Of a DNA stretch of 64,000 nt, positions 1-64,000 are shown piece by piece. Within the stretch, counting starts at the first letter, position 1, and each line of letters starts with the position of its first letter. This DNA comes from Rhodovulum marinum (lineage in GTDB: Bacteria; Pseudomonadota; Alphaproteobacteria; Rhodobacterales; Rhodobacteraceae): NCBI RefSeq assembly GCF_004343075.1, contig NZ_SLXP01000005.1:82936-146935 (forward strand), written 5' to 3'. The position numbers and the translations under genes are program-made. Under the pieces are notes generated by a model that had not been told where the DNA came from, did not search any database, and was given only the letters and a program-made list of their open reading frames with translations.

Positions 1-1
1 G

Positions 2-577
2 GCCCTGACCCTGCTGTCGGAGATCGCGCTGCCGCTGGCCCGCGCGCATGAACTTTGCGGCCCGGCGCGGCACATGCTGGCGCTGCTGCTGGCGGGCGCG
101 GCCGCGGGGCCGGTGCTGTGGATCGCACCGGCCTGGGCGCCCGCCCGGCTCTACCCCGACACGGTGGCCGAACGGCTGGCGCCGGGGCGGCTGATCCTGG
201 TCCGCCCGAAACGGGCCGAGGACCTGTTGTGGTCGATGGAAGAGGCGCTGCGGGCCGGCGTGGTGCCGGTGGTGGTGGCCGAACTGCCCGAACCGCCCCC
301 CCTGACCCCGGTCCGCCGGCTGCACCTGGCCGCCGAGGCGGGGGCCGGAACGGGGCACGGCGCGCCGCTGGGGCTGCTCCTGACGCCGGGCGCGGGCGGC
401 GCGGCGGGGGTCGAAACCCGCTGGCACATGGCCCCGCGCCACGCGCCGGACCGGACCGCGTGGCACCTCGAACGCCGCCGCGCCCGCACCGCGCCGCCGC
501 GCGCCTGGCGGCTCTGCGACACGGACGGCCGGCTGACACTGCACCCCGCCCCGCTCGGCACACCCGCGGGGGCCTGA
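2..577 (+). CDS. imuA: ImuA-like protein, 5'-truncated by window edge
   Basis: The frame is open from base 2 and reads ALTLLSEIALPLARAHELCG before the first in-window ATG at 74, so the gene starts outside the window. About 191 residues remain. HELCGPARHMLALLLA, the VLWIAPAWAP strand, PEDLLW-like and GLLLTPG segments and the basic tail resemble the RecA/SulA-like ImuA proteins of alphaproteobacterial mutagenesis cassettes, which help the ImuB/DnaE2 translesion polymerase. The usual downstream imuB is absent here: the next gene is an MFS transporter after about 790 bp. The assignment is from remembered family pattern and the role in mutagenesis is inferred. Confidence 0.6.
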   Translation, partial: ALTLLSEIALPLARAHELCGPARHMLALLLAGAAAGPVLWIAPAWAPARLYPDTVAERLAPGRLILVRPKRAEDLLWSMEEALRAGVVPVVVAELPEPPPLTPVRRLHLAAEAGAGTGHGAPLGLLLTPGAGGAAGVETRWHMAPRHAPDRTAWHLERRRARTAPPRAWRLCDTDGRLTLHPAPLGTPAGA

Positions 578-643
578 CCCGGCGGCACAGGCCCGGCGGC
601 ACAGGCCCGGCGGCACAGGCCCGGCGGCACAGGCCCGGCGGCA
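578..643. repeat. 14-bp tandem repeat after imuA
   Basis: Four perfect head-to-tail copies of CCCGGCGGCACAGG begin right after the imuA stop codon, with a partial fifth copy. This looks like a slippage-prone minisatellite, and no function is visible. Confidence 0.9.
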
Positions 644-661
644 TCGCCACACCTCCGGTTT

Positions 662-711
662 CGCCCCGCTTGCGCGGGGCGACCCGCGCCGGGGGCTGAC
701 GCCCCCGGCGC
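662..711. terminator. Two adjacent GC-rich hairpins
   Basis: Two inverted repeats lie side by side. One is CGCCCCGC-TTGC-GCGGGGCG at 662-681; the other is GCGCCGGGGGC-TGAC-GCCCCCGGCGC at 686-711. They are placed to end transcription of the imuA-like gene. No T-run follows, so rho-independent action is uncertain. Confidence 0.4.
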
Positions 712-752
712 GGCCCGGTCCCGGCGATAGCCGCCCACATCCCACCTGTCCG

Positions 753-781
753 CTTTTTCTTGGCCCAAATACTCCCGGCGG
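753..781 (-). repeat. Intergenic ATATTTG-type repeat, copy 1
   Basis: Read on the minus strand this is CCGCCGGGAGTATTTGGGCC followed by AAGAAAAAG. It matches the plan of the element at 4478-4509 (CCGGCGGGGATATTTG then AAGAAG). Short intergenic elements of this kind are common in Rhodobacterales genomes; their function is unknown. Confidence 0.55.
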
Positions 782-1036
782 CACAGCCCCCAAGCCGCAC
801 GACCTCTGCCCCGGACAGAACCGCACCAAAAACCCTGCACCGATCACCAGCAGGTCCACCGTCCCAACACCCCGGAAACGCCCCTGTCCACCCCGCACGC
901 ACCGGCATCCGGGACCTTCCCGACCGGCGCCCGGCCACAACCGTCCCATTCGCCCGAACCTGCCCAGCCCGCCCCCGACCCAAAGGCACACCAGCCAGAC
1001 CGGCCCCAACACACGCACCCGGCCTCGTGCCAGGCC

Positions 1037-1236
1037 GCCCCCCATCCCCCCCCGGGGGGGGGGGGGGGGGGGGGGGGCGCGCCCCCCCCCCCGCCCCCCC
1101 CCCCCCCCCCGGCCCCCCCCCCCCCCCCCCCCCCCCCCCCACCCCCCCCCCCCCGCCCCCACCCCCCCCCCCCCCCGGCGGCGGGGCCCCCCCCCCCCCC
1201 CCCCGGGGGGGCGGGCCCCCCCCCCCCCGCCCCCCG
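1037..1236. other. Homopolymer C/G tract, possible sequencing or assembly artefact
   Basis: About 200 bp consist almost only of C runs, broken by one run of more than 25 G and a few isolated bases. No gene can be supported here: frames through it would encode only polyproline or polyglycine. Such a tract is rarely stable in a bacterial chromosome, so a read or consensus artefact or a hidden gap is likely. From 1240 the sequence is ordinary and leads to the promoter-proximal region of the MFS gene. Confidence 0.75.
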
Positions 1237-1370
1237 GTCGCCTCGCGCAGCGAGGCGAAACACCTCCCCCGGCACCACGCCGGGCGGAGTCACCCCCGTC
1301 ACGGAAACGTCACCCCCATGTCGCTTTCCGCCCTGCACCTCATCCCCGCAGCGGCTAGCACGGAAAGGCC

Positions 1371-2609
1371 ATGCGCCTGATGATCTCCTTCGCCGCCCTG
1401 TTCCTTTCGGTCGTCCTGCTCCAGCTGTCCTCGGGCGGCGTCGGGCCGCTCGATGCGCTCTCGGGGCTGGCGCTGGGCTTTTCCACGGCCCAGGTCGGCC
1501 TCCTGGGTTCGGCGCATTTCCTGGGGTTCTTCGTCGGCTGCTGGTGGGCGCCGCGGCTGATGGGCACGGTGGGCCATTCGCGCGCCTTCGCGGCCTTTAC
1601 CGCGCTGGGGGCGATGGGGCTGATCGCGCACATGATGGTGGTCGACCCGCTGGCCTGGGCGGGGATGCGCATGGCCGTGGGCCTGTGCGTGGCGGGCTGT
1701 TACACGGTGATCGAGGCCTGGCTGAACGCCAAGCTGACCAACGAGACCCGCGGCCGGGCGATGGGCACCTACCGGATCGCCGACATGGGCGCGTCGCTGG
1801 CCGCGCAGCTGCTGATCGCGGTGCTGCCGCCGGCGGCCTATGTCTCCTACAACCTGCTTGCGCTGATCTGTTGCGCGGCGCTTCTGCCGCTGACGCTGTC
1901 CACCCTGCCCCAGCCCGAAACGCCCGAGGCCCCGCGCCTGCGCCCCGGCCTGGCCTTCCGGCTGTCGCCGCTGGCGACGGTGGGGGTGATCGTGGCGGGC
2001 CTTACCTCGGCGGCGTTCCGCATGGTGGGCCCCGTCTACGGCCAGGAGGTGGGGTTGAGGCCCGACCAGATCGGCCTGTTCCTGGCGGCCTTCGTGGGTG
2101 GCGGGGCGCTGGCGCAATATCCCGTGGGCGCGCTGGCCGACAAGGTCGACCGGCGCCACGTGCTGATCGGCCTGTCGCTGGCCGCGATCGCGGCCTCGGC
2201 GGTCACGGTGGCGGTGGCGGGCGGGGGCACGACGGCGGTGTTCCTGTCGGCCATGCTGTTCGGCGCGACGACCTTCCCGGTCTACTCGGTCTCGGCCGCG
2301 CATGCCCATGACTGGGCCGAAAGCCAGGACCGGGTGGAGCTGTCGGCGGCGCTGATGTTCTTCTTCGCGCTGGGGGCCATCGCCTCGCCGCTGGCGGCCT
2401 CGGGGGTGATCGACCGGTTCGGGCCGCAGGCGCTGTTCTGGATGATCGCCGCGGGGCATGCGGGGCTGGTCCTGTTCGGGCTGGCCCGGATGCGCAGCCG
2501 CCCCGCGCGCGGGCCGCGCACGGCCTATGTCTGGACGCCGCGCACCTCGTTCCTGATCGGCCGGCTGACCAAGCCCAGCCGCGAGAAGCGCCCCACCGAC
2601 AGCCGCTAG
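1371..2609 (+). CDS. MFS transporter (YcaD-like)
   Basis: This is a 412-residue integral membrane protein. About twelve hydrophobic segments run from LMISFAALFLSVVLLQLSS to MIAAGHAGLVLFGLARM. Features typical of the YcaD/CmlA-like branch are RMAVGLCVAGCYTVIEAWLNAKL in the first half and GALADKVDRRHVLIG as the repeat of the MFS A-motif in the second half. The start at 1371 is preceded by GGAAAGG at a suitable distance. The substrate cannot be told from sequence. The C-terminal 40 residues are basic and probably cytoplasmic. It precedes metG on the same strand with a 60-bp gap, but nothing indicates a shared function. Confidence 0.85.
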   Translation: MRLMISFAALFLSVVLLQLSSGGVGPLDALSGLALGFSTAQVGLLGSAHFLGFFVGCWWAPRLMGTVGHSRAFAAFTALGAMGLIAHMMVVDPLAWAGMRMAVGLCVAGCYTVIEAWLNAKLTNETRGRAMGTYRIADMGASLAAQLLIAVLPPAAYVSYNLLALICCAALLPLTLSTLPQPETPEAPRLRPGLAFRLSPLATVGVIVAGLTSAAFRMVGPVYGQEVGLRPDQIGLFLAAFVGGGALAQYPVGALADKVDRRHVLIGLSLAAIAASAVTVAVAGGGTTAVFLSAMLFGATTFPVYSVSAAHAHDWAESQDRVELSAALMFFFALGAIASPLAASGVIDRFGPQALFWMIAAGHAGLVLFGLARMRSRPARGPRTAYVWTPRTSFLIGRLTKPSREKRPTDSR

Positions 2610-2669
2610 CCATCGCCGCGCCCTTGGGCTAAACGGGGCGCCGACGCTCGGCAAGAAGGCAAGGGCCCC

Positions 2670-4391
2670 ATGGCACGCATCCTCATCACCTCGGCGATCC
2701 CCTATATCAACGGGATCAAGCACCTGGGCAACCTGGTCGGCAGCCAGTTGCCCGCCGATCTTTACGCCCGTTATTGCCGCGCGCGCGGCCACGAGGTGAT
2801 GTTCCTGTGTGCCACCGACGAACATGGCACGCCCGCGGAACTGGCCGCCGCCAAGACCGGCGAGCCGGTGGCGGAGTATTGCGCGCGGATGCATGGCGTT
2901 CAGGCGGAACTGGCGCGCGGCTTCCGGCTGTCCTTCGACCATTTCGGGCGCTCGTCGAGCCCGCAGAACCACCATCTGACCCAGTATTTCGCGGGCCGGC
3001 TAGCCGAGAACGGCTATATCGAGGAGCGCACCGAACGGCAGGTCTATTCCCACGCCGACAAGCGGTTCCTGCCCGACCGCTATATCGAGGGGACCTGCCC
3101 GAATTGCGGCTATGACAAGGCGCGCGGCGACCAGTGCGAGAACTGCACGAAACAGCTGGACCCGACCGACCTGATCGAGCCGCGCAGCGCGATTTCGGGG
3201 TCCACCGACCTGGAGGTGCGCGAGACCAAGCACCTGTACCTGCGGCAATCCCTGATGAAGGACGAGCTGGAGGCCTGGATCGACTCGAAAACCGACTGGC
3301 CGATCCTGACCACCTCGATCGCCAAGAAATGGCTGAACGACGGCGACGGGCTGCAGGACCGGGGCATCACACGCGACCTGGATTGGGGCATCCCGGTCAA
3401 GCGCGGCGAAGACGACTGGCCGGGGATGGAGGGCAAGGTCTTTTACGTGTGGTTCGACGCGCCCATCGAGTACATCGCCGCGGCCGCCGAATGGGCCGAG
3501 GCGAACGGCAAGGCCGAGGCCGACTGGCGGCGCTGGTGGCGCACCGACGAGGGCGCCGAGGATGTTCGATACGTGCAATTCATGGGCAAGGACAACGTGC
3601 CGTTCCACACGCTGTCCTTCCCGGCCACGATCATGGGCTCGCGCGATCCGTGGAAGCTGGTCGATTACATCAAGTCGTTCAACTACCTGAACTATGACGG
3701 CGGGCAGTTCTCGACCAGCCAGGGGCGTGGCGTGTTCATGGACCAGGCGCTGGCGATCCTGCCCAGCGATTACTGGCGCTGGTGGCTGTTGTCCCATGCG
3801 CCGGAAACATCGGACAGCGAATTCACCTGGGAGAATTTCCAGCAAGCGGTGAACAAGGACCTGGCCGATGTGCTGGGCAATTTCGTCAGCCGCGTGACCA
3901 AGTTCTGCCGGTCCAAGTTCGGCGAAGAGGTTCCGGCGGGCGGCGCCTATGGCGAGCGCGAGAACGCGCTGATCGACGATCTGTATATCCGGCTGCGGGC
4001 CTACCAGGACCACATGGACGCGATCGAGGTGCGCAAGGCGGCGGGCGAGCTGCGGGCGATCTGGGTGCTGGGCAACGAGTACCTGCAGGCCGCCGCGCCC
4101 TGGACCGCGTTCAAGACCGACCCGGACGAGGCCGCCGCGATCATCCGGTTCTCGCTGAACCTGATCCGGTTCTACGCGGTTCTGTCCGCGCCCTTCATCC
4201 CCGATGCGAGCGCCGCGATGCTGGCGGCGATGAAGACGGGGGCGGCCGGCTGGCCGGGCGAGAACCTGATCGAGGAAATGGCGGTGCTGGCGCCCGGGCA
4301 CGGGTTCGAGACGCCCGAGATGCTGTTCCGCAAGATCGCCGACGAGGAACGCGAGGGCTGGCAGGCGCAATTCGCGGGGCAGCGGGGCTGA
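2670..4391 (+). CDS. metG: Methionyl-tRNA synthetase
   Basis: This class I aminoacyl-tRNA synthetase (573 residues) charges tRNA-Met with methionine in the cytoplasm. The nucleotide-binding HIGH motif appears as HLGN in [15 protein letters not shown] near residue 18. The zinc knuckle is CPNCGY followed by CENCTKQL around residues 137-156. The KMSKS loop is the [10 protein letters not shown] variant around residues 346-355, as in alphaproteobacterial and organellar enzymes. Length fits the short form without a C-terminal EMAP-like domain. The AAGGGCCCC stretch before the ATG gives a weak ribosome-binding site. It is an essential single gene, not obviously part of an operon. Confidence 0.95.
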
Positions 4392-4413
4392 GGCGGGGGC
4401 GCTCCCGCCCCCG
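4392..4413 (+). terminator. GC-rich hairpin after metG
   Basis: GGCGGG-GGCGCT-CCCGCC begins directly after the metG stop. There is no clear T-tail, so this is a possible terminator only. Confidence 0.35.
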
Positions 4414-4477
4414 GCCCGCGCGCGGCTGCGCCGCGCTTGTCCGGCGTTGGGCATGGCGCCCGGCCGGGCCGGGCGCG

Positions 4478-4509
4478 CCTCCGGCGGGGATATTTGCCGC
4501 CAGAAGAAG
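4478..4509 (+). repeat. Intergenic ATATTTG-type repeat, copy 2
   Basis: CCTCCGGCGGGGATATTTG, then CCGCCAGAAGAAG, in the convergent gap between metG and the usp gene. It is the better-conserved copy of the element also seen at 753-781 on the other strand. Confidence 0.55.
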
Positions 4510-4575
4510 CCGGGGGCGTCCGGCACCGTTCTGCGCGGTCGCCCAGGCGACTGGAGAACGGGTCGAACCGTCGGA

Positions 4576-5016
4576 TCAGGTGGGTTGGCGCACCACGTAG
4601 ACCGAGCAATCGGAATGGCGCACCACGCGGGCGGCGTTGGGGCCGAGCAGGTAGTCGCGCAGTTCGGGTTTGTGCGAGCCGATCACGATGAGGTCGGTGC
4701 CGGCCTCGCGCGCGGCGTGGAGGATTTCCTCGTAGGCCTTGCCGGTGGCCACGATGTGGCGGACGGCCTGGTTGGCCTCGGCACCGATCACGTCGATGGC
4801 GAAATCGTTGAGGATTTTCCGGGCCTTGGCCACCGCCTTGTCGTGGAAGCCCTGGTCGAAGAACTGGCCCACCACGCTCATCCCGAAATCGGGGACGACG
4901 GTGATCAGGTCGAGCCGGGCGCCGTCGAGGCGGGCGAGTTTCTCGGCCACGCGCAGGACCTCGCGGTCCAGTTCGGGTTGGCTGACGTCGATGGCGGCGA
5001 GGATCGCGGCACTCAT
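4576..5016 (-). CDS. Universal stress protein (UspA family)
   Basis: This 146-residue single-domain Usp protein begins AILAAIDVS and has the family's nucleotide-binding signature near its end: GSHKPELRDYLLGPNAARVVRHS, matching G-2x-G-9x-G(S/T) loosely. It follows the TRAP permease gene with an ATGA overlap at 5013-5016, so the two are translationally coupled. Usp proteins are often encoded with TRAP transporters, where the family is thought to modulate transport (the TeaD pattern). That role is inferred here from position only. Confidence 0.88.
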   Translation of the reverse strand: MSAAILAAIDVSQPELDREVLRVAEKLARLDGARLDLITVVPDFGMSVVGQFFDQGFHDKAVAKARKILNDFAIDVIGAEANQAVRHIVATGKAYEEILHAAREAGTDLIVIGSHKPELRDYLLGPNAARVVRHSDCSVYVVRQPT

Positions 5017-7622
5017 GCGGGCACCTTTTGGCGTTGGGCGCGGCCCAGTTGCAGCCAGGCGACTGCGCCGAGCAGCAAGAGCGCGGGGAGAAAGACCAGT
5101 TCCTGCGGAAGTTGCGGGCGCGGCACGCGCAGCGCCGACAGTGTGACCGGGTCGTCGCCGTAGAAGTCGAAGCCCTGCAGCGTGTCGGCGAAGGGCGTGC
5201 CGAACATCGGTTCTTCGAGTTTCACGACGCCGTCCTCTTCATAGGGCAGCAGGCCGGTGGCCTGGAGCCGGGCGGCGCCGCCCTCGGCATCGGGCACCGA
5301 GATCACGAGGCTGGTCTCTTTCGGTTCCAGCGTGTCGAAATCGGGCCCGGCGACGCGGACGCGGATGGTGTCGCCCGGGTTCGCCTGGGCCAGCGCCTGT
5401 TCCAGCTGGGCGGGCGGCAGGTCGGCGAAGGGGGGTTGCAGCTTGTTCATGAAGTAGTCGGGCCGGAACAGCGCGAAGGCGATCAGGATCAGCGCGACGC
5501 TTTCGTAGAGGCGGTTTTTCGTCAGGAACCAGCCCATGGTGCCCGCGGTGAAGACGAGGATCGCGATGGTGGCGACCACGAAGACGAGGATGCCCTGCAG
5601 CCAGCCCACGTCGATCAGCAGGAGATCGGTGTTGAAGATGAACACGAAGGGCAACGCGACGGTGCGCAAGCTGTAGAAGAAGGCGGTGAAGCCGGTGCGG
5701 ATCGCGTCACCCCCGGACACGGCGGCGGCCGCGAAAGAGGCCAGCCCCACGGGGGGTGTCACATCCGCCATGATGCCGAAGTAGAACACGAAGAGGTGCA
5801 CCGCGATCAGCGGCACGATCAGGCCCGATTGCGCGCCGAGTTCCACCACGACGCCCGCCATAAGAGACGAGACGACGATGTAGTTCGCGGTGGTGGGCAG
5901 GCCCATGCCGAGGATCAGCGACAGGATGCCCACGAAGACCAGCATCAGGATCAGGTTGCCGCCCGAGACGAATTCGACGAGATCGGCCATCACCTGGCCG
6001 ATGCCGGTCAGCGTCACGGTGCCGACGATCACGCCGGCGGTGGCGGTGGCAAGCCCGATGCCGATCATGTTGCGCGCGCCCGCGATCAGCCCCTCGACCA
6101 GGTCGACGACGCCGGCCCTGAAGGCGGGCACCATGGCCCGCCCGCCGCGGAACAGCGCCTTGAGCGGGCGCTGGGTCAGCAGGATCGCGAACAGGAGCGC
6201 CGTCGCCCAGAAGGCCGAGAGGCCGGGCGATTTCTGTTCGATCATCAGGAAGTAGACCAGCACGATGATCGGCAGCAGGAAGTAGAGGCCGGACTTGTAG
6301 ATCTCGCCCACCACGGGCAGGCGCACATCCGGGGCGTTGGGATCGTCGGGTTCGAGGTCGGGCACGGTGGCGGCCAGCGCCAGCAGGGCGACATAGGCCA
6401 CGAAGATCAGCGCCGCCAGCACCCAGCCCGCGCCCTCGGGCACGGCGGCGGCGACCCAGCCGACGGGATACTGCACGAAGTAGCAGAGCGCGGCGAAGCC
6501 CGCGAAGAAGGCGAACATCCCCCCGATGGTGCGGCCCAGCGAGACCACGCGGTCGCCCAGCGTGGGCATGTTCCGCTTCACCGCCTCGAGGTGCACGATA
6601 TAGACCAGCGCGATGTAGGAGATCACGGCCGGCAGGAAGGCATGGGTGATGACCTCGACATAGGAAATGCCGACATATTCGACCATCAGGAAGGCCGCGG
6701 CACCCATGACGGGGGGCATGATCTGGCCGTTGACGGAACTGGCCACCTCGACCGAGCCCGCCTGTTCCGAGGTGAAGCCCACGCGTTTCATCAGCGGGAT
6801 CGTGAAGGTGCCGGTGGTGACCACGTTGGCGATGGAAGAGCCCGAGATCAGGCCGGTGGCGGCGGACCCCACGACCGCGGCCTTGGCCGGGCCGCCGCGC
6901 AGGTGGCCCAGCGCGCCGAAGGCCATCTTGATGAAGTAGTTGCCCGCCCCGGCCTTTTCCAAGAGCGCGCCGAACAGGACGAACAGGAACACGAACTTGG
7001 TGGACACGCCCAGCGCGATGCCGAACACGCCTTCGGAGGTGATCCACATGTGGCTCATGGCCTTTTGCAGGCTGGCGCCCTTCCAGCGGATCACCTCGGG
7101 CACCCAGGAGGACGAGCCGAAGAAGACGTACATGAGGAAGACGGTGGCGATGATCGCCATGGCGGGGCCGAGGGCACGGCGGGCGGCCTCGAACAGCAGG
7201 ATCAGACCGGCGAGGGCGAACCACTTGTCCACGTTGTCGGCCAAACCGCCCGACTGGACGATCTTTTCATAGAAGAAATAGCCATACATCGCGATGAAGG
7301 CGCCGACGATGGCATAGACCCAGTCCTGGATCGGGATACGCCGGCGCGGGCTGGACCGGAAGGCCGGGTAGGCGGCGAAGGCCAGGAAGATCGCGAAGGC
7401 CAGGTGGATCTGGCGCGAATTGTTGATCAGGTCGCCGGGCAGCACGTAATTGGCGATGGGCGAGGCCAGCAGCACCTGGAACACAGACCAGATCACCGCG
7501 ACCGCGGCCAGGAACAGGCCGACCGGCCCGGCGGGGTTGCGCGCGCCTGAATCGGAGGCTGCGACGAGGTCCTGGAGTTCCTCTTCGGACAGGGCACGGC
7601 CCTTGGCTGTCGTCTGGGACAT
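5013..7622 (-). CDS. TRAP transporter fused permease, TAXI type (DctQM fusion)
   Basis: This 869-residue polytopic membrane protein fuses the small (4-TM) and large (12-TM) TRAP permease subunits, the usual form in TAXI systems. Diagnostic segments include VGSAATGLISGSSIANVVTTGTFTIPLMKRVGF, NGQIMPPVMGAAAFLMVEY, GMGLPTTANYIVVSSL and ADVTPPVGLASFAAAAVSGGDAIRTGF. The family drives sodium- or proton-coupled uptake of organic acids or amino acids delivered by a periplasmic binding protein. A C-terminal, less hydrophobic region (about residues 700-840) sits before a last helix. It lies downstream of the binding-protein gene and overlaps usp by 4 bp. The substrate is unknown. Confidence 0.92.
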   Translation of the reverse strand: MSQTTAKGRALSEEELQDLVAASDSGARNPAGPVGLFLAAVAVIWSVFQVLLASPIANYVLPGDLINNSRQIHLAFAIFLAFAAYPAFRSSPRRRIPIQDWVYAIVGAFIAMYGYFFYEKIVQSGGLADNVDKWFALAGLILLFEAARRALGPAMAIIATVFLMYVFFGSSSWVPEVIRWKGASLQKAMSHMWITSEGVFGIALGVSTKFVFLFVLFGALLEKAGAGNYFIKMAFGALGHLRGGPAKAAVVGSAATGLISGSSIANVVTTGTFTIPLMKRVGFTSEQAGSVEVASSVNGQIMPPVMGAAAFLMVEYVGISYVEVITHAFLPAVISYIALVYIVHLEAVKRNMPTLGDRVVSLGRTIGGMFAFFAGFAALCYFVQYPVGWVAAAVPEGAGWVLAALIFVAYVALLALAATVPDLEPDDPNAPDVRLPVVGEIYKSGLYFLLPIIVLVYFLMIEQKSPGLSAFWATALLFAILLTQRPLKALFRGGRAMVPAFRAGVVDLVEGLIAGARNMIGIGLATATAGVIVGTVTLTGIGQVMADLVEFVSGGNLILMLVFVGILSLILGMGLPTTANYIVVSSLMAGVVVELGAQSGLIVPLIAVHLFVFYFGIMADVTPPVGLASFAAAAVSGGDAIRTGFTAFFYSLRTVALPFVFIFNTDLLLIDVGWLQGILVFVVATIAILVFTAGTMGWFLTKNRLYESVALILIAFALFRPDYFMNKLQPPFADLPPAQLEQALAQANPGDTIRVRVAGPDFDTLEPKETSLVISVPDAEGGAARLQATGLLPYEEDGVVKLEEPMFGTPFADTLQGFDFYGDDPVTLSALRVPRPQLPQELVFLPALLLLGAVAWLQLGRAQRQKVPA

Positions 7623-7699
7623 CGGCCTGGTTCTCCCGGCTGGGCCGCGAAGGTGGCGCGGCTTTGTCGTTTACCGGCGCTGTTTCCGCGCCTTTCGGG

Positions 7700-7729
7700 G
7701 GCCGGGGCACGCGTCCGCGTGCCCCGGCC
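7700..7729. terminator. Strong hairpin between the binding-protein and permease genes
   Basis: GGCCGGGGCACGCG-TC-CGCGTGCCCCGGCC is a perfect 14-bp stem with a 2-nt loop. It lies in the 131-bp gap between the solute-binding protein stop and the permease start. Such hairpins often stabilise the upstream binding-protein message and reduce permease expression. That role is inferred from position. Confidence 0.6.
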
Positions 7730-7753
7730 GTTGGGTCATAATGGCAGACCGGC

Positions 7754-8722
7754 TTACTCGATCCAGCCCTTTTCGCGGTAATAGCGCGCGGCACCGTCAT
7801 GCAGCGGCGCCGACAGGCCGTCCTTGATCATTTCTTCGGCTTTCAGGTTGGCAAAGGCCGGGTGCAGCCCCTTGAAGTCGTCGAAATTGTCGAACACCGC
7901 CTTGACGACCTGGTAGACCGCCTCTTCGGACACGTCGGCCGAGGTGACGAAGGTCGCGCCCACGCCGAAGGTGGTCACGTCCTCGTCGGTGCCGCGATAC
8001 ATGCCGCCGGGGATCGTGGCCGTGCGGTAGTAGGAGTTTTCCGCGATCAGCTTGTCGATCGCCGGGCCGGTGACGTTCACCAGCACCGAGTCGCAGGCCG
8101 TGGTGGCCTCCTGGATGGTGCCGGACGGGTGGCCCACGGTGAACACGATGGCATCCACCTGGTTGTCGCAGAGCGCGGCGGACTGCTCGGCCGGTTTCAG
8201 CTCGGCGGCCAGTTCGAAATCATCGGTGGTCCAGCCCAGTTCGCCCATCACGATCTCGAACGTGCCGCGGGCGCCCGAACCGGGGTTGCCGAGGTTCACG
8301 CGCTTGCCCTTGAGATCGGCGAATTCCTTGATGCCGCTGTCGGAGCGGGCGACCACGGTGAAGGGCTCGGGGTGGATCGAGAACACCGCGCGCAGGCCTT
8401 CGAACGGGCCGTCCGCCTCGAAATTGTCCGAGGTGCCGTTATAGGCGTGGAACTGCCAGTCGGACTGGGCGACGCCGAATTCCAGTTCGCCCGCGCGGAT
8501 GGTTTTCAGGTTGTAGACCGACCCGCCGGTGGATTCGACCGAGCAGCGGATGCCGTGTTCCTTGCGGCCCTTGTTCACCAGCCGGCAGATCGCGCCGCCG
8601 GTGGGGTAGTAGACGCCGGTCACGCCGCCGGTGCCGATGGTGATGAATTCCTCGGCGGCGACGGGTGCGGCCATCGCGGTCAGCGCGGCGGCGGCAGCGG
8701 TCAGTTTCAGTCGTGCAAACAT
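7754..8722 (-). CDS. TAXI-family TRAP solute-binding protein
   Basis: This 322-residue periplasmic binding protein has an N-terminal signal peptide ([23 protein letters not shown], cleavage before EEF). The TAXI hallmarks [23 protein letters not shown] and GVAQSDWQ are present, as are [16 protein letters not shown] and an [11 protein letters not shown] segment. I chose the ATG at 8722 because GGGAG lies just upstream and the signal peptide begins there; the frame is open further upstream but reads low-complexity residues. It feeds the fused permease downstream. The ligand (TAXI proteins bind glutamate or other small carboxylates) cannot be told. Confidence 0.92.
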
Positions 8723-8769
8723 GAAGTTACTCCCTTCGTTGGATTGTCGTTTGCGTTCGCGGCTTGGGA

Positions 8770-9642
8770 TCACGTGCTCCAGAATTCCTCGAGCCGGTGA
8801 TTGCGGGCCTCCACCTCCTCGATCCGGGCCTTGGCGGCGGGGCCTGCCCGCGCGGCCAGCATGCCGATGATCGTTTCGGCCAGCACCAGGCTGGCGGCGT
8901 AGGAGGAGAAGAATTGCGGGCTGTCCGAGGGCAGGATGAAGCCGGAATCGGCCCATTTCAGCGCCGGACAGCTATGGGTGTCGGTCATCACCACCACGTA
9001 GGCGCCGCGCTCGCGCCCCATCTCGGCGGCGCGGACGGCGCGGCGGGCGAAGGGCGGCTTGGTCAGCACGATCAGCGCGTCGGCCTGGGTCAGGTCGGCC
9101 ATCGCGGTGGCCAGCGACGCGCCCATGCGCCCGGCCAGCCGCCAGTTCGAGGCGAAGTAATTGCCCATGTAGGCCATGTATTCGACGATACCGGTGGACC
9201 CCAGCGCGCCGTACAGGACCACGTTTTCCGCCCGGTGCAGGCGGTCGACCGTGGCCTCGAGCCGGGCGGGGTCGATCAGGCGGGTCATCGCCTCGATATT
9301 GGCCGCGCAGGCGCTGGCCTGGCGCGTCAGGAAGGGCGGCTGGGCGCCCGCCTCGGCCTCGGCCTGAAGGCGCTGGACCCGTTCGGAAAAGCTGACATAG
9401 CGCCGGCCGACCGCGTTGCGGGAAAGTTCGCGCATTTCCTCGTAGCTGGCAAAGCCCAGCGCGCGGGCCAGCCGCGAGAAGGTCGCCGGGGCCAGCCCCG
9501 AGGAGGCCGAGATCGAGCGCAGCGACCGGGTGGCCACGTCGACGGGATGCCCGGCCACGTAATCGGCGGCGTCGCGCAGCTTGGCGCTGAGCGTGCCGTA
9601 TGCGGCCGCGATCTTGTCCTCGATGGACGGGCTGTCGGTCAT
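8770..9642 (-). CDS. RpiR/MurR-family transcriptional regulator
   Basis: This 290-residue regulator has an N-terminal RpiR helix-turn-helix (about residues 5-75; [25 protein letters not shown]) and a C-terminal SIS sugar/phosphosugar-binding fold (about residues 115-245; [17 protein letters not shown] and [23 protein letters not shown]). The start at 9642 is supported by a GGGGGG purine stretch upstream; an ATG 39 bp further upstream lies inside the palindromic operator. It is divergent from the aminotransferase and lies next to the TAXI-TRAP genes, so it probably controls all of them and itself through the palindromes at 9663-9720. Confidence 0.88.
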
Positions 9643-9662
9643 GCACCCCCCGTGAAGAATCG

Positions 9663-9681
9663 TTGAAACGCAGCGTTTCAA
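9663..9681. promoter_or_regulatory. Palindromic operator 1 (probable RpiR site)
   Basis: TTGAAACGCAGCGTTTCAA is a perfect 8-3-8 palindrome about 20 bp upstream of the regulator start. RpiR-family operators commonly contain GAAA/TTTC half-sites, so it is a good candidate for autoregulation. Confidence 0.7.
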
Positions 9682-9704
9682 CCGTTTTGCCCGTTGTCAA
9701 TTGC

Positions 9705-9720
9705 TGAAACGTCTGTTTCA
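9705..9720. promoter_or_regulatory. Palindromic operator 2 (probable RpiR site)
   Basis: TGAAACGTCTGTTTCA shares the TGAAAC/GTTTCA half-sites of the first operator. It lies 50 bp before the aminotransferase start. Centre-to-centre spacing from the first site is about 40 bp, four helical turns. Confidence 0.65.
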
Positions 9721-9770
9721 ATCTTTGACCGAACGTCACCCGCGCGACTCGCGCCCCAAGGGCCCGCCCC

Positions 9771-11090
9771 ATGTCCCATATCTTCCCCCGCAATTCCCGC
9801 GCCGCCCCGCCCATGGTCGCCCGCGGCGACGGCGTCTACCTGATCGACACCGACGGCAAACGCTATCTCGACGGGTCGGGGGGGGCTGCGGTGTCCTGCC
9901 TGGGCCATGGCGACCCGCAGGTGACGGCGGCGATCAAGGCGCAGCTGGACCGCGTGGCCTTTGCCCATACCGGGTTCTTCACCTCGGACCCCGCCGAGCG
10001 GCTGGCCGACATGCTGATCGACCATGCGCCGGCGGGTCTGGACCGGGTTTACCTGGTCTCTGGCGGGTCCGAGGCGATGGAGGCGGCGCTGAAGCTGGCG
10101 CGCCAGTATTTCATCGAGATCGGCCAGCCCACGCGCCACCGGGTGATCGCGCGGCGCCAAAGCTATCACGGCAACACGCTGGGCGCGTTGGCGACAGGGG
10201 GCAACATGTGGCGGCGCGAACCGTTCGCGCCGCTGATGATCGAAACCACCCATATTTCGCCCTGCTACGCCTATCGCGGCCGGGCCGAGGGCGAGAGCGA
10301 CTGGGACTATGGCCAGCGCGTCGCCAACGAGCTGGAGGCCGAGATCGCGCGGCTGGGCCCCGACACGGTGATGGCCTTTGTCGCCGAACCGGTGGTGGGC
10401 GCGACCCTGGGCGCGGTGCCGCCCGTCGAGGGGTATTTCAAGCGCATCCGCGAGATCTGCGACACCCATGGCATCCTGTTGATCCTGGACGAGGTGATGT
10501 GCGGGATGGGCCGCACCGGCACGCTGTTCGCCTGTGACCAGGACGGGGTGGTGCCCGACATCACCGCCATCGCCAAGGGCCTGGGCGCGGGCTATCAGCC
10601 GATCGGCGCGATGCTGTGCACGGCCAAGATTCACGATGCCATCGCGGACGGTTCGGGGTTCTTCCAGCACGGGCATACCTACCTGGGCCACCCGGTCGCG
10701 GCGGCCGCGGCCCTTGCCGTGCTGACCAGGCTGACCGAGGGCGGTCTGGCGGACCGGGCGCGGGTGATGGGCGAGCGGCTGCAATCCGCGCTGGAGGCGG
10801 CGTTCGGCCAGCACCCCCATGTCGGCGACATCCGCGGGCGCGGGATGTTCCGGGGGATGGAATTCGTCGAGGACCGCGAGACGAAACGCCCCTTCGACCC
10901 CGCGCGCAAGGTCAGCGCGCGGCTGAAGGCGGCGGCGTTCGAGGCCGGGCTGATCTGCTACCCGATGGGCGGCACGATCGACGGGCGCCAGGGCGACCAC
11001 GTCCTGCTGGCCCCGCCCTTCATCCTGGAAGACGCCCATATCGACGAGATCGTGGACAAGCTGGGCACCGCCCTGGCCCGGGCGATCTGA
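9771..11090 (+). CDS. Class III PLP-dependent aminotransferase
   Basis: This 439-residue enzyme is of the ornithine/GABA/taurine-pyruvate aminotransferase superfamily. Conserved features are GDGVYLIDTDGKRYLDGSGG at the N-terminus, the cofactor-phosphate segment YLVSGGSEAMEAALKLARQ, the cofactor-ring aspartate in ILLILDEVMCGMGRTG, and the Schiff-base lysine in ITAIAKGLGAGYQPIGA. It is cytoplasmic and probably catabolises the amine or amino acid imported by the neighbouring TAXI-TRAP system, with the shared RpiR regulator sensing the route. The exact substrate is not determinable. It is the last chromosomal gene before the genomic island, whose left junction lies 6 bp after its stop codon. Confidence 0.88.
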   Translation: MSHIFPRNSRAAPPMVARGDGVYLIDTDGKRYLDGSGGAAVSCLGHGDPQVTAAIKAQLDRVAFAHTGFFTSDPAERLADMLIDHAPAGLDRVYLVSGGSEAMEAALKLARQYFIEIGQPTRHRVIARRQSYHGNTLGALATGGNMWRREPFAPLMIETTHISPCYAYRGRAEGESDWDYGQRVANELEAEIARLGPDTVMAFVAEPVVGATLGAVPPVEGYFKRIREICDTHGILLILDEVMCGMGRTGTLFACDQDGVVPDITAIAKGLGAGYQPIGAMLCTAKIHDAIADGSGFFQHGHTYLGHPVAAAAALAVLTRLTEGGLADRARVMGERLQSALEAAFGQHPHVGDIRGRGMFRGMEFVEDRETKRPFDPARKVSARLKAAAFEAGLICYPMGGTIDGRQGDHVLLAPPFILEDAHIDEIVDKLGTALARAI

Positions 11091-11096
11091 TCGCGC

Positions 11097-11112
11097 TGGT
11101 GCCCGCGGCCGG
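11097..11112 (-). repeat. attL: duplicated 3' end of tRNA-Leu
   Basis: TGGTGCCCGCGGCCGG is identical to the last 16 nt of the tRNA-Leu gene at 43481-43496, read as its complement. Beyond it the two copies diverge, so this is an attachment-site remnant and not a tRNA gene. Confidence 0.88.
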
Positions 11113-11263
11113 CAGCGAATACCCATATCTTGTGGTCTCACTTACTCTCACGCGCCTTGCCCTGCCTCATTGGTCCCAATTTTTAAAGGGCAGGTCAGAT
11201 CAGGCCATTTCAAGCCATCTCAATTCATGCTACATGTTGTGGGTGGATTGATGGGTGGTCTGA

Positions 11264-12457
11264 ATGACACGTGCCTTGCACAGGCTCTCGGCAGCAAAGG
11301 TTCGGTCGGCCCCGCCCGGGAAATACGCCGATGGCGGTGGGCTCTGGCTCAACAAGCGCCCGGATGGTGGCGCGCAATGGTTTCTTCGCGTCACCGTGCA
11401 CGGGCGCCGTCGGGAGATGGGGCTGGGGTCGCTGCACCACGTTTCCCTGAAGGAGGCGCGCGAGGAGGCAGAGAAGTGGCGGGCGATCGCGCGCAAGGGC
11501 GTCGATCCGGTGAAGGAGCGACAGCGCCTGGCCAGAGTTGCGGCGCGCAACATGCATCTGCTGCGGGACATCGCGCAGGACGCCTTCGAGAGCCGCAAGG
11601 CCGACCTCAAGGATGACGGCAAGGCCGGCCGCTGGTTCTCGCCCCTCGAACTCTACGTCTTGCCCAAGCTCGGCGGCGTTCCGGTCAGCCAGATCGACCA
11701 GCAGGACATTCGCGACACGTTGCGCCCGATCTGGCACAGCAAGGCCGACACCGCGCGCAAGGCGATGAACCGGCTTGGGATCTGCCTCAAGCATGCCGCC
11801 GCCCTCGGCCTCGATGTCGACCTTCAGGCGACCGAGAAGGCCAAGGCGCTGCTCGGGCGGCAGAAGCACAAGGTGCAGCATGTTCCTGCGCTCCCCTGGC
11901 GGGAGGTGCCCGCCTTCTATGCCAGCCTGTCGGACGGGACGATCACCCATCTGGCACTGCGGCTCTTGATCCTGACCGCCGTCCGATCGCGACCGCTGCG
12001 TTTCCTGCGGCTCGACCAGATCGAGGGGGATGTCTGGACGGTTCCGGGCGAGATGCAGAAGGGCCGCCGTGACCGCACCGCGGATCTTGCCGTGCCGCTC
12101 TCGACCGAAGCGATGGCCGTGGTCGCGCAGGCGAGGCCGTTCGCACGAGACGGATTTCTGTTCCCGAGCGTCCGCAAGGGCGTGATCAGCGACGCCACGA
12201 TGGCCCGCCTGATGGAGCGCCGGGGCATGGAGGCGCGGCCGCATGGTTTCCGTTCCAGCTTTCGCGACTGGTGCGCCGAGGCGACGGACACGCCGCGCGA
12301 GGTGGCCGAGACCGCGCTGGGTCACGTGGTCGGCGGCTCAGTCGAGCGCGCTTATCGCCGAACCGATTTCCTGGAGCAGCGGCGCGTGCTGATGGAGCGG
12401 TGGGCAGATCATGTCCGCGGTAAGGACGGGCAGGTTGTGAGGCTGGCGCATCGGTGA
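11264..12457 (+). CDS. int: Tyrosine recombinase / P4-type integrase of the island
   Basis: This is a 397-residue site-specific recombinase. The N-terminal DUF4102-like domain (KYADGGGLWLNKRPDGGAQWFLRVTVHGRRREMGLG, about residues 20-55) is typical of P4-type integrases of islands inserted in tRNA genes. A core-binding domain follows (about residues 90-190). The catalytic domain shows AVRSRPLRFL (first Arg), HGFRSSFRDW (H-x-x-R), ALGHVVGG and the nucleophile Tyr in VERAYRR near residue 363. It lies right next to attL, reading into the island. The start at 11264 has the weak purine stretch GGTGG upstream; an in-frame ATG 15 bp further upstream is possible. Confidence 0.93.
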   Translation: MTRALHRLSAAKVRSAPPGKYADGGGLWLNKRPDGGAQWFLRVTVHGRRREMGLGSLHHVSLKEAREEAEKWRAIARKGVDPVKERQRLARVAARNMHLLRDIAQDAFESRKADLKDDGKAGRWFSPLELYVLPKLGGVPVSQIDQQDIRDTLRPIWHSKADTARKAMNRLGICLKHAAALGLDVDLQATEKAKALLGRQKHKVQHVPALPWREVPAFYASLSDGTITHLALRLLILTAVRSRPLRFLRLDQIEGDVWTVPGEMQKGRRDRTADLAVPLSTEAMAVVAQARPFARDGFLFPSVRKGVISDATMARLMERRGMEARPHGFRSSFRDWCAEATDTPREVAETALGHVVGGSVERAYRRTDFLEQRRVLMERWADHVRGKDGQVVRLAHR

Positions 12458-12511
12458 TGCGCGGCTTGATTGGGATTCCGAGTTGCCACCAATTGATCAT
12501 GAAAGAGGAAG

Positions 12512-13222
12512 ATGAACGAGCAAGAGCGAAGCCTACAGGAACTCATCGACCAAAGGGTGGAGGCAGCCAAAGATCGAGCTTGGGCAGAAAGATTGGATGG
12601 AGCCCAAATCACGCTTGAGGAGGCGCGACAGAAAGTCACCGAAGTCCTTCGATCGCAATTGGTCGACCGCCCGGGCAGCTCCAAGGCTCCCGGCATGAGC
12701 ATTCATATCGGCATGCTCGAGCTGCAAGGGGTCTTCCCCTCGCTGCCGTCACCCCCGTCCGAAGCTGAGGTGGTCGATGCCATCGAGCGTTCGAGCACGG
12801 ATTACAAGACGTTTCAGGCGCTACGACTTTCAGCGCGGCTCGGCTTCTCGGACCAGTATCCGGCCCTGAAGGCGTGGGAACGCGACTTGATAAGCGGACT
12901 GGTGAACGAGCCTCCCCTGCCAAAAGGTCCTTCAAACGCCCGAGACGCACAGCGCAATATGCTGATCGTTTCTCAGATCAGGCAGCTCGATGTGGCGGGA
13001 TTCAAACCGATGCGAAACGAGGCGACCTCCGCGCGTACCAGCGGCTGCGACATTGTCGCCGACGTCATGACGGATCTTGGCAACCCGATGACATACTCGG
13101 CAGTAGAGGCCGTCTGGAAAAACCGTGACAAGGCCCCACAGCCAAAGTTTCTCGCCGACCTGCTCGTGGAAGGTGTTCTACGCAAGCTTCCCGACCAAGG
13201 CGAGCCGACGTCGGAAAAGTAA
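12512..13222 (+). CDS. Protein of unknown function, 236 aa
   Basis: I do not recognise this protein. It is soluble, with no signal peptide or membrane segment. A charged, probably coiled-coil N-terminus (about residues 1-50, NEQERSLQELIDQRVEAAKD) precedes a mixed alpha-helical remainder. The start at 12512 follows AGAGGAAG. GC content looks lower than in the flanking chromosome, in keeping with island DNA. It lies between the integrase and an AlpA-like regulator. It could be a recombination accessory factor or an unrelated passenger. Confidence 0.6.
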   Translation: MNEQERSLQELIDQRVEAAKDRAWAERLDGAQITLEEARQKVTEVLRSQLVDRPGSSKAPGMSIHIGMLELQGVFPSLPSPPSEAEVVDAIERSSTDYKTFQALRLSARLGFSDQYPALKAWERDLISGLVNEPPLPKGPSNARDAQRNMLIVSQIRQLDVAGFKPMRNEATSARTSGCDIVADVMTDLGNPMTYSAVEAVWKNRDKAPQPKFLADLLVEGVLRKLPDQGEPTSEK

Positions 13223-13297
13223 GGCGCCTTTCTTTTCCGATGCGACTTGCTTGGTCAGCATGCGACTGCCTGTCGTGGAAAACGATAGGAGTTGCCC

Positions 13298-13540
13298 ATG
13301 TCTGTCAAGAAACTGTCTAATACCGCACTGGCCGGGTTCACTCTGAGCCCGCACAAAGGGGAATGCCTAATCCGCGACGCCGAGGGCGCGGCGCTGCTCG
13401 GATGCTCGAAGGCAACCTGGTGGCGCCGGGTCGCCGACGGCACGCTGCCGCCGGCGATCAAGATCGGCGGCATGTCCCGCTGGAAGCTCTCGGACGTGCT
13501 CGAGGTGATTGACCGCGCGTCGGAACAGCGCAAGACCTAA
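13298..13540 (+). CDS. AlpA-like helix-turn-helix protein, probable excisionase/regulator
   Basis: This small 80-residue DNA-binding protein has LIRDAEGAALLGCSKATWWRRVADGTLPPAIKIGGMSRWKLSDVLEVI, the MerR/AlpA-type winged helix of excisionases and prophage regulators. AGGAG six bases upstream fixes the ATG at 13298; a TTG 6 bp earlier is less likely. In P4-type elements AlpA activates integrase expression and excision, and the same role is inferred here. Confidence 0.8.
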   Translation: MSVKKLSNTALAGFTLSPHKGECLIRDAEGAALLGCSKATWWRRVADGTLPPAIKIGGMSRWKLSDVLEVIDRASEQRKT

Positions 13541-13640
13541 AACAAACCCCACCCAGCACTTAGACCGGGCGGGGCGACTTCTTCTTTCGCACCTGTAAGT
13601 TACATCCCGCGACCGGTCCTTGCAATGGCGAGGACGTGAC

Positions 13641-16496
13641 ATGGCTCTGAAAACCGGTGCAAATCCGGAAGTCGTCTCCGATACGCCGGAACGCGCAATG
13701 AGCGGCCGCATCACCGGTACCGATGAAGGACCCACCGGCTCCGACACCGAGTCCCTGCTGCCAAACGCCCGCCCGGGGGGCGGAGATGGCGGCATCACCG
13801 GTGCCCACGTGACGGTCATCACCGCACAAAGCCCGCGCCGGCTGTCGAAAGGATTTCGACTGGATGGCGATGATCTCGTCAAGCTGCCGGGGGGCAATTT
13901 GGTTTCGGGTTCGATCGAATACGGCACTATCGCGACGCTGGCCGATCTATCCAGGCTCCTGAAATCGCTTACGCCTGCGCAGGCTTTGATCTACGGCAAG
14001 CCAAGGAACTCCGCGCAACGGCTCATTACGCGTAAAGCTTTTGCGGCGGCCGGCCATTCGGAAGGGGTCACGACCCGGACGAAAGAGGCGTTCACGTGGC
14101 CGTCCGGCGCGGGCGTGCTCATGCTCGACTACGATCCCTGCGCGGATGGCGTTGCGCTTGACCGCGACGACCTTGTGGGAAAGATCCGCACCGCCGTGCC
14201 GGGGCTGGCATCTGCAGCAATGCTTTGGTGGCCGTCTGCGTCATCCTGCATCTATGCCGGCGCGCAGGAGTTGCGCGGCGTAAAGGGCCAGCGCCTCTAC
14301 ATTATCGTCACCGACGCGACCGACATTCCGCGCGCCGGCAAGGTCCTCGTCGACCGCCTTTGGCTTTCGGGTCACGGGCATATCGAAATCAGCGGCTCGG
14401 GCGCCATGCTGGAGCGGACGCTGATCGACGCGTCGGTCTGGCAACCGTCGCGGCTTGATTTTGCCGGCGGGGCTGACTGCGGGCCAGGCCTGGAGCAACG
14501 GCGTGGCGATCCCGCCATCATCGAGGGCACGGCCGAACGCCTCGATACGCGTGCCGCGCTGCCGGCGCTCGGTAGCGACGAACTCGCTCGGCTGGCACAG
14601 ATCAAGGCCGATGCAAAGCGCGCCGCCGCGTCCGAGGCGGAGCGTGCGAAGGAGAAGTGGGTTGAAGAGCGGGTGCAGGAAATGCTTGCGCCCGAGACGT
14701 GCATAGACCCCGAGGCGAGACGGGCGGCCGCGGGATCCGCCCGCCAGGCGTTGGAACGCGGCGTTCTCGGCGGTGACTTCCTGGTGCCGGTAGAGGTACA
14801 CGGCGAAGTGGAAATGGTCGCGGTCGCCGCACTGCTGGATGACCGAGACCGTTACCACGGTGCGCTGACCCGCGATCCCGTCGAGCCGGATTACGATGGG
14901 GGGCGGCTGGTCGGGCGCCTGTTCCTGATGCAGGCAGGCCCGGTGCTGCACAGCTTCGCACACGGCGGTCGCACCTATAAGCTACATCGCGCGCCTGCAC
15001 GCGTGGAACTGGTGAAGGGACACACCGCCGAGGCCGCAACGGCTACAATCGACCTGTTGCGTCATGATCCGGTGACTTTTGACTTCGGCGGCCAGCTAGT
15101 CGTTGCGGATAATGGTCGCCTCCATCCCCTCTGCGAGCATGGCCTTGCACATCACCTCGGGACCGTAACGCAATTCTGGAAGGCTCGTCCGAGCGGCGAC
15201 GGCATGAAGCCGGTAGATTGCGATCCGCCGGCCGCGCTTCTGAAGCAGATCCTTGCCCACGGCGAGCGCCGCCAACTCAAGCCGCTGGAGGCCGTCATCA
15301 CCGGGCCCACAATACGCCTGGACGGAACCCTACTGTCGGAACCAGGTTACGATAGCGTCACCCGACTTCTGTTCGACCCGGTGGGCGAAGAAGTGCCGGT
15401 CGTTCCGCTGCAACCGAATCAGAATGAAGCCGCCGAGGCACTTGAGCGGTTGTTGGAGCCGTTCAGGTCATTTCCGTTCGTCGATGCCGCGGCGCGCGGG
15501 GCGCTGCTGGCCGCGCTCTTGACGGCTGCCGTGCGCCCGATCCTTCCGACCGCACCGGCCTTCGCCTTCGACGCGCCGATCCAGGGGTCAGGCAAGACGT
15601 TGTTGGCGTCGTGCGTCGGCGCTTTGACGAATGGGAGGACGCCTGACATCTGGCCACACACGCAGGGCCGCGACGATGAGGAAGTTCGCAAGCGGCTCTT
15701 CACTGCGCTGCGGACCGGTAGTCGGGCGTTGGTCTGGGACAACGTCACCGGCGTGATGGACAGCGCGAGCATGGCCGCGTTCATCACTTCCGAGGCGATC
15801 GTGGATCGCGTGCTGGGCAGATCGGAAAGCATCAGGATTCCGAACCGTGCGCTGCTGATCCTGACAGGCAACAACCTCTCGCTTGCCGGCGATCTGCCCC
15901 GCCGCGTCATCACCTGCCGCATCGATCCTCAGACAGACGAACCCTTCGCCCGGCAATTCGGCCTGGATCCGCTGGCGCACACGCTCGACAACCGCATCGA
16001 AATGCTGGCAGCCGCCTGCACCCTGATCCGCGCGCGCTTCACACATCTCGATACGCCTGCGTTGGGCCGGCTGGCCTCGTTCGAGGCTTGGGACCACCTT
16101 GTCCGCCAGACAGTCGTGTGGGCCAACCGCGTTCTGCGACCAGGTGCGTTCGGTGACCCGATGGATCTTGTCCGTGCGGCACAGGCCGCCGACCCCGCGG
16201 CAGATGCCCTGTTCGCGCTCCTCGCAGCCCTGCATGAATGTTTCGGTAGGGAGGAGTTCTCGGCAAAGGATGTGATGCGCCAAATGGGAAGGGACTTCAG
16301 TCAGACGCCCATACAGATCGCGGTCGCGGATTTGGCCGGCGACCGCGCGGTGCGCTCCGCGCGCAGCCTCGGACGCGTCTTGCAGTTCCGAGAAGGGCGG
16401 ATCGTAAACGGACTGCGCCTTACAAGCCGTCAAGACAGCAGCGCCGGCGCGCGCATCTATCGCGTATCACGCACCGATGAAACGCCAAATGGCTAG
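13641..16496 (+). CDS. Primase-helicase-like replication protein of the island
   Basis: This large (951-residue) soluble protein has an N-terminal half resembling archaeo-eukaryotic primase/polymerase-type replication proteins: GVLMLDYDPCADGVALDRDDL with paired acidic residues around 165-170, followed by LYIIVTD and HIEISGSGAML. The C-terminal half contains an SF3/D5-like or VirE-like ATPase: Walker A PIQGSGKTLLASCVG (near residue 645), a Walker-B-like ALVWDNVTG, and an arginine-containing RRVITCRID. The ATG at 13641 has GAGG upstream. P4-type and satellite elements often encode such a fusion to replicate after excision. An inverted-repeat candidate origin lies just downstream at 16502-16610. 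Confidence 0.65.
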   Translation: MALKTGANPEVVSDTPERAMSGRITGTDEGPTGSDTESLLPNARPGGGDGGITGAHVTVITAQSPRRLSKGFRLDGDDLVKLPGGNLVSGSIEYGTIATLADLSRLLKSLTPAQALIYGKPRNSAQRLITRKAFAAAGHSEGVTTRTKEAFTWPSGAGVLMLDYDPCADGVALDRDDLVGKIRTAVPGLASAAMLWWPSASSCIYAGAQELRGVKGQRLYIIVTDATDIPRAGKVLVDRLWLSGHGHIEISGSGAMLERTLIDASVWQPSRLDFAGGADCGPGLEQRRGDPAIIEGTAERLDTRAALPALGSDELARLAQIKADAKRAAASEAERAKEKWVEERVQEMLAPETCIDPEARRAAAGSARQALERGVLGGDFLVPVEVHGEVEMVAVAALLDDRDRYHGALTRDPVEPDYDGGRLVGRLFLMQAGPVLHSFAHGGRTYKLHRAPARVELVKGHTAEAATATIDLLRHDPVTFDFGGQLVVADNGRLHPLCEHGLAHHLGTVTQFWKARPSGDGMKPVDCDPPAALLKQILAHGERRQLKPLEAVITGPTIRLDGTLLSEPGYDSVTRLLFDPVGEEVPVVPLQPNQNEAAEALERLLEPFRSFPFVDAAARGALLAALLTAAVRPILPTAPAFAFDAPIQGSGKTLLASCVGALTNGRTPDIWPHTQGRDDEEVRKRLFTALRTGSRALVWDNVTGVMDSASMAAFITSEAIVDRVLGRSESIRIPNRALLILTGNNLSLAGDLPRRVITCRIDPQTDEPFARQFGLDPLAHTLDNRIEMLAAACTLIRARFTHLDTPALGRLASFEAWDHLVRQTVVWANRVLRPGAFGDPMDLVRAAQAADPAADALFALLAALHECFGREEFSAKDVMRQMGRDFSQTPIQIAVADLAGDRAVRSARSLGRVLQFREGRIVNGLRLTSRQDSSAGARIYRVSRTDETPNG

Positions 16497-16501
16497 GATA
16501 T

Positions 16502-16610
16502 GCGGGTTTGACGGGTTTGACGGGTTTCTTGTCAACCGGGAAGATTCAGCCCCAGCACCCCATCATGGTGAAGGAGGGGAAAACAAACCCGCCAAACCCG
16601 TCAAACCCGG
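16502..16610. repeat. 26-bp iterated inverted repeat, candidate replication origin
   Basis: The left arm at 16502-16527 is built of GGGTTTGAC units repeated head to tail. The right arm at 16585-16610 is its near-perfect reverse complement (2 mismatches in 26), with a 57-bp AT-richer spacer. It starts 5 bp after the primase-helicase stop. Iterated sites next to an initiator suggest an origin; a strong hairpin terminator is the alternative. Confidence 0.7.
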
Positions 16611-16673
16611 ATAGCGGAATGTTCAGTATCCGGTTTTCCAGTTGATTTCGAAAAAACGTGCAGCGGAGGCACC

Positions 16674-17285
16674 ATGGGCGGAAGAGGAAGTGGTCGGCAT
16701 CGCCAATTCGGTTCATGGGACACGGAGGATTTCAGGTCTCTCGACGTGCGCTGGCTCAAACGGGAAGGGCTGCTCGAGCCCGGTCGCATCGCGCAGGTCA
16801 CGTGGTCCCGACGCGACAGGGTGACCGGCGAGATTGGCATCATAGCCGAAAGGGGCCGGATCATTCTCGACTACCGCCAACGGCCGCGCGGCGGCGAGTG
16901 GGAAACGTTGTCCTACCCTGTGGACCTCGTGGAAACGCCCTGCAATCTCGGAGGCGCGCGTCCATGGTTCCTCTGTCCCAATCCGGGCTGCAGACGGCGC
17001 GTCGCCATCCTTTACGCGGATCGGCTCTTCGTCTGCCGGCATTGCCTGTCGCTGACCTACCCCTCGCAGCGGGAAGACGCGACGGACCGAGCCGCCCGAC
17101 GCGCCGATCGGATACGCGATAAACTGGGCTGGAAGCGAGGCATCCTGAATGGCCCCGGTTGGCTGAAACCCAAGGGCATGCACTGGAAGACGTTCCAACA
17201 TCTTTGTTGGAAACACGATCTGTTCGCGTCGAGGGCGCTTGCCGGCATGAGGGAAGACCTGGATCGCAGATACGGTCGACGGTGA
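16674..17285 (+). CDS. Zinc-ribbon protein of unknown function (MGGRGSGR family)
   Basis: This 203-residue protein begins with the basic, glycine-rich MGGRGSGRHRQF typical of a family recurring in proteobacterial islands and prophages. Two Cys pairs form a probable zinc ribbon around residues 100-123: CPNPGCRRRV and CRHCLSLTY. The C-terminal third is rich in Arg and Lys (RAARRADRIRDKLGW), suggesting nucleic-acid binding. No function is established to my knowledge. It lies between the candidate origin and the transposase fragment. Confidence 0.6.
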   Translation: MGGRGSGRHRQFGSWDTEDFRSLDVRWLKREGLLEPGRIAQVTWSRRDRVTGEIGIIAERGRIILDYRQRPRGGEWETLSYPVDLVETPCNLGGARPWFLCPNPGCRRRVAILYADRLFVCRHCLSLTYPSQREDATDRAARRADRIRDKLGWKRGILNGPGWLKPKGMHWKTFQHLCWKHDLFASRALAGMREDLDRRYGRR

Positions 17286-17393
17286 CATGCCACTCGTCAA
17301 TTCAGCCGGTTCCAAAAGTCGCTAGGGTCACGACCCATCGATCTGCTTGAGGCCACCCGGCCTGCGTGATTCAAGCTCCCGGACTGACCGGGG

Positions 17394-17613
17394 GTGATGA
17401 TGAGCAGTCTTTTCTGGCTGACGGATACGCGGATGGCGCGTCTGGAGCCCTACTTCCCAAAGTCCCATGGCAAGCCAAGGGTCGATGACCGACTGGTTTT
17501 GAGCGGGATTATCTTCATAAACCGCAATGGGTTGCGCTGGCGTGACGCGCCAAAGGAGTATGGTCCCCACAAGACGCTCTACAATCACTGGAAGCGCTGG
17601 AGCAAAAGGGGTG
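17394..17613 (+). pseudogene. IS5-family (IS427-like) transposase N-terminal fragment fused to CRISPR array
   Basis: The frame from 17400 reads MSSLFWLTDTRMARLEPYFP, then KPRVDDRLVLSGIIFINRNGLRWRD and KTLYNHWKRWSKRGV. This is the first orf of an IS427-group IS5 element, including its HTH region. It then runs straight into the first CRISPR repeat at 17611; the catalytic domain and right end of the IS are missing. The GGTGTC where the fragment meets the array replaces the normal repeat start, so the junction lies within those bases. A left-end sequence for the element may lie near 17365-17390. Confidence 0.8.
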
Positions 17614-20139
17614 TCATCCCCGCGTGGGCGGGGAACAGACTACATCCCGCGGCCGTCCTCCAGTGGTTCCCGGGTCATCCCCGCGTGGGCGGGGAACAGA
17701 TCGCCGCAGCACGTCCGCGAAGGCCTGCGCGCGGGTCATCCCCGCGTGGGCGGGGAACAGGAGTAGGTCTCGGGCGCATAGCTTTCGCCCACCGGGTCAT
17801 CCCCGCGTGGGCGGGGAACAGACGGCGCGGAAGTCCGCACTTTTAGACGCGGACGGGTCATCCCCGCGTGGGCGGGGAACAGAGTGAGATTTCCGTAAAA
17901 TATCCGGGGAGCGACGGGTCATCCCCGCGTGGGCGGGGAACAGCTGGTCGCGCTGCAGACGACCATCGTGCAGTTCGGGTCATCCCCGCGTGGGCGGGGA
18001 ACAGCTGGGGGTTCCCGCGATCTGGGCTGCGGTGAACGGGTCATCCCCGCGTGGGCGGGGAACAGCGCGATCTGCGTGGCCGTGATCCAACGCCCGCCGG
18101 GTCATCCCCGCGTGGGCGGGGAACAGGCTGGTCGAGATGTTTCTGGCGGATACTGCAACGGGTCATCCCCGCGTGGGCGGGGAACAGGAGTCGTGGAACC
18201 GCAAGCCGTCCACACCGGCCGGGTCATCCCCGCGTGGGCGGGGAACAGGCGCCAGCCCTCACGGCCATGCCGACGATGACCGGGTCATCCCCGCGTGGGC
18301 GGGGAACAGATGTGCAGCGCGACATAGCGGTCGCGCACCGGCGGGTCATCCCCGCGTGGGCGGGGAACAGCCCAGCCCCGAGGCCGCGCCGCGCAGCATT
18401 GCCGGGTCATCCCCGCGTGGGCGGGGAACAGAGAACTACATGGCTGACCTGATCGCGGAGCGCCGGGTCATCCCCGCGTGGGCGGGGAACAGGCACCAGG
18501 CGGCGGCGGCGGCCTTGCGCGCCTCGGGTCATCCCCGCGTGGGCGGGGAACAGGTGGCCGCAAGCGCCTTGCCGAACTCCAACTGCGGGTCATCCCCGCG
18601 TGGGCGGGGAACAGGACCACAGCGCCACGTCGGAATAATCCTCGGCCGGGTCATCCCCGCGTGGGCGGGGAACAGGCGCGCCATGCCGCATCCGCCGCCG
18701 CAGCCGTCGGGTCATCCCCGCGTGGGCGGGGAACAGCGTGTCGCCCCGTCGTCACCGGCCCCCTCTCCCGGGTCATCCCCGCGTGGGCGGGGAACAGAAC
18801 GGGTCGTCATCCTCCATGCCGTGCTCGGCCGGGTCATCCCCGCGTGGGCGGGGAACAGCGCGGCGGAGGCAAGTTGAACGATATCGCCCACGGGTCATCC
18901 CCGCGTGGGCGGGGAACAGGCGGCATGGTCTTTGGGATGTACAGGATAAACCGGGTCATCCCCGCGTGGGCGGGGAACAGGTGGCCGACGCCGGGTCCGC
19001 GATGTCCGCAATCGGGTCATCCCCGCGTGGGCGGGGAACAGCGCCGGATCGACCCGCCCGAGCCCCGCAGCAACGGGTCATCCCCGCGTGGGCGGGGAAC
19101 AGCAGGAACATCTCGCGCGGCGCATCGGGGACCTCGGGTCATCCCCGCGTGGGCGGGGAACAGCCGGCCTGCCTCGGACAACGACGCGCCAATCTCGGGT
19201 CATCCCCGCGTGGGCGGGGAACAGCATCGCTACGCTATTGGATAGCGTCGTCATGGCGGGTCATCCCCGCGTGGGCGGGGAACAGCGACGAAGACGAGCC
19301 ACCCCCAGACGAAACACCGGGTCATCCCCGCGTGGGCGGGGAACAGTCACGGTCGACGCCGATCGTCATCTCGTAGGACGGGTCATCCCCGCGTGGGCGG
19401 GGAACAGGCGATCTGCGCGGTCACGATGGCCGACAGCGCCGGGTCATCCCCGCGTGGGCGGGGAACAGCGCTCCAGCCACAGCCAGACCACGCGCGCCGA
19501 CGGGTCATCCCCGCGTGGGCGGGGAACAGTCTTCAACGGGGTCCTTGACGGGGCGTTCGCCCGGGTCATCCCCGCGTGGGCGGGGAACAGTCCTTGGCCG
19601 CGCCCGCGAGGCGTTCATCGAACGGGTCATCCCCGCGTGGGCGGGGAACAGTGGCCGGTCTGCCGCAGCGACGCGCTGGCGTCCGGGTCATCCCCGCGTG
19701 GGCGGGGAACAGCCCGCCACGTTCGCGGCCTGGATGCGCCTCGCCGGGTCATCCCCGCGTGGGCGGGGAACAGGCTCCAAACGGGCGGCGAATTCAACTG
19801 CATGCCGGGTCATCCCCGCGTGGGCGGGGAACAGCCAGCAGATCGGGAACCCGCGCTACGCCGCCGCGGGTCATCCCCGCGTGGGCGGGGAACAGTCTGG
19901 GCGCCCCAAGCCGCCAGCGACAGCCTGCGGGTCATCCCCGCGTGGGCGGGGAACAGGCGGTGCTGGATCAGCAGCGTCTCTATGTAGTCGGGTCATCCCC
20001 GCGTGGGCGGGGAACAGTAGTGTTTGGCGCGCTCAACGGCCCATTCGAGCGGGTCATCCCCGCGTGGGCGGGGAACAGCAGCGCGGCCGCAAACACGATA
20101 ATATTGTCTACGGGTCATCCCCGCGTGGGCGGGGAACAG
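17611..20139 (-). CRISPR. Type I-E CRISPR array, 42 repeats, 41 spacers
   Basis: The repeat unit recurs at an exact 61-bp period from 17611 to 20112, giving 42 repeats and 41 spacers. The base before each 28-bp core is always C on the plus strand, except at the first copy, so the true repeat is 29 bp with 32-bp spacers. On the transcribed minus strand it starts CTGTTCCCCGCC and ends GGGGATGACCCG; the CCCCGC/GCGGGG stem is the Cas6e hairpin. Repeats are identical to the eye except the leader-distal one at 17611, which begins GTGTC because of the IS fragment. The leader is on the cas2 side, as orientation predicts. Perfect repeats and uniform spacers suggest an active or recently active array. 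Confidence 0.98.
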
Positions 20140-20218
20140 ACTTGCTGCAGGCCCTTGATCTACCGAAAGAATCACGATGTCAAAGAGCGTACCGAAACGT
20201 CGGCCGATTCTACGGCCG
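20140..20218 (-). promoter_or_regulatory. CRISPR leader with putative promoter
   Basis: The 79-bp gap between the last repeat and the cas2 stop is AT-richer than its surroundings. On the minus strand TTGACA (20179-20184) makes a good -35; a weak -10 (TAGATC or GATCAA) follows 15-17 bp downstream. GATCAA resembles half of an IHF site, which type I-E adaptation uses in E. coli. The promoter and IHF assignments are inferred. Confidence 0.55.
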
Positions 20219-20509
<291 letters not shown>

Positions 20510-21454
20510 TCACCTGTGTCCCGGATCGCCGGAGGGCGGCGCGTCGGGAAAGGCGGGGGACACGGCCTCGGGCGGTGGATCGGGGCGCGGCAGGTCCCCC
20601 GCCGACAGAACCTCTTCGATGGCGGGAATGATCCGGGCCAGGAGTCCGGTGCGCCGGAAGGCATCGCGGCAGGCCAGCCGCACTGCACGGTCGGGCGCCA
20701 TGTCGAGCTTGCCCTTCGCGGCCTGGCCCGCGATGCGAAAGGCCTCGGGCACCACGGTCTCGAGCTTGTAGAGATCGGCGATGTCGTAGACGAAGGAAAG
20801 CGGCTTGCCCGTATGCAGGAACCCGATGGCGGGGGCATATCCCGCCGCCAGGACGGCCGCCTCGGTCAGGCCATGCAGGCAGGCGGTTGCCGCGGAAAGG
20901 CAGCGGTTGGGAATATCGCCGGCCTGCCAATCGGCGGGGTCGTAGGCGCGGCGTTTCCAGTACACACCGTATTGCCGGGCCAGAAGTGCGTAGGACTCGC
21001 GGACCCGCACGCCCTCGATGCCGCGAAGCTGGTCGATGGACCGGCGCGAGGGCGCGGCCTCGCCGAAGCGCATGGCATACATCTTGCGCACCACCCTGAG
21101 ACGCGCCGCCTCGTCGAGCGCGATGGCGGCCTGCCAGAGCAGGTGGTCCGAGCGCGCCCCGCCGGGCTGTCCCGCCGAATAGAGTCGCACGCCGCCTTCG
21201 CCGACCCAGGTGATCAGCGTGCCCGCCCGCGCCGCCAGTGCGACGGCCGCATGCGATATGCGCGCGCCGGGTTCCAGCATGATCCCGGCCAAGCCGCCAA
21301 CCGGGATCTGCGTGCGCGTGCCATCCGCATTGAGCGCCACGAAAGCACCGTCCGCCACATCGAGCCTGGCGCGCTCGACGAAAACGAGCGAGGCGCGATC
21401 CTTCAACGGGATTGGCCGCGGCGGCGGCAAACCGGGAAGGCCGCCACCGCTCAT
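20510..21454 (-). CDS. cas1e: CRISPR integrase Cas1, type I-E
   Basis: This 314-residue protein is the catalytic subunit of spacer integration. Metal-binding residues are visible as Glu147 in GIEGVRVRE, His214 in AIGFLHTGK and Asp224 (with Asp227) in SFVYDIADLYK. IPVGGLAGIMLEPGARISHAAV is a conserved N-terminal domain strand set. The C-terminal tail of about 35 residues is Pro-rich and probably disordered, as in other Cas1e proteins. It overlaps cas6e by ATGA at 21451-21454. Confidence 0.97.
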   Translation of the reverse strand: MSGGGLPGLPPPRPIPLKDRASLVFVERARLDVADGAFVALNADGTRTQIPVGGLAGIMLEPGARISHAAVALAARAGTLITWVGEGGVRLYSAGQPGGARSDHLLWQAAIALDEAARLRVVRKMYAMRFGEAAPSRRSIDQLRGIEGVRVRESYALLARQYGVYWKRRAYDPADWQAGDIPNRCLSAATACLHGLTEAAVLAAGYAPAIGFLHTGKPLSFVYDIADLYKLETVVPEAFRIAGQAAKGKLDMAPDRAVRLACRDAFRRTGLLARIIPAIEEVLSAGDLPRPDPPPEAVSPAFPDAPPSGDPGHR

Positions 21455-22125
21455 TGCGCCCGGCGGATCAGCATCAGGCCGCAGCCGAACGCTTTGGCGC
21501 GGCCGAAGCCGCGGGCCAGCCGCGCGAGGAAGGCGTCGGGGTCGGTCACCTCGATGCGACCCTCGAGATCCAGAATGCCGAATTGCGGCTGACCCTTGCG
21601 CGGGCCGCGATGATCGGAAAGGGCCACGGTCGAATAGTCGCCGGCCGCCGCCCGCACGACCTTGAACCCCGCCGCCTCGCCCTGCCGGGCAAGCCAGGCC
21701 GCGCCTTCCCGCCCGGCCACCCCCATTCGCGCGGCGGCGCGCGCGCCCTGAGGAATAGCGTGCAGCGCGTCCATCACGACATCGACGCGGCGCTTGCCGT
21801 CGCGTTTCGTCCGTGTCGCATTGGCGCGCAGAACGAAGTCGAGCATCTGGCCGGGCGCAAGCACCGGCGCGAATTCCTTGACCTCGTGCGGCTCGAACAG
21901 ATCCATCGCGAGAGGCGGACGTTCAGACAGTGTGAGGAATGTCCCGTCCCGTTCCTCGCGCCACAGGAAATCGCGGCGCCGGTTGGGGCCGTCGGCAAAC
22001 GCCGCCCACAGAAGACCGTGGTGCGCCGAGCGGCGCGGCCCGGCCTCGGTCGGCATCAGCAGCCCCGACAGGGCCTGCGCAGATGGGCTGCGCGACAACC
22101 GGATGCGGCTGAGATAGAGGCTCAT
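21451..22125 (-). CDS. cas6e: crRNA-processing endoribonuclease Cas6e (CasE)
   Basis: This 224-residue RAMP protein cuts the pre-crRNA at each repeat hairpin and stays bound to the 3' handle within Cascade. The catalytic-type histidine lies in the N-terminal RRSAHHGLLWAAF segment (about residues 32-40). The family's glycine-rich loop is the C-terminal GFGRAKAFGCGLMLIRRA. KATRTKRDGKRR-like basic residues (about 103-115) would contact the hairpin. It overlaps cas5e and cas1 by 4 bp at each end. Confidence 0.95.
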   Translation of the reverse strand: MSLYLSRIRLSRSPSAQALSGLLMPTEAGPRRSAHHGLLWAAFADGPNRRRDFLWREERDGTFLTLSERPPLAMDLFEPHEVKEFAPVLAPGQMLDFVLRANATRTKRDGKRRVDVVMDALHAIPQGARAAARMGVAGREGAAWLARQGEAAGFKVVRAAAGDYSTVALSDHRGPRKGQPQFGILDLEGRIEVTDPDAFLARLARGFGRAKAFGCGLMLIRRAQ

Positions 22126-22829
22126 GACGCACCTCCCACGGTGATCGCGACATCGCGAAGCGCCACGCGACGCGGCGCGAAATGCCAGAGCGCCCGGTCG
22201 CGGGGAACATCGTGGACCTGTTCGCGAATGGCGTCGTCCGCCGTCGCATCACAGATCAGGGTGCGGGCGATGGCGGGGGCGCCAAACCGATCGGCGCGGC
22301 GCCAAGGCGGAAGGGTCAGCTGCGACAACGCAGACTCGGGGCTTGCCGCCTCGATCACCTTTGCCCCCGGCGGAGCGGCCAGCGGACATGACTTGCGGCC
22401 AAGATAGAGCGTGTAGTGCGGACGATTCAGGGCCGCCGCCAGCGCCTCCAGCCCGTCACCCCAGACCGCGACACCATAGAGCCCTCCCACCCGGTAATCG
22501 CGCAGGGTGATTGTGGTGTTGGTGCGCCCCCGCGCCGCCGCAAGCGCCTCGGGGCGTGAATTCGGCCTTTTCGCGGCCGCCGTGGGTATGGTCTCGACAG
22601 TGTGATAGTCCCGCAGCGAAGCGCCCGTATCGAAGACGGCGACGGCCAGTTCCAAAGCATCCAGCCCGGAAAAGTCGCCTCCGCGGTCGATACCCATGGC
22701 GGCGCCAAGCAACCCCAGGATCGCCGAGCGCCCCGGCCAGACCAGCGAACCGCGCCGCTCATGCCCCGCCAATTCGCCCATCGCACCAAGAGCGGCGGTC
22801 AGGCTGAACACCAGGTAGGGCTGCATCAC
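22122..22829 (-). CDS. cas5e: Cascade subunit Cas5e (CasD)
   Basis: This 235-residue RAMP-fold protein caps the 5' handle of the crRNA in Cascade. The N-terminal YLVFSLTAALGAMGELAGHERRGSLVWPGRSAILGLLGAAMGI pattern and the internal RDYHTVET segment followed by Arg/Asn-rich residues are typical of Cas5e. LYLGRKSCPLAAPP is the conserved C-terminal-half motif. It is coupled by ATGA overlaps to cas7e and cas6e. Confidence 0.95.
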   Translation of the reverse strand: MMQPYLVFSLTAALGAMGELAGHERRGSLVWPGRSAILGLLGAAMGIDRGGDFSGLDALELAVAVFDTGASLRDYHTVETIPTAAAKRPNSRPEALAAARGRTNTTITLRDYRVGGLYGVAVWGDGLEALAAALNRPHYTLYLGRKSCPLAAPPGAKVIEAASPESALSQLTLPPWRRADRFGAPAIARTLICDATADDAIREQVHDVPRDRALWHFAPRRVALRDVAITVGGAS

Positions 22830-23890
22830 GCCCCCCGAACCGCATCGCCTGCAAAGCGCACGACCTCGTCCAGCGTGCCGCCGACGCCGACATGCAGGAC
22901 GCAGTCGGCCTCCCAGGCCTGGCCATAGGCCGCGTCGATATCGGCGCGGGCCTTGGCAAGAGCGGTCACGGAGTTGTCGAGGAAAGGCGGTTTCCTGACG
23001 GGCTCGAAAAAGGCGCCCGACAGGTCGCGCGGGGCCTGCGGCCCTTTCTCGGCGAGGACATAGTGGGCGCGGGGATGGTGGGCAAAGCTGTTCTGCTTGC
23101 CGCGCGGGGTGGTCTGCGCGATGGCACGCGCCAATGCCTCGGCCGCCTTTGCCGCGAGGTCACGATCGCCGGCGAGGTTCTCGATCAGCAGGTCGGCGTT
23201 CACGCAAACATACTGATAGTAGACACCAGACCCGAAAGCGGTCTCGCCCAGGTGGCCAGCCCCGGTTTCCTCGGCCTTGTTCAGATCGTCGACGGCAGAA
23301 TACCAGTCTTCCTCGGCCTGCGCGGGATGGGTGGTGATGGCATGGGCCACCTGCACGGCCGCGTCGCGGTTGAAATCGGCATCATCGGCCAACATCCGTC
23401 CGAACATCGCGATGTCCACCGCACCATCGGCCCGGCGAAGCACCAGCTTCTTCAGGTCCTTTTCCTTGGGCAGGTCCTCGCCCGCGATGATCTTGCCCGC
23501 CAGGCCCTCGGCCAGTTGCCATTCCTCGGGAGAGATGAAGGCCAACGTGGTTGCGACCCGGCTTTCTTCGCCTTTTTTCGGCGTTTCAAGCTTGCCGAAG
23601 ATTGCCGCCACCTGCTCGGCGGCCGCGCGAACCGCCGTTTCCTGGGCGTCTTGCCGCGACAAACGCTCGACTAGTTCGCCATAGATGCGCTTGGTGCGCG
23701 TGCCCATGTTGCCTTCCAGATCCAGCGCGAAGAAGGCGCTTTCGCGCAAGGCGCGCTTGACCGATTGCGAGGACATGCGCAGCCGCGGGCTGCCCCCGAC
23801 CATCGCCTGTTTCGGGCGCCCCTGGTCGTCGCGGTTCGGGTTCGAGGGGCCATAGCTGGTCAGCAGATGGAATTGCAGAAAGGTGCTCAT
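22826..23890 (-). CDS. cas7e: Cascade backbone subunit Cas7e (CasC)
   Basis: This 354-residue protein forms the six-subunit crRNA-binding filament of Cascade. The start at 23890 (MSTFLQFHLLTSYGPSNPNRDDQGRPKQ) is chosen because this is the conserved family N-terminus and it overlaps the cse2 stop by ATGA. Conserved parts include RLRMSSQSVKRALRES, KRIYGELVERL, YYQYVCVNADLLIENL and RGKQNSFAHHPRAHYVLAEKG, the last being the segment that fits around the crRNA thumb. Confidence 0.96.
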   Translation of the reverse strand: MSTFLQFHLLTSYGPSNPNRDDQGRPKQAMVGGSPRLRMSSQSVKRALRESAFFALDLEGNMGTRTKRIYGELVERLSRQDAQETAVRAAAEQVAAIFGKLETPKKGEESRVATTLAFISPEEWQLAEGLAGKIIAGEDLPKEKDLKKLVLRRADGAVDIAMFGRMLADDADFNRDAAVQVAHAITTHPAQAEEDWYSAVDDLNKAEETGAGHLGETAFGSGVYYQYVCVNADLLIENLAGDRDLAAKAAEALARAIAQTTPRGKQNSFAHHPRAHYVLAEKGPQAPRDLSGAFFEPVRKPPFLDNSVTALAKARADIDAAYGQAWEADCVLHVGVGGTLDEVVRFAGDAVRGA

Positions 23891-24381
23891 TCGATCGTCT
23901 CCTTCAACTCGTCCTTGGGCGCATCCGCCCCGAAATAGTGAAAACACCAGCGCGGCCGGGCGGCCTCCCAGTGCAGCAAATCACCCGCCAGCGCCGCCAC
24001 ATTGCAGCGCCGGTCCGCCATGACGATCGCCCGTCGCATCAGCGCGGTCAGCTCGTCGCCCTCGGCCCGCATCAGGCGCTGGAACCGCAGATGGGACAGG
24101 ACCGGCTCTGCCCCTCCCAGCCGTTGCGCAAGCGATGCGCTGTCATGTTCGCGCACCTCGGCCAACAGACCGGCCAGCCGAACGAGATCCTGCGCCCGCG
24201 CGGGCCCTAGACCCAGCGCGCGCGCCAGGTCCTGCACGGCGGGTTCGCACAAGACCGCCATCGGCGCCGCCCGCCGTAGCCGGGCCGCCAGCCCACGGGC
24301 CGCGGCGCTGTCGCGCGCACCGATATGCGTGCTCCACCAGCCAAGGGCGATGGCCCCCGGCGTCTTGGCCTGATCGCTCAT
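23887..24381 (-). CDS. cse2: Cascade small subunit Cse2 (CasB)
   Basis: This 164-residue, all-helical protein forms a dimer along the Cascade belly that holds the displaced DNA strand. GWWSTHIGARDSAAARGLAARLRRAA and LSHLRFQRLMRAEGDELTALMRRAIVMADRRCNVAALAGDLLHW match the family pattern of basic helices. It overlaps cse1 by ATGA at 24378-24381. Confidence 0.93.
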   Translation of the reverse strand: MSDQAKTPGAIALGWWSTHIGARDSAAARGLAARLRRAAPMAVLCEPAVQDLARALGLGPARAQDLVRLAGLLAEVREHDSASLAQRLGGAEPVLSHLRFQRLMRAEGDELTALMRRAIVMADRRCNVAALAGDLLHWEAARPRWCFHYFGADAPKDELKETIE

Positions 24382-25838
24382 GCTGCTTTCCCCTTCTTTC
24401 TTGCCGGCAGTTCCATCCCGAGATGGGTAAAGATCTCACGCCCATGCTTGCCGTAACCTGCGAACGCACTGGCCAGGCCTTTCCGCGCCGTGACGATCTG
24501 CGCGATCCGGTCGGTTTCACGCCGGTCCAACCCGGGCACCGCCAGCGCATCGAACTGCCCAAGGGCCTGCGCGCGCAAATCGGCCCGCCAAGCGGGGCGC
24601 GGATCATGCCCCGCCTTCAGCGCTTGCACCCGGTGCAGGAACCGATCCTCGGTCGTGACAAAGAACGCCTCGCGCTCGGCTTCACGCGCCTCGCCGCCTG
24701 CCAGAACCGACTCCAGCGCCCCGCGCAACGCCACACCGGCAGCCTCGGCGGCAAGGATCATCCCCACCAGGCAGTCTTCGGCTTCGACGGGCAGGTTCAA
24801 CAGGGGTTGAACCGACAACGTGAAATCGCGCGGCTTCATGTTGTCCATGGCCCAGCCCGCGACGACGACCGACGCCTCGCCGCCCCGCAGCCCCCAGTCG
24901 CGCAGGGACAGCGACCGTTCCGAGGTTTCGCTGCCCACCTCCTGCGCCACGACGCCCAACCAGTTGCGATAGCCGAACCGGCCTGCGCGCGGGTGTTTCG
25001 GCAGCCATTCCTCGCCCGGCTTCAGGCGGTAATGGGGGCTGAGCGGGTGTTTCCACAGGGCATAGTTCGTGCCCCAGGGTTTCTGGATCACACCGGTGAT
25101 CCCCTCGTCGTCCCCGATCAGGCGCAGCCGCCGCGGCATGCCGAAGAACGCCTCGGCCCCGAAGACCCGACCCTCGGGCGGCAGGGTCTGCTGCCCCTTG
25201 TCGGAGATATTCGTCGGCCGCATCCAGGGCAGGTCGTCGAGTGTGCCGGGCGCGCCGCAGGGGACGTTGGCCCAGACCAGCGACCAAAGCCCGTCGCCCG
25301 GGTCGACCAGCGTCACAAGGGGGCCGCCGCCGCGCATCGAGGTACGGATTCCCGCCCCGCCCGCCGGGGCATGCGCTTGAAGGGCATAAAGCGCCATTGC
25401 CGCCAGCGGCAGGTCAATCCGCGGATAGCGGCCGCGGTGGACCATGAGGTCGGCATTGTTTTTTGCCGCGTTCGCCCCGGAACTGTCGATGAACAGCATG
25501 TCCACCGGGTTCGCGGCGCCCACGAGCGGCTCCAGGTCCTGAAGGAACCGCGGCCCCTCGCCCAACAGGTTGAACGCGGGCGCAAGGGGGGCCAACCGGT
25601 CCTTCAGGCGTTGCAGGTCGGGGGCCGTCCGGCGCTGCCACTCGCCGTTGTTGGCGGGCGGGTCGGCCAGAAACACCAGCCCGATCAGGAATTCATGGCA
25701 GGCGATGTTCAGATCGGGGCGCGGCCAGTCCGGGCGCAGGATGCCCGGTTCGGCCATCTGCCAGGGCGCGATCACCCGCCGCGTGCCATCGGCGCAGAGA
25801 ACCGGAATCCAAGGGTTTTCGATCAAATTGAGGGGCAT
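24378..25838 (-). CDS. cas8e: Cascade large subunit Cse1 (Cas8e/CasA)
   Basis: This 486-residue protein recognises the PAM and recruits Cas3. The N-terminus NLIENPWIPVLCADGTRR is the family signature. HEFLIGLVFLADPPANNGEWQRR, DMLFIDSSGANAAKNNADLMVHRG (the loop near the zinc/L1 region) and GGGPLVTLVDP follow in order, then a helical C-terminal bundle from about residue 340. Length is typical. A 79-bp gap separates it from cas3 upstream, the only sizeable gap in the operon; a second promoter or processing point there is possible. Confidence 0.95.
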   Translation of the reverse strand: MPLNLIENPWIPVLCADGTRRVIAPWQMAEPGILRPDWPRPDLNIACHEFLIGLVFLADPPANNGEWQRRTAPDLQRLKDRLAPLAPAFNLLGEGPRFLQDLEPLVGAANPVDMLFIDSSGANAAKNNADLMVHRGRYPRIDLPLAAMALYALQAHAPAGGAGIRTSMRGGGPLVTLVDPGDGLWSLVWANVPCGAPGTLDDLPWMRPTNISDKGQQTLPPEGRVFGAEAFFGMPRRLRLIGDDEGITGVIQKPWGTNYALWKHPLSPHYRLKPGEEWLPKHPRAGRFGYRNWLGVVAQEVGSETSERSLSLRDWGLRGGEASVVVAGWAMDNMKPRDFTLSVQPLLNLPVEAEDCLVGMILAAEAAGVALRGALESVLAGGEAREAEREAFFVTTEDRFLHRVQALKAGHDPRPAWRADLRAQALGQFDALAVPGLDRRETDRIAQIVTARKGLASAFAGYGKHGREIFTHLGMELPARKKGKAA

Positions 25839-25917
25839 GAAAAACCTCCGACCGCAACGAACAGGTGAAAGGGATCACCCGAAACGAAACCTGTAAAGGC
25901 GGTTGAATGGCAGGGTG

Positions 25918-28416
25918 TCAGCTTTCGTCATGGAAGATCAGCCCGCGTTCCGCGTCATAGCGTAACCCCGTACAGATCGCCCCGTCTTCGGCGACCGGGC
26001 ACAGGCGGTATTCGGCGCGTTTCCAGTCGGGCCATTCCCGCGTGACGGCCGCGATCTCCGGCGCCGACGGGTCGGGTAGCGGCAGGGCGTCCAGCCGGCC
26101 GATGCGGGCGGAAACCTCGGACAGCGACCAGGCCTCGGCCCCCGTCCCCTCCGCCCATGGCCGCAGGGCGCCGGCCTCCTTTCGGGCCAACACAAGCACC
26201 CGCTGCGCCTCGCCCAAACGCGTGGGATAGCGCGCGTCGTCATTGGCCTGCCCGCCGGCCCGATAGCCGGCCGCCAGATCGACGATGTTCTGCGCCGCGT
26301 GACCGCGCTCGGCGGCGCCCTGCCCTTCGGCCCTGGCTTCGGCCTCAACGAGTGCCTCGGGGACCGGCGCCGCCTCGAGCCCATGCACCGCCTCGATCAA
26401 GGCGCGCAGGCCTTCCGGTGCGTCGATCCGGCCGGCCCGGAACAGCACGTCCGCGGTACGCCACTGATCGGCGACCGGATAGACCCACGCGCCACGATCC
26501 AGCGTGCCGTGCAGCCAGCGGGCATCGACCACCTGCGCCGGATCGGACGAAACCACGTGCAAGACGGGCGCAGGCACCGGACGCGATGTGGCCGGGCGCA
26601 GGTCCATGTGCCGCCACAACCGACCGGCGCGCTGGATCAATGCCGCCATCGGCGCGAGGTCGGACACCATCACGTCGAAATCGAGATCGAGCGAGGATTC
26701 CAGAACCTGCGTGCCGACCAGCACGAAGCCTTCTCGCCCTTGCCCGTCCTTCCCCACGCGCGCCAGAACCTCGGCCTCAGTCCGCTTGCGGTCGCACAGG
26801 GCAAATCGCGCATGCAGCAGACGCGCCGAAACGCCCCGAGCGTGAAGCATCTCGACCGCGGCGATGGCATCATCCACGGCGTTGCGCACCCAGACACAGG
26901 CCGCGCCCTGTTGCGCAGACTCTGCAAGAAGATCGACCGCCTCATCCGCACACGAGAGCCGCTGGACCCCGACCGACCGCCGTGGCCCCGTCGCCTGCGG
27001 CAGGGCTGTTGGAGATGCCGCCCCCGCCACCGTCAAGGCCGGATAGGCCGGGCTGTCCGACCGACCGCCGTAGATGGCCAGCAACCGTTCACGCTGCGCC
27101 AAAGGCAGAGTCGCCGTCAGCAGGATCGCCGATCCCCCGGCCGCCCGGTGCATCCGCAGCAGCGCCTCAAGCTCGGCCCCGATATAGGGTTCCCCCAGCT
27201 CATGCACCTCGTCCACGATCAGGATCTTGGACGACAACCCGAAATGGCGCAGGGCCTGGAACCTGACCGGTAGGACCGACAACAACGCTTGGTCAATGGT
27301 CCCAACGCCGACATCAGCCAGCAGAGCGCGGCGGCGGTTTTCGGCTAACCAGTCGGTACAGGTTGCATCCTCTTCGCCGCGCGGGCCGTCGTTCACGAGA
27401 TCACGGAAATCCACGGAAAGACCGGCCCGGCCATGGGCCAGCGTCAGGGTCGTATGCCGGTCGAACAGCCGGCCGACCGATCCGGCGGCCCGACGGAACA
27501 TTGCATCCGCGGTGGCCATCGTCGGCAGCGCGAAGAACAGCCCCCGCCCCTTGCCCGCCAGCAGCATCCGCTGGGCCAGGATCAGGGCCGCCTCGGTCTT
27601 TCCCGCGCCGGTCTCGTCCTCGATGACGGCCAACATCGGGCCCTCGGCCAGGGCTACCTGCGCGCAGGCGGCCTGCATGGGGCGCAGTGTGAAATCGAAC
27701 AGGTTCGCGTCACGGGCTGTGCCCGCTGCAAGGCCCGCTTCGGTAACGGCGTTGACCGCGATTTCCTTCGATTCGGCGAGGTACGCGGACAGTGCCGATT
27801 CTGGGGCCCGGGGTCCGAACCATCGCGTATTCGATCCAACCCAGTCCGCAGCTGTGCAAAACCCCGGCAGCCACCAGGACAAAGCCGCCACCGCACGGTC
27901 ATCGGACAGCCCCTCCAGCGAGGCATCCGGCCAAAACGCACACAAGTTCTCCATCGCCTTGCGCGCATCGTCGAGGCCCGAGCCGACAGCCTGCAACGCG
28001 AGGCGGTACTCGCGGGGCCGCCGCCCCGGACACACAAGACCGCCCGTGGCGCGCTTCGGCGGCCGCCCGTGATGCCCGGCGATGGCCGCATACAGCGTTT
28101 GCCGGTGCCAGGGTGCACCACCGAGCCGTTCCCCAAGAATATGGTCCAGCTCGAACAGAAGTACTTCGGTAAGTTCCCAGTGCCGAAAAGCCTGCGGCAC
28201 ACCCTCCCGCAGCATCCGCCGGAAGCTGTCGCTGATCTTGCCCAGGTCGTGCAGGCCGACCAGAAGGACAAGTGCGTCCCGCAATGGCCAATCGAAGCCG
28301 AAGGGCTCGATCAGACGGTCTGCCACGGCCGCGACATCAAGCATGTGGTGGACCGCCATGTGTTCCGGAAGACCCAGAGCGTCGGCACTTTTTCCAGGCC
28401 AGTCGAGAAGCCCCAT
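25918..28416 (-). CDS. cas3: CRISPR-associated nuclease-helicase Cas3
   Basis: This 832-residue protein degrades the DNA that Cascade has opened. The N-terminal HD nuclease domain shows HHMLDVAAVADRL (residues 23-35), GLHDLGKISDSF (HD at 56-57) and AGHHGRPPKR. The SF2 helicase domain shows Walker A ETGAGKTEAAL (around 270-274), DEVHELGEP for the DExH box, LTATLPLAQRERLL for motif III and QRAGRLWRH for motif VI. I chose the ATG at 28416 (MGLLDWPGKSADALG) for its GGGAGAG ribosome-binding site; an in-frame ATG 45 bp upstream is less likely. It is the first gene of the cas operon, divergent from the WYL regulator. Confidence 0.95.
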   Translation of the reverse strand: MGLLDWPGKSADALGLPEHMAVHHMLDVAAVADRLIEPFGFDWPLRDALVLLVGLHDLGKISDSFRRMLREGVPQAFRHWELTEVLLFELDHILGERLGGAPWHRQTLYAAIAGHHGRPPKRATGGLVCPGRRPREYRLALQAVGSGLDDARKAMENLCAFWPDASLEGLSDDRAVAALSWWLPGFCTAADWVGSNTRWFGPRAPESALSAYLAESKEIAVNAVTEAGLAAGTARDANLFDFTLRPMQAACAQVALAEGPMLAVIEDETGAGKTEAALILAQRMLLAGKGRGLFFALPTMATADAMFRRAAGSVGRLFDRHTTLTLAHGRAGLSVDFRDLVNDGPRGEEDATCTDWLAENRRRALLADVGVGTIDQALLSVLPVRFQALRHFGLSSKILIVDEVHELGEPYIGAELEALLRMHRAAGGSAILLTATLPLAQRERLLAIYGGRSDSPAYPALTVAGAASPTALPQATGPRRSVGVQRLSCADEAVDLLAESAQQGAACVWVRNAVDDAIAAVEMLHARGVSARLLHARFALCDRKRTEAEVLARVGKDGQGREGFVLVGTQVLESSLDLDFDVMVSDLAPMAALIQRAGRLWRHMDLRPATSRPVPAPVLHVVSSDPAQVVDARWLHGTLDRGAWVYPVADQWRTADVLFRAGRIDAPEGLRALIEAVHGLEAAPVPEALVEAEARAEGQGAAERGHAAQNIVDLAAGYRAGGQANDDARYPTRLGEAQRVLVLARKEAGALRPWAEGTGAEAWSLSEVSARIGRLDALPLPDPSAPEIAAVTREWPDWKRAEYRLCPVAEDGAICTGLRYDAERGLIFHDES

Positions 28417-28635
28417 CACACTCTCCCTGTTAACTGGGCCATAAGCGCTGGAAAGACGCATGGCGATAACCCGTCTGGAAAATCGTTCAGCTCGTAAGAC
28501 ATGACCGAAGACCCAGCGCAGCTATAAAGTGCGACCTGCCGATCAACCTCACCGTCATGAAATCCGTCACTTGATACCATCCCTCGAGGCCGGAATCACA
28601 TCGACAGGCCGCATCCACGTTTCTACGCTCATACG

Positions 28636-28651
28636 GTGTCAATTTGTGTCA
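28636..28651. promoter_or_regulatory. GTGTCA direct repeat in the cas3/WYL divergent region
   Basis: GTGTCAATTTGTGTCA contains two GTGTCA units exactly 10 bp apart, one helical turn. It lies 13 bp upstream of the regulator start and 220 bp from cas3. It is a candidate site for the WYL regulator, low confidence. Confidence 0.3.
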
Positions 28652-28663
28652 TGGAATCTGCGC

Positions 28664-29665
28664 ATGTCCTCCTTCGCCAAGGCCTCCGACCTTCTTCGTC
28701 TCGCCGAGATGGCCGCCGCCCGCCACCTCGGCGTGGGCCTCCAGGACATCGAGGAGGAGTTCGACATCGACCGGCGCACCGCGCAGCGAATGACCAAGGC
28801 GTTGGAAACCCTGTTCCCTAACGTCGAGACCCGGCAGGACGAGGCCCGGCGCAAGTTCTGGAAGATCCGCGGTTCGGACGCGCAGCTGATGCTGTCGCAG
28901 GGCATCCGCGACGGCGAACTGGCCGCCCTCGAGATGGCGATCCGGCGCGCGGCACGCGACGGCGCGAGCAACGAGGTCAAGGCGCTGACCTCACTGCGCG
29001 ACCGGCTTTTGGCCAGCATGCCCGGCCCCCATGCCCGCCGCGCCGAGGCCGATGCAGAAGCGGTGCTGGAGGCGCATGGATTCGCCTCGCGCCCGGGGCC
29101 GCGGGTGCGCACCGATCCGCGCATCCTGGCGACCATCGCCGAGGCGCTGAAGGCGCCGAACATGTTGACCATCACCTATACGGGCGAGCGCGACAACGCG
29201 CCCCGCGACCGCCTGATCGAACCCTACGGCCTGCTGCTCGGCATCCGTCGCTACATCGTCGCCCGCGAAAACGGCGGCGACGGCCGGTTCCGGCATTTCC
29301 GCCTCGACCGCGTCGGCGCGGCCCGGCTGGAGCCGCACTCCTTTCAGCGCGATCCCGATTTCGACCTCGACGCCCACGCCGCCCGCGCCTTCGGTTCGTT
29401 CCACAACGAGGCCGAGTATGGCGAGGTGGTCTGGCGCTTCGCCCCCTCGGCCGCCCCGACCGCCCGCGAGTTCGTGTTCCACCCGCACCAGGAGATGACC
29501 GAGGAGGAGGACGGGTCGCTCACCATCCGCTTCCACGCCTCGGGCTGGCTGGAGATGGCCTGGCATCTCTACCAGTGGGGCGACCGGGTCGAGGTGCTGG
29601 CCCCCGAGGGCCTGCGCGCGCTGGTCGCAAGTTATCAGAGGTCCGATTTCCCGGCCTTGCCATAA
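28664..29665 (+). CDS. WYL-domain transcriptional regulator, divergent from cas3
   Basis: This 333-residue protein has an N-terminal winged helix (FAKASDLLRLAEMAAARHLGVGLQDIEEEFDIDRRTAQRMTKALETLFP, residues 3-52). A WYL domain follows around 175-250 (TITYTGERDNAPRDRLIEPYGLLLGIRRYIVAREN, HFRLDRV), then a WCX-type C-terminal extension. WYL proteins are known regulators of CRISPR-Cas, BREX and CBASS loci (the BrxR/CapW type), usually repressing until a ligand or nucleic-acid signal binds. Its position 247 bp from cas3, divergent, suggests it controls the cas operon. It could also act on the neighbouring five-gene operon. The start at 28664 is where family similarity begins; the frame is open upstream to 28529. 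Confidence 0.88.
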   Translation: MSSFAKASDLLRLAEMAAARHLGVGLQDIEEEFDIDRRTAQRMTKALETLFPNVETRQDEARRKFWKIRGSDAQLMLSQGIRDGELAALEMAIRRAARDGASNEVKALTSLRDRLLASMPGPHARRAEADAEAVLEAHGFASRPGPRVRTDPRILATIAEALKAPNMLTITYTGERDNAPRDRLIEPYGLLLGIRRYIVARENGGDGRFRHFRLDRVGAARLEPHSFQRDPDFDLDAHAARAFGSFHNEAEYGEVVWRFAPSAAPTAREFVFHPHQEMTEEEDGSLTIRFHASGWLEMAWHLYQWGDRVEVLAPEGLRALVASYQRSDFPALP

Positions 29666-30020
29666 CGCCAATTCCGGTTCCGACCATGTTGCGATCAGAA
29701 GGCGAGGATTGAAGACAATGACCGCATGGCTGGGATGAGTCGAGCCCGCTGAGAACAGGCCATGGACGTAACGTGCCGCAGGTTTGCAGGGATGCTTCTT
29801 TCCCTGCTCGGAAAACCATCCTGGAGTTTGCGGCTCGGGGAAGACGGGCTAAAGGTAAGCGGTAAACCAGCAATGACATCAATTGCTTCAAGGCCAGCAC
29901 GGAGGCCGCTCGAAGAAAGCGGAGTACTGACCGACATTGACCCACAGACCATAGACTTCTGGCGGGACACTTCTCGATGAAGACCCCGCTCAGTTCTCAG
30001 CGGGAATCAACATTGGGTCG
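29666..30020. other. 355-bp gap without a supported gene
   Basis: This is the convergent gap between the WYL gene and the five-gene operon. A 72-codon open frame at 29762-29980 on the plus strand has no recognisable domain and a weak start context, so I do not call it. CCCGCT-N8-AGCGGG at 29985-30004 could form a short hairpin after the operon's last gene, without a T-tail. Confidence 0.5.
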
Positions 30021-32399
30021 TCAATATGCGTCATAGAGATCGAGCAGCAAGTTCGGATTTCCACCCTCGCCGCGCAGATATTTCAGCAGGTCGTCGAGGA
30101 TCGGCACGTATTTTTCGCGCCGTCTTGCAAAGGCCTCGTCGACACGCCGACGCGACATCAGATCTTGTCGCGCGGCTTCGATCACCTCGAACAGGCTGTC
30201 GGCGAGGGTGTCATTGCCGGTCAGCAGGGCCCTCGGCTCCTTCAGCCTCCAGCGGAGGAGTCCGCCGACAAGGAAGGGGGCGTAATTGAACCGGGTATAG
30301 TGCCCGCCCAGTTCCTCGCGAAACTCGATGACCGCGCGTTGCCCGATCTCGTCAACATCCTGGCGCTCGAGAAGCATCGGCGCGGTTTCGGATCTCGAGA
30401 GCATCAGCGCAACACACGCGCTTTCGGCACGATAACTCCAGCGTTCGATTCCACGGCGCAGCACAGCGCGCAACACCCGTTCCTCCAACGCGGCATCCCG
30501 CACGGTTCTGGAAAAGCCTTGATAGATCAGCACCCAATTACTCTGGTGCCAGATGAACGGATGCGTGCCGATGGTTCCGGCATGGTTTTCGATACAGGTT
30601 GCGAGCCATTCGCTGACTTCGGTCGGACAACGTCGGAATTGCCAGGTCAGGAACTTAAGGGCTGCATTGTCCCGTATCCCCTGGGCCGGTCGCGACGTAA
30701 GGCGCTCAGCCGTAACGGTCAACGCGGCGTGCGTAAGCATGTCGAGTTGGCGGACGGCATCATCCGAAACCTCCGCCGGGAGGTGCCCATCGCTCGAGAC
30801 ACAGTATTCCTGATAGGGCCGCGCCGCCGCCTTGCGGGCATAAGGCTCCCAATCAGAGACCCCGTTGCTCTCCATCTGGTCGAGCAGCGTGAACATGCCG
30901 GGGGCACCCGATGAATCCCGCCAGGGATGCATGCCGCATTTCAGCACTAGGCGGTCCGGAAAGGCGGGCGGGGGCGTTTCAAGTGCCGTGATGATGTCGT
31001 CCCAAGCGCGCTCGTCGTCTTCGGCGTTTTCCCAGTCTATGGTGATGCTGCGTGCCAGAGATGGGACCTCCAATACGATCCTGGCGCGACCGGCAGCCGG
31101 TTTCTGTTCGACCCAGACAGAGACGGGCGTCTCCTTCTTTAGCGCGACATCCAGCTTGACAAGCGCCTTGCGGGGATGCGGTGCTGCATCCTTTCGGAGA
31201 TAAACGGGTATTTCGTCGACGCCCTTCGGGATCGCGAACACTGCGGGGCGAGGGCTGCGATAGATATGCCCCGCTTCGAGCGTTTCACTTTCGTCAATCA
31301 AATCGAAATTCTGCGCCCGGCCATTCGAAGAGACGATCGTGGAGATTCGTGGAAGAAAGTCGAAATAGACAGGATCGCCGTCACTCATGCGGCAGGCGGC
31401 GACAAGAGCACCCTTCGCGACCGCATCCGGCGGCAAGGTTTGCAGGTCTCCGATCTTGAGATCGGTTATCAGTGTCGCAAGGTGTGAGCGGACGTCGCCT
31501 TCTGCGATGGTCTCGAGGAACACCTGATCGCAGTCCCCCAGGGACGGGAAAGGGCCGTCCATCGTAAACGCGGGCAGATCACCCGCGCCCGCGAGCGCGA
31601 TCTCTTCCCAGTCACCGTTCGGCAGGCGCAGGATCTCTCGATCGCAACGCAGACCGAGCGCGAGGCGACCGACCGTTCGCGCCATGGCAAGATTGGCGGC
31701 CCGACCGTTTCCACCGTTGTCTCCGATCACCCGATGCCTCACGCGTTCGACGAGGTCTCGCAAACCTATCGAACACCCAAGCATTTGCGCCGCGTTCCGC
31801 CGCTCGGGCGCAAGAACGTCTCGGAGGGTGCCAGCACGGCGCACTCGAAGCTTCTGGACTGAAAGCCCCGACGATGCGTGGGACACGATCCCGACGGTGC
31901 ACTCTTCTTCGATCATACCGGCATCAATGGCGTAAAGAATACCTAGAACCGTCCGCCAGACCAAGGCTGCGTTCCGCATTCTGGCTTGGGACAGCCCGGC
32001 GAGCAGGCGTTCCTGCAAAGTCTCCGTGGTCTCGGGGCTGTCCTCGATTGCCAGCACCGTATGGGCGGCACCGCGCGCCAGATCAGAGAAGGCTGCAGCC
32101 AATTGTTGCGGACCGCCCGACACTCCTTCCAACAAGGCTCGCAACTGGATTCGTCGGCTTTCGTCTCCGATCGCGCCCCAGCCACCGCCAAGCCCGTGTG
32201 GCGCAATATCGGCCGGAAACCCGCCGATCCATCGACCCGTGCGTTCATCGCCGATGCGAACGACCGACCCGAGCGGCCCTGCGGCTCGGACATGAACGCC
32301 ACCGATCCGTTCGTCCTCGCCCGGGAAAGTGGTCCAGTTGCGTGCGACGTGATCGCGCCAGCCGTTGATATCGAGACCGGCAGCCTTCCTCCTGCTCAT
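30021..32399 (-). CDS. Large protein of the five-gene defence operon, possible Hsp70/actin-like fold
   Basis: This 792-residue protein has no clear family call by eye. The N-terminal third (about 1-260) has the rhythm of an Hsp70/actin-like ATPase. One strand-rich segment around 60-120 is followed by AALVWRTVLGILYAIDAGMIEEECTVGIVSHASSGLSVQKLRVRR (about 143-187), resembling a phosphate-2 region, but the usual DLGGGT residues are degenerate. A beta-rich middle follows (about 370-470). The C-terminal third is helical, with a basic end (RRRVDEAFARRREKYVPILDDLLKYLRG). There are no membrane segments. It is the last gene of the operon, overlapping its upstream neighbour by ATGA at 32396-32399. The fold assignment is tentative. 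Confidence 0.55.
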   Translation of the reverse strand: MSRRKAAGLDINGWRDHVARNWTTFPGEDERIGGVHVRAAGPLGSVVRIGDERTGRWIGGFPADIAPHGLGGGWGAIGDESRRIQLRALLEGVSGGPQQLAAAFSDLARGAAHTVLAIEDSPETTETLQERLLAGLSQARMRNAALVWRTVLGILYAIDAGMIEEECTVGIVSHASSGLSVQKLRVRRAGTLRDVLAPERRNAAQMLGCSIGLRDLVERVRHRVIGDNGGNGRAANLAMARTVGRLALGLRCDREILRLPNGDWEEIALAGAGDLPAFTMDGPFPSLGDCDQVFLETIAEGDVRSHLATLITDLKIGDLQTLPPDAVAKGALVAACRMSDGDPVYFDFLPRISTIVSSNGRAQNFDLIDESETLEAGHIYRSPRPAVFAIPKGVDEIPVYLRKDAAPHPRKALVKLDVALKKETPVSVWVEQKPAAGRARIVLEVPSLARSITIDWENAEDDERAWDDIITALETPPPAFPDRLVLKCGMHPWRDSSGAPGMFTLLDQMESNGVSDWEPYARKAAARPYQEYCVSSDGHLPAEVSDDAVRQLDMLTHAALTVTAERLTSRPAQGIRDNAALKFLTWQFRRCPTEVSEWLATCIENHAGTIGTHPFIWHQSNWVLIYQGFSRTVRDAALEERVLRAVLRRGIERWSYRAESACVALMLSRSETAPMLLERQDVDEIGQRAVIEFREELGGHYTRFNYAPFLVGGLLRWRLKEPRALLTGNDTLADSLFEVIEAARQDLMSRRRVDEAFARRREKYVPILDDLLKYLRGEGGNPNLLLDLYDAY

Positions 32400-33901
32400 G
32401 TCGGCAAGCCGTAGAATTCGCTGCGCACGAATTCACGAACGGCACGCAGTCCTGCTGCCAGGCTTTCACCCGAAGCACCCAATGCAATGCCGTTTACGCG
32501 GCTGACCCTCCCGTTAGCTCGCGCGGTCTCGGGACTGCCGTGAGCGGGAGTGAGAATGAGTCCGTGACGGAGGATTTCGGTCATGGCGAGCGGTTGCAAT
32601 TGATCGACAAGGGCCGCTGCCTCCTGCACGGCAGCGTCAAGATCGATGCGCCGCATGGCGTGGGGCGTCCAAACGGCGACACGGTGCGGGATTTCCGAAC
32701 GTGTCGGGTCCGTAATCCTGAGCGCAACATGCGCTCGCGCTGCCGTGAGCAGCGAGCCAGGTGTCTCCGGCCGCGCTTGCACCTCAACGATCCGGCCGGT
32801 CTTACGCAGCCAGAAGACGGCGATCGGCCGGTCCTGGTCGAACCAGCGGCCCGTCTCGGCCTCTGCCCGCCAGTTGATCGGAGACTGGGCAACAAGCTGG
32901 GCTTCATCGAGTTCATCAATGGCAAGCGTGACTGCAAGAACCGCGAAATCGGTCCATGTCTGCGCCTGCCATGCCCACAGGTCGTCAATCGCCTTGTCGC
33001 GTTTCAGCAATCGCTCCCAACCTTCGCGAACACTGCGGTAGTCCCGATCCTGCATGAGGACGTAGTTGGGTGTGCAACCCGGTTCCGCGACGGACACATC
33101 GAGCTCCACCAAGACCGCCCCAAGAGTTCGGCATGTCTTGCGGAGAGCATCGACCTGGGCGTATCGGGCGCTTTCCTTTGCCCGAGGATGCTCACGCATC
33201 CACTCCCGTGCCGCGTCGGCGGCGAGCCGGGCATATGCATGGAGAACTCGATTCTCGAGTGTGTCGAAGTTTTCCTGTCGAACCGTCGCGAGGATCCGCT
33301 GTCCGGCGCCTGCGCGCTCCGCCACGCTTCGCCCCGGTTGGCGGCTGAGCCAGACCATCGAGGCCCGGTCCATCTCTTGCACGCGGTCCAGAGGTGTAAG
33401 TTCCCTATGGCGCCGAAGCACGCGCCGGATGCGTTTAAGCAATGCACCTAGGACCGGCTTGAGTTCCCGTGCCTGCTTGACGATCTCGGCCATACGAGGG
33501 TCTTCTTCCCGTTCTGCGCGCTTCCAGGCGGCCCGCAAACGTGCCCATACATCACTCGGATCATCGAGCGCCTCTTCCAGCTCCTGAATCCGCGCGAGCA
33601 CCTCGTTCATCCAACGCAAAGCGTCCGCGGCAAAGAGCTCGCTTTCGTCCTTGGGATCATGCCCTTTGCGCGGACGGCTGGGGAATCCCGCTCTATCCGG
33701 GTTCTCCGCCTGCTCGCGCTTGGGATAGGGGCAGAGCGCCAGGCAGGTATCCTGCCCCCGGACGTTTCCCTTCATGAGAACTGCATGTTGCACGCCCCTC
33801 GGCGGCAAGCCTTCGTAGGCGATCATCAGGCAATCGTCGGGTCCAAAAGGTCGGTCCTGCGGAAGGGGGTGCGCGGACCAGGGCCGCGGCAATCTTCGCA
33901 T
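32396..33901 (-). CDS. DUF2357/McrC-like protein of the defence operon
   Basis: This is a 501-residue protein. LATVRQENFDTLENRVLHAYARLAADAAREWM (about 205-236) matches the DUF2357 pattern seen in McrC-type partners, where D-T-x-E-N-R is conserved. The C-terminal part should be the PD-(D/E)xK nuclease, but only a degenerate version is visible: DQDRPIAVFWLRKTGRIVEVQARPE, with EVQ in place of ExK. It may have lost cleavage activity, leaving the helicase-fused nuclease as effector. The start at 33901 overlaps the upstream stop as TGATG; an ATG 21 bp upstream is possible. By analogy with McrC it would stimulate the McrB-like ATPase. Confidence 0.65.
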   Translation of the reverse strand: MRRLPRPWSAHPLPQDRPFGPDDCLMIAYEGLPPRGVQHAVLMKGNVRGQDTCLALCPYPKREQAENPDRAGFPSRPRKGHDPKDESELFAADALRWMNEVLARIQELEEALDDPSDVWARLRAAWKRAEREEDPRMAEIVKQARELKPVLGALLKRIRRVLRRHRELTPLDRVQEMDRASMVWLSRQPGRSVAERAGAGQRILATVRQENFDTLENRVLHAYARLAADAAREWMREHPRAKESARYAQVDALRKTCRTLGAVLVELDVSVAEPGCTPNYVLMQDRDYRSVREGWERLLKRDKAIDDLWAWQAQTWTDFAVLAVTLAIDELDEAQLVAQSPINWRAEAETGRWFDQDRPIAVFWLRKTGRIVEVQARPETPGSLLTAARAHVALRITDPTRSEIPHRVAVWTPHAMRRIDLDAAVQEAAALVDQLQPLAMTEILRHGLILTPAHGSPETARANGRVSRVNGIALGASGESLAAGLRAVREFVRSEFYGLPT

Positions 33902-35919
33902 CAGCGCGTAACTCCGCTCCACACAAACTGACCGGTCTCCTCGGATGACTGAATCGAGTCGGAGATTGCGTGGGCCAGCTTCTCGTCACCAAGGTCTTGC
34001 TCCACGAAGGTCCTGAGCCGGGAAAAATGTGCAGCAGCGACCTCCACATCGACACCTCTGAGTTTCGGGAGTAGGCGCATCTCAACCTGATCCGCCAGCG
34101 CGTCTTCGATCGGCCGGGTGCCTTCCGCTTTGGGATAGTTGGCAACGTAGGCCATGATTGCCCGACCCAGCCGGTGTCCGATCGGCCGTTTGAGGTCTTT
34201 CATGATCTCGACCATCGTCTCTACGCTGTTGCGAACCCGGGCTTCGCCTTCGACCTCCGAGACGGGACGTACCCAGCCTTGCCAGCGTTCCTGCGACAAG
34301 GCCCGCACCTCCGAAACCTCGCCTTCCGGCCGTGCGGTGTTGATCGCGCGAGGTGCAGCGAAACGCAAAACGTTCGCGCGGTCGACGACCTTGTCAGACA
34401 AAGACTGTGTGCTTTCGTCTTCGTTCATCGTGCCCGCAAATAGCAGATTGTAGCCTGGGAAGATGCGCGGCGGGTACTGCATGTTGGGGATTTCGAGTTC
34501 GATTTCGGCGTCCTTGCGTTCGTTGGCGTCACCGACGTCTTCCGGTTTCGGACGGCTTTCAAGCCGGCTCAGGAAGTCGGAGAAATAGTATTCGACTCGC
34601 GCCAGGTTCATCTCGTCGAGGAGGATCATCATCATGCGATCCTGTATGGCGTCGTCATTGTTGATCTCGTCCAGTGCCCAGAGGGCCCTTGCCATGTCGG
34701 TAGGCCGGAACTTGCCTTCGATGTAGTTGTAGAAACCCATCAGGTCCTGTGGGCTGTCCCATCTCGGCTGAACTGGAACCTGCAGGAACCCGATTCCCAT
34801 GCCGGCCGCGTATTGCCGTGGAAGTTGGCTCTTGCCGGTGCCCGAAATCCCGGCAAGCACCGCCATCTGCGTGGTTTCGTTCACCTTCATGGCGGTATGA
34901 AAGGCATAAAGCGTTCGGGCCGGATAATGGAGGCCCTTCGCCCGGAAGCGCCGTTCCACCCGTTTGAGCGCGTCGGTTTCGTTCTCTCGGTCAGCGAGAG
35001 GCCAGTCAAGCATGGCCCGGATGACGGGCGGCTCTTCCCGAAGCTCGCGCAGCTTGTCGCTCTCGGCAGCCTCGCCATCCGGCGTACGTCCTTCTGCTTT
35101 GGCAATTTCCCCCTTGAGATAGGCAAGCCGCGCTTCCAGGGCGGTTCGCGTTTCTCCGAGGGCTTCGAGTTCTCCCTGCTGGCGCCGAAGCTCGACCTTT
35201 TCTGCTGCAGACTGCGCTTCGGTGCGCGAGTGCTCCGACTGCACCTCGGCCAACGCATCTCGCGCCTTCGCAACGCGGGCTGTGAGTTCGGCCAGTTCAT
35301 CGTTCTGCGATGCAATTCGCCCTTCCAGACGGGCGCAGTCGGCTTCAAGCTCGTTTCCGCGGTCTTCCAGGCGCGCCACGCGAGCCTCGGCCTCTTCGAG
35401 CCGGCGAAGTTCACCACGCATCGCCTCGACCTTGCCCGATATCTCGGCGTGCTCGTTGGTCAAAGCGTCAATCCTGCCGACAAGCTCCTCCGCTTTTTCA
35501 AGGCGTTCCTTGACCGAGAGATATTCGGCCCGCAGCGGGGCGAGCTCGGCTTCGAGCGACTGGCGCTCGATGACGACATCCTCGATTTCGCGGCGCATGG
35601 CCTGAACTTCTTCACGCTTGTCACCCATCGCGTTCCATTCCGCGAGGAGTTCTTCTTTCTGTCGGCGCAGCCCGTCGACCTCGGCGCCGATATCAGCGAC
35701 AACCGCCATCGCCTCGCGCCGTTTGGCGAGTTCCTCCTCAAGGTCGTCCATGAGGCGCTGCTTCTCTTCGAGGCGTTTTTCATAGACGGCAAGCTCCTCG
35801 ATGGGGCCGGCAGCAGAAACCAGACGATCCTGCCGGATCGCGAGGGTGATCTGCACAATCGCCAAAAGCGCGAGAGCGCCGACGATGATGAACACGATCA
35901 GGGTATTGTCGGTGATCAT
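33901..35919 (-). CDS. Membrane-anchored coiled-coil McrB-like AAA+ NTPase
   Basis: This 672-residue protein has one N-terminal membrane helix (residues 6-28, TLIVFIIVGALALLAIVQITLAI), a long charged coiled coil (about 40-290) and an AAA+ module of McrB type. Walker A is GISGTGKS (357-364), Walker B MMILLDEMNLARVEYYFSDFL (430-450), and the McrB signature is GTMNEDEST (496-504) in place of MNTADRS. RWDSPQDLMGFYN and RANVLRF also fit McrB. McrB itself is a GTPase that drives an McrC nuclease. The coiled-coil and membrane additions fit the CoCoNuT class of McrBC derivatives. It overlaps the preceding gene by ATGA (35916-35919) and the next by TGATG. Confidence 0.85.
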   Translation of the reverse strand: MITDNTLIVFIIVGALALLAIVQITLAIRQDRLVSAAGPIEELAVYEKRLEEKQRLMDDLEEELAKRREAMAVVADIGAEVDGLRRQKEELLAEWNAMGDKREEVQAMRREIEDVVIERQSLEAELAPLRAEYLSVKERLEKAEELVGRIDALTNEHAEISGKVEAMRGELRRLEEAEARVARLEDRGNELEADCARLEGRIASQNDELAELTARVAKARDALAEVQSEHSRTEAQSAAEKVELRRQQGELEALGETRTALEARLAYLKGEIAKAEGRTPDGEAAESDKLRELREEPPVIRAMLDWPLADRENETDALKRVERRFRAKGLHYPARTLYAFHTAMKVNETTQMAVLAGISGTGKSQLPRQYAAGMGIGFLQVPVQPRWDSPQDLMGFYNYIEGKFRPTDMARALWALDEINNDDAIQDRMMMILLDEMNLARVEYYFSDFLSRLESRPKPEDVGDANERKDAEIELEIPNMQYPPRIFPGYNLLFAGTMNEDESTQSLSDKVVDRANVLRFAAPRAINTARPEGEVSEVRALSQERWQGWVRPVSEVEGEARVRNSVETMVEIMKDLKRPIGHRLGRAIMAYVANYPKAEGTRPIEDALADQVEMRLLPKLRGVDVEVAAAHFSRLRTFVEQDLGDEKLAHAISDSIQSSEETGQFVWSGVTR

Positions 35920-37526
35920 TCTCCCGTCTCCGCTTCTTGCGAGGTCGCCTCGTTTCCGGCTGCCGCGGCCTCCGAAAGCCTGTCGCGCCGATTCGCCAAG
36001 GCGTCTTCGGCGGCGGCAATGCGCGCTTGCAGGTCTTCGATGCGATCCTGAAGATCGGTGCGCCGTTCGGCGACGGCGTTCAGTTCGGCCCGGGCCGTCG
36101 CCTTCTCTGCCTCGAGAGAAGCGAGGGTCGATTGTGCTGCTTCTGCCGCCGCTTCGGCGGCCTCCGTCGCCGCGATCAATTCGGATTGCTGCTGCTCGAG
36201 TTGCGCTATCCGCTCTTCCAGCACCGAGGCACGCCCGGTCAATGCGGCGACGGTCTCGCGCGCGGCATCCACCCGCGCCTGTTCCTGGTCCGCAAGCGCG
36301 CGCGCGGCATCCGCCTCCTGCCGCAAGCCGGGTAGCGCGCTTTCCAAGCCGGCCTTTTCCGCCTGAAGGCGCTCGACATCAGCTGACAAACCCTCGACTT
36401 CCATCCGCAGCACATCCAGTCTGGTCACCTCCGCTTCCGCGCTATCGACCCGCGCACGAAGTGCTGCGAGCGCGTCAGCAAGCGTAGCCTCTTCCGAGCG
36501 GGACGATTTCAGCGCCTCTGTGGTTTGCGCCAGTTGCGCACGAGCCTCCAAGAGCCGCTCTTCCGCAAGCTTGGCTTGGGCGTCCAACTCTTCTGCCGTG
36601 GTTCGCTTCACCGCCAACTCGGCGATTAGGGCGTCGCGCGTTTCGCTAAGATCGGTCAGATCGCCGTTCAGCGTTTCGACCGATACCCTCAGTGTTTCCG
36701 CCTCTTCCGTGCGCGCGGCGATCGCGTCCTGAATACCGCGGAGAGTTTCATTCGCGGCGGCAAGCGTGGCCCTGGTTTCACTCTCTTCGGTCCGAAGCCC
36801 CTCAAGAACCGACCCCAAGCGATCCTCTTCGTTTTCGAGGTTCCGCACCTGCCGTATCTGGGCCTCGAGGTCTTTCACCTGTGGCCCCAACTCGTCGAAT
36901 TGAGCTTGAAGGGCATCCCGTTGACCCGTGAGCTGGTTATTTTCCTCTGCGAGACGGGCATTCCTCGCCTCCGCCTCATCGCTTCTTTCGGTCAAGGACT
37001 GAACGGTCTTCTCGAGAGACGCGATCTCGGCCTCGAGTTCCCGTCTGCGCGCGGTCAGGTCGCGGGTTTCGCGCCGCAAACGCTCCGCTTCTGCAATGGT
37101 GGACCGCGCCGCACTCGTCTCTGCCGCAAGCGCTTCGAACTCCGTACGGGCCGCCTCGATCCTCTTTAGAGCATCGGCCTCCAGTTTTCTGGCACTTTCC
37201 AGGGCCTCTTGGCGCGCAGCGACTTGTTCTGCGAGATCAGCCTCGGAAGCCCGAAGCCCCAGGATTTCGAACCTTGCCGCCGCCACCAATTCACGTGCCG
37301 CATCACGTTCCTTGATCGCGCTCGCAAGCTGGTTCTGCAAATGCGGCAGATCGCTCTTTATCCGTCCGTATTCCCGATCCAGACCATTGACCTGAAACAG
37401 GAGGTATCCCGACGTTGCCAAGGCGACCGTCGCGAGTCCGAGCGCTACAAAGGTGTTGCGGCTGGATTTACGAGAGGTCCCGTTCGACGATGTCAATGCA
37501 TCCCTCCATATCCTTTGCAAGTTCAT
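35916..37526 (-). CDS. Membrane-anchored coiled-coil protein of the defence operon
   Basis: This 536-residue protein has a short cytoplasmic N-terminus, one membrane helix (about residues 28-46, VALGLATVALATSGYLLFQV) and then about 480 residues of nearly unbroken coiled coil rich in Glu, Ala, Arg and Leu. There is no recognisable enzyme domain. It pairs with the next gene, which has the same helix-plus-coiled-coil plan, so the two may form a membrane-attached sensor or scaffold. The start at 37526 (MNLQRIWRDAL) overlaps the helicase gene by 59 bp; the frame is also open to an ATG at 37577. Long coiled coils give spurious similarity to SMC-like proteins, so I do not assign a family. Confidence 0.75.
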   Translation of the reverse strand: MNLQRIWRDALTSSNGTSRKSSRNTFVALGLATVALATSGYLLFQVNGLDREYGRIKSDLPHLQNQLASAIKERDAARELVAAARFEILGLRASEADLAEQVAARQEALESARKLEADALKRIEAARTEFEALAAETSAARSTIAEAERLRRETRDLTARRRELEAEIASLEKTVQSLTERSDEAEARNARLAEENNQLTGQRDALQAQFDELGPQVKDLEAQIRQVRNLENEEDRLGSVLEGLRTEESETRATLAAANETLRGIQDAIAARTEEAETLRVSVETLNGDLTDLSETRDALIAELAVKRTTAEELDAQAKLAEERLLEARAQLAQTTEALKSSRSEEATLADALAALRARVDSAEAEVTRLDVLRMEVEGLSADVERLQAEKAGLESALPGLRQEADAARALADQEQARVDAARETVAALTGRASVLEERIAQLEQQQSELIAATEAAEAAAEAAQSTLASLEAEKATARAELNAVAERRTDLQDRIEDLQARIAAAEDALANRRDRLSEAAAAGNEATSQEAETGE

Positions 37527-40500
37527 CGACCCAGAACCGACGGACGCGCCATCCCAACGATTTGAGCTGGTGATCACGCCAAAGATCGGATGTTTTCCGG
37601 CGTCCGTCCGGTGTCTGGTGCCAGCGTCGCCCGTCCACCTCTAGATCGAGCTTCACGCCATTGGTGCCAAACAAGGCGAAGTCGAGCCGCCGCCCGGCGA
37701 TCTCGTGCTGCGGCTCCGGATCGAGACCGCGTTCCTTGAGGGCGTAGAAAACCCGCCGCTCCCAATCGCTGTCGAAAACACCTTCACCGGACTGCCGTTT
37801 CGGCTCGGTCGCCCGGGCGTCCAGGGTCCTAAGCGTCTTGGACCTACCGGACCGGGCGAATTCCAGATCGCCGAAGATCATCGCGATGGCCCGCGCCCGC
37901 GAGATCGCGACGTTGAGCCGCCGCGCGTCCCTTTGGAAGAAAGTCAGTCCCGATTGCGGGCTGCGGGGGCCAACGCAGGGTGAAAACAGGATCAGATCCC
38001 GTTCCTGCCCCTGAAAGCCATCCACCGTCCCGATCTTCAGATCGGCCGCCACCCGCTTATGTTCCGGTATGCTCGCCACTGCTTCCTGCAAGGCCATCAC
38101 CTGGGCGCGGAACGGTGTGATAACGCCGACGCTCCCCTGATAATCCTGCTCCTCCAGAAGAAGCCGTAAATGTCGCGTGATCGCGGAAACCTCTGCGGGA
38201 TTGACATTTCCGGCCTGCGGAATTCCGGGCGCCGGAACGTGTTCCCAAGCCAGGCCAGGCTTGGCGCCCTTCGGCAGGATAAGGCCCTTGGGGTCATAGG
38301 AGGTCTCGAGCTGGCCGCCGTAGAAGTAGTCGCTGATGTACTCGACGATCGGGCCGGCGGAGCGATACTGATGGCGCAGCGTGACGCGCGGCACATCCGG
38401 CACGCGCGAGGCGAAGTCGAACAGCGAACGCCGGCTTTGTGCGAACCGCGCCATCTTCGCGACCGGGAGGTTCTGCGCCTGCATGAGGTTCCTGTCCTGT
38501 GCGCGCCCCAATTGCGCAATGAAAGACAGCTGTTGATCGTCACCGACGACCACCGCCCTCTTGGCCCGGGCGAATAGTGGGATGGCTGTGGCGATGTCGC
38601 ACTGGCTTGCCTCGTCGAAGATGACCAGATCGAAGAGCCCGTCATCGAGGGGGATACGCCGCGGCGTTCCGAGGATGGAGGCCAGCCAGAGTGGCCTGTG
38701 CTCCAGAACGGCCCGGGATAGGTCGTTGGGAAGGTGCCCCCTTCCCCCGGCAAAGGTCCAGTCGTCGTAGGTCTCGGCGATCGCCTGCCGCCTTGCCTCG
38801 CCGATAGCCGTTCGGCGATGCATCGCCCGCGGAAGAACCGCTTTCGCAAGCTCTTGAACGCGTTCTCCGAGTTCGACCGGGTCCGCGACCGGTTGCAGCG
38901 CATCGCGGGACGCCCGCTTGCGGTCAAGTTGGCTTCGCAGATCGGACAAGCTTGCACCATGGAGTAACGTTTCACCGGAAGCCGTCTGCGAACCCGTTCC
39001 TTTGGAGAACATGCGAAGAAGTAAGACGATAAGGCGGCGCCATAGGGACAGCGCCGGAGCAACGGGTGCATGGTCAAGGTCCCGCCTGCCGCGGCTCTCC
39101 CGATAGGCTACGCTTTCAAGCAGATCGGCGATTTCGCATTCCAGCTCCGCACGTGCGGAAAGAGTATCGATCGCAGCGCTCCTTTCGCGGGCTGCCACCC
39201 TCAGGTCGCCGATCATCGCATCATCGAAATCTCCGAGATGTTGATGCGCGTGATCCCGGTCGATCAACGCCTTCAACGCATCGACGAAACCGATATCGAT
39301 CTCCTCTTCGGGCTTAAGCGTGCGCGTCACGAACGGGGCATCGGGCGCAAGCGCGCCAAGGCGGTCTTCGACGGCGTCTAACGCCTGATGGTTCTTCGAT
39401 GCCACCAGAACGCTGCCTCCGGACAGCAGAACCGATGCGGCCATGGATACGATTGCCTGGCTCTTGCCGGTTCCCGGCGGTCCGGTCACGACCGAGAGGG
39501 CTTCGGAACAGGCATTTCGGACCGCCATGGTCTGTTCCGCATTCAACGGACCGACGTTGATCGCGGCAAAGTCCCGGACATCAGCCTGCGATGCGATGCC
39601 GAAGACTTTCGCAAGGGCAGTGCGGGCGATTCTCTCGGTTGGCCAAGTCGCGATCGTGTCCAGATCCCGCGCGGCGCCGGCGGTGAAGCTCGAGTCCGTT
39701 GGAAGAAACAGCGCTGCCGCATCGAAGATTCCGGTCGAGGTCTCATCGAGCCGGGGGGCAAGATCTTCGCCGACGAGACGTCCACGGATTTGGCTCGCCA
39801 CCGCATCCTTTACCTTCAGGAGGAAATCGCTTGCATGCAGGCCGACTCCGTCCTCCGCATCGAACAGTTCCCTGAGCGCATCTCGGTGCCACCCGGTCTG
39901 ACGCGCCGCTTCGCGAAGCCAATCCGGATTCACCAGCACATCGTCCGCATCTACCGACAGCACGAGGTCGCCGTCGCGGCGTTCCCACCTCGCGGAAAGC
40001 AATCCGACCGGCTGAAAGGCTGGAACACCCCGTACCCTCGTGACGGCCATGGGCCAGCCGACGGCAAGCGCGTTCTCGTGACCTTCCCTGAGCACGATCG
40101 CTTCACGGAATGATGGCGTCAGTGCATCCAGCGCCATGGTTAGCCTTAGCGTTTCGCCTTCCGAAGGTGCGATCGGTCCGCGCCCGCAAATGAGGGTCCA
40201 TTCCACCCCGTGCTTGTCGGCAACTTGCGTGGTCGCCCCGCGCGGGTCCGCGCGGAGGGCCGAGCGCCAGTATCGCAAAAGGGCCTGATAATCGACGGTT
40301 GCTCCGACCTCGCCCGGATCCAGCGGCGACTGTTCCTCATCGGGAGCCGGCATTCGCGCGAACAGCGCAGGCGCCGCAACAAGATCATTCCGGGATTGTT
40401 CCGGCTGGGAGCCGGCATGTGCGCTGCCAGCGCCTACCCTTTCGTCAATTCGGCGCGAAGCCACACGCCACTTTCCATCGCGCCCCCTCTCGACGTGACC

Positions 40501-40638
40501 ATCGCGCAGGAGATGATCCAACTCCGCTAATGCGGCCAAGCGTTTGTCATGGGAGAATGCTGCACCGACCAAGACAAGTAATTCCTCGGTCGTGCGTCCG
40601 CGCGGAAACGCCTTCAAGGTACGAAAAAGAAGCGACAT
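37468..40638 (-). CDS. UPF1-like SF1 helicase fused to Vsr/DUF559-like nuclease
   Basis: This is a 1056-residue protein. An N-terminal winged-helix-like segment (residues 1-62, LFRTLKAFPRGRTTEELLVLV) precedes an SF1 helicase of the UPF1/DNA2/NAM7 type: Walker A VVTGPPGTGKSQAI (386-393), motif II FDEASQCDIATAIPL (675-679), motif III GDDQQLSFI, motif IV RHQYRS, motif V TVDGFQGQERDLILFS and motif VI NVAISRAR. The last 95 residues (about 957-1050) are a Vsr/DUF559-like endonuclease: DSDWERRVFYAL, RRLDFALF, KLDLEVDGRRWH and GWRVRRFWVDEL. It is the first gene of the operon. The start at 40638 fits the winged-helix onset; an ATG 30 bp upstream also exists. Probably it unwinds and cuts nucleic acid of invaders. 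Confidence 0.88.
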   Translation of the reverse strand: MSLLFRTLKAFPRGRTTEELLVLVGAAFSHDKRLAALAELDHLLRDGHVERGRDGKWRVASRRIDERVGAGSAHAGSQPEQSRNDLVAAPALFARMPAPDEEQSPLDPGEVGATVDYQALLRYWRSALRADPRGATTQVADKHGVEWTLICGRGPIAPSEGETLRLTMALDALTPSFREAIVLREGHENALAVGWPMAVTRVRGVPAFQPVGLLSARWERRDGDLVLSVDADDVLVNPDWLREAARQTGWHRDALRELFDAEDGVGLHASDFLLKVKDAVASQIRGRLVGEDLAPRLDETSTGIFDAAALFLPTDSSFTAGAARDLDTIATWPTERIARTALAKVFGIASQADVRDFAAINVGPLNAEQTMAVRNACSEALSVVTGPPGTGKSQAIVSMAASVLLSGGSVLVASKNHQALDAVEDRLGALAPDAPFVTRTLKPEEEIDIGFVDALKALIDRDHAHQHLGDFDDAMIGDLRVAARERSAAIDTLSARAELECEIADLLESVAYRESRGRRDLDHAPVAPALSLWRRLIVLLLRMFSKGTGSQTASGETLLHGASLSDLRSQLDRKRASRDALQPVADPVELGERVQELAKAVLPRAMHRRTAIGEARRQAIAETYDDWTFAGGRGHLPNDLSRAVLEHRPLWLASILGTPRRIPLDDGLFDLVIFDEASQCDIATAIPLFARAKRAVVVGDDQQLSFIAQLGRAQDRNLMQAQNLPVAKMARFAQSRRSLFDFASRVPDVPRVTLRHQYRSAGPIVEYISDYFYGGQLETSYDPKGLILPKGAKPGLAWEHVPAPGIPQAGNVNPAEVSAITRHLRLLLEEQDYQGSVGVITPFRAQVMALQEAVASIPEHKRVAADLKIGTVDGFQGQERDLILFSPCVGPRSPQSGLTFFQRDARRLNVAISRARAIAMIFGDLEFARSGRSKTLRTLDARATEPKRQSGEGVFDSDWERRVFYALKERGLDPEPQHEIAGRRLDFALFGTNGVKLDLEVDGRRWHQTPDGRRKTSDLWRDHQLKSLGWRVRRFWVDELAKDMEGCIDIVERDLS

Positions 40639-41149
40639 CCTAGAAATACTGGTCCCCGAAGACCCCACAAGCAGCCCGTTTCGGGAAAGCGATCATGCTA
40701 CTATCTTGCGACAACAACCCCTGATCGCAATTTTGTGCCATGCCGCATCATGGATATCAACATGCAGTCGGACAGCAGTCGCACGGGGTTCCGGCCTAAG
40801 CATATGAAATTCTTTTATTTCAGGGTGGCCATTGTTGCAGAACTCTCGCCGTGAAGCATTCGCATCACGAATCCATGCGGTTAGACGGATGGCATGAGCA
40901 AGCCCAAGCCCGCCCGTTACCGCACGACGAACTGGTCCGCCTAGAACGCTGCGCCCCGCAAGCGCGGGTCGTTGTTGATCTGGCTGGACAAGGAGATGGC
41001 CTGGCACGCGCCGCATGAGGGCCGCCCTGGGCGCCAGCCGGTGTTCTCGGCTGCGGCGATCCAGTTCTGATGGGTTGGACACCCCCGCCCGACGGCATCG
41101 CAATGTGCCATGGTGGTGATGTCGAAATCGCCACAGAGGAGAGGTGTCC

Positions 41150-42178
41150 ATGGAAGCAATTACCATAGTCGGGGTCGATCTGGCCAAGAGCGTTTTCCAG
41201 GTTCACACCGCAAATTCAGACGGGCGAGCCGTCATCAGAAAGCGGCTGCCGCGCACCCGTTTCCTGTCCTTCATGTCACAGATCAAGCCCTGCGTGGTCG
41301 CGATGGAAGCTTGCGCAACCTCGCACCACTGGGCGCGTGAACTGACGTCCCTCGGACACAACGTTCGTTTGATACCACCGATCTACGTGAAACCTTTTGT
41401 GAAGCGCCAGAAAAACGATGCCAACGACGCTGAGGCTATTGTCGAAGCGGCGCTGAGGCCAGCGATGCGCACGGTGCCAGTCAAATCTCCGGAGCAGCAG
41501 GCCCTTGCCATGCTATTCCGGACACGCGAACTGCTGCTGACGCAGAAGACCCAACTGGTAAACGCGCTTCGGGCCCATCTGGCAGAGCATGGGGTCATCG
41601 TGGCGGGAGGTCGTCGATCGATTGATCCGTTCATCCGCATTCTCGATGATGTGACAAACACGCTTTCTCATGTGGTGCGCAAGGTCGGCGCCATTTATCT
41701 GGACCGGATTGCCCGGACAGCTGGCGAAATCGAAGATCTGGAGCGGCAGATCGACGAGCATGCCAAGGAGCAAGAGATGGCGCAGCGCCTCCGCACCATT
41801 CCGGGGGTCGGGCCAGTCACGGCCATGGCCATTGAGGCTTTCGCTCCGGCCATGGAGAGTTTTGCGCGCGGCAGGGATTTCTCGGCCTGGCTCGGGCTTG
41901 TTCCCCGGCAACATTCCAGTGGAGGCAAGCAGCGCTTGGGACGAACGTCGAAAATGGGGCAGCGCGATATCCGCAGGTTGTTGATCAGCGGCGCGATGTC
42001 GATCATCCACTGGAGGGGGCGGAACGGTGGAAAGCCCGGATCATGGCTGGCGCGAATGCTTGCATGCAAATCGCGGATGCTGACCGCCATCGCCCTGGCC
42101 AACAAACTCGCCAGGGTCATCTGGGCCATTATGACACGGAAAGACGTTTACAGAGATCCTGCGGGTGCGATCTGCTGA
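41150..42178 (+). CDS. IS110-family (IS1111 group) DEDD recombinase
   Basis: This 342-residue recombinase looks intact. The N-terminal RuvC-like DEDD domain shows VGVDLAKSVFQVHTAN (first Asp), CVVAMEACAT (Glu) and KNDANDAEAIVEAA (paired Asp). The C-terminal transposase-20 domain shows LRTIPGVGPVTAMAIEAF and SAWLGLVPRQHSSGGKQRLGRTSKMGQRDIRRLLISGA with its catalytic serine. AGGAGAGG just upstream supports the ATG at 41150. These enzymes are guided by an RNA made from the element's noncoding end. It is probably functional even though its host IS5 is dead. Confidence 0.94.
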   Translation: MEAITIVGVDLAKSVFQVHTANSDGRAVIRKRLPRTRFLSFMSQIKPCVVAMEACATSHHWARELTSLGHNVRLIPPIYVKPFVKRQKNDANDAEAIVEAALRPAMRTVPVKSPEQQALAMLFRTRELLLTQKTQLVNALRAHLAEHGVIVAGGRRSIDPFIRILDDVTNTLSHVVRKVGAIYLDRIARTAGEIEDLERQIDEHAKEQEMAQRLRTIPGVGPVTAMAIEAFAPAMESFARGRDFSAWLGLVPRQHSSGGKQRLGRTSKMGQRDIRRLLISGAMSIIHWRGRNGGKPGSWLARMLACKSRMLTAIALANKLARVIWAIMTRKDVYRDPAGAIC

Positions 42179-42435
42179 CCGCGCCCTGTCAGGAGCGTCG
42201 GTGACGCAAGTAGAGCACTGATCTCGTATGGGCAAAAGATCGACCGATCGGGGTGGGGCAGCCAGCGAAAGGCAAAGAGCTTCGAGCTCGCAGTTCTGAT
42301 ATGGCCTCCATCCGCGCATCACCATCCCGGCCAGCGGCATGAACGGCCGCGCACGAAGGCCTTACACATGTTAGCAGCCGGTCACTTGCTCGCGAAGATC
42401 ACAAAAATACTTGCGCAAGCGGGGGTATCCACACA
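42179..42435 (+). ncRNA. Candidate bridge/seek RNA of the IS110 element
   Basis: In IS1111-group elements the guide RNA comes from the noncoding end downstream of the recombinase; here that end is 257 bp against only 80 bp upstream. CAGTTCTGAT at 42291-42300 exactly repeats the left insertion junction at 41062-41071 (8 bases of target plus 2 of element). ACACATG at 42364-42370 repeats the right junction at 42431-42437. These are the features expected of target- and donor-binding guides. Exact RNA ends and fold were not determined. Confidence 0.6.
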
Positions 42436-42680
42436 TGCCTGTCGATCAAGGTGCTGTTCAGGCTGCCGCTCAGACAGCCCGCCGGGATGGTCGCCAGTCT
42501 GCTGCGGCTCGCGGGGCTGGACTGGCCCGTTCCGGACTACTCGACCCTGTGCCGCAGGCAGAAGACCCTGGAGGTGTACATCCACGATCGCCGTGCTGGC
42601 GGGCCGCTGAACCTGCTGGTGGACAGCACCGGCATCAAGTTCCTCGGCGATGGCGAGTGGGGCTCCGCCCGTTCAGGGCT

Positions 42681-42703
42681 GAAACGATCCCCCGGATCGT
42701 TTC
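42681..42703. repeat. Perfect palindrome inserted in the IS5 transposase
   Basis: GAAACGATCC-CCC-GGATCGTTTC, a 10-bp perfect stem with a 3-nt loop, sits inside about 60 extra bases (42661-42720) relative to the expected transposase sequence (GEW then KHGVQGRR). Confidence 0.7.
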
Positions 42704-42750
42704 CAAGGCGCCCTTCACCCCCGAAGCATGGTGTTCAGGGGCGACGGTGA

Positions 42751-42784
42751 GCCATTCCGCGCCATTGGTCCGAGCGACAATGGC
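42751..42784 (+). repeat. 34-bp palindromic mini-element, copy A
   Basis: It begins GCCATTCCGC, has core GCCATTGGTCCGAG and ends GACAATGGC. It is nearly the reverse complement of the 33-bp copy at 43052-43084. It interrupts the IS5 transposase between GVQGRR and RKVHLAMD. Confidence 0.7.
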
Positions 42785-43051
42785 GAACGGCGCAAGGTCC
42801 ATCTGGCCATGGACACCGCCACATCCGACATCCGCGCGGTCGAGTTCACCCCGAGCCGGGAAGGCGACAGCCCCGTCCTGCCAGACCTGCTGGACCAGAT
42901 CCCGGACGACGAAGACATCGGGACCGTGACCGCAGATGGCGCCTGCGACACCCGCCGCTGCCACGGCGCCATCATCGCACGCGGTGGCACGGCGATCATC
43001 CCGATCCGCAAGAATGGCCGACCGTGGAAGGAGGATTGCTCAGCCGCGCTC

Positions 43052-43084
43052 GCCATTGTCCTCGGACCAATGGCGGACAATGGC
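43052..43084 (-). repeat. 33-bp palindromic mini-element, copy B
   Basis: It begins GCCATTGTC, has core CTCGGACCAATGGC and ends GGACAATGGC. GCTCGCC lies on both sides, like a short target duplication. It adds 12 codons in frame between CSAALA and RNETLRATRHY of the transposase. Confidence 0.7.
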
Positions 43085-43480
43085 TCGCCCCGCAACGAAA
43101 CCCTGCGCGCCACACGTCACTACGGCCGGGCGTTCTGGAAACGGTGGACGGGAGACCACGCCCGCAGCCGCGCCGAGGCCAGGATGCGCTGCCTCAAGTC
43201 CTTCGGCGAGCGCATCGCCGCGAGAGACCCAGACCGCCAAACCGCCGAAATCCACATCCGCGTCGCACTCATCAACCGCTTCAATGCCCTCGGCACCGCC
43301 GAGATCGTCCGCGTGGCCTGAACCGGAAGGGCAAGGGGAAGTCACGCCTCAAGCCACTTTTCTGCCAAAATGCCGGTCGGGAGCATAATCGACCAATACT
43401 CAAAGGATGGATTCTTGGGTGGACAATCTCCCGCATCCAAACACTAACCTATTGAATAAAAAACACTTTCGAAATTAATA

Positions 43481-43496
43481 TGGTGCCCGCGGCCGG
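43481..43496 (-). repeat. attR: 3' end of intact tRNA-Leu
   Basis: TGGTGCCCGCGGCCGG is the 16-bp identity with attL at 11097-11112, covering the CCA end and acceptor strand of the tRNA. Confidence 0.88.
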
Positions 43497-43565
43497 ACTC
43501 GAACCGGCACGGCGTTCGCCTAGGGATTTTAAGTCCCCTGTGTCTACCAATTCCACCACGCGGGC
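43481..43565 (-). tRNA. tRNA-Leu (anticodon TAA)
   Basis: Read on the minus strand the gene is 85 nt, from GCCCGCG to GCGGGCACCA. The acceptor stem GCCCGCG pairs with CGCGGGC. The anticodon stem GGGGA/TCCCT encloses CTTAAAA with anticodon TAA. A long variable arm (class II) and the T-arm with GGTTCGAGTCC follow, and CCA is encoded. The gene is intact because the island restored its 3' end on integration. Confidence 0.97.
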
Positions 43566-43606
43566 GCGGCGCGGACCATAGCGGCGCGACCGGGCGATGG
43601 AAAGCG

Positions 43607-44818
43607 CTAGCGGCGCGCGGTGACGACCGTGTCGCCCCCCGCGATCAGATGAAGCGCCCCGTCGGGCGCGATGTCGAACCGATCGACCCGCGCCAGCGCG
43701 TCGAGCAGGCGCCGTTCCTGCGCCATCAGGGCGTCGGGGCAGGCCATCATCGTCACCGCAAGCGGCGCGAAGTGCAGCCCCTCGCCCGTCATCTCGACGC
43801 CGCCGCTGAACCGGTTGCACCCCGCCGACCCGGCCACGCGGCCGCCCGGCGTGAAGGCCAGCGTCACGGTCGAGGCGTCGATCACCCCCTGCCCCGCGAT
43901 CTCCGCGACCCACCAGGGATGCGCGGTCAAAAGGTCCATCGGGTCGCCGCCACAGCCCGACAAGCGCCGCCCGCCCGTTTCGACCGTGGCCCGGGCGGGA
44001 TAGGGCATGCCCGTCATGTCGTCATGGCAGAGGTCCAGCCGCAGGCTCAGCACGAGATCCGCCCCCTCGGCCGCGTAACGCCGCACGCCGTCGACCGTTT
44101 CGGGTTCGGGCAGCGGGGCCGTGATGTCGGTTTCGCCGTAATCGCCAAGGTAACGCATCTGCCCGCCTGCGATCTGCAGCGTCCAGCCAGGTTCGTTGCC
44201 GAGGGCGGTGTAGCTTTCGCCGGGAAGCGTTTCGGTGCATTCGGGAAACGCCGTGCCGGACAGGCGGAGCGTGGCGGCGTCGCCCTTGGTCCAGATCCAG
44301 GTTTCGGGGTCACCGGACGCCACGTATTTCGCCCCCGAGGCCGTAGGTTCGGGCACGAGGTCCAGGTAGCGGCCCCCGACCCGCAGCCGCGCGCCGCCTT
44401 CGACGACGCCCAGGTCCGCCGTCAGTTCGCCGCAACTGAACGTCGTGGCGACCCCCATCGGCTGGACCCCCCGCAGCGGCACCATCCCGAGGGTGACCGG
44501 ATCGGTCCCGGCCTCGATCGTGACCGGTAGGGACAGCCAGCGGACCGCGCCCCCCACCCGCAGGCCCGCGCGCAGCGACAGGGCCGGGCCGGACGGCGCC
44601 GCGACCGCGAAGGGCAGCGGCACCTGCGCGCCCTCGGTCGGCGCGGCCCGGCGCGCCACCAGCGCGCCCGTGTCGTCGCGCAATTCGACCAGCATCCGGG
44701 CCTCGGGCGGCAGCGCGATCCGTTCGCGATAGGCCAGGCTGCCCGAAACCGGGCGGGTGTCCTGGGCGGCGGCGGCCAGCGGCAGGGCACACAGGACAAG
44801 GGCGGTGATGCGTTTCAT
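43607..44818 (-). CDS. Multidomain envelope protein: YbaY-like, MliC-like, COG3650-like and META domains
   Basis: This 403-residue exported protein has a signal peptide (MKRITALVLCALPLAAAAQ). Four small envelope modules seem joined: a YbaY/YscW-like beta domain (about 20-115, GSLAYRERIALPPEARMLVELRD), an MliC/lysozyme-inhibitor-like segment (about 125-195, FSCGELTADLGVVEGGARLRVGGRYLDL), a COG3650-like domain (about 205-290, ALGNEPGWTLQI to LRLDLCHDDMTGMPYPARA) and a C-terminal META/HslJ domain (about 300-395, WWVAEIAG, GSAGCNRFSGG, MMACPD). Each module is known from outer-membrane stress or inhibitor proteins; the combination is common in Rhodobacterales. Role unknown, perhaps envelope protection. 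There is no lipobox. Confidence 0.8.
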   Translation of the reverse strand: MKRITALVLCALPLAAAAQDTRPVSGSLAYRERIALPPEARMLVELRDDTGALVARRAAPTEGAQVPLPFAVAAPSGPALSLRAGLRVGGAVRWLSLPVTIEAGTDPVTLGMVPLRGVQPMGVATTFSCGELTADLGVVEGGARLRVGGRYLDLVPEPTASGAKYVASGDPETWIWTKGDAATLRLSGTAFPECTETLPGESYTALGNEPGWTLQIAGGQMRYLGDYGETDITAPLPEPETVDGVRRYAAEGADLVLSLRLDLCHDDMTGMPYPARATVETGGRRLSGCGGDPMDLLTAHPWWVAEIAGQGVIDASTVTLAFTPGGRVAGSAGCNRFSGGVEMTGEGLHFAPLAVTMMACPDALMAQERRLLDALARVDRFDIAPDGALHLIAGGDTVVTARR

Positions 44819-44876
44819 GGCGGCGGCCTTCGGTTGCGATCGTCACGCCAGCCTAGCACGGAACCGCGCGCCCCGG

Positions 44877-45353
44877 TCACGTGAGGTTCGCCAGCCCGGT
44901 ATCCTTGACCGCCTCCATCGCGACATAGGTGGAGGTGTTGGCGACATGGGGCAGCGCGGACAGGCGGTCGGCCATCACCTCGCGATAGCTGGCCATGTCG
45001 GCGGTCCTGACCTTCAGCAGGTAGTCGAAGCCGCCCGCGATCATGTGGCATTCCTCGATCTCGGGGATCGCGCGGACGGCGGCGTTGAACTGTCTCAGCG
45101 CGGCCTCGCGGGTGTCGGTCAGGCGCACCTCGACAAAGGCGACATGGGCCAGGCCCAGCCGGATCGGGTTCAGCATCGCGCGGTAGCCGGTGATGATGCC
45201 GTCCTGTTCCAGCCGTCGCAGACGCGCCTGGGTCGGCGTCTTGGACAGGCCGATCCGGCGGGCGAGTTCGGCCACGGGGATGCGCCCCTCGGCGGCGAGA
45301 ACGCGCAGAATCGCGCGGTCGTGGCGGTCGAGCGGCGGAAGATCGTTCGGCAT
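44877..45353 (-). CDS. putR: Lrp/AsnC-family regulator, probably PutR
   Basis: This 158-residue regulator has an N-terminal AsnC helix-turn-helix (LDRHDRAILRVLAAEGRIPVAELARRIGLSKTPTQARLRRLEQDGIITGY) and a RAM ligand-binding domain (HVAFVEVRLTD, IPEIEECHMIAGGFDYLLKVRT). It is divergent from putA with a 104-bp gap. In alphaproteobacteria the adjacent Lrp-type PutR activates putA in response to proline. The start at 45353 has AGGAC upstream; the frame is open 45 bp further. Confidence 0.88.
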   Translation of the reverse strand: MPNDLPPLDRHDRAILRVLAAEGRIPVAELARRIGLSKTPTQARLRRLEQDGIITGYRAMLNPIRLGLAHVAFVEVRLTDTREAALRQFNAAVRAIPEIEECHMIAGGFDYLLKVRTADMASYREVMADRLSALPHVANTSTYVAMEAVKDTGLANLT

Positions 45354-45457
45354 GTCCTGGTCCCTGATTTCAGTCGAACCGCCTATGACCTGGCGCATTT
45401 CAGGCCGAACAGGCGAGCCATTCGACGATATACTGCCCGCACATCAGGGAAAATGCC
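45354..45457. promoter_or_regulatory. putR-putA divergent promoter region
   Basis: This 104-bp region is the only place for PutR binding. TATACT at 45429-45434 is a good -10 for putA, 23 bp before its start codon; no clear -35 is present, consistent with an activator-dependent promoter. Confidence 0.45.
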
Positions 45458-48400
45458 ATGACCGACGCCATGACCGCGCTGCGCGCCCGCATCGAGGCCG
45501 CCACCTATGCCCCCGAGGGCCCCGTTCTGAACCGCCTGCTGGCCGAGGCCGCGCTGGATGCCCCGACCCGCGCCCGCATCTGCAAGGCCGCCGCGGGGCT
45601 GGTGCGCGACATCCGCGCCAAGGACCGCCCCGGGCTGATGGAGGTGTTCCTCGCCGAATACGGCCTGTCGACCGAGGAGGGCGTGGCGCTGATGTGCCTG
45701 GCCGAGGCGCTGTTGCGGGTGCCGGACGCCGAGACGATGGACGCCCTGATCGAGGACAAGATCGCGCCCAGCGACTGGGGCCGGCACCTGGGCAAGTCGG
45801 CCTCGCCGCTGGTCAATGCGTCCACCTGGGCCTTGATGCTGACGGGGCGCGTGCTGGAGAAACCCGAACCGGGGCTGGCCTCGACCCTGCGCGGCGCGGT
45901 GAAACGGCTGGGCGAACCGGTCATCCGCAGCGCGGTCGGACGCGCGATGCGCGAGATGGGGCGGCAGTTCGTCCTGGGCGAGACCATCGAGGCCGCCATG
46001 GACCGCGCCGCCGGGATGGAGGCCAAGGGGTACACCTATTCCTACGACATGCTGGGCGAGGCCGCGCGGACCGAGGCCGACGCGCAGCGCTACCTGCGCG
46101 CCTATGCCGACGCGATTTCAAGGATTTCCCGGGCTGCCACCCGGGGCGACGTGCGCGCCAACCCAGGCATCTCGATCAAGCTGTCGGCGCTGCACCCGCG
46201 GTATGAGGTGGCCCAGCGCGACCGGGCGATGGCGGAACTGGCGCCGCGGCTGTTGCAGCTGGCGGTGCAGGCCAAGGACGCCGGGATGGGCCTGAACGTC
46301 GACGCCGAAGAGGCCGACCGGCTGACCCTGTCGCTGGACGTGATCGAACGGGTACTGGCCGATCCGCAGCTGGCGGGATGGGACGGGTTCGGCGTGGTGG
46401 TGCAGGCCTATGGTCAGCGCGCGGGGCTGGTGCTGGACTGGCTGTATGCACAGGCAAAACGGTTCGACCGCCGGCTGATGGTGCGGCTGGTCAAGGGCGC
46501 CTATTGGGATACCGAGATCAAGCGCGCGCAGGTGATGGGGGTGGACGGGTTCCCGGTGTTCACGCGCAAGGCGGCCACCGATGTCAGCTATATCGCCAAT
46601 GCGCGCAAGATGCTGGGGATGACCGACCGGATCTATCCGCAATTCGCCACGCATAACGCCCACACGGTGGCCGCGATCCTGGAAATGGGGGCGGACCGGA
46701 ATGCGTTTGAATTCCAGCGGTTGCACGGCATGGGCGAGTCGCTGCACGACCTGGTGATGGCGCAGCATAACGGCACGCGCTGCCGGATTTATGCCCCCGT
46801 GGGCGCGCATCGCGACCTGTTGGCCTATCTTGTGCGGCGGCTTTTGGAGAACGGCGCGAACAGTTCCTTCGTGAACCAGATCGTGGACGACAGCGTGCCG
46901 CCCGAAACGGTCGCCGCCGACCCGCTGGCCGAGATCGAGGCGCATCTGGACGTGCCAGAACACCCCGCGATCCGGCGCGCGCCCGCGCTGTTCGGCCCGG
47001 ACCGGCGGAACTCGCGCGGTTGGGAGCTGACCCACGGCCCCGACCTGGCGGAGATCGAGGCCGCCCGCGCGCCGCACCGCGCCGCGCGGTTCGAGGCCGT
47101 GCCGCTGATCGCGGGAACCGCCCTGCCCGACGAGGTGCTGGAACTGCGCAACCCCGCCGATCCGCGCGATGTAGTGGGCACCGTGTCCCCGGCCTCGGCC
47201 GCGGATGTGGACAGGGCCCTGGCCGCCGCGCGGCCCTGGGACGCGGACCCGGCCACGCGTGCCGAGGTGCTGCGCCGGGCGGCCGACCTGTACGAGGACC
47301 ATTTCGGCGCGATCTTCGCCATCGTCGCGCGCGAGGCGGGCAAGTCGCTGCCCGACGCGGTGGGCGAGCTGCGCGAGGCGGTCGATTTCCTGCGCTACTA
47401 CGCCGGGCAGGCCGAAACGCTGGACGCCCCGCCCCGCGGGGTGTTCGCCTGCATCTCGCCCTGGAACTTTCCGCTGGCGATCTTCACGGGGCAGGTTTCG
47501 GCGGCGCTGGCCGCGGGCAACGCGGTGCTGGCGAAACCGGCCGAGCAGACGCCGCTGATCGCCCATTACGCGGTCGGGCTGCTGCACGAGGCGGGGGTGC
47601 CGCGAGACGCGCTGCAACTCTTGCCCGGGGACGGGGCGACGGTGGGCGCGGCGCTGACGGCCGATCCGCGGGTGAACGGCGTGGCCTTCACCGGCTCGAC
47701 CGAGACCGCGCGGATCATCGCGCGGTCGATGGCGGAAAACATGGCCCCCGGCACGCCGCTGATCGCGGAAACCGGCGGGCTGAACGCGATGATCGTGGAT
47801 TCCACCGCGCTGCCCGAACAGGCGGTGCGCGATATCCTGGCCTCCAGCTTCCAGTCGGCGGGGCAACGCTGTTCGGCGCTGCGATGCCTTTACGTGCAGG
47901 AGGATATCGCGGACGGGTTCCTGAAGATGCTGACAGGCGCCATGGCGGAACTGCGGCTGGGCGATCCGTGGGATTTTTCGACCGATGTGGGCCCCCTGAT
48001 CGAGGCCGCGGCCAAGGAGGATTTCGCGGCCTATATCGCCAAGGCCCGCGCCGAGGGCCGCGTGATCTGGGAGGGGGACGTGCCCGGGGCGGGGCATTTC
48101 CTGTCGCCCACGCTGATCCGCGTGCCCGGCATCGCGGCGCTGGAGCGCGAGATCTTCGGCCCCGTGCTGCATGTCGCGACCTTCGCCGCGGACGAGATCG
48201 ACGCGGTGATCGGGGCGATCAACGCCACCGGGTATGGCCTGACCTTCGGGCTGCATTCCCGGATCGACGACCGGGTGCAGCACGTGGCGGACCGGCTGGC
48301 GGTGGGCAACCTTTACGTCAACCGCAACCAGATCGGCGCCATCGTCGGCAGCCAGCCCTTTGGCGGCGAGGGGCTGTCGGGGACCGGACCCAAGGCGGGG

Positions 48401-48919
48401 GGGCCGCATTACCTGGCGCGGTTCACCGCGCGGCCCGCGCCCGCGCTGGCCGATGCACCCGAGGGCGTGGCAGAGGCGGACGAGATCGCCCGCGCGCTGG
48501 CCGCCGCCGCCCCGCCGCGCGGGGTCGAGACGCGCGCCCTGCCCGGGCCGACGGGCGAATCGAACCGGCTGTCCACCCATCCGCGCCCGCCGATCCTGTG
48601 CCTGGGACCGGGGCGGATCGCGGCGGCGGCACAGGTGGACGCGGTCCATGCCCTGGGCGGGGCGGCGGTGGCGGTGACGGGGGCGGTCGCGCCCCGGATG
48701 CTGGAGACGCTGGACGGGTTCGCGGGCGTGATCTGGTGGGGCGATGCCGAGACGGGCCGCGCCCATGCGCAGGCGCTGGCGCGCCGCGGCGGGCCGCTGG
48801 TGCCGCTGATCGCGGGGCTGCCGGACACGGCCCATGCCCGGCACGAACGCCACCTTTGCGTCGATACCACCGCTTCGGGCGGGAACGCCGCGCTGCTGGC
48901 CGAGGTCGGTTCCGCTTGA
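45458..48919 (+). CDS. putA: Bifunctional proline dehydrogenase / P5C dehydrogenase PutA
   Basis: This 1153-residue enzyme oxidises proline to glutamate in two steps. The FAD-binding proline dehydrogenase barrel covers about residues 150-460 ([59 protein letters not shown]). The aldehyde dehydrogenase domain covers about 560-1010 ([45 protein letters not shown], catalytic Cys in [25 protein letters not shown]). A C-terminal domain of about 140 residues typical of long-type-A/B PutA follows. No N-terminal ribbon-helix-helix is present, so it does not self-regulate; PutR does. Confidence 0.96.
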
Positions 48920-48950
48920 CCGGGGCGGGCGACCGGCTAGCCTGCGGGCG

Positions 48951-49697
48951 ATGTTCCCGATCCGCGACCACAACCCCTCGACCAGGACGCCGCATGTCGT
49001 CTATGCGCTGATCGCGGCGAACGTGATCGTGTTCCTGTCCTACTGGGGCAAGCTGACCGACCCCGACCCCGAGGCGGTGCAATACGTGTTCCTGCGCTGG
49101 GCGCTGATCCCGGCGGCGATCAGCGAGGGGATCAACCTGCACGGGCTGTTCACCTCGATGTTCCTGCATGGGGGCGTGATGCACCTGGGCGGCAACATGC
49201 TGTTCTTGTGGATCTTCGGCGACAACCTGGAGGAAGAGCTGGGCCACCTGGGGTTCCTGGCCTTCTACCTGGCGGGCGGGCTGGCGGCGGGCCTGGCGCA
49301 ATACGCGATGGACCCCTATTCGATGGTGCCGATGGTCGGGGCCTCGGGGGCGATCGCGGCGGTGATGGGGGGGTACCTGCTGCTGTTTCCCAAGGCGCGG
49401 GTCGATATCCTGATCTTCCTGATCGTCATCATCCGCATCCTGCCGGTGCCCGCCTGGCTGATGCTGGGGCTGTGGTTCGGATTGCAAGTGGCGGGCGGCG
49501 CCGCGACCCCGACAGATGCGGGGGGCATCGCCTATTGGGCGCATGCGGGCGGGTTCGTGGCGGGGCTGGGGCTGATGCTGCCGTTCTGGCTGAGGCGCGG
49601 CGGGCCGGTGTTCTGGGCGCGCACCCATGGCCACCCGCCGCATCCCGAGATCGCCTATCGCCGGACCTCGATCCCGCGGGCGGGACGGCGGCGATGA
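48951..49697 (+). CDS. Rhomboid-family intramembrane serine protease
   Basis: This 248-residue membrane protein of six helices has catalytic Ser in MVGASGAIAAVMG, catalytic His in YWAHAGGFVAGLGL, and the conserved HGGVMHLGGNMLFLWIFGDNLEE loop. The ATG at 48951 starts the family N-terminus MFPIRDHNPS. Rhomboids cleave membrane protein helices; the substrate is unknown. It overlaps the next gene by ATGA at 49694-49697. Confidence 0.92.
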   Translation: MFPIRDHNPSTRTPHVVYALIAANVIVFLSYWGKLTDPDPEAVQYVFLRWALIPAAISEGINLHGLFTSMFLHGGVMHLGGNMLFLWIFGDNLEEELGHLGFLAFYLAGGLAAGLAQYAMDPYSMVPMVGASGAIAAVMGGYLLLFPKARVDILIFLIVIIRILPVPAWLMLGLWFGLQVAGGAATPTDAGGIAYWAHAGGFVAGLGLMLPFWLRRGGPVFWARTHGHPPHPEIAYRRTSIPRAGRRR

Positions 49698-50059
49698 CGC
49701 GGCTGTCGTGCCATTGCGGCGCCGTGGTGCTGGAGGTGGCGCTGCCGCCCGGCGCGCTGGCGGCGGCGCGGCGCTGCGACTGTTCCTATTGCCGGCGGCG
49801 CGGGGCGATCATGGCCGGGGTGCCGCTGGACGGGCTGCGGGTGGTGAAGGGGGCGGATCACCTGGCGCTGTACCAATGGGGCACGGGGGTGGCGCGGCAT
49901 TATTTCTGCCCGACCTGCGGGATTTACACCCATCACCGGCGGCGGTCGAACCCGAACGAATACGGGGTCAATGTCGGCGCGCTGGAGGGGGTGAACCCGC
50001 GCGACCTGGGCGAGGTGCCGTGGAGCGATGGCGTGAACCACCCCGCCGACCGGCGCTGA
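49694..50059 (+). CDS. GFA-family zinc protein (glutathione-dependent formaldehyde-activating-like)
   Basis: This 121-residue protein has the GFA/CENP-V zinc-binding pattern: CHCGAVVLEV, CDCSYCRRRGAI and YFCPTCGIYTHHRR. GFA proteins bind glutathione adducts; many family members have unproven function. It is coupled to the rhomboid gene by a 4-bp overlap, though no functional link is known. Confidence 0.88.
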   Translation: MTRLSCHCGAVVLEVALPPGALAAARRCDCSYCRRRGAIMAGVPLDGLRVVKGADHLALYQWGTGVARHYFCPTCGIYTHHRRRSNPNEYGVNVGALEGVNPRDLGEVPWSDGVNHPADRR

Positions 50060-50092
50060 GCCGGGCACGGGCGGCGGGCCGGGCGCGCGCGT

Positions 50093-50332
50093 CTACCAGT
50101 CGTTGACCGTGCCCAGATCCTTGACCGTGGCTTCGGACAGGCGTTGGCCAAGACCTTCGCCCACGCTGTAGATGCCTGTATTGACCGAGGCGAACATGCC
50201 GATGCACAGCCCTACCGCCGCGCCGGTCAGAACCACCCAGTCGACGGTAACCGCGCCCGCCTCGTCGGTCACAAAGCCGCACAGGCGCGACCGCAGGTCG
50301 GCCGCGGCGGTCGCACTCGTCATCTTACACAT
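50093..50332 (-). CDS. Small membrane protein, Flp-pilin-like
   Basis: This 79-residue protein has one hydrophobic helix preceded by FVTDEAGAVTVDWVVLTGAAVGLCIGM, the E-x-G-x-x-T-V-D/E-W pattern of Flp/Tad pilin-like proteins common in Rhodobacterales. A basic leader (residues 1-20) ends in Gly-Phe, like a prepilin peptidase site. It is not near tad genes here. Alternatively it could be an unrelated small membrane protein of the same style. Confidence 0.7.
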   Translation of the reverse strand: MCKMTSATAAADLRSRLCGFVTDEAGAVTVDWVVLTGAAVGLCIGMFASVNTGIYSVGEGLGQRLSEATVKDLGTVNDW

Positions 50333-50409
50333 GCTACGCTCCCTCGCCTTCTGGTTCTGGCCCAGTGTTGATTAAACAAATGGGCAGAACGAGGGCGTGG
50401 CGCGGGCCG

Positions 50410-51198
50410 TTAAGTGTTTCTTATGAGATCGGCCAGCGGGTCGAACAGGGACGGGTTGGCCACCAGCACGTCGCCATGTTCGATCGGGTCGTGGCCCGGG
50501 CGGATCGCGTCGACCAGCCCGCCCGCCTCGCGCACCAGGATCAGCCCCGCGGCGATGTCCCAGGCGTTGAGTTCGCGTTCCCAGTAGCCGTCATAGCGCC
50601 CCGCCGCGACATAGGCCAAATCGAGCGCGGCCGACCCCCAGCGCCGCACGCCCGCGCAATGGGGCATCAGCCGGGCAAGGTCCTGCAGCGTGGCGGGCAG
50701 GGTCCGTTTGGCGGCAAAGGGCACGCCGGTGGCGAAGATCGCCTCGACCATGCGGTTGCGGCCCGACACGCGCAGGCGGCGTTCGTTCATCCAGGCGCCC
50801 GCGCCCTTTTCGGCGACGAACATCTCGTCCTTGGCCGCGTCGAAGATCACGCCCGCGACCACCTCGCCCTTGTGTTCAAGGGCGATGGACACCGCCCAAT
50901 GCGGCAGCCCGTGCAGGAAGTTGGTGGTGCCGTCCAGCGGGTCGACGATCCAGCGGCGGGTGGGATCCTCGCCCGGTTCCTCGCCGGTTTCCTCGCCCAG
51001 CCAGCCGTAATTCGGGCGCGCGCCGCGCAACTCCTCTTTCAGGATCGCCTCGGCCGCGGTGTCGGCGCGGCTGACGAAATCGCCCGCCCCCTTCATCGAG
51101 ACCTGAAGGTTCTCGACCTCGCGGAAGTCCTTGACCAGGCTGCGGCCGGCTTTGCGCGCGGCCTTGATCATGATGTTGAGATTGGCGCTGCCTTGCAT
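50410..51198 (-). CDS. suhB: Inositol monophosphatase family protein (SuhB-like)
   Basis: This 262-residue enzyme of the lithium-sensitive phosphatase superfamily has GEETGEEPG and the metal-binding RRWIVDPLDGTTNFLHGLPHWAVSIA motif, with the second motif WERELNAWDIAAGLILVREAGG. It hydrolyses inositol-1-phosphate or related sugar phosphates; SuhB also works in rRNA antitermination in E. coli. GGAGAC upstream supports the start. Confidence 0.9.
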   Translation of the reverse strand: MQGSANLNIMIKAARKAGRSLVKDFREVENLQVSMKGAGDFVSRADTAAEAILKEELRGARPNYGWLGEETGEEPGEDPTRRWIVDPLDGTTNFLHGLPHWAVSIALEHKGEVVAGVIFDAAKDEMFVAEKGAGAWMNERRLRVSGRNRMVEAIFATGVPFAAKRTLPATLQDLARLMPHCAGVRRWGSAALDLAYVAAGRYDGYWERELNAWDIAAGLILVREAGGLVDAIRPGHDPIEHGDVLVANPSLFDPLADLIRNT

Positions 51199-51267
51199 CG
51201 GGGTCTCCTTGGGCTTGGCGCCGCCTTACACGGGCAAAGGCGCCATGCCAAGGCCCCCGGCGCCGCC

Positions 51268-53556
51268 TCAGCCCGCCGCGCGCAGCATCTCCCACACCCT
51301 GTGGGGCGTGAACGGCATGTCGGCGCGGCGCACGCCCCTGCCCCACAGCGCGTCCTGCACGGCGTTGGCGACCGCCGCCATCGCGCCCACGGTGCCCGCC
51401 TCGCCGCAGCCCTTCATGCCCAGCGGGTTCGCGGTGGACGGCACGGGTTCAGTGGTGAAGGTGACGAAAGGCACATCGTCGGCGCGCGGCATGGCGTAAT
51501 CCATGAAACTGGCGCTGAGAAGCTGGCCGTATTCGTCGAACCCCACCTGTTCGCAGATCGCCTGGCCCAGCCCCTGCGCCACGCCGCCATGGACCTGCCC
51601 CTCGGCCAGGCGGGGGTTCATCAGGTTCCCGAAATCGTCGGTGACGGTGTATTTCACGACGCGCGTCTTGCCGGTCTCGGGGTCGATCTCGACCTCGGCG
51701 ACATGGGCGCCGTTGGGATAGGAGCGGCCCGGCAGGGTGTATTCGGCGCGGTGATTCAACAGGTCGCTGCGCCCGGCGGCGCGGGCCATCTCGGCCGCCT
51801 CGACCAGCGTGGGCGTCAGGTTGGAGCCCGGCGCGCGGAAGGTGTGGCCGTCGAAATCGACCGCGGCCGCGTCCACCCCCATTTCATCGGCCAGGAAGGG
51901 GGCGAAGGCGCCCACCATCTGCGCGACCGTGGCGACGGTGGCGTTGCACTGGGTGGTGACGGACCGCGACCCGCCGGTGCCGCCGCCCGTGGCGATCCGG
52001 TCGCTGTCGCCCTGGATCACGCGGATCTGCTCCACCGGGATGCCGGTGCGGTCGGCCAGGAACTGGGCATAGACGGTTTCGTGCCCCTGCCCGTTCGACT
52101 GGGTGCCGACATACAGGTTCACGGTGCCATCCTCGCAAAACTCGACCTCGGCGGCCTCGCTCGGGTCGCCCAGGATCGACTCGATGTAATAGCACAGGCC
52201 CAGCCCCCGCAGCCGCCCGCGCCCGGCGCTTTCGGCCCGGCGCGCGGCGAAGCCCGCGACATCGGCCGCCGCGTGCACCCGGTTCAGCACCCGCGCGAAA
52301 TCGCCCACGTCGTAAAATTCGCCCGTGGGCGTGCGATAGGGGAAGGCGCCGACGGGGATGAAATTCTTGCGCCGCAACTCCCACGGGTCGACGCCCAGTT
52401 CGCGCGCGGCGCGGTCCAGGGTGCGTTCCAGGGCATAGATCGCCTCGGGGCGGCCCGCGCCGCGATAGGCGTCGACCGGCGTGGTGTTGGTATAGACGCC
52501 CTTGACCTGCAACAGCGCGGCGGGGATGGCATAGGCCCCGGTCAGCACCTTGGAAAACAGCTGCGACTGGATGAGCTGGCCGAATTGCGAGTTGTAGGCG
52601 CCGAGATTGGACAGCGTCGTCACCCGGTAGCCGGTGATCCGGTGATCGGCGTCGAAGGCCAGTTCCACGGTCGATGTCAGGTCGCGCCCAGCATTGTCGG
52701 TCAGCATCGCCTCGGTCCGTTCCGACATCCAGCGGACCGGCCGGCCCAGTTCCCGCGCGGCATGGCCGAGGACGAAATATTCCGGGTAGGGCATCCCCTT
52801 CATGCCGAAGCCGCCGCCCACGTCGGGGTTCGTCACCCGCACATCCCCGGGGGCAAGGTGCAGCATCTCGGCCAGCCGGTCCTTGTGGACCCAGACCCCC
52901 TGCCCCGACAGGCAGACATGCAGCCGCCCGTCGGCCCATTCGGCCCAGGCGCCGCGGGGTTCCATCGAATTCACGATGATCCGGTTGTCGGGCACCTCCA
53001 GCGTGACGGTATGGGCCGCCGCGGCAAAGGCCGCCTCGACCGCGTCCGCGTCGCCCATCGCCCAGTCATAGGCCAGGTTGCCGGGCACCTCGTCATGGAC
53101 CAGCGGCCCGCCGGTCGCCAGCGCCAGGTGCGGGTCCAGTTCGTCGAAATCGAACTCGATCAGCTCGGCCGCGTCCTTGGCCTGGGCCAGCGTCTCGGCC
53201 ACCACGACGGCCATCGCCTCGCCCACATGGCGCACCTTGCCCGTGGCCAGGAGCGGCCGGGCGGGCGCGGCGGCGCGCGTGCCGTCGCGATTCTTGACGA
53301 TGGTGGCGGCCATGGCCATGCCCAGCCCGGCCGCGATCAGGTCGTCCGCCGTCAGCACCAGGTGCACCCCCGGCGCCCGGCGCGCCGCGGCCACATCCAG
53401 CGCGCGAATGTCCGCATGGGCCACGGGGCTGCGCAGGAACACCGCGTAAAGCGACCCCGCGGGCGCGGTATCGTCGACATAGCGCCCCTCGCCCTTCAGC
53501 AGGCGCACATCCTCGATGCGCTTGACCGTCTGGCTTTCGCCGAATTTCCTGTCCAT
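51268..53556 (-). CDS. Molybdenum hydroxylase large subunit, form II CoxL-like
   Basis: This 762-residue protein is of the xanthine oxidase/aerobic CO dehydrogenase large-subunit family. The N-terminal hammerhead domain begins [25 protein letters not shown]; the molybdopterin-binding parts include [55 protein letters not shown] and the catalytic Glu in [16 protein letters not shown]. The active-site loop reads AYRGAGR, the form II type, so it is probably not a true CO dehydrogenase (which has AYRCSFR). No small or FAD subunit genes are adjacent. The ATG at 53556 has GGGAGGCG upstream. The substrate is unknown. Confidence 0.9.
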
Positions 53557-53692
53557 GGGGCGCCTCCCTGTGCCTGCCGGGCGGACGATAGCGGCCCCGC
53601 GCCCCCTGTCCAGCCCCGCCGGGGGTTGGCCTTGGCCCGGCCTTTCGCTAATTGACCGCCAAGCCCACTGCCATGCGAAGGACCCGCGCCCC

Positions 53693-56608
53693 ATGCCGAT
53701 GGAAAAGACGTTCGACGCCGCCGAGGCCGAGGCCCGGCTTTACGAGGCCTGGGAAAAGGCCGGTTGCTTTACCGCAGGCGCGAATGCCTCGCGGGCCGAA
53801 ACCTTCTGCATCATGATCCCGCCGCCCAACGTGACGGGGTCGCTGCACATGGGCCACGCCTTCAACAACACGTTGCAGGACATCCTGGTGCGCTGGCACC
53901 GGATGCGCGGGTTCGACACCCTGTGGCAGCCCGGGCAGGACCATGCGGGGATCGCGACCCAGATGGTGGTGGAACGGGAACTGGCCAAGGCGGGCAAGCC
54001 GTCGCGGCGCGAGATGGGGCGCGAGAAATTCCTGGAAACCGTCTGGGAATGGAAACAGCAATCCGGCGGCACGATCATCAACCAGTTGAAACGCCTCGGC
54101 GCCTCCTGCGACTGGTCGCGCAACGCCTTTACCATGTCGGGCGCGCCCGGGGCGCCGGCGGGCGAAGAGGGCAATTTCCACGATGCCGTCATCAAGGTCT
54201 TCGTGGACATGTACAACAAGGGCTACATCTATCGCGGCAAGCGGCTGGTGAACTGGGACCCGCATTTCGAAACCGCGATTTCGGACCTCGAGGTCGAACA
54301 GGTCGAGGTCGACGGCCACATGTGGCGCCTGCGCTACCCGCTGGAGGGGGGCGCGACCTATGAACACCCCGTGGAATGGGACGAGGACGGCAACCCCACC
54401 GCGTTCGAGACCCGCGATTACCTGGTGGTCGCCACCACGCGCCCCGAAACCATGCTGGGCGATACCGGCGTCGCGGTTCACCCCGAGGACCCGCGTTACA
54501 AGCACCTGATCGGCAAGACCGTGCGCCTGCCGCTGTGCGGCCGGTCGATCCCCATCGTCGCCGACGACTACGCCGACCCGGAAAAGGGCACGGGGGCCGT
54601 CAAGATCACCCCCGCCCATGACTTCAACGACTGGGAAGTGGGCCAGCGGACGGGCCTGCGCGCGATCAACGTGATGACTACCCGCGCGGCGATGTGGCTG
54701 AAGGACAACCCCGATTTCGCCGAGGGCTGCGACCCCGACCTGGTGGCCAAGGCGATCGAGCGGCTGGACGGCACCGACCGCTACGAGGCGCGCGAGGCGA
54801 TCATCAACGAGGCCACCGATGACGGCTGGCTCGACGGCATCGACAGCGACCGCCACATGGTCCCCCACGGCGACCGCTCCAAGGTCGCCATCGAGCCCTA
54901 CCTGACCGACCAGTGGTTCGTGGACACCGCCAAGATCGTCGGCCCCGCGCTGGACGCCGTCCGCGACGGGCGGACGAAGATCCTCCCCGAGCAGCACGAA
55001 AAGGTCTATTTCCACTGGCTGGAAAACATCGAGCCCTGGTGCATCAGCCGCCAACTATGGTGGGGGCACCAGATACCGGTTTGGTATGGGCCTTCGAAGG
55101 AAGAACTGGATGCGTATCCCGCGGTTTATAGCGGACTGCCTCAGAGTTTTTGCGCACCCAGCTTTGAAGCGGCAAGAGAACTCGCTTCGCAATACTACGG
55201 CGAAGACGTCCAGATTGGCGAGTTTCCGTCGACCGGACCTGCCCGTTCGTATGCCTTCGGCTGGAACGGACCGAAGCTCTCCATCGATCTTCAGCGCGAC
55301 CCCGACGTCCTCGACACCTGGTTCTCTTCCGGCCTCTGGCCCATCGGCACCCTGGGCTGGCCCGAGCAGACGGACGAACTGAACAAATACTTCCCCACCG
55401 ATGTCCTGATCACCGGCTTCGATATCATCTTCTTCTGGGTCGCCCGGATGATGATGATGCAGTTGGCCGTGGTCGACCAAATCCCGTTCCACACCGTCTA
55501 TGTCCACGCCCTCGTCCGCGACGAGAAGGGCAAGAAGATGTCCAAGTCGCTGGGCAACGTCCTCGACCCCTTGGAACTGATCGACGAATTCGGCGCGGAT
55601 GCGGTGCGGTTCACGCTGACCTCGATGGCCGCGATGGGCCGCGACCTGAAGCTGTCGACGCAGCGCATCGCCGGCTATCGCAATTTCGGCACCAAGCTGT
55701 GGAACGCCGCGCGGTTCGCCGAGATGAACGGCGTGTTCGAGGGCTATGCCCCCGACGGCACGATCCCGCAGCCCGCCGAGACCGTGAACACCTGGATCAT
55801 CGGCGAAACCGCCCGCGTGCGCCAAACCGTCGATGACGCGCTGGCGGCCTATCGCTTCAACGACGCGGCGAACGCGCTTTATGCCTTTGTCTGGGGCAAG
55901 GTCTGCGACTGGTACGTGGAATTCTCGAAACCGCTGTTGATGGACGGCACGCCTGCGCAACAGGCCGAAACGCGGGCCACCATGGCCTGGGTGATCGACC
56001 AGTGCCTGATCCTGTTGCACCCGATCATGCCCTATATCACCGAGGAATTGTGGGGCACGCTGGGCCAGCGGGACAAGATGCTGGTCCATGCCGATTGGCC
56101 GACCTATGGGCCCGAACTAATCGACGCGCAGGCCGACCGCGAGATGAACTGGGTGATCGGGTTGATCGAGGAGGTCCGCTCGGCCCGCGCGCAGATGCAC
56201 GTGCCGGTGGGCCTGCAGATCCCGATGCTGTTCACCGAACTCGACGCCGCGGGCCGCGCCGCCTGGGACCGGAACGAGGCGCTGATCCAGCGGCTGGCCC
56301 GGATCGAGAGCCTGGAGGCCGCCGAAACCCTGCCCAAGGGCTGCGTGACCATCGCGGTCGAGGGCGGCAGCTTCGGCCTGCCGCTGGCGGGCATCATCGA
56401 CGTGGCCGAAGAACAGGCGCGGCTGGAAAAGACGCTGGCCAAGCTGGAAAAGGAACTGGGCGGGCTGCAGGGGCGGCTGAAGAACCCGAAATTCGTCGAA
56501 AGCGCGCCCGAGGACGTGGTCGAGGAAACCCGCGAGCTGGCCGCGGCCAAGGGCGAGGAGGCCGACAAGCTGCGCGCCGCGCTGGCGCGTCTGGCGGAAC
56601 TGGCCTAG
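53693..56608 (+). CDS. valS: Valyl-tRNA synthetase
   Basis: This is a 971-residue class I synthetase. The HIGH motif is [20 protein letters not shown] near residue 45, the editing domain includes [20 protein letters not shown], and KMSKS occurs as [20 protein letters not shown]. The C-terminal coiled-coil arm ([34 protein letters not shown]) is present. The start at 53693 fits the purine stretch GAAGGA upstream. The stretch coding for [20 protein letters not shown] to LSIDLQRDP (about 55085-55290) is lower in GC and differs from the usual alphaproteobacterial sequence. It ends tail to tail with the MFS gene, overlapping 4 bp. Confidence 0.96.
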
Positions 56609-57882
56609 GCCTCGCGCAGGGTAAACGCCATCGCCGCGCCCGCCGCGGCGATGGCCGCGAACAGCCCCAGCGTGACGGCCGCGCCATAGGCCCCGGCCAG
56701 CGCGCCAAAGCCCCCTGCCGCCAACAGCGCCACGCCCACCGTGGTGTTCGCCACCGCCGTATAGGCCGCGCGGTTGTCGCTGGGCGCCATGTCCACCAAG
56801 TAGGTCGACCGGCCCAGCCGCACCCCCTGATAGGCGATCATCAGCCCGAACAAGACGCCCGGCGCGGCCCACGCGGTGCCCATCACCCCGGCCGTGTTCA
56901 GCGCCACCGCCAGCCCCAGGAACCCCGCCGCCACCGCGCCCGAAAAGGCCAGCACCAGCCGGCTGGACCGGTCCGCCAGCCGGCCCCAGACCCAGGACGA
57001 CACCAGCCCGGCCAGAGACGAGGCCAGCACCATCGCGCCCAGCGCCCCGAACCGGTCGTCGCCCGCCTGCCCGGCCAGCAGCACGATATAGGGCGGCGCC
57101 AGCGCGGTCGGCAGCAGCAGCACGCGGGCCAGCACGAACCGCCCCAGCCCCGCATCGCGCCACAACAGCGCCAGTTGCGACAGCCCGATGCCCTGGGCCG
57201 ACTCGCCCGGCGCGTCCTCTTCGCGGATTGTGGAAAAAATGAAAGCCGCCAGCAGCCAGAAAGCCCCGGCAAGGCCGATCGCCCCCAGCACAAGTTCGAA
57301 TCGTGCAAGCGCCCCGGTCAGCAAAAGCGCCGCGAAAACCAGAACGCCCGCCGCCGCCACGCTGCCCGCGAGCCCGGTCGCGGTGCCGCGCCGGGCCTTG
57401 TCCACGGTCTTGCCCAGCACGTCCTTGTAGGAGACCGACGCCACCGAGCGCGCCACCGCCAGCACCGCCAGCGCCCCCACGATCACCGCGCCCGCAGCCC
57501 AGCCCGAAAGCGTCAGCGCGGCCACAAGGATCGCCAGCGCCGCCAGGCCCTGCCCCGCAGCCCCCGCCGCCCAGGCCCATTTCCGCCGCCCCATCGCCCG
57601 GATGCGCGCCGCGGTGAACAGCTGCGGCAACAGCGCGCCCGCCTCGCGCACCGGGACCAACAGGCCCACCAGCGCCGCGGGCGCGCCCAGCGCGCCCATC
57701 AGCCAGCTGAGCACCAGTTTCGGGTCGATCAGCCCATCGGCCAGCTTGGACAGCGACAGCGCCGCGCCATGGCGCAGGAAATTCCCCGGCTCGGCGGCGC
57801 GGGCGGCGTCGGTGATGTCGCGGGCGGGGGCGTCGGCATTCTCGACCAGCAGGTCGAAGGCGGTTTCGGCAATTCGGGACAT
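56605..57882 (-). CDS. MFS transporter
   Basis: This 425-residue membrane protein has about ten to twelve hydrophobic segments. [42 protein letters not shown] near the N-terminus and [21 protein letters not shown] in the second half are MFS-like. The long soluble N-terminus (about 45 residues) is conserved in the related Rhodobacterales family. The start at 57882 is preferred over the frame's earlier start at 57930. The substrate is unknown. Confidence 0.82.
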
Positions 57883-58013
57883 GGCCCAATCAGATAGCGT
57901 CCCGGCGTCGCGGGCAACCCCGCTTGACACCGGGACGGCACAGGTTCACAGAAGCCGCGACCATAACCCGCAACCGGGCGTTCCGTGGGCGCCAAACCGA
58001 CGAGGAGGCCGCA

Positions 58014-59960
58014 ATGGGCCAGATCACCCTTACCTTCCCCGATGGCAATGCGCGCGACTATCCCGCCGGGATCACCCCGGCCGAGGTGGCCGCCGATATC
58101 TCGACCTCGCTGGCGAAAAAGGCGATTTCGGCCACGGTGAACGACGCGCATTTCGACCTGCAATGGCCGATCACCGAAAGCGCCGCCATCGCCATCAACA
58201 CGATGAAGGACGAGGCCCCCGCGCTGGAACTGATCCGCCATGACCTGGCGCATATCATGGCCCGCGCGGTGCAGGAGATCTGGCCCGAGGTGAAGGTCAC
58301 CATCGGCCCCGTCATCGAGAACGGCTGGTACTACGATTTCGACCGGGAGGAGCCTTTCACCCCCGAGGATCTGGGCCAGATCGAGGCCAAGATGCGCGAG
58401 ATCATCAACCGCCGCGACCCCGTGACGACCGAGCTGTGGGACCGCGACCGGGCGGTGGCCTATTACGAGGCCAACAACGAGCCCTACAAGGTGGAACTGG
58501 TCGGCATGATCCCCGAGGGCCAGCCGATCCGCATGTATTGGCACGGCCATTGGCAGGACCTGTGCCGCGGCCCGCATTTGCAGCACACGGGGCAGGTGCC
58601 CGCGGATGCCTTCAAGCTGATGAAGGTGGCGGGTGCCTATTGGCGGGGCGATTCCAACCGCCCCATGCTGCAACGGATCTATGGCGTGGCCTTCCGGACG
58701 CGGCAGGAATTGAAGGATTACCTGACCTTCCTGGAAGAGGCCGAGAAACGCGACCATCGCCGCCTGGGCCGCGAGATGGAGCTGTTCCACATGCAGGAAG
58801 AGGCGCCGGGGCAGGTGTTCTGGCACCCCAACGGCTGGCGCATCTATACCACGTTGCAGGATTACATGCGCCGCCGGCAGTTCGACGGCGGCTATGTCGA
58901 GGTGAACACGCCCCAGGTCGTCGACCGCAAGCTGTGGGAAGCCTCGGGCCACTGGGAAAAATACCAGGAACACATGTTCATCGTCGAAGTGGACGAGGAA
59001 CACGCGCGCGAGAAATCGATCAACGCGCTGAAACCGATGAACTGCCCCGGCCATGTGCAGATCTTCAACCAGGGGCTCAAATCCTATCGCGACCTGCCCT
59101 TGCGGATGGCCGAGTTCGGATCGTGCAACCGCTATGAACCCTCGGGCGCGCTGCACGGGTTGATGCGGGTGCGCGGCTTTACCCAGGACGACGCGCATAT
59201 CTTCTGCCGCGAGAGCCAGATCGAGGAGGAGACGCAGAAATTCATCGAACTGCTCAGCTCGGTCTATGCCGATCTGGGGTTCGAGACGTTCCGCGTGAAA
59301 TTCTCGGACCGCCCGGAAAAACGCGCGGGCAGCGACGAGGTCTGGGACAAGGCCGAAACCGCGCTGAAGGCCGCGACCGAGGCGGCGGGCTATGACTACG
59401 AGTTGAACCCGGGCGAGGGCGCGTTCTACGGGCCCAAGCTGGAATTCGTGCTGACCGACGCGATCGGGCGCGACTGGCAATGCGGCACGTTGCAGGTGGA
59501 TTTCGTCCTGCCCGAGCGGCTGGAGGCCAATTACATCGCCGAGGACGGCGCGAAACACCGCCCCGTCATGCTGCACCGGGCGATCCTGGGCAGCTTCGAA
59601 CGCTTCCTCGGGATCCTGATCGAGAATTTCGGCGGCAAGCTGCCCTTCTGGCTGACCGCGCGACAGGTGGTCGTGGCCTCGATCGTGTCCGATGCCGACG
59701 AGTTCGTGCACGAGGTCGTCGCGGCATTGAAAGCCGCGGGCGTGCGGGCCGAGGCCGACACCCGCAACGAGAAGATCAACTACAAGGTCCGCGAACATTC
59801 GGTCGGCAAGGTGCCGGTGATCCTGGCCATCGGCCAGCGCGAGGTCGAAGAGCGCACCGTCACCGTGCGGCGGCTGGGCGAAAAGCAGACCCGGACTGTA
59901 ACATTGGACGAGATCGTCGCGGAACTGGCCCGCGAGGCCACGCCCCCCGACCTGGCCTAA
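58014..59960 (+). CDS. thrS: Threonyl-tRNA synthetase
   Basis: This 648-residue class II synthetase has an N-terminal TGS domain ([23 protein letters not shown]), an editing domain with [16 protein letters not shown], and catalytic-core motifs [10 protein letters not shown] (zinc ligand Cys), [35 protein letters not shown] and motif 3 [22 protein letters not shown]. The anticodon-binding domain follows. CGAGGAGG fixes the ATG at 58014; the frame is open 90 bp further upstream but without support. Confidence 0.97.
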
Positions 59961-59984
59961 GGCCCCCGCCCACCCCGTTGAAAA

Positions 59985-60015
59985 GGCGCCGAAAACCGGC
60001 GCCTTTTTCTTTTTC
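59985..60015 (+). terminator. Rho-independent terminator after thrS
   Basis: GGCGCCG-AAAAC-CGGCGCC followed by TTTTTCTTTTTC: a 7-bp GC stem and a T-rich tail, 24 bp after the thrS stop. Confidence 0.9.
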
Positions 60016-60163
60016 CTACATTTTTCATAAATATTTCAAGACCCTGACGCGCCCTCACGCCCGCGTGCTGCACCGTCCTGTGACTGGCAGTTGATCGGCC
60101 CTGGACGGCTCACTGGACCCGTCGCACAGCGCGACACAGCGATCCAACCAAGGGAGAGAGACC

Positions 60164-60454
60164 ATGTCCGATACCACCAAGACCCTGGCCCTGGCCGGCG
60201 CCGTGGCCGCAGCCCTCGCCGCCCATGGCGTGACCCCCGCCCAGGCCCAGGAGAACGAGAAATGCTATGGCGTGGCGCTGGCCGGCGAGAACGACTGCGC
60301 CGCGGGCCCGGGCACGACCTGCGCCGGCACGTCCAAGGTCGATTACCAGGGCAACGCCTGGAAACTGGTGCCCGCGGGCACCTGCGAGACGATGGAGGTG
60401 CCCGGCGACCGCATGGGCGCGCTGGAACCGCTGGATCGCGACATCCCGTCCTGA
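60164..60454 (+). CDS. bufA: DUF2282 precursor peptide, bufferin-type (BufA)
   Basis: This 96-residue exported peptide has a signal peptide (cleavage after PAQA) and then a core with four Cys: EKCYGV, ENDCAAG, TTCAG and GTCETM. DUF2282 peptides are precursors of bufferins, RiPPs whose Cys residues the DUF692 enzyme converts to copper-binding thiooxazoles, giving periplasmic copper sequestration. The GGGAGAGAG ribosome-binding site is strong. The start is separated from thrS by the terminator, so the operon has its own promoter in 60016-60163; no clear sigma-70 boxes are seen and an ECF-type promoter is possible. Confidence 0.88.
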
Positions 60455-60508
60455 TCCGTCCCCCGGCCCGGGCCACACGCCCGGGCCGGCCCCCCAAGGG
60501 AGGCTGCC

Positions 60509-61360
60509 ATGTTCGACACCACACGCCCCGCCCTGCCGCCCCGTCCCGGCGTCGGGTTCAAGGCCCGGCATTTCGCCGCGATCCTGGACGACCCGGGCCC
60601 GGTGGCCTGGCTGGAAATCCATGCCGAGAACTACATGGGCGATGGCGGGCGCCCGCTGGCGCAGCTGCGCGCGGTTGCGGATCGTTTCCCGATCTCGGTC
60701 CACGGCGTGGGCCTGTCGATCGGCGGCGCGGGGCCGCTGGACCCCGACCACCTGGCCCGGCTGAGTCACCTGCTGGGCTGGCTTGCCCCCGCCAGTTTCT
60801 CGGAACACCTCGCCTGGTCGACCCATGAGGGCGCCTATCTGAACGACCTGCTGCCCCTGCCCTACACGGCCCGGACGCTGGCCCGGGTCTGCGATCACAT
60901 CGACCTTGTGCAGGACAGGCTGGGCCGCCGGATGCTCTTGGAAAACCCCGCGACCTACCTGGACTTCGCCGAAACCGAGATGGCCGAGACCGATTTCCTG
61001 GCCCGGGTCGTGGCCCGCACCGGCTGCGGCCTGCTGCTGGACGTCAACAACGTGCATGTCGCCTGCACCAATCGCGGCGCCGACCCGGTGGCCTATCTCG
61101 ACGCCTTCCCGATGGCCGCCGTGGGCGAGATCCATCTTGGCGGTCACGACGTGCAAAAGGACGAGCACGGCGCGCCCCTGCTGATCGACAGCCACGGCAC
61201 GCAGGTGGCCGACCCGGTCTGGGCGCTGTACGCCCATGCGCTGCGGCGGGCCGGGCCGGTGGCCACGCTGATCGAATGGGATACCGACCTGCCCGACTGG
61301 CCGACCCTCGCCGCCGAGGCCGCCCGCGCCGCGGCCCTGATCGACCGGGTCGCGGCATGA
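60509..61360 (+). CDS. bufB: DUF692 multinuclear iron oxidase (BufB)
   Basis: This 283-residue TIM-barrel enzyme of the MNIO family modifies the cysteines of the precursor peptide. Metal-ligand segments are visible in order: [61 protein letters not shown] and DSHGTQV. The start at 60509 follows AAGGGAGG. It lies 54 bp after bufA and overlaps bufC by ATGA at 61357-61360, the usual bufferin order. Confidence 0.93.
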
Positions 61361-62097
61361 CCGGGCAGGACGCCTTTGCCGCCGCCCTGCTGGACCCGGA
61401 CCGGGCCCCGCCCGGCAGGCTGACCGGGGCGGGCGGCGCGCCTGCCGGGCGGCGCTTCGACGTCTACCGCAACAATGTCGTGGCCGGCCTGATCGAGGCG
61501 TTGGAGACCGGGTTTCCCGTGGTCCGCGCCCTGGTGGGCGCGGCGTTCTTCCGGGCGATGGCCGGGGAATTCGTCCGTGCCCACCCGCCGCGCACGCCGC
61601 TTTTGATGCTGTATGGCGAAGCGCTGCCCGGCTTTCTGGCCGGTTTTCCGCCCGTCGCGCATCTGGGGTACTTGCCCGATGTCGCCCGGCTGGAACTGGC
61701 CCTGCGCGACAGTTACCACGCCGCCGACGCGGCCCCCGTCGATCCCGGTGCGCTGGCCGCGCTATCGCCCCAGGCGCTGGCGCGCGCCCGGCTGAGACTT
61801 GCGCCCGCGGTTCGGTTGGTCCGCTCGGACTGGCCGATCCACGGCATCTGGCAGGCCCACCACGGCGGCCCCCGCCCGCCGCAGGGCGCGCAAGAGGTGC
61901 TGGTCGCGCGGCCCGGTTTCGACCCCGTTCCGCACCTGTTGCCGCCGGGCGGATACCGGGGCATCGCCGCGCTGCGGGCCGGCGTACCGCTGGGCGCGGC
62001 CCTTTCCGACTTGCAGGAATCGAACATTTCCGCCCTGCTGCAGCTTTTGCTGCAAAGCCGGGCCATTTCCGCCATCACCCCGGAGGATGCACAATGA
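61357..62097 (+). CDS. bufC: DUF2063 partner protein (BufC)
   Basis: This 246-residue protein has an N-terminal DUF2063 domain ([45 protein letters not shown]), the precursor-recognition partner of the DUF692 enzyme, as MbnC is for MbnB. A second alpha/beta part covers about 150-245. The ATG at 61357 gives the ATGA coupling to bufB. It overlaps the DoxX gene by 4 bp. Confidence 0.9.
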
Positions 62098-62663
62098 AAG
62101 CCCTTGTTCGCCTGTCCGACAGGCTTGGCCAGCGGGCCGAGGCCGCGCTGGGCCCCGCGGTCCTGCCCAGCCTCGCGCGTTTCACTTTTGCTGCAACCTT
62201 GCTGGTTTATTACTGGAAGTCGGGACTGACCAAGCTGGACGGTGGATTGACCGGGCTCGTCTCACCTTCGCTGGGCGCCTATGCCCAGATCTTCCCCCGC
62301 GCGATGGCGGCGGCGGGCTATGACGCCAGCCAGCTGGCCGGCTGGCAGCACGCGGTGGTGATCGCGGGCACCTGGGCCGAATTCCTTCTGCCCGCGCTGC
62401 TGTTGATCGGGCTGGTCACGCGGCTGGCCGCGCTGGGGATGATCGGCTTCGTGCTGGTCCAGACCGCGACCGACCTGGTCGGCCATGGCGCGCTGTCCGA
62501 TCCGGCGGCGCTGGGCGCCTGGTTCGACCGCGCGCCCGATGCGCCGATCCTGGACCACCGCTTGCTGTGGGTCACCGTCCTTGCGATCCCCGCGCTGATG
62601 GGGGGCGGGCCGATCTCGGTCGACGCGCTGTTGCGCCGCCGGGCCTATGCCGTGTCGGGCTGA
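62094..62663 (+). CDS. DoxX-family membrane protein of the bufferin operon
   Basis: This 189-residue protein has about four membrane helices. RFTFAATLLVYYWKSGLTKLDGG and AGTWAEFLLPALLLIGLVTRLAALGM match DoxX/SURF4-like proteins, which are regularly the last gene of bufferin and related DUF692 operons. It may supply electrons or a membrane site for peptide modification or export; that is inference. It ends tail to tail with the next gene. Confidence 0.85.
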   Translation: MKALVRLSDRLGQRAEAALGPAVLPSLARFTFAATLLVYYWKSGLTKLDGGLTGLVSPSLGAYAQIFPRAMAAAGYDASQLAGWQHAVVIAGTWAEFLLPALLLIGLVTRLAALGMIGFVLVQTATDLVGHGALSDPAALGAWFDRAPDAPILDHRLLWVTVLAIPALMGGGPISVDALLRRRAYAVSG

Positions 62664-63001
62664 CGCGCGGCCAGCGCCAGGATACCGCCCAGGCCGCACA
62701 TCGCGATCGGGAACATGGTGAACACGTTGAAGCCGAAGCCCCAGTACATCCCCGCGCAGGACAGCAGCATCAAGACGCCCCCGAGGATGTTCCGCGACCG
62801 CGCCATCGCACCGCCCGCGATCGCAAGGATCGGCGCGCCCAGCGAGATGATCCGCGTCTTGTCGGGGTTGTCGACCTGCCGCGCCAGGTCCCCCACCTCG
62901 CCGAAGCTGTCGATGAACACGGTATAGCCATAGCCGAAGAACCCCACGACCAGGGCCAGCAGCCCCGCGATCAGCCCCAGCACCAGGGCGGCGTTGCGCA
63001 T
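62645..63001 (-). CDS. Small tetra-helical membrane protein (DUF4064-like)
   Basis: This 118-residue protein has four hydrophobic stretches (LVLGLIAGLLALVVGFFGYGY, IISLGAPILAIAGGAMA, ILGGVLMLLSCAGMYWGF, IAMCGLGGILALAA). The start at 63001 is chosen at the onset of the first helix after a GAGCGAG purine stretch. No function is established. Its stop lies 18 bp inside the DoxX gene's end, on the opposite strand. Confidence 0.7.
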   Translation of the reverse strand: MRNAALVLGLIAGLLALVVGFFGYGYTVFIDSFGEVGDLARQVDNPDKTRIISLGAPILAIAGGAMARSRNILGGVLMLLSCAGMYWGFGFNVFTMFPIAMCGLGGILALAARQPDTA

Positions 63002-63029
63002 GGTCTCGCTCCTCTTTCGTCGCCCCGGT

Positions 63030-63362
63030 CTAGGCCTTCGCCGCGCCCGTGCCAAGCAGCGCGGCCTGCACGTCCTTGCCCCAGCCCAGATACAGCCGCC
63101 CGCCGGCCTCGATCACCGGGCGTTTCATCAGGGCCGGGTGCGCGGCCAGCAAACCCGCTGGATCGCCCGCGCGTTCGGCCTCGGACAAACCGCGCCAGGT
63201 GGTCGAGCGGCGGTTCACCAGCGCCTCGCCGAAGGCCTCGAGAAACCGCGCGATCTCGGCTGCCGACAGCGGTGTTTCGCGCACGTCGCGCAATTCCGCA
63301 CCGGGCAGCAACCCTTTGGCTTTGCGGCAGGAATCGCAGGTTTTCAGGCCAAAAATCACCAT
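63030..63362 (-). CDS. ArsC/Spx-family thioredoxin-fold protein (YffB-like)
   Basis: This 110-residue protein has the ArsC-family start VIFGLKTCDSCRKAKGLL (CxxC at about 9-12), LRDVRETPLSAAEIARFL and PALMKRPVIEAGGRLYLGW. The catalytic Arg of true arsenate reductases is not clear, and the CxxC pattern is closer to the YffB/Spx-like reductases. Role uncertain, perhaps glutathione-linked reduction. Confidence 0.85.
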   Translation of the reverse strand: MVIFGLKTCDSCRKAKGLLPGAELRDVRETPLSAAEIARFLEAFGEALVNRRSTTWRGLSEAERAGDPAGLLAAHPALMKRPVIEAGGRLYLGWGKDVQAALLGTGAAKA

Positions 63363-63563
63363 TTTTCACTCCGTTTGGGGGGGTGTTGCGGGAGTCTTTT
63401 CTTGCTTTTTAGGCGATTCGTCCGTCATCATCTCGCCCCGTGACGGCAGACGACCTGGACGACCGCTCCTCGCTCGGGGCAGCCGGTAGACTGGAAGACC
63501 TGGCTGTGACCCGCGCCCTCCGCAATCCCGCAGGCGCGGAAACCGACGAAGGAGAGACTGACG

Positions 63564-63770
63564 ATGCCCACCGGCACCGTGAAATGGTTCAATACAACCA
63601 AGGGCTTCGGGTTCATCGCGCCCGATGACGGCGGCAAGGACGTGTTCGTGCATATCTCGGCGGTGGAACGCGCCGGGCTGACGGGCCTGGCCGACAACCA
63701 GAAGATCGCGTTCGAAATGATCGAAGGGCGCGACGGCCGGAAATCGGCGGGCGATCTTAAGCTTTTGTGA
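63564..63770 (+). CDS. cspA: Cold-shock protein (CspA family)
   Basis: This 68-residue single-domain nucleic-acid-binding protein has both RNP motifs: KWFNTTKGFGFIAPDDGGKDVFVHISAVERAGL. It binds single-stranded RNA or DNA and melts RNA structure. AAGGAGAG lies seven bases before the ATG. About 200 bp upstream (63363-63563) hold no gene and could include a long 5' leader, as is common for csp genes. Confidence 0.95.
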   Translation: MPTGTVKWFNTTKGFGFIAPDDGGKDVFVHISAVERAGLTGLADNQKIAFEMIEGRDGRKSAGDLKLL

Positions 63771-63787
63771 TCGGGCCCACGGGGCGG

Positions 63788-63831
63788 CATATGAATCGCA
63801 TATGAATTCCATATGACTCCCATATGAGCTT
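63788..63831. repeat. Four 11-bp CATATG tandem repeats
   Basis: CATATGAATCG, CATATGAATTC, CATATGACTCC and CATATGAGCTT follow one another without gaps, so the CATATG palindrome recurs every 11 bp. It lies 18 bp after the cspA stop, just before the bidirectional hairpin. Function unknown. Confidence 0.85.
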
Positions 63832-63838
63832 TGTCGGA

Positions 63839-63862
63839 CGCGGCCCGGGTTAACGGGCCGCG
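63839..63862. terminator. Bidirectional hairpin between cspA and the DUF2177 gene
   Basis: CGCGGCCCG-GGTTAA-CGGGCCGCG is a perfect 9-bp stem between convergent genes. It lacks a T-tail on either strand. Confidence 0.6.
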
Positions 63863-63869
63863 CGCCGCC

Positions 63870-64000
63870 TCAGGCGAAAATCCGCGCCACGGTCACGCCC
63901 ACCCAGGCCGACCCCCCGGTCAGAACCGCGCCCCAGGTCGTGTCGACCACCACCTGCACCACCGACCAGTTCTTCAGCGTCGCGTAATTGGTGAACTCGT
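63870..64000 (-). CDS. DUF2177-like membrane protein, C-terminal end only
   Basis: The minus-strand frame reads EFTNYATLKNWSVVQVVVDT then WGAVLTGGSAWVGVTVARIFA before a TGA stop. This matches the C-terminus of small DUF2177 membrane proteins. The start is beyond the window edge. Confidence 0.7.
   Translation of the reverse strand, partial: EFTNYATLKNWSVVQVVVDTTWGAVLTGGSAWVGVTVARIFA

Follow-up and report, generated by a model that had tools for sequence, protein, structure and literature searches.

The five minus-strand genes between positions 30,021 and 40,638 of the window (i.e. the whole 64,000-nucleotide stretch of Rhodovulum marinum DNA analysed here) raise the question whether a McrBC-like operon with predicted membrane anchors and a large last gene represents a new type of system or a described one, and what it might do. 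All five open reading frames were intact in an ORF check of the window, and the operon is confirmed as real and intact. Gene set, folds, motifs, predicted anchors and co-occurrence were computed. The features of the operon are the following:

37468..40638, minus strand: gene 1, CnuH, UPF1-like SF1 helicase with a C-terminal Vsr-like PD-(D/E)xK nuclease (1056 aa from ATG 40638)
37483..37770, minus strand: Vsr-like nuclease domain of CnuH (E970, D996, E1010, D1012; numbering from GTG 40668)
35916..37496, minus strand: gene 2, CnuA, predicted N-terminal transmembrane segment and long coiled coil (TTG 37496 preferred to ATG 37526; coiled-coil matches)
37395..37451, minus strand: predicted transmembrane segment of CnuA, FVALGLATVALATSGYLLF (Kyte-Doolittle mean 1.89)
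33901..35919, minus strand: gene 3, CnuB, predicted N-terminal transmembrane segment, coiled coil and McrB-type NxD GTPase (672 aa; motifs by reading; alignment A1)
35842..35898, minus strand: predicted transmembrane segment of CnuB, IVFIIVGALALLAIVQITL, residues 8-26 (Kyte-Doolittle mean 2.84)
34828..34851, minus strand: Walker A GISGTGKS of CnuB (G-[IV]-SGTGK-[ST] in 78/78 of the aligned CnuB with 400 aa or more)
34417..34425, minus strand: NxD signature (NED) of CnuB, the CoCoNuT-branch form (canonical McrB has NxxD)
32396..33901, minus strand: gene 4, CnuC, McrC-like DUF2357 protein (501 aa from ATG 33901; 508 aa from GTG 33922)
30021..32399, minus strand: gene 5, CnuD, Hsp70-like protein with a helical C-terminal part (792 aa)

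As read from the coordinates, the genes overlapped by ATGA (genes 2/3 and 4/5) and TGATG (genes 3/4), as given in the first-pass annotation. For genes 1 and 2 it listed an overlap of 59 bp, a figure that presupposes ATG 37526 as the gene 2 start. An overlap of 29 bp appears likelier because the alternative start TTG 37496 is preceded, six bases upstream, by GGAGG (37507-37503, minus strand) and is the counterpart of the MTSSN start, script-picked in four of nine relatives.

Type III-B CoCoNuT was named in 2024 by Bell et al. (eLife, PMC11090510), whose main text gives it a Vsr-like nuclease fused to CnuH, a separate CnuA, CnuB, CnuC, a separate CnuD and no TerY-P. By this description the operon belongs to Type III-B, which it matches gene by gene: shared are the CnuH-Vsr fusion, the separate CnuA, the coiled coil and NxD GTPase in CnuB, a CnuC devoid of nuclease motif, the separate Hsp70-like CnuD and alphaproteobacterial relatives. 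The scanned genes of the window included no TerY-P, and neither did the annotated region of R. leguminosarum. The CoCoNuT-like, McrBC-derived architecture proposed in the first-pass annotation was thus borne out, whereas its suggestion of a new type is ruled out since the five-gene set equals this described subtype, the kind of match against which the suggestion had been set beforehand. The large last gene, then regarded as a possible mark of novelty, is CnuD, which already figures in the published main text. The new-type question is thereby closed. The same text further attributes to Type III-B a wHTH and an OB fold in CnuH, an Ig-like N-terminus in CnuC and HEAT-like repeats in CnuD (PMC11090510).

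At the level of individual proteins, Pfam and motif reading gave an SF1 helicase and MTES_1575/DUF559 nuclease, coiled coils, McrB motifs and a weak DUF2357. CnuH matched AAA_12 (1.3e-31), AAA_11 (1.1e-17), MTES_1575 (1e-13) and DUF559 (5.5e-6), and 23 PDB sequences including SEN1, UPF1 and SMUBP-2. Both the nuclease residues E970, D996, E1010 and D1012 and the helicase motif residues were kept in 61/61 aligned CnuH (at least 900 aa), and MTES_1575 was present in all six CnuH scanned from distant loci. Pfam winged-helix matches at the CnuH N-terminus were scattered among the 61 members of alignment A6, which comprises N-terminal stretches with the window's own included (the commonest occurred in 3/61, best E 0.04), and none was found in the window CnuH.

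The McrC-like nature of gene 4, also proposed earlier, rested on DUF2357 and on structure. The window CnuC matched DUF2357 at E 0.0011, under Pfam's cut-off, and at E up to 1 the domain was detected in 55/55 sequences of alignment A4 (55 CnuC, window's own included; best 6.2e-17), where M8 was invariant. Its AlphaFold2 model (pLDDT 93.5) retrieved McrBC complex chain 6hz4_M with Foldseek (E 5.9e-7), with a low TM-score to McrBC chains (0.21), as expected with partial or flexible matches; a search of PDB sequences with the gene 4 profile gave a single unrelated match (E 1). Strands were modelled at residues 8-63, in the N-terminal part for which the Type III-B description gives an Ig-like domain. 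An alignment of 79 CnuC showed no conserved D-ExK set towards the C-terminus. From these alignments the PD-(D/E)xK motif is judged lost from CnuC, retention of the fold being predicted solely from the McrBC match.

For CnuD, a possible actin/Hsp70-like fold had been suspected, and its Hsp70-like identity was settled by the structure model, sequence-profile search being weak. The window gene 5 gave no Pfam, NCBIfam or PADLOC match, Pfam HSP70 was matched by one of the 55 CnuD of alignment A3 (window's own included), and a CnuD profile search reached Hsp70 chains at E 0.03-0.06 and DnaK at 0.29. The AlphaFold2 model (pLDDT 91.2) found ATP-bound DnaK 4b9q as its best Foldseek match (E 1.8e-11, 703 columns); the TM-score of 0.36 by query is low, as expected with partial or flexible matches. 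Modelled in this way, CnuD has a DnaK fold, with degenerate phosphate-binding motifs. In hhalign, A3 against 18 DnaK proteins (obtained from 18/20 loci) reached 71.6% (E 3.5e-5, local mode) and the 24 CnuDs of A3 from loci L079-L106 reached 95.7% (E 9.8e-9), against 0.2% and 0.1% for reversed profiles and 0.1-1.9% for other operon genes compared with DnaK. Residues ~500-791 were mainly helical in the model, an observation that bears on the HEAT-like repeats of the Type III-B description.

CnuB displayed the motifs GISGTGKS, LLDEMN and MNEDES, and its residues ~40-290 matched SMC/Rad50-type coiled-coil models. NED was conserved in 78/78 aligned CnuB, a count to be read knowing that GTMNEDE was one of the two patterns that found the loci. 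Profile scans including Pfam and PADLOC matched no DNA-binding specificity domain in gene 3; PADLOC assigned CnuB to PDC-M26A (7.1e-44), and PDC-M26 was not found named in any publication of the literature searched. CnuA is a separate gene between CnuH and CnuB that matched coiled-coil models; in other loci it was identified by position.

Both proteins were described in the first-pass annotation as membrane coiled-coil proteins, and the predicted segments proved conserved. Transmembrane calls were made from hydropathy alone (19-residue Kyte-Doolittle), and an N-terminal segment of at least 1.6 occurred in CnuB of 68/70 loci and CnuA of 64/67. Left out of this survey were L043-L045, which nearly duplicate L042, the two loci with a broken gene 3 (L040 and L063) and ORFs running off the contig at their 5' end. 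Values below 1.6 were recorded for CnuB of L093 (1.44) and L105 (1.57), and for CnuA of L032, L041 (1.54) and L090. The L032 CnuA ORF is just 293 aa long and lies at the contig start; L090 CnuA carries a 2.55 segment deeper in the protein. It is very improbable that these stretches are buried helices starting soluble coiled coils instead of transmembrane anchors, a reading left room by the reliance on hydropathy. Against it stand CnuB means of up to 3.4 and a charge pattern in which most CnuB have no lysine or arginine before the segment and one to five after it (an N-out/C-in balance in 67/68). The segment was also missing from all three Type II/III-A-like CnuBs (Caballeronia L110, Klebsiella L111 and Photobacterium L139), two of which have ~480 residues ahead of Walker A. 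For CnuA, lysine/arginine was higher before the segment in 28 near loci and after it in two (n=39), as opposed to nine and 13 in the far group (n=25), so that the CnuA coiled coil could lie across the membrane from that of CnuB. No mention of anchors on CnuA or CnuB was found for Type III-B in the main text of PMC11090510. The conserved predicted anchors are thus a fresh point relative to that text.

The three comparison loci, probably Type III-A, were typed here by annotated neighbours. They share helicase, McrB-type GTPase protein and DUF2357 protein with the operon but differ by upstream kinase and phosphatase genes, a separate gene behind the helicase and a DUF2357 protein of 1104-1348 aa. 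When 398 genomes of the phylum were searched for further III-A-like CnuBs, three matched: the window's own, G014 and G488. The GTPase frame of G488 (590 aa stop to stop, best hydropathy 0.46 in the first 200 residues) was excluded from the anchor comparison because its start is unclear. Synechocystis pSYSX (L109) was typed here as Type III-C from the published description: its McrB-like CnuB has an N-terminal hydrophobic segment (2.39), and a DUF2357 CnuC and a large last protein are also shared, whereas its PLD-type effector is a separate gene instead of a fused Vsr. In a CnuB GTPase tree of 52 hand-picked rows, which has long branches and is not a reference set of all types, two III-A-like CnuBs paired at 100/98 outside a 49-row fork (84/76) containing both the window and pSYSX.

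Two other systems were considered. CoCoPALM is described as joining an NxD McrB GTPase to a segment with transmembrane and coiled-coil parts, and as linked to signal-peptidase-family genes (main text of PMC11090510); the former feature is shared, but CoCoPALM is ruled out as none of the five genes belongs to the signal-peptidase family, CnuH-Vsr and CnuD being found instead. E. coli McrBC likewise combines an McrB-type GTPase with an McrC-like partner; canonical McrBC is ruled out by NED in place of NxxD and by a CnuC with no conserved nuclease motif, the intact one residing here on the helicase.

The earlier placement of the operon on a tRNA island beside CRISPR-Cas was upheld as probable by the following features, tRNA-Leu being located at 43481-43565:

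43481..43496, minus strand: right-hand 16-bp repeat bordering the probable island, formed by the tRNA-Leu 3' end (exact match with the second copy)
11097..11112, no strand assigned: left-hand 16-bp repeat bordering the probable island, an exact second copy of the tRNA 3' end, 151 bp before the integrase gene
11264..12457, plus strand: tyrosine integrase (Arm-DNA-bind_3 4.1e-19, Phage_int_M 9.9e-13, Phage_integrase 2.2e-8)
17613..20139, plus strand: CRISPR array (42 exact repeat copies, period 61)
20510..28461, minus strand: type I-E cas genes (Cas3, Cse1, Cas7 (CT1975), Cas5, Cas1e, Cas6e, Cas11e)

The operon therefore probably sits on a tRNA-Leu integrase island. This study thus adds a Type III-B copy that shares a probable integrative island with CRISPR-Cas. 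Overall, we favour, with a probability of roughly 0.78, a Type III-B CoCoNuT carried by this island and probably acting as a membrane-tethered antiviral machine.

For this machine, the assembly of a complex, its trigger, its DNA or RNA substrate and the outcome are what we infer. One N-terminal transmembrane segment would anchor CnuB and, following the positive-inside rule, place coiled coil and GTPase on the cytoplasmic side; CnuA would partner it as a further membrane-anchored coiled-coil protein. If McrBC is a guide, CnuC would enter and activate a ring of CnuB GTPase subunits. CnuD probably serves to sense nucleic acid or unfolded protein, or as an adaptor for either, and CnuH would move along the target and cut with its Vsr-like nuclease. 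The likely outcome would be abortive infection or, at the inner membrane, restriction of phage genomes that are entering the cell or have just been transcribed. Among nucleases of the operon, just the Vsr-like domain looks intact, and Vsr itself cuts DNA, which weighs against an RNA target. It is nevertheless possible, at somewhat less than even odds, that RNA or translation complexes are what the system detects and destroys, as predicted by Bell et al. (main text of PMC11090510), the anchors just keeping it at polysomes or in an inactive state: the CnuH helicase is UPF1-like, relatives of the Hsp70-like CnuD bind RNA and ribosomes, and Vsr-like folds may also act on RNA (same source). The published model, as set out in that text, contains no membrane anchor. 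The predicted anchoring of CnuA and CnuB bears on both the site of action and RNA versus DNA targeting. No experimental test of Type I-III CoCoNuTs was found among the literature passages and listings examined.

The antiviral reading was further weighed against distribution and neighbourhood. Pattern scans yielded at least 78 related loci; genes 3-4-5 were adjacent in 78/78 and all five genes were found in 67/78, most remaining loci being cut by contig ends, and a smaller fetched set kept the five in order in 9/13 relatives. With these two counts the grouping is not chance, and homologues, far from never being found together, were regularly associated. Occurrence was patchy: gene 4 was present in 1/16 genomes of the genus. 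Across 390 genomes genes 4 and 5 co-occurred, with both present in 11/390 of the order. Type III-B was reported as primarily, not solely, alphaproteobacterial (main text of PMC11090510). The same gene set was encountered here in several phyla besides Alphaproteobacteria, on contigs whose titles name Thermodesulfobacteriota, Planctomycetota, Lentisphaerota and Verrucomicrobiota. A single viral contig was matched, in two scans.

Flanks were sampled at no more than two ORFs per locus, none above 900 aa, up to 48,684 residues (96/273, with no loci after L096); removal of two L042 rows left 94 proteins, with no control set. Among the families listed (best 25 of 184 and best 25 of 98) were Type I RM, GmrSD, Gabija, MADS and BREX-type genes, and also metabolic ones (urocanase, thiolase and aldehyde dehydrogenase, among the best 25 of 98). 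The R. leguminosarum locus neighbours Shedu and RM genes. These defence families, Shedu, the CRISPR-Cas of the window and the patchiness of gene 4 were counted for defence. A stress or envelope quality-control system would accord with an Hsp70-like protein and predicted membrane anchors, and a crowding-stress role was suggested for Pseudo-Type I-B CoCoNuTs in the main text of PMC11090510; such a function is quite improbable here in view of the patchy occurrence at both genus and order level, the defence genes among the listed neighbours and the nuclease and helicase motifs kept in CnuH.

The five overlapping genes of the first-pass annotation were confirmed in the window at 30021-40638 (minus strand), all frames being open. 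Gene 1 (CnuH) encoded an SF1 helicase with an MTES_1575/DUF559 nuclease at its C-terminal end. Genes 2 (CnuA) and 3 (CnuB) matched coiled-coil models, a McrB-type GTPase forming the end portion of the latter; gene 4 (CnuC) matched DUF2357 weakly and gene 5 (CnuD) had no family match in the family-model searches, PADLOC included. The single strong PADLOC match in the operon was PDC-M26A on gene 3 (7.1e-44). The 59-bp overlap previously given for genes 1 and 2 is probably too long: gene 2 probably starts at TTG 37496, which is preceded by GGAGG, so that an overlap of 29 bp is likelier. Operon GC was 0.622 versus 0.669 for the window.

The main text of Bell et al. 2024 (PMC11090510) describes Type III-B CoCoNuTs as systems in which a Vsr-like nuclease is joined directly to the UPF1-like helicase CnuH, accompanied by a separate coiled-coil CnuA, by CnuB, by a CnuC whose nuclease domain is inactivated and by an Hsp70-like CnuD with HEAT-like repeats; they lack TerY-P and occur primarily in Alphaproteobacteria. 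Every gene of this list was present in the window, and we assign the operon to Type III-B with a probability of about 0.95. The earlier observation is sound; the system itself is already described, and the suggestion of a new type was dropped. Conserved anchors and a wider host range (see below) are modest additions to it.

CnuD was the assignment weakest by sequence (Pfam HSP70 matched 1 of 55 proteins) and was decided by the structure model (55 sequences, pLDDT 91.2, pTM 0.72). Foldseek returned 173 matches at E 0.001 or better; among the best 50 of these, 48 were titled Hsp70, Hsp110 or their complexes, the remaining two being ciliary central-pair entries whose titles leave the chain unnamed. 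The top match was ATP-bound DnaK (4b9q), with E 1.8e-11 in an alignment of 703 columns and a TM-score of 0.36 when normalised to the query. Sequence comparison by hhalign agreed: the alignment of 55 CnuDs matched 18 DnaK proteins at 71.6% (E 3.5e-5), and its 24 members from the far loci L079-L106 at 95.7% (E 9.8e-9), versus 0.2% and 0.1% for the respective reversed profiles and 1.9%, 0.1% and 0.1% for genes 1, 3 and 4. The possible Hsp70-like fold of the 792-residue last protein was hence borne out. ATP hydrolysis by CnuD is doubtful, since ten alphaproteobacterial CnuDs displayed D-[LIV]-N-G-[WF] at the stretch aligned to the first phosphate motif of DnaK.

With the CnuC model (pLDDT 93.5) as query, Foldseek gave 181 matches at an E-value limit of 10. 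Only four reached E 0.001 or better, all chains of McrBC complexes (best 6hz4_M, E 5.9e-7, TM-score 0.21 by query) and taken to be McrC, the titles carrying no chain names. Together with the weak DUF2357 match, this bears out the proposed DUF2357/McrC-like nature of gene 4. No conserved D-ExK set was found in the C-terminal part of CnuC across 79 rows, and nuclease residues E970, D996, E1010 and D1012 of CnuH were invariant in 61/61; CnuH is therefore the likely nuclease of the system, as judged from sequence.

Membrane segments, claimed earlier for both coiled-coil proteins, were conserved as predictions. Under one common rule, which asked for a 19-residue window with a Kyte-Doolittle mean of 1.6 or more within the first 130 residues, CnuB passed in 68/70 loci and CnuA in 64/67; past the segment, this value was reached again in 0/70 and 2/67, respectively. 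Two CnuBs (1.44, 1.57) and one CnuA (1.54) were near-threshold misses, and the other CnuA misses were L090, whose segment lies deeper in the protein, and L032, which sits at the start of a contig. When K and R were counted in the 15 residues flanking each side of the segment, CnuB came out as N-out/C-in in 67/68. For CnuA, the 39 near loci had more K + R before the segment in 28 cases and fewer in 2, versus 9 and 13 of the 25 in L079-L106, so that either orientation is conceivable. We hold it highly probable that CnuB is membrane-anchored. It resembles in this the CnuB of a Type III-C fit on Synechocystis pSYSX (2.39; one comparator) and differs from the few available Type II/III-A comparators (L110, L111 and L139, probably III-A as judged from neighbours), whose best values of 0.05, -0.24 and -0.53 indicate no such segment. 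In the eLife main text of PMC11090510, no word starts with "membrane" and "anchor" does not occur; "transmembrane" occurs six times, never on III-B, and supplements and figures, outside this count, could mention anchors. A transmembrane FtsB-like fusion is described there for the related CoCoPALMs. Library searches on combined terms matched only Bell et al. 2024 and its preprint; among the records on CoCoNuT, McrBC and phage, a 2025 YprA helicase preprint and a review were added.

The most likely reading would be a membrane-tethered, McrBC-derived restriction machine. A CnuB ring would lie at the inner membrane and be activated by CnuC, by analogy with McrBC, while CnuD would act as ATP-binding sensor or adaptor and CnuH as translocase and nuclease. 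The operon is quite probably antiviral. Cleavage of DNA and cleavage of RNA are about equally likely; the main text of Bell et al. (PMC11090510) favours RNA for III-B, from likeness to III-A.

Scanning genome contigs with the gene 3 alignment yielded 287 candidate stretches and 203 relatives, the best 80 of which represented 77 distinct loci; motif counts for the GTPase domain are biased, as both scan patterns fall within it or next to it. A viral contig brought the loci compared to 78. Genes 3, 4 and 5 were adjacent and in order in all 78, gene 1 was present in 68, and a gene 2 candidate (assigned by position before gene 3) in 74. The complete set occurred in 67 loci, 57 of them free of short or fused members; the homologues thus co-occur. 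The 78 include L063, where genes 4 and 5 share one 1292-aa ORF (L063:3190-7068), which may be a genuine fusion, such as Type III-A has, or reflect a frameshift in the draft. In nine of the ten loci without gene 1, a contig end lay at its expected place, which is upstream, or downstream for L093 and L096; gene 1 was absent from the 22 kb of L105. The downstream place is that seen in the relatives of L093 and L096, namely L098, L101 and L104, which are contigs of Verrucomicrobiota and Lentisphaerota in which CnuH comes after CnuD and does not open the operon. Contig titles named Alphaproteobacteria, Competibacteraceae, Thermodesulfobacteriota, Planctomycetota, Lentisphaerota and Verrucomicrobiota among others, several being MAGs. 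The viral-filed 62-kb contig (L107/L138, IMGVR_UViG_3300033183_000484) carries the whole operon and is possibly not a phage but a mobile island.

In the order (390 genomes), gene 5 occurred in 14, gene 4 in 12 and both in 11. Gene 5 stood alone at a contig end (G195) and in remnants (G086, G124), gene 4 as a 70-residue fragment (G101). Of thirteen relatives compared, nine had all five genes in order, three were remnants and one was truncated by a contig end. Loci L019, L028 and L029 are decayed operon remnants in three relatives. Within the genus, gene 4 occurred in 1/16 genomes, namely the window's own. In the Rhizobium tropici group (L042-L045, L134), CnuH is in two pieces (317 + 732 aa), separated in R. 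tropici CIAT 899 by annotated IS21 genes.

The following features surround the operon.

Features of the genomic setting in the window
11097-11112, 16-bp exact copy of the tRNA-Leu 3' end
11264-12457, integrase gene, 151 bp inward from the 16-bp repeat on the left
17613-20139, type I-E CRISPR array, 42 identical repeat copies, constant 61-bp period
28529-29665, opposite strand to the operon, WYL/WCX-domain protein, flanked by cas3 and the operon
43481-43565, tRNA-Leu

Of the tRNA island claimed beside CRISPR-Cas, the CRISPR-Cas stood and is of type I-E, and the 16-bp repeat and integrase suggest a 32.4-kb integrative island (11097-43496). Its ends are only probable: the 16-mer occurred in 0/300 first-order Markov windows, a test chosen after the repeat was noticed, and the same search gave a 17-bp match of the tRNA outer flank (43584) with 46216, without obvious meaning. 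Between the repeats lie the CRISPR-Cas system, the WYL protein, a possible regulator of CRISPR-Cas or CoCoNuT, the CoCoNuT operon, an IS110 transposase and a DDE transposase ORF. A 958-aa ORF (13620-16496) had no Pfam (E 0.001) or PADLOC match; it is presumably akin to the primase-helicase-like proteins found on integrative elements. The proteins that flank the operon in other loci (n=94, no control set) included Type I RM, GmrSD, GajB, mad2/mad3 and BrxL matches as well as metabolic genes, and Shedu and RM genes adjoin the operon in R. leguminosarum. A long C-rich tract was also observed at 1082-1237 of the window, with about 95 bases that match poly-C at 89%, followed by further C runs.
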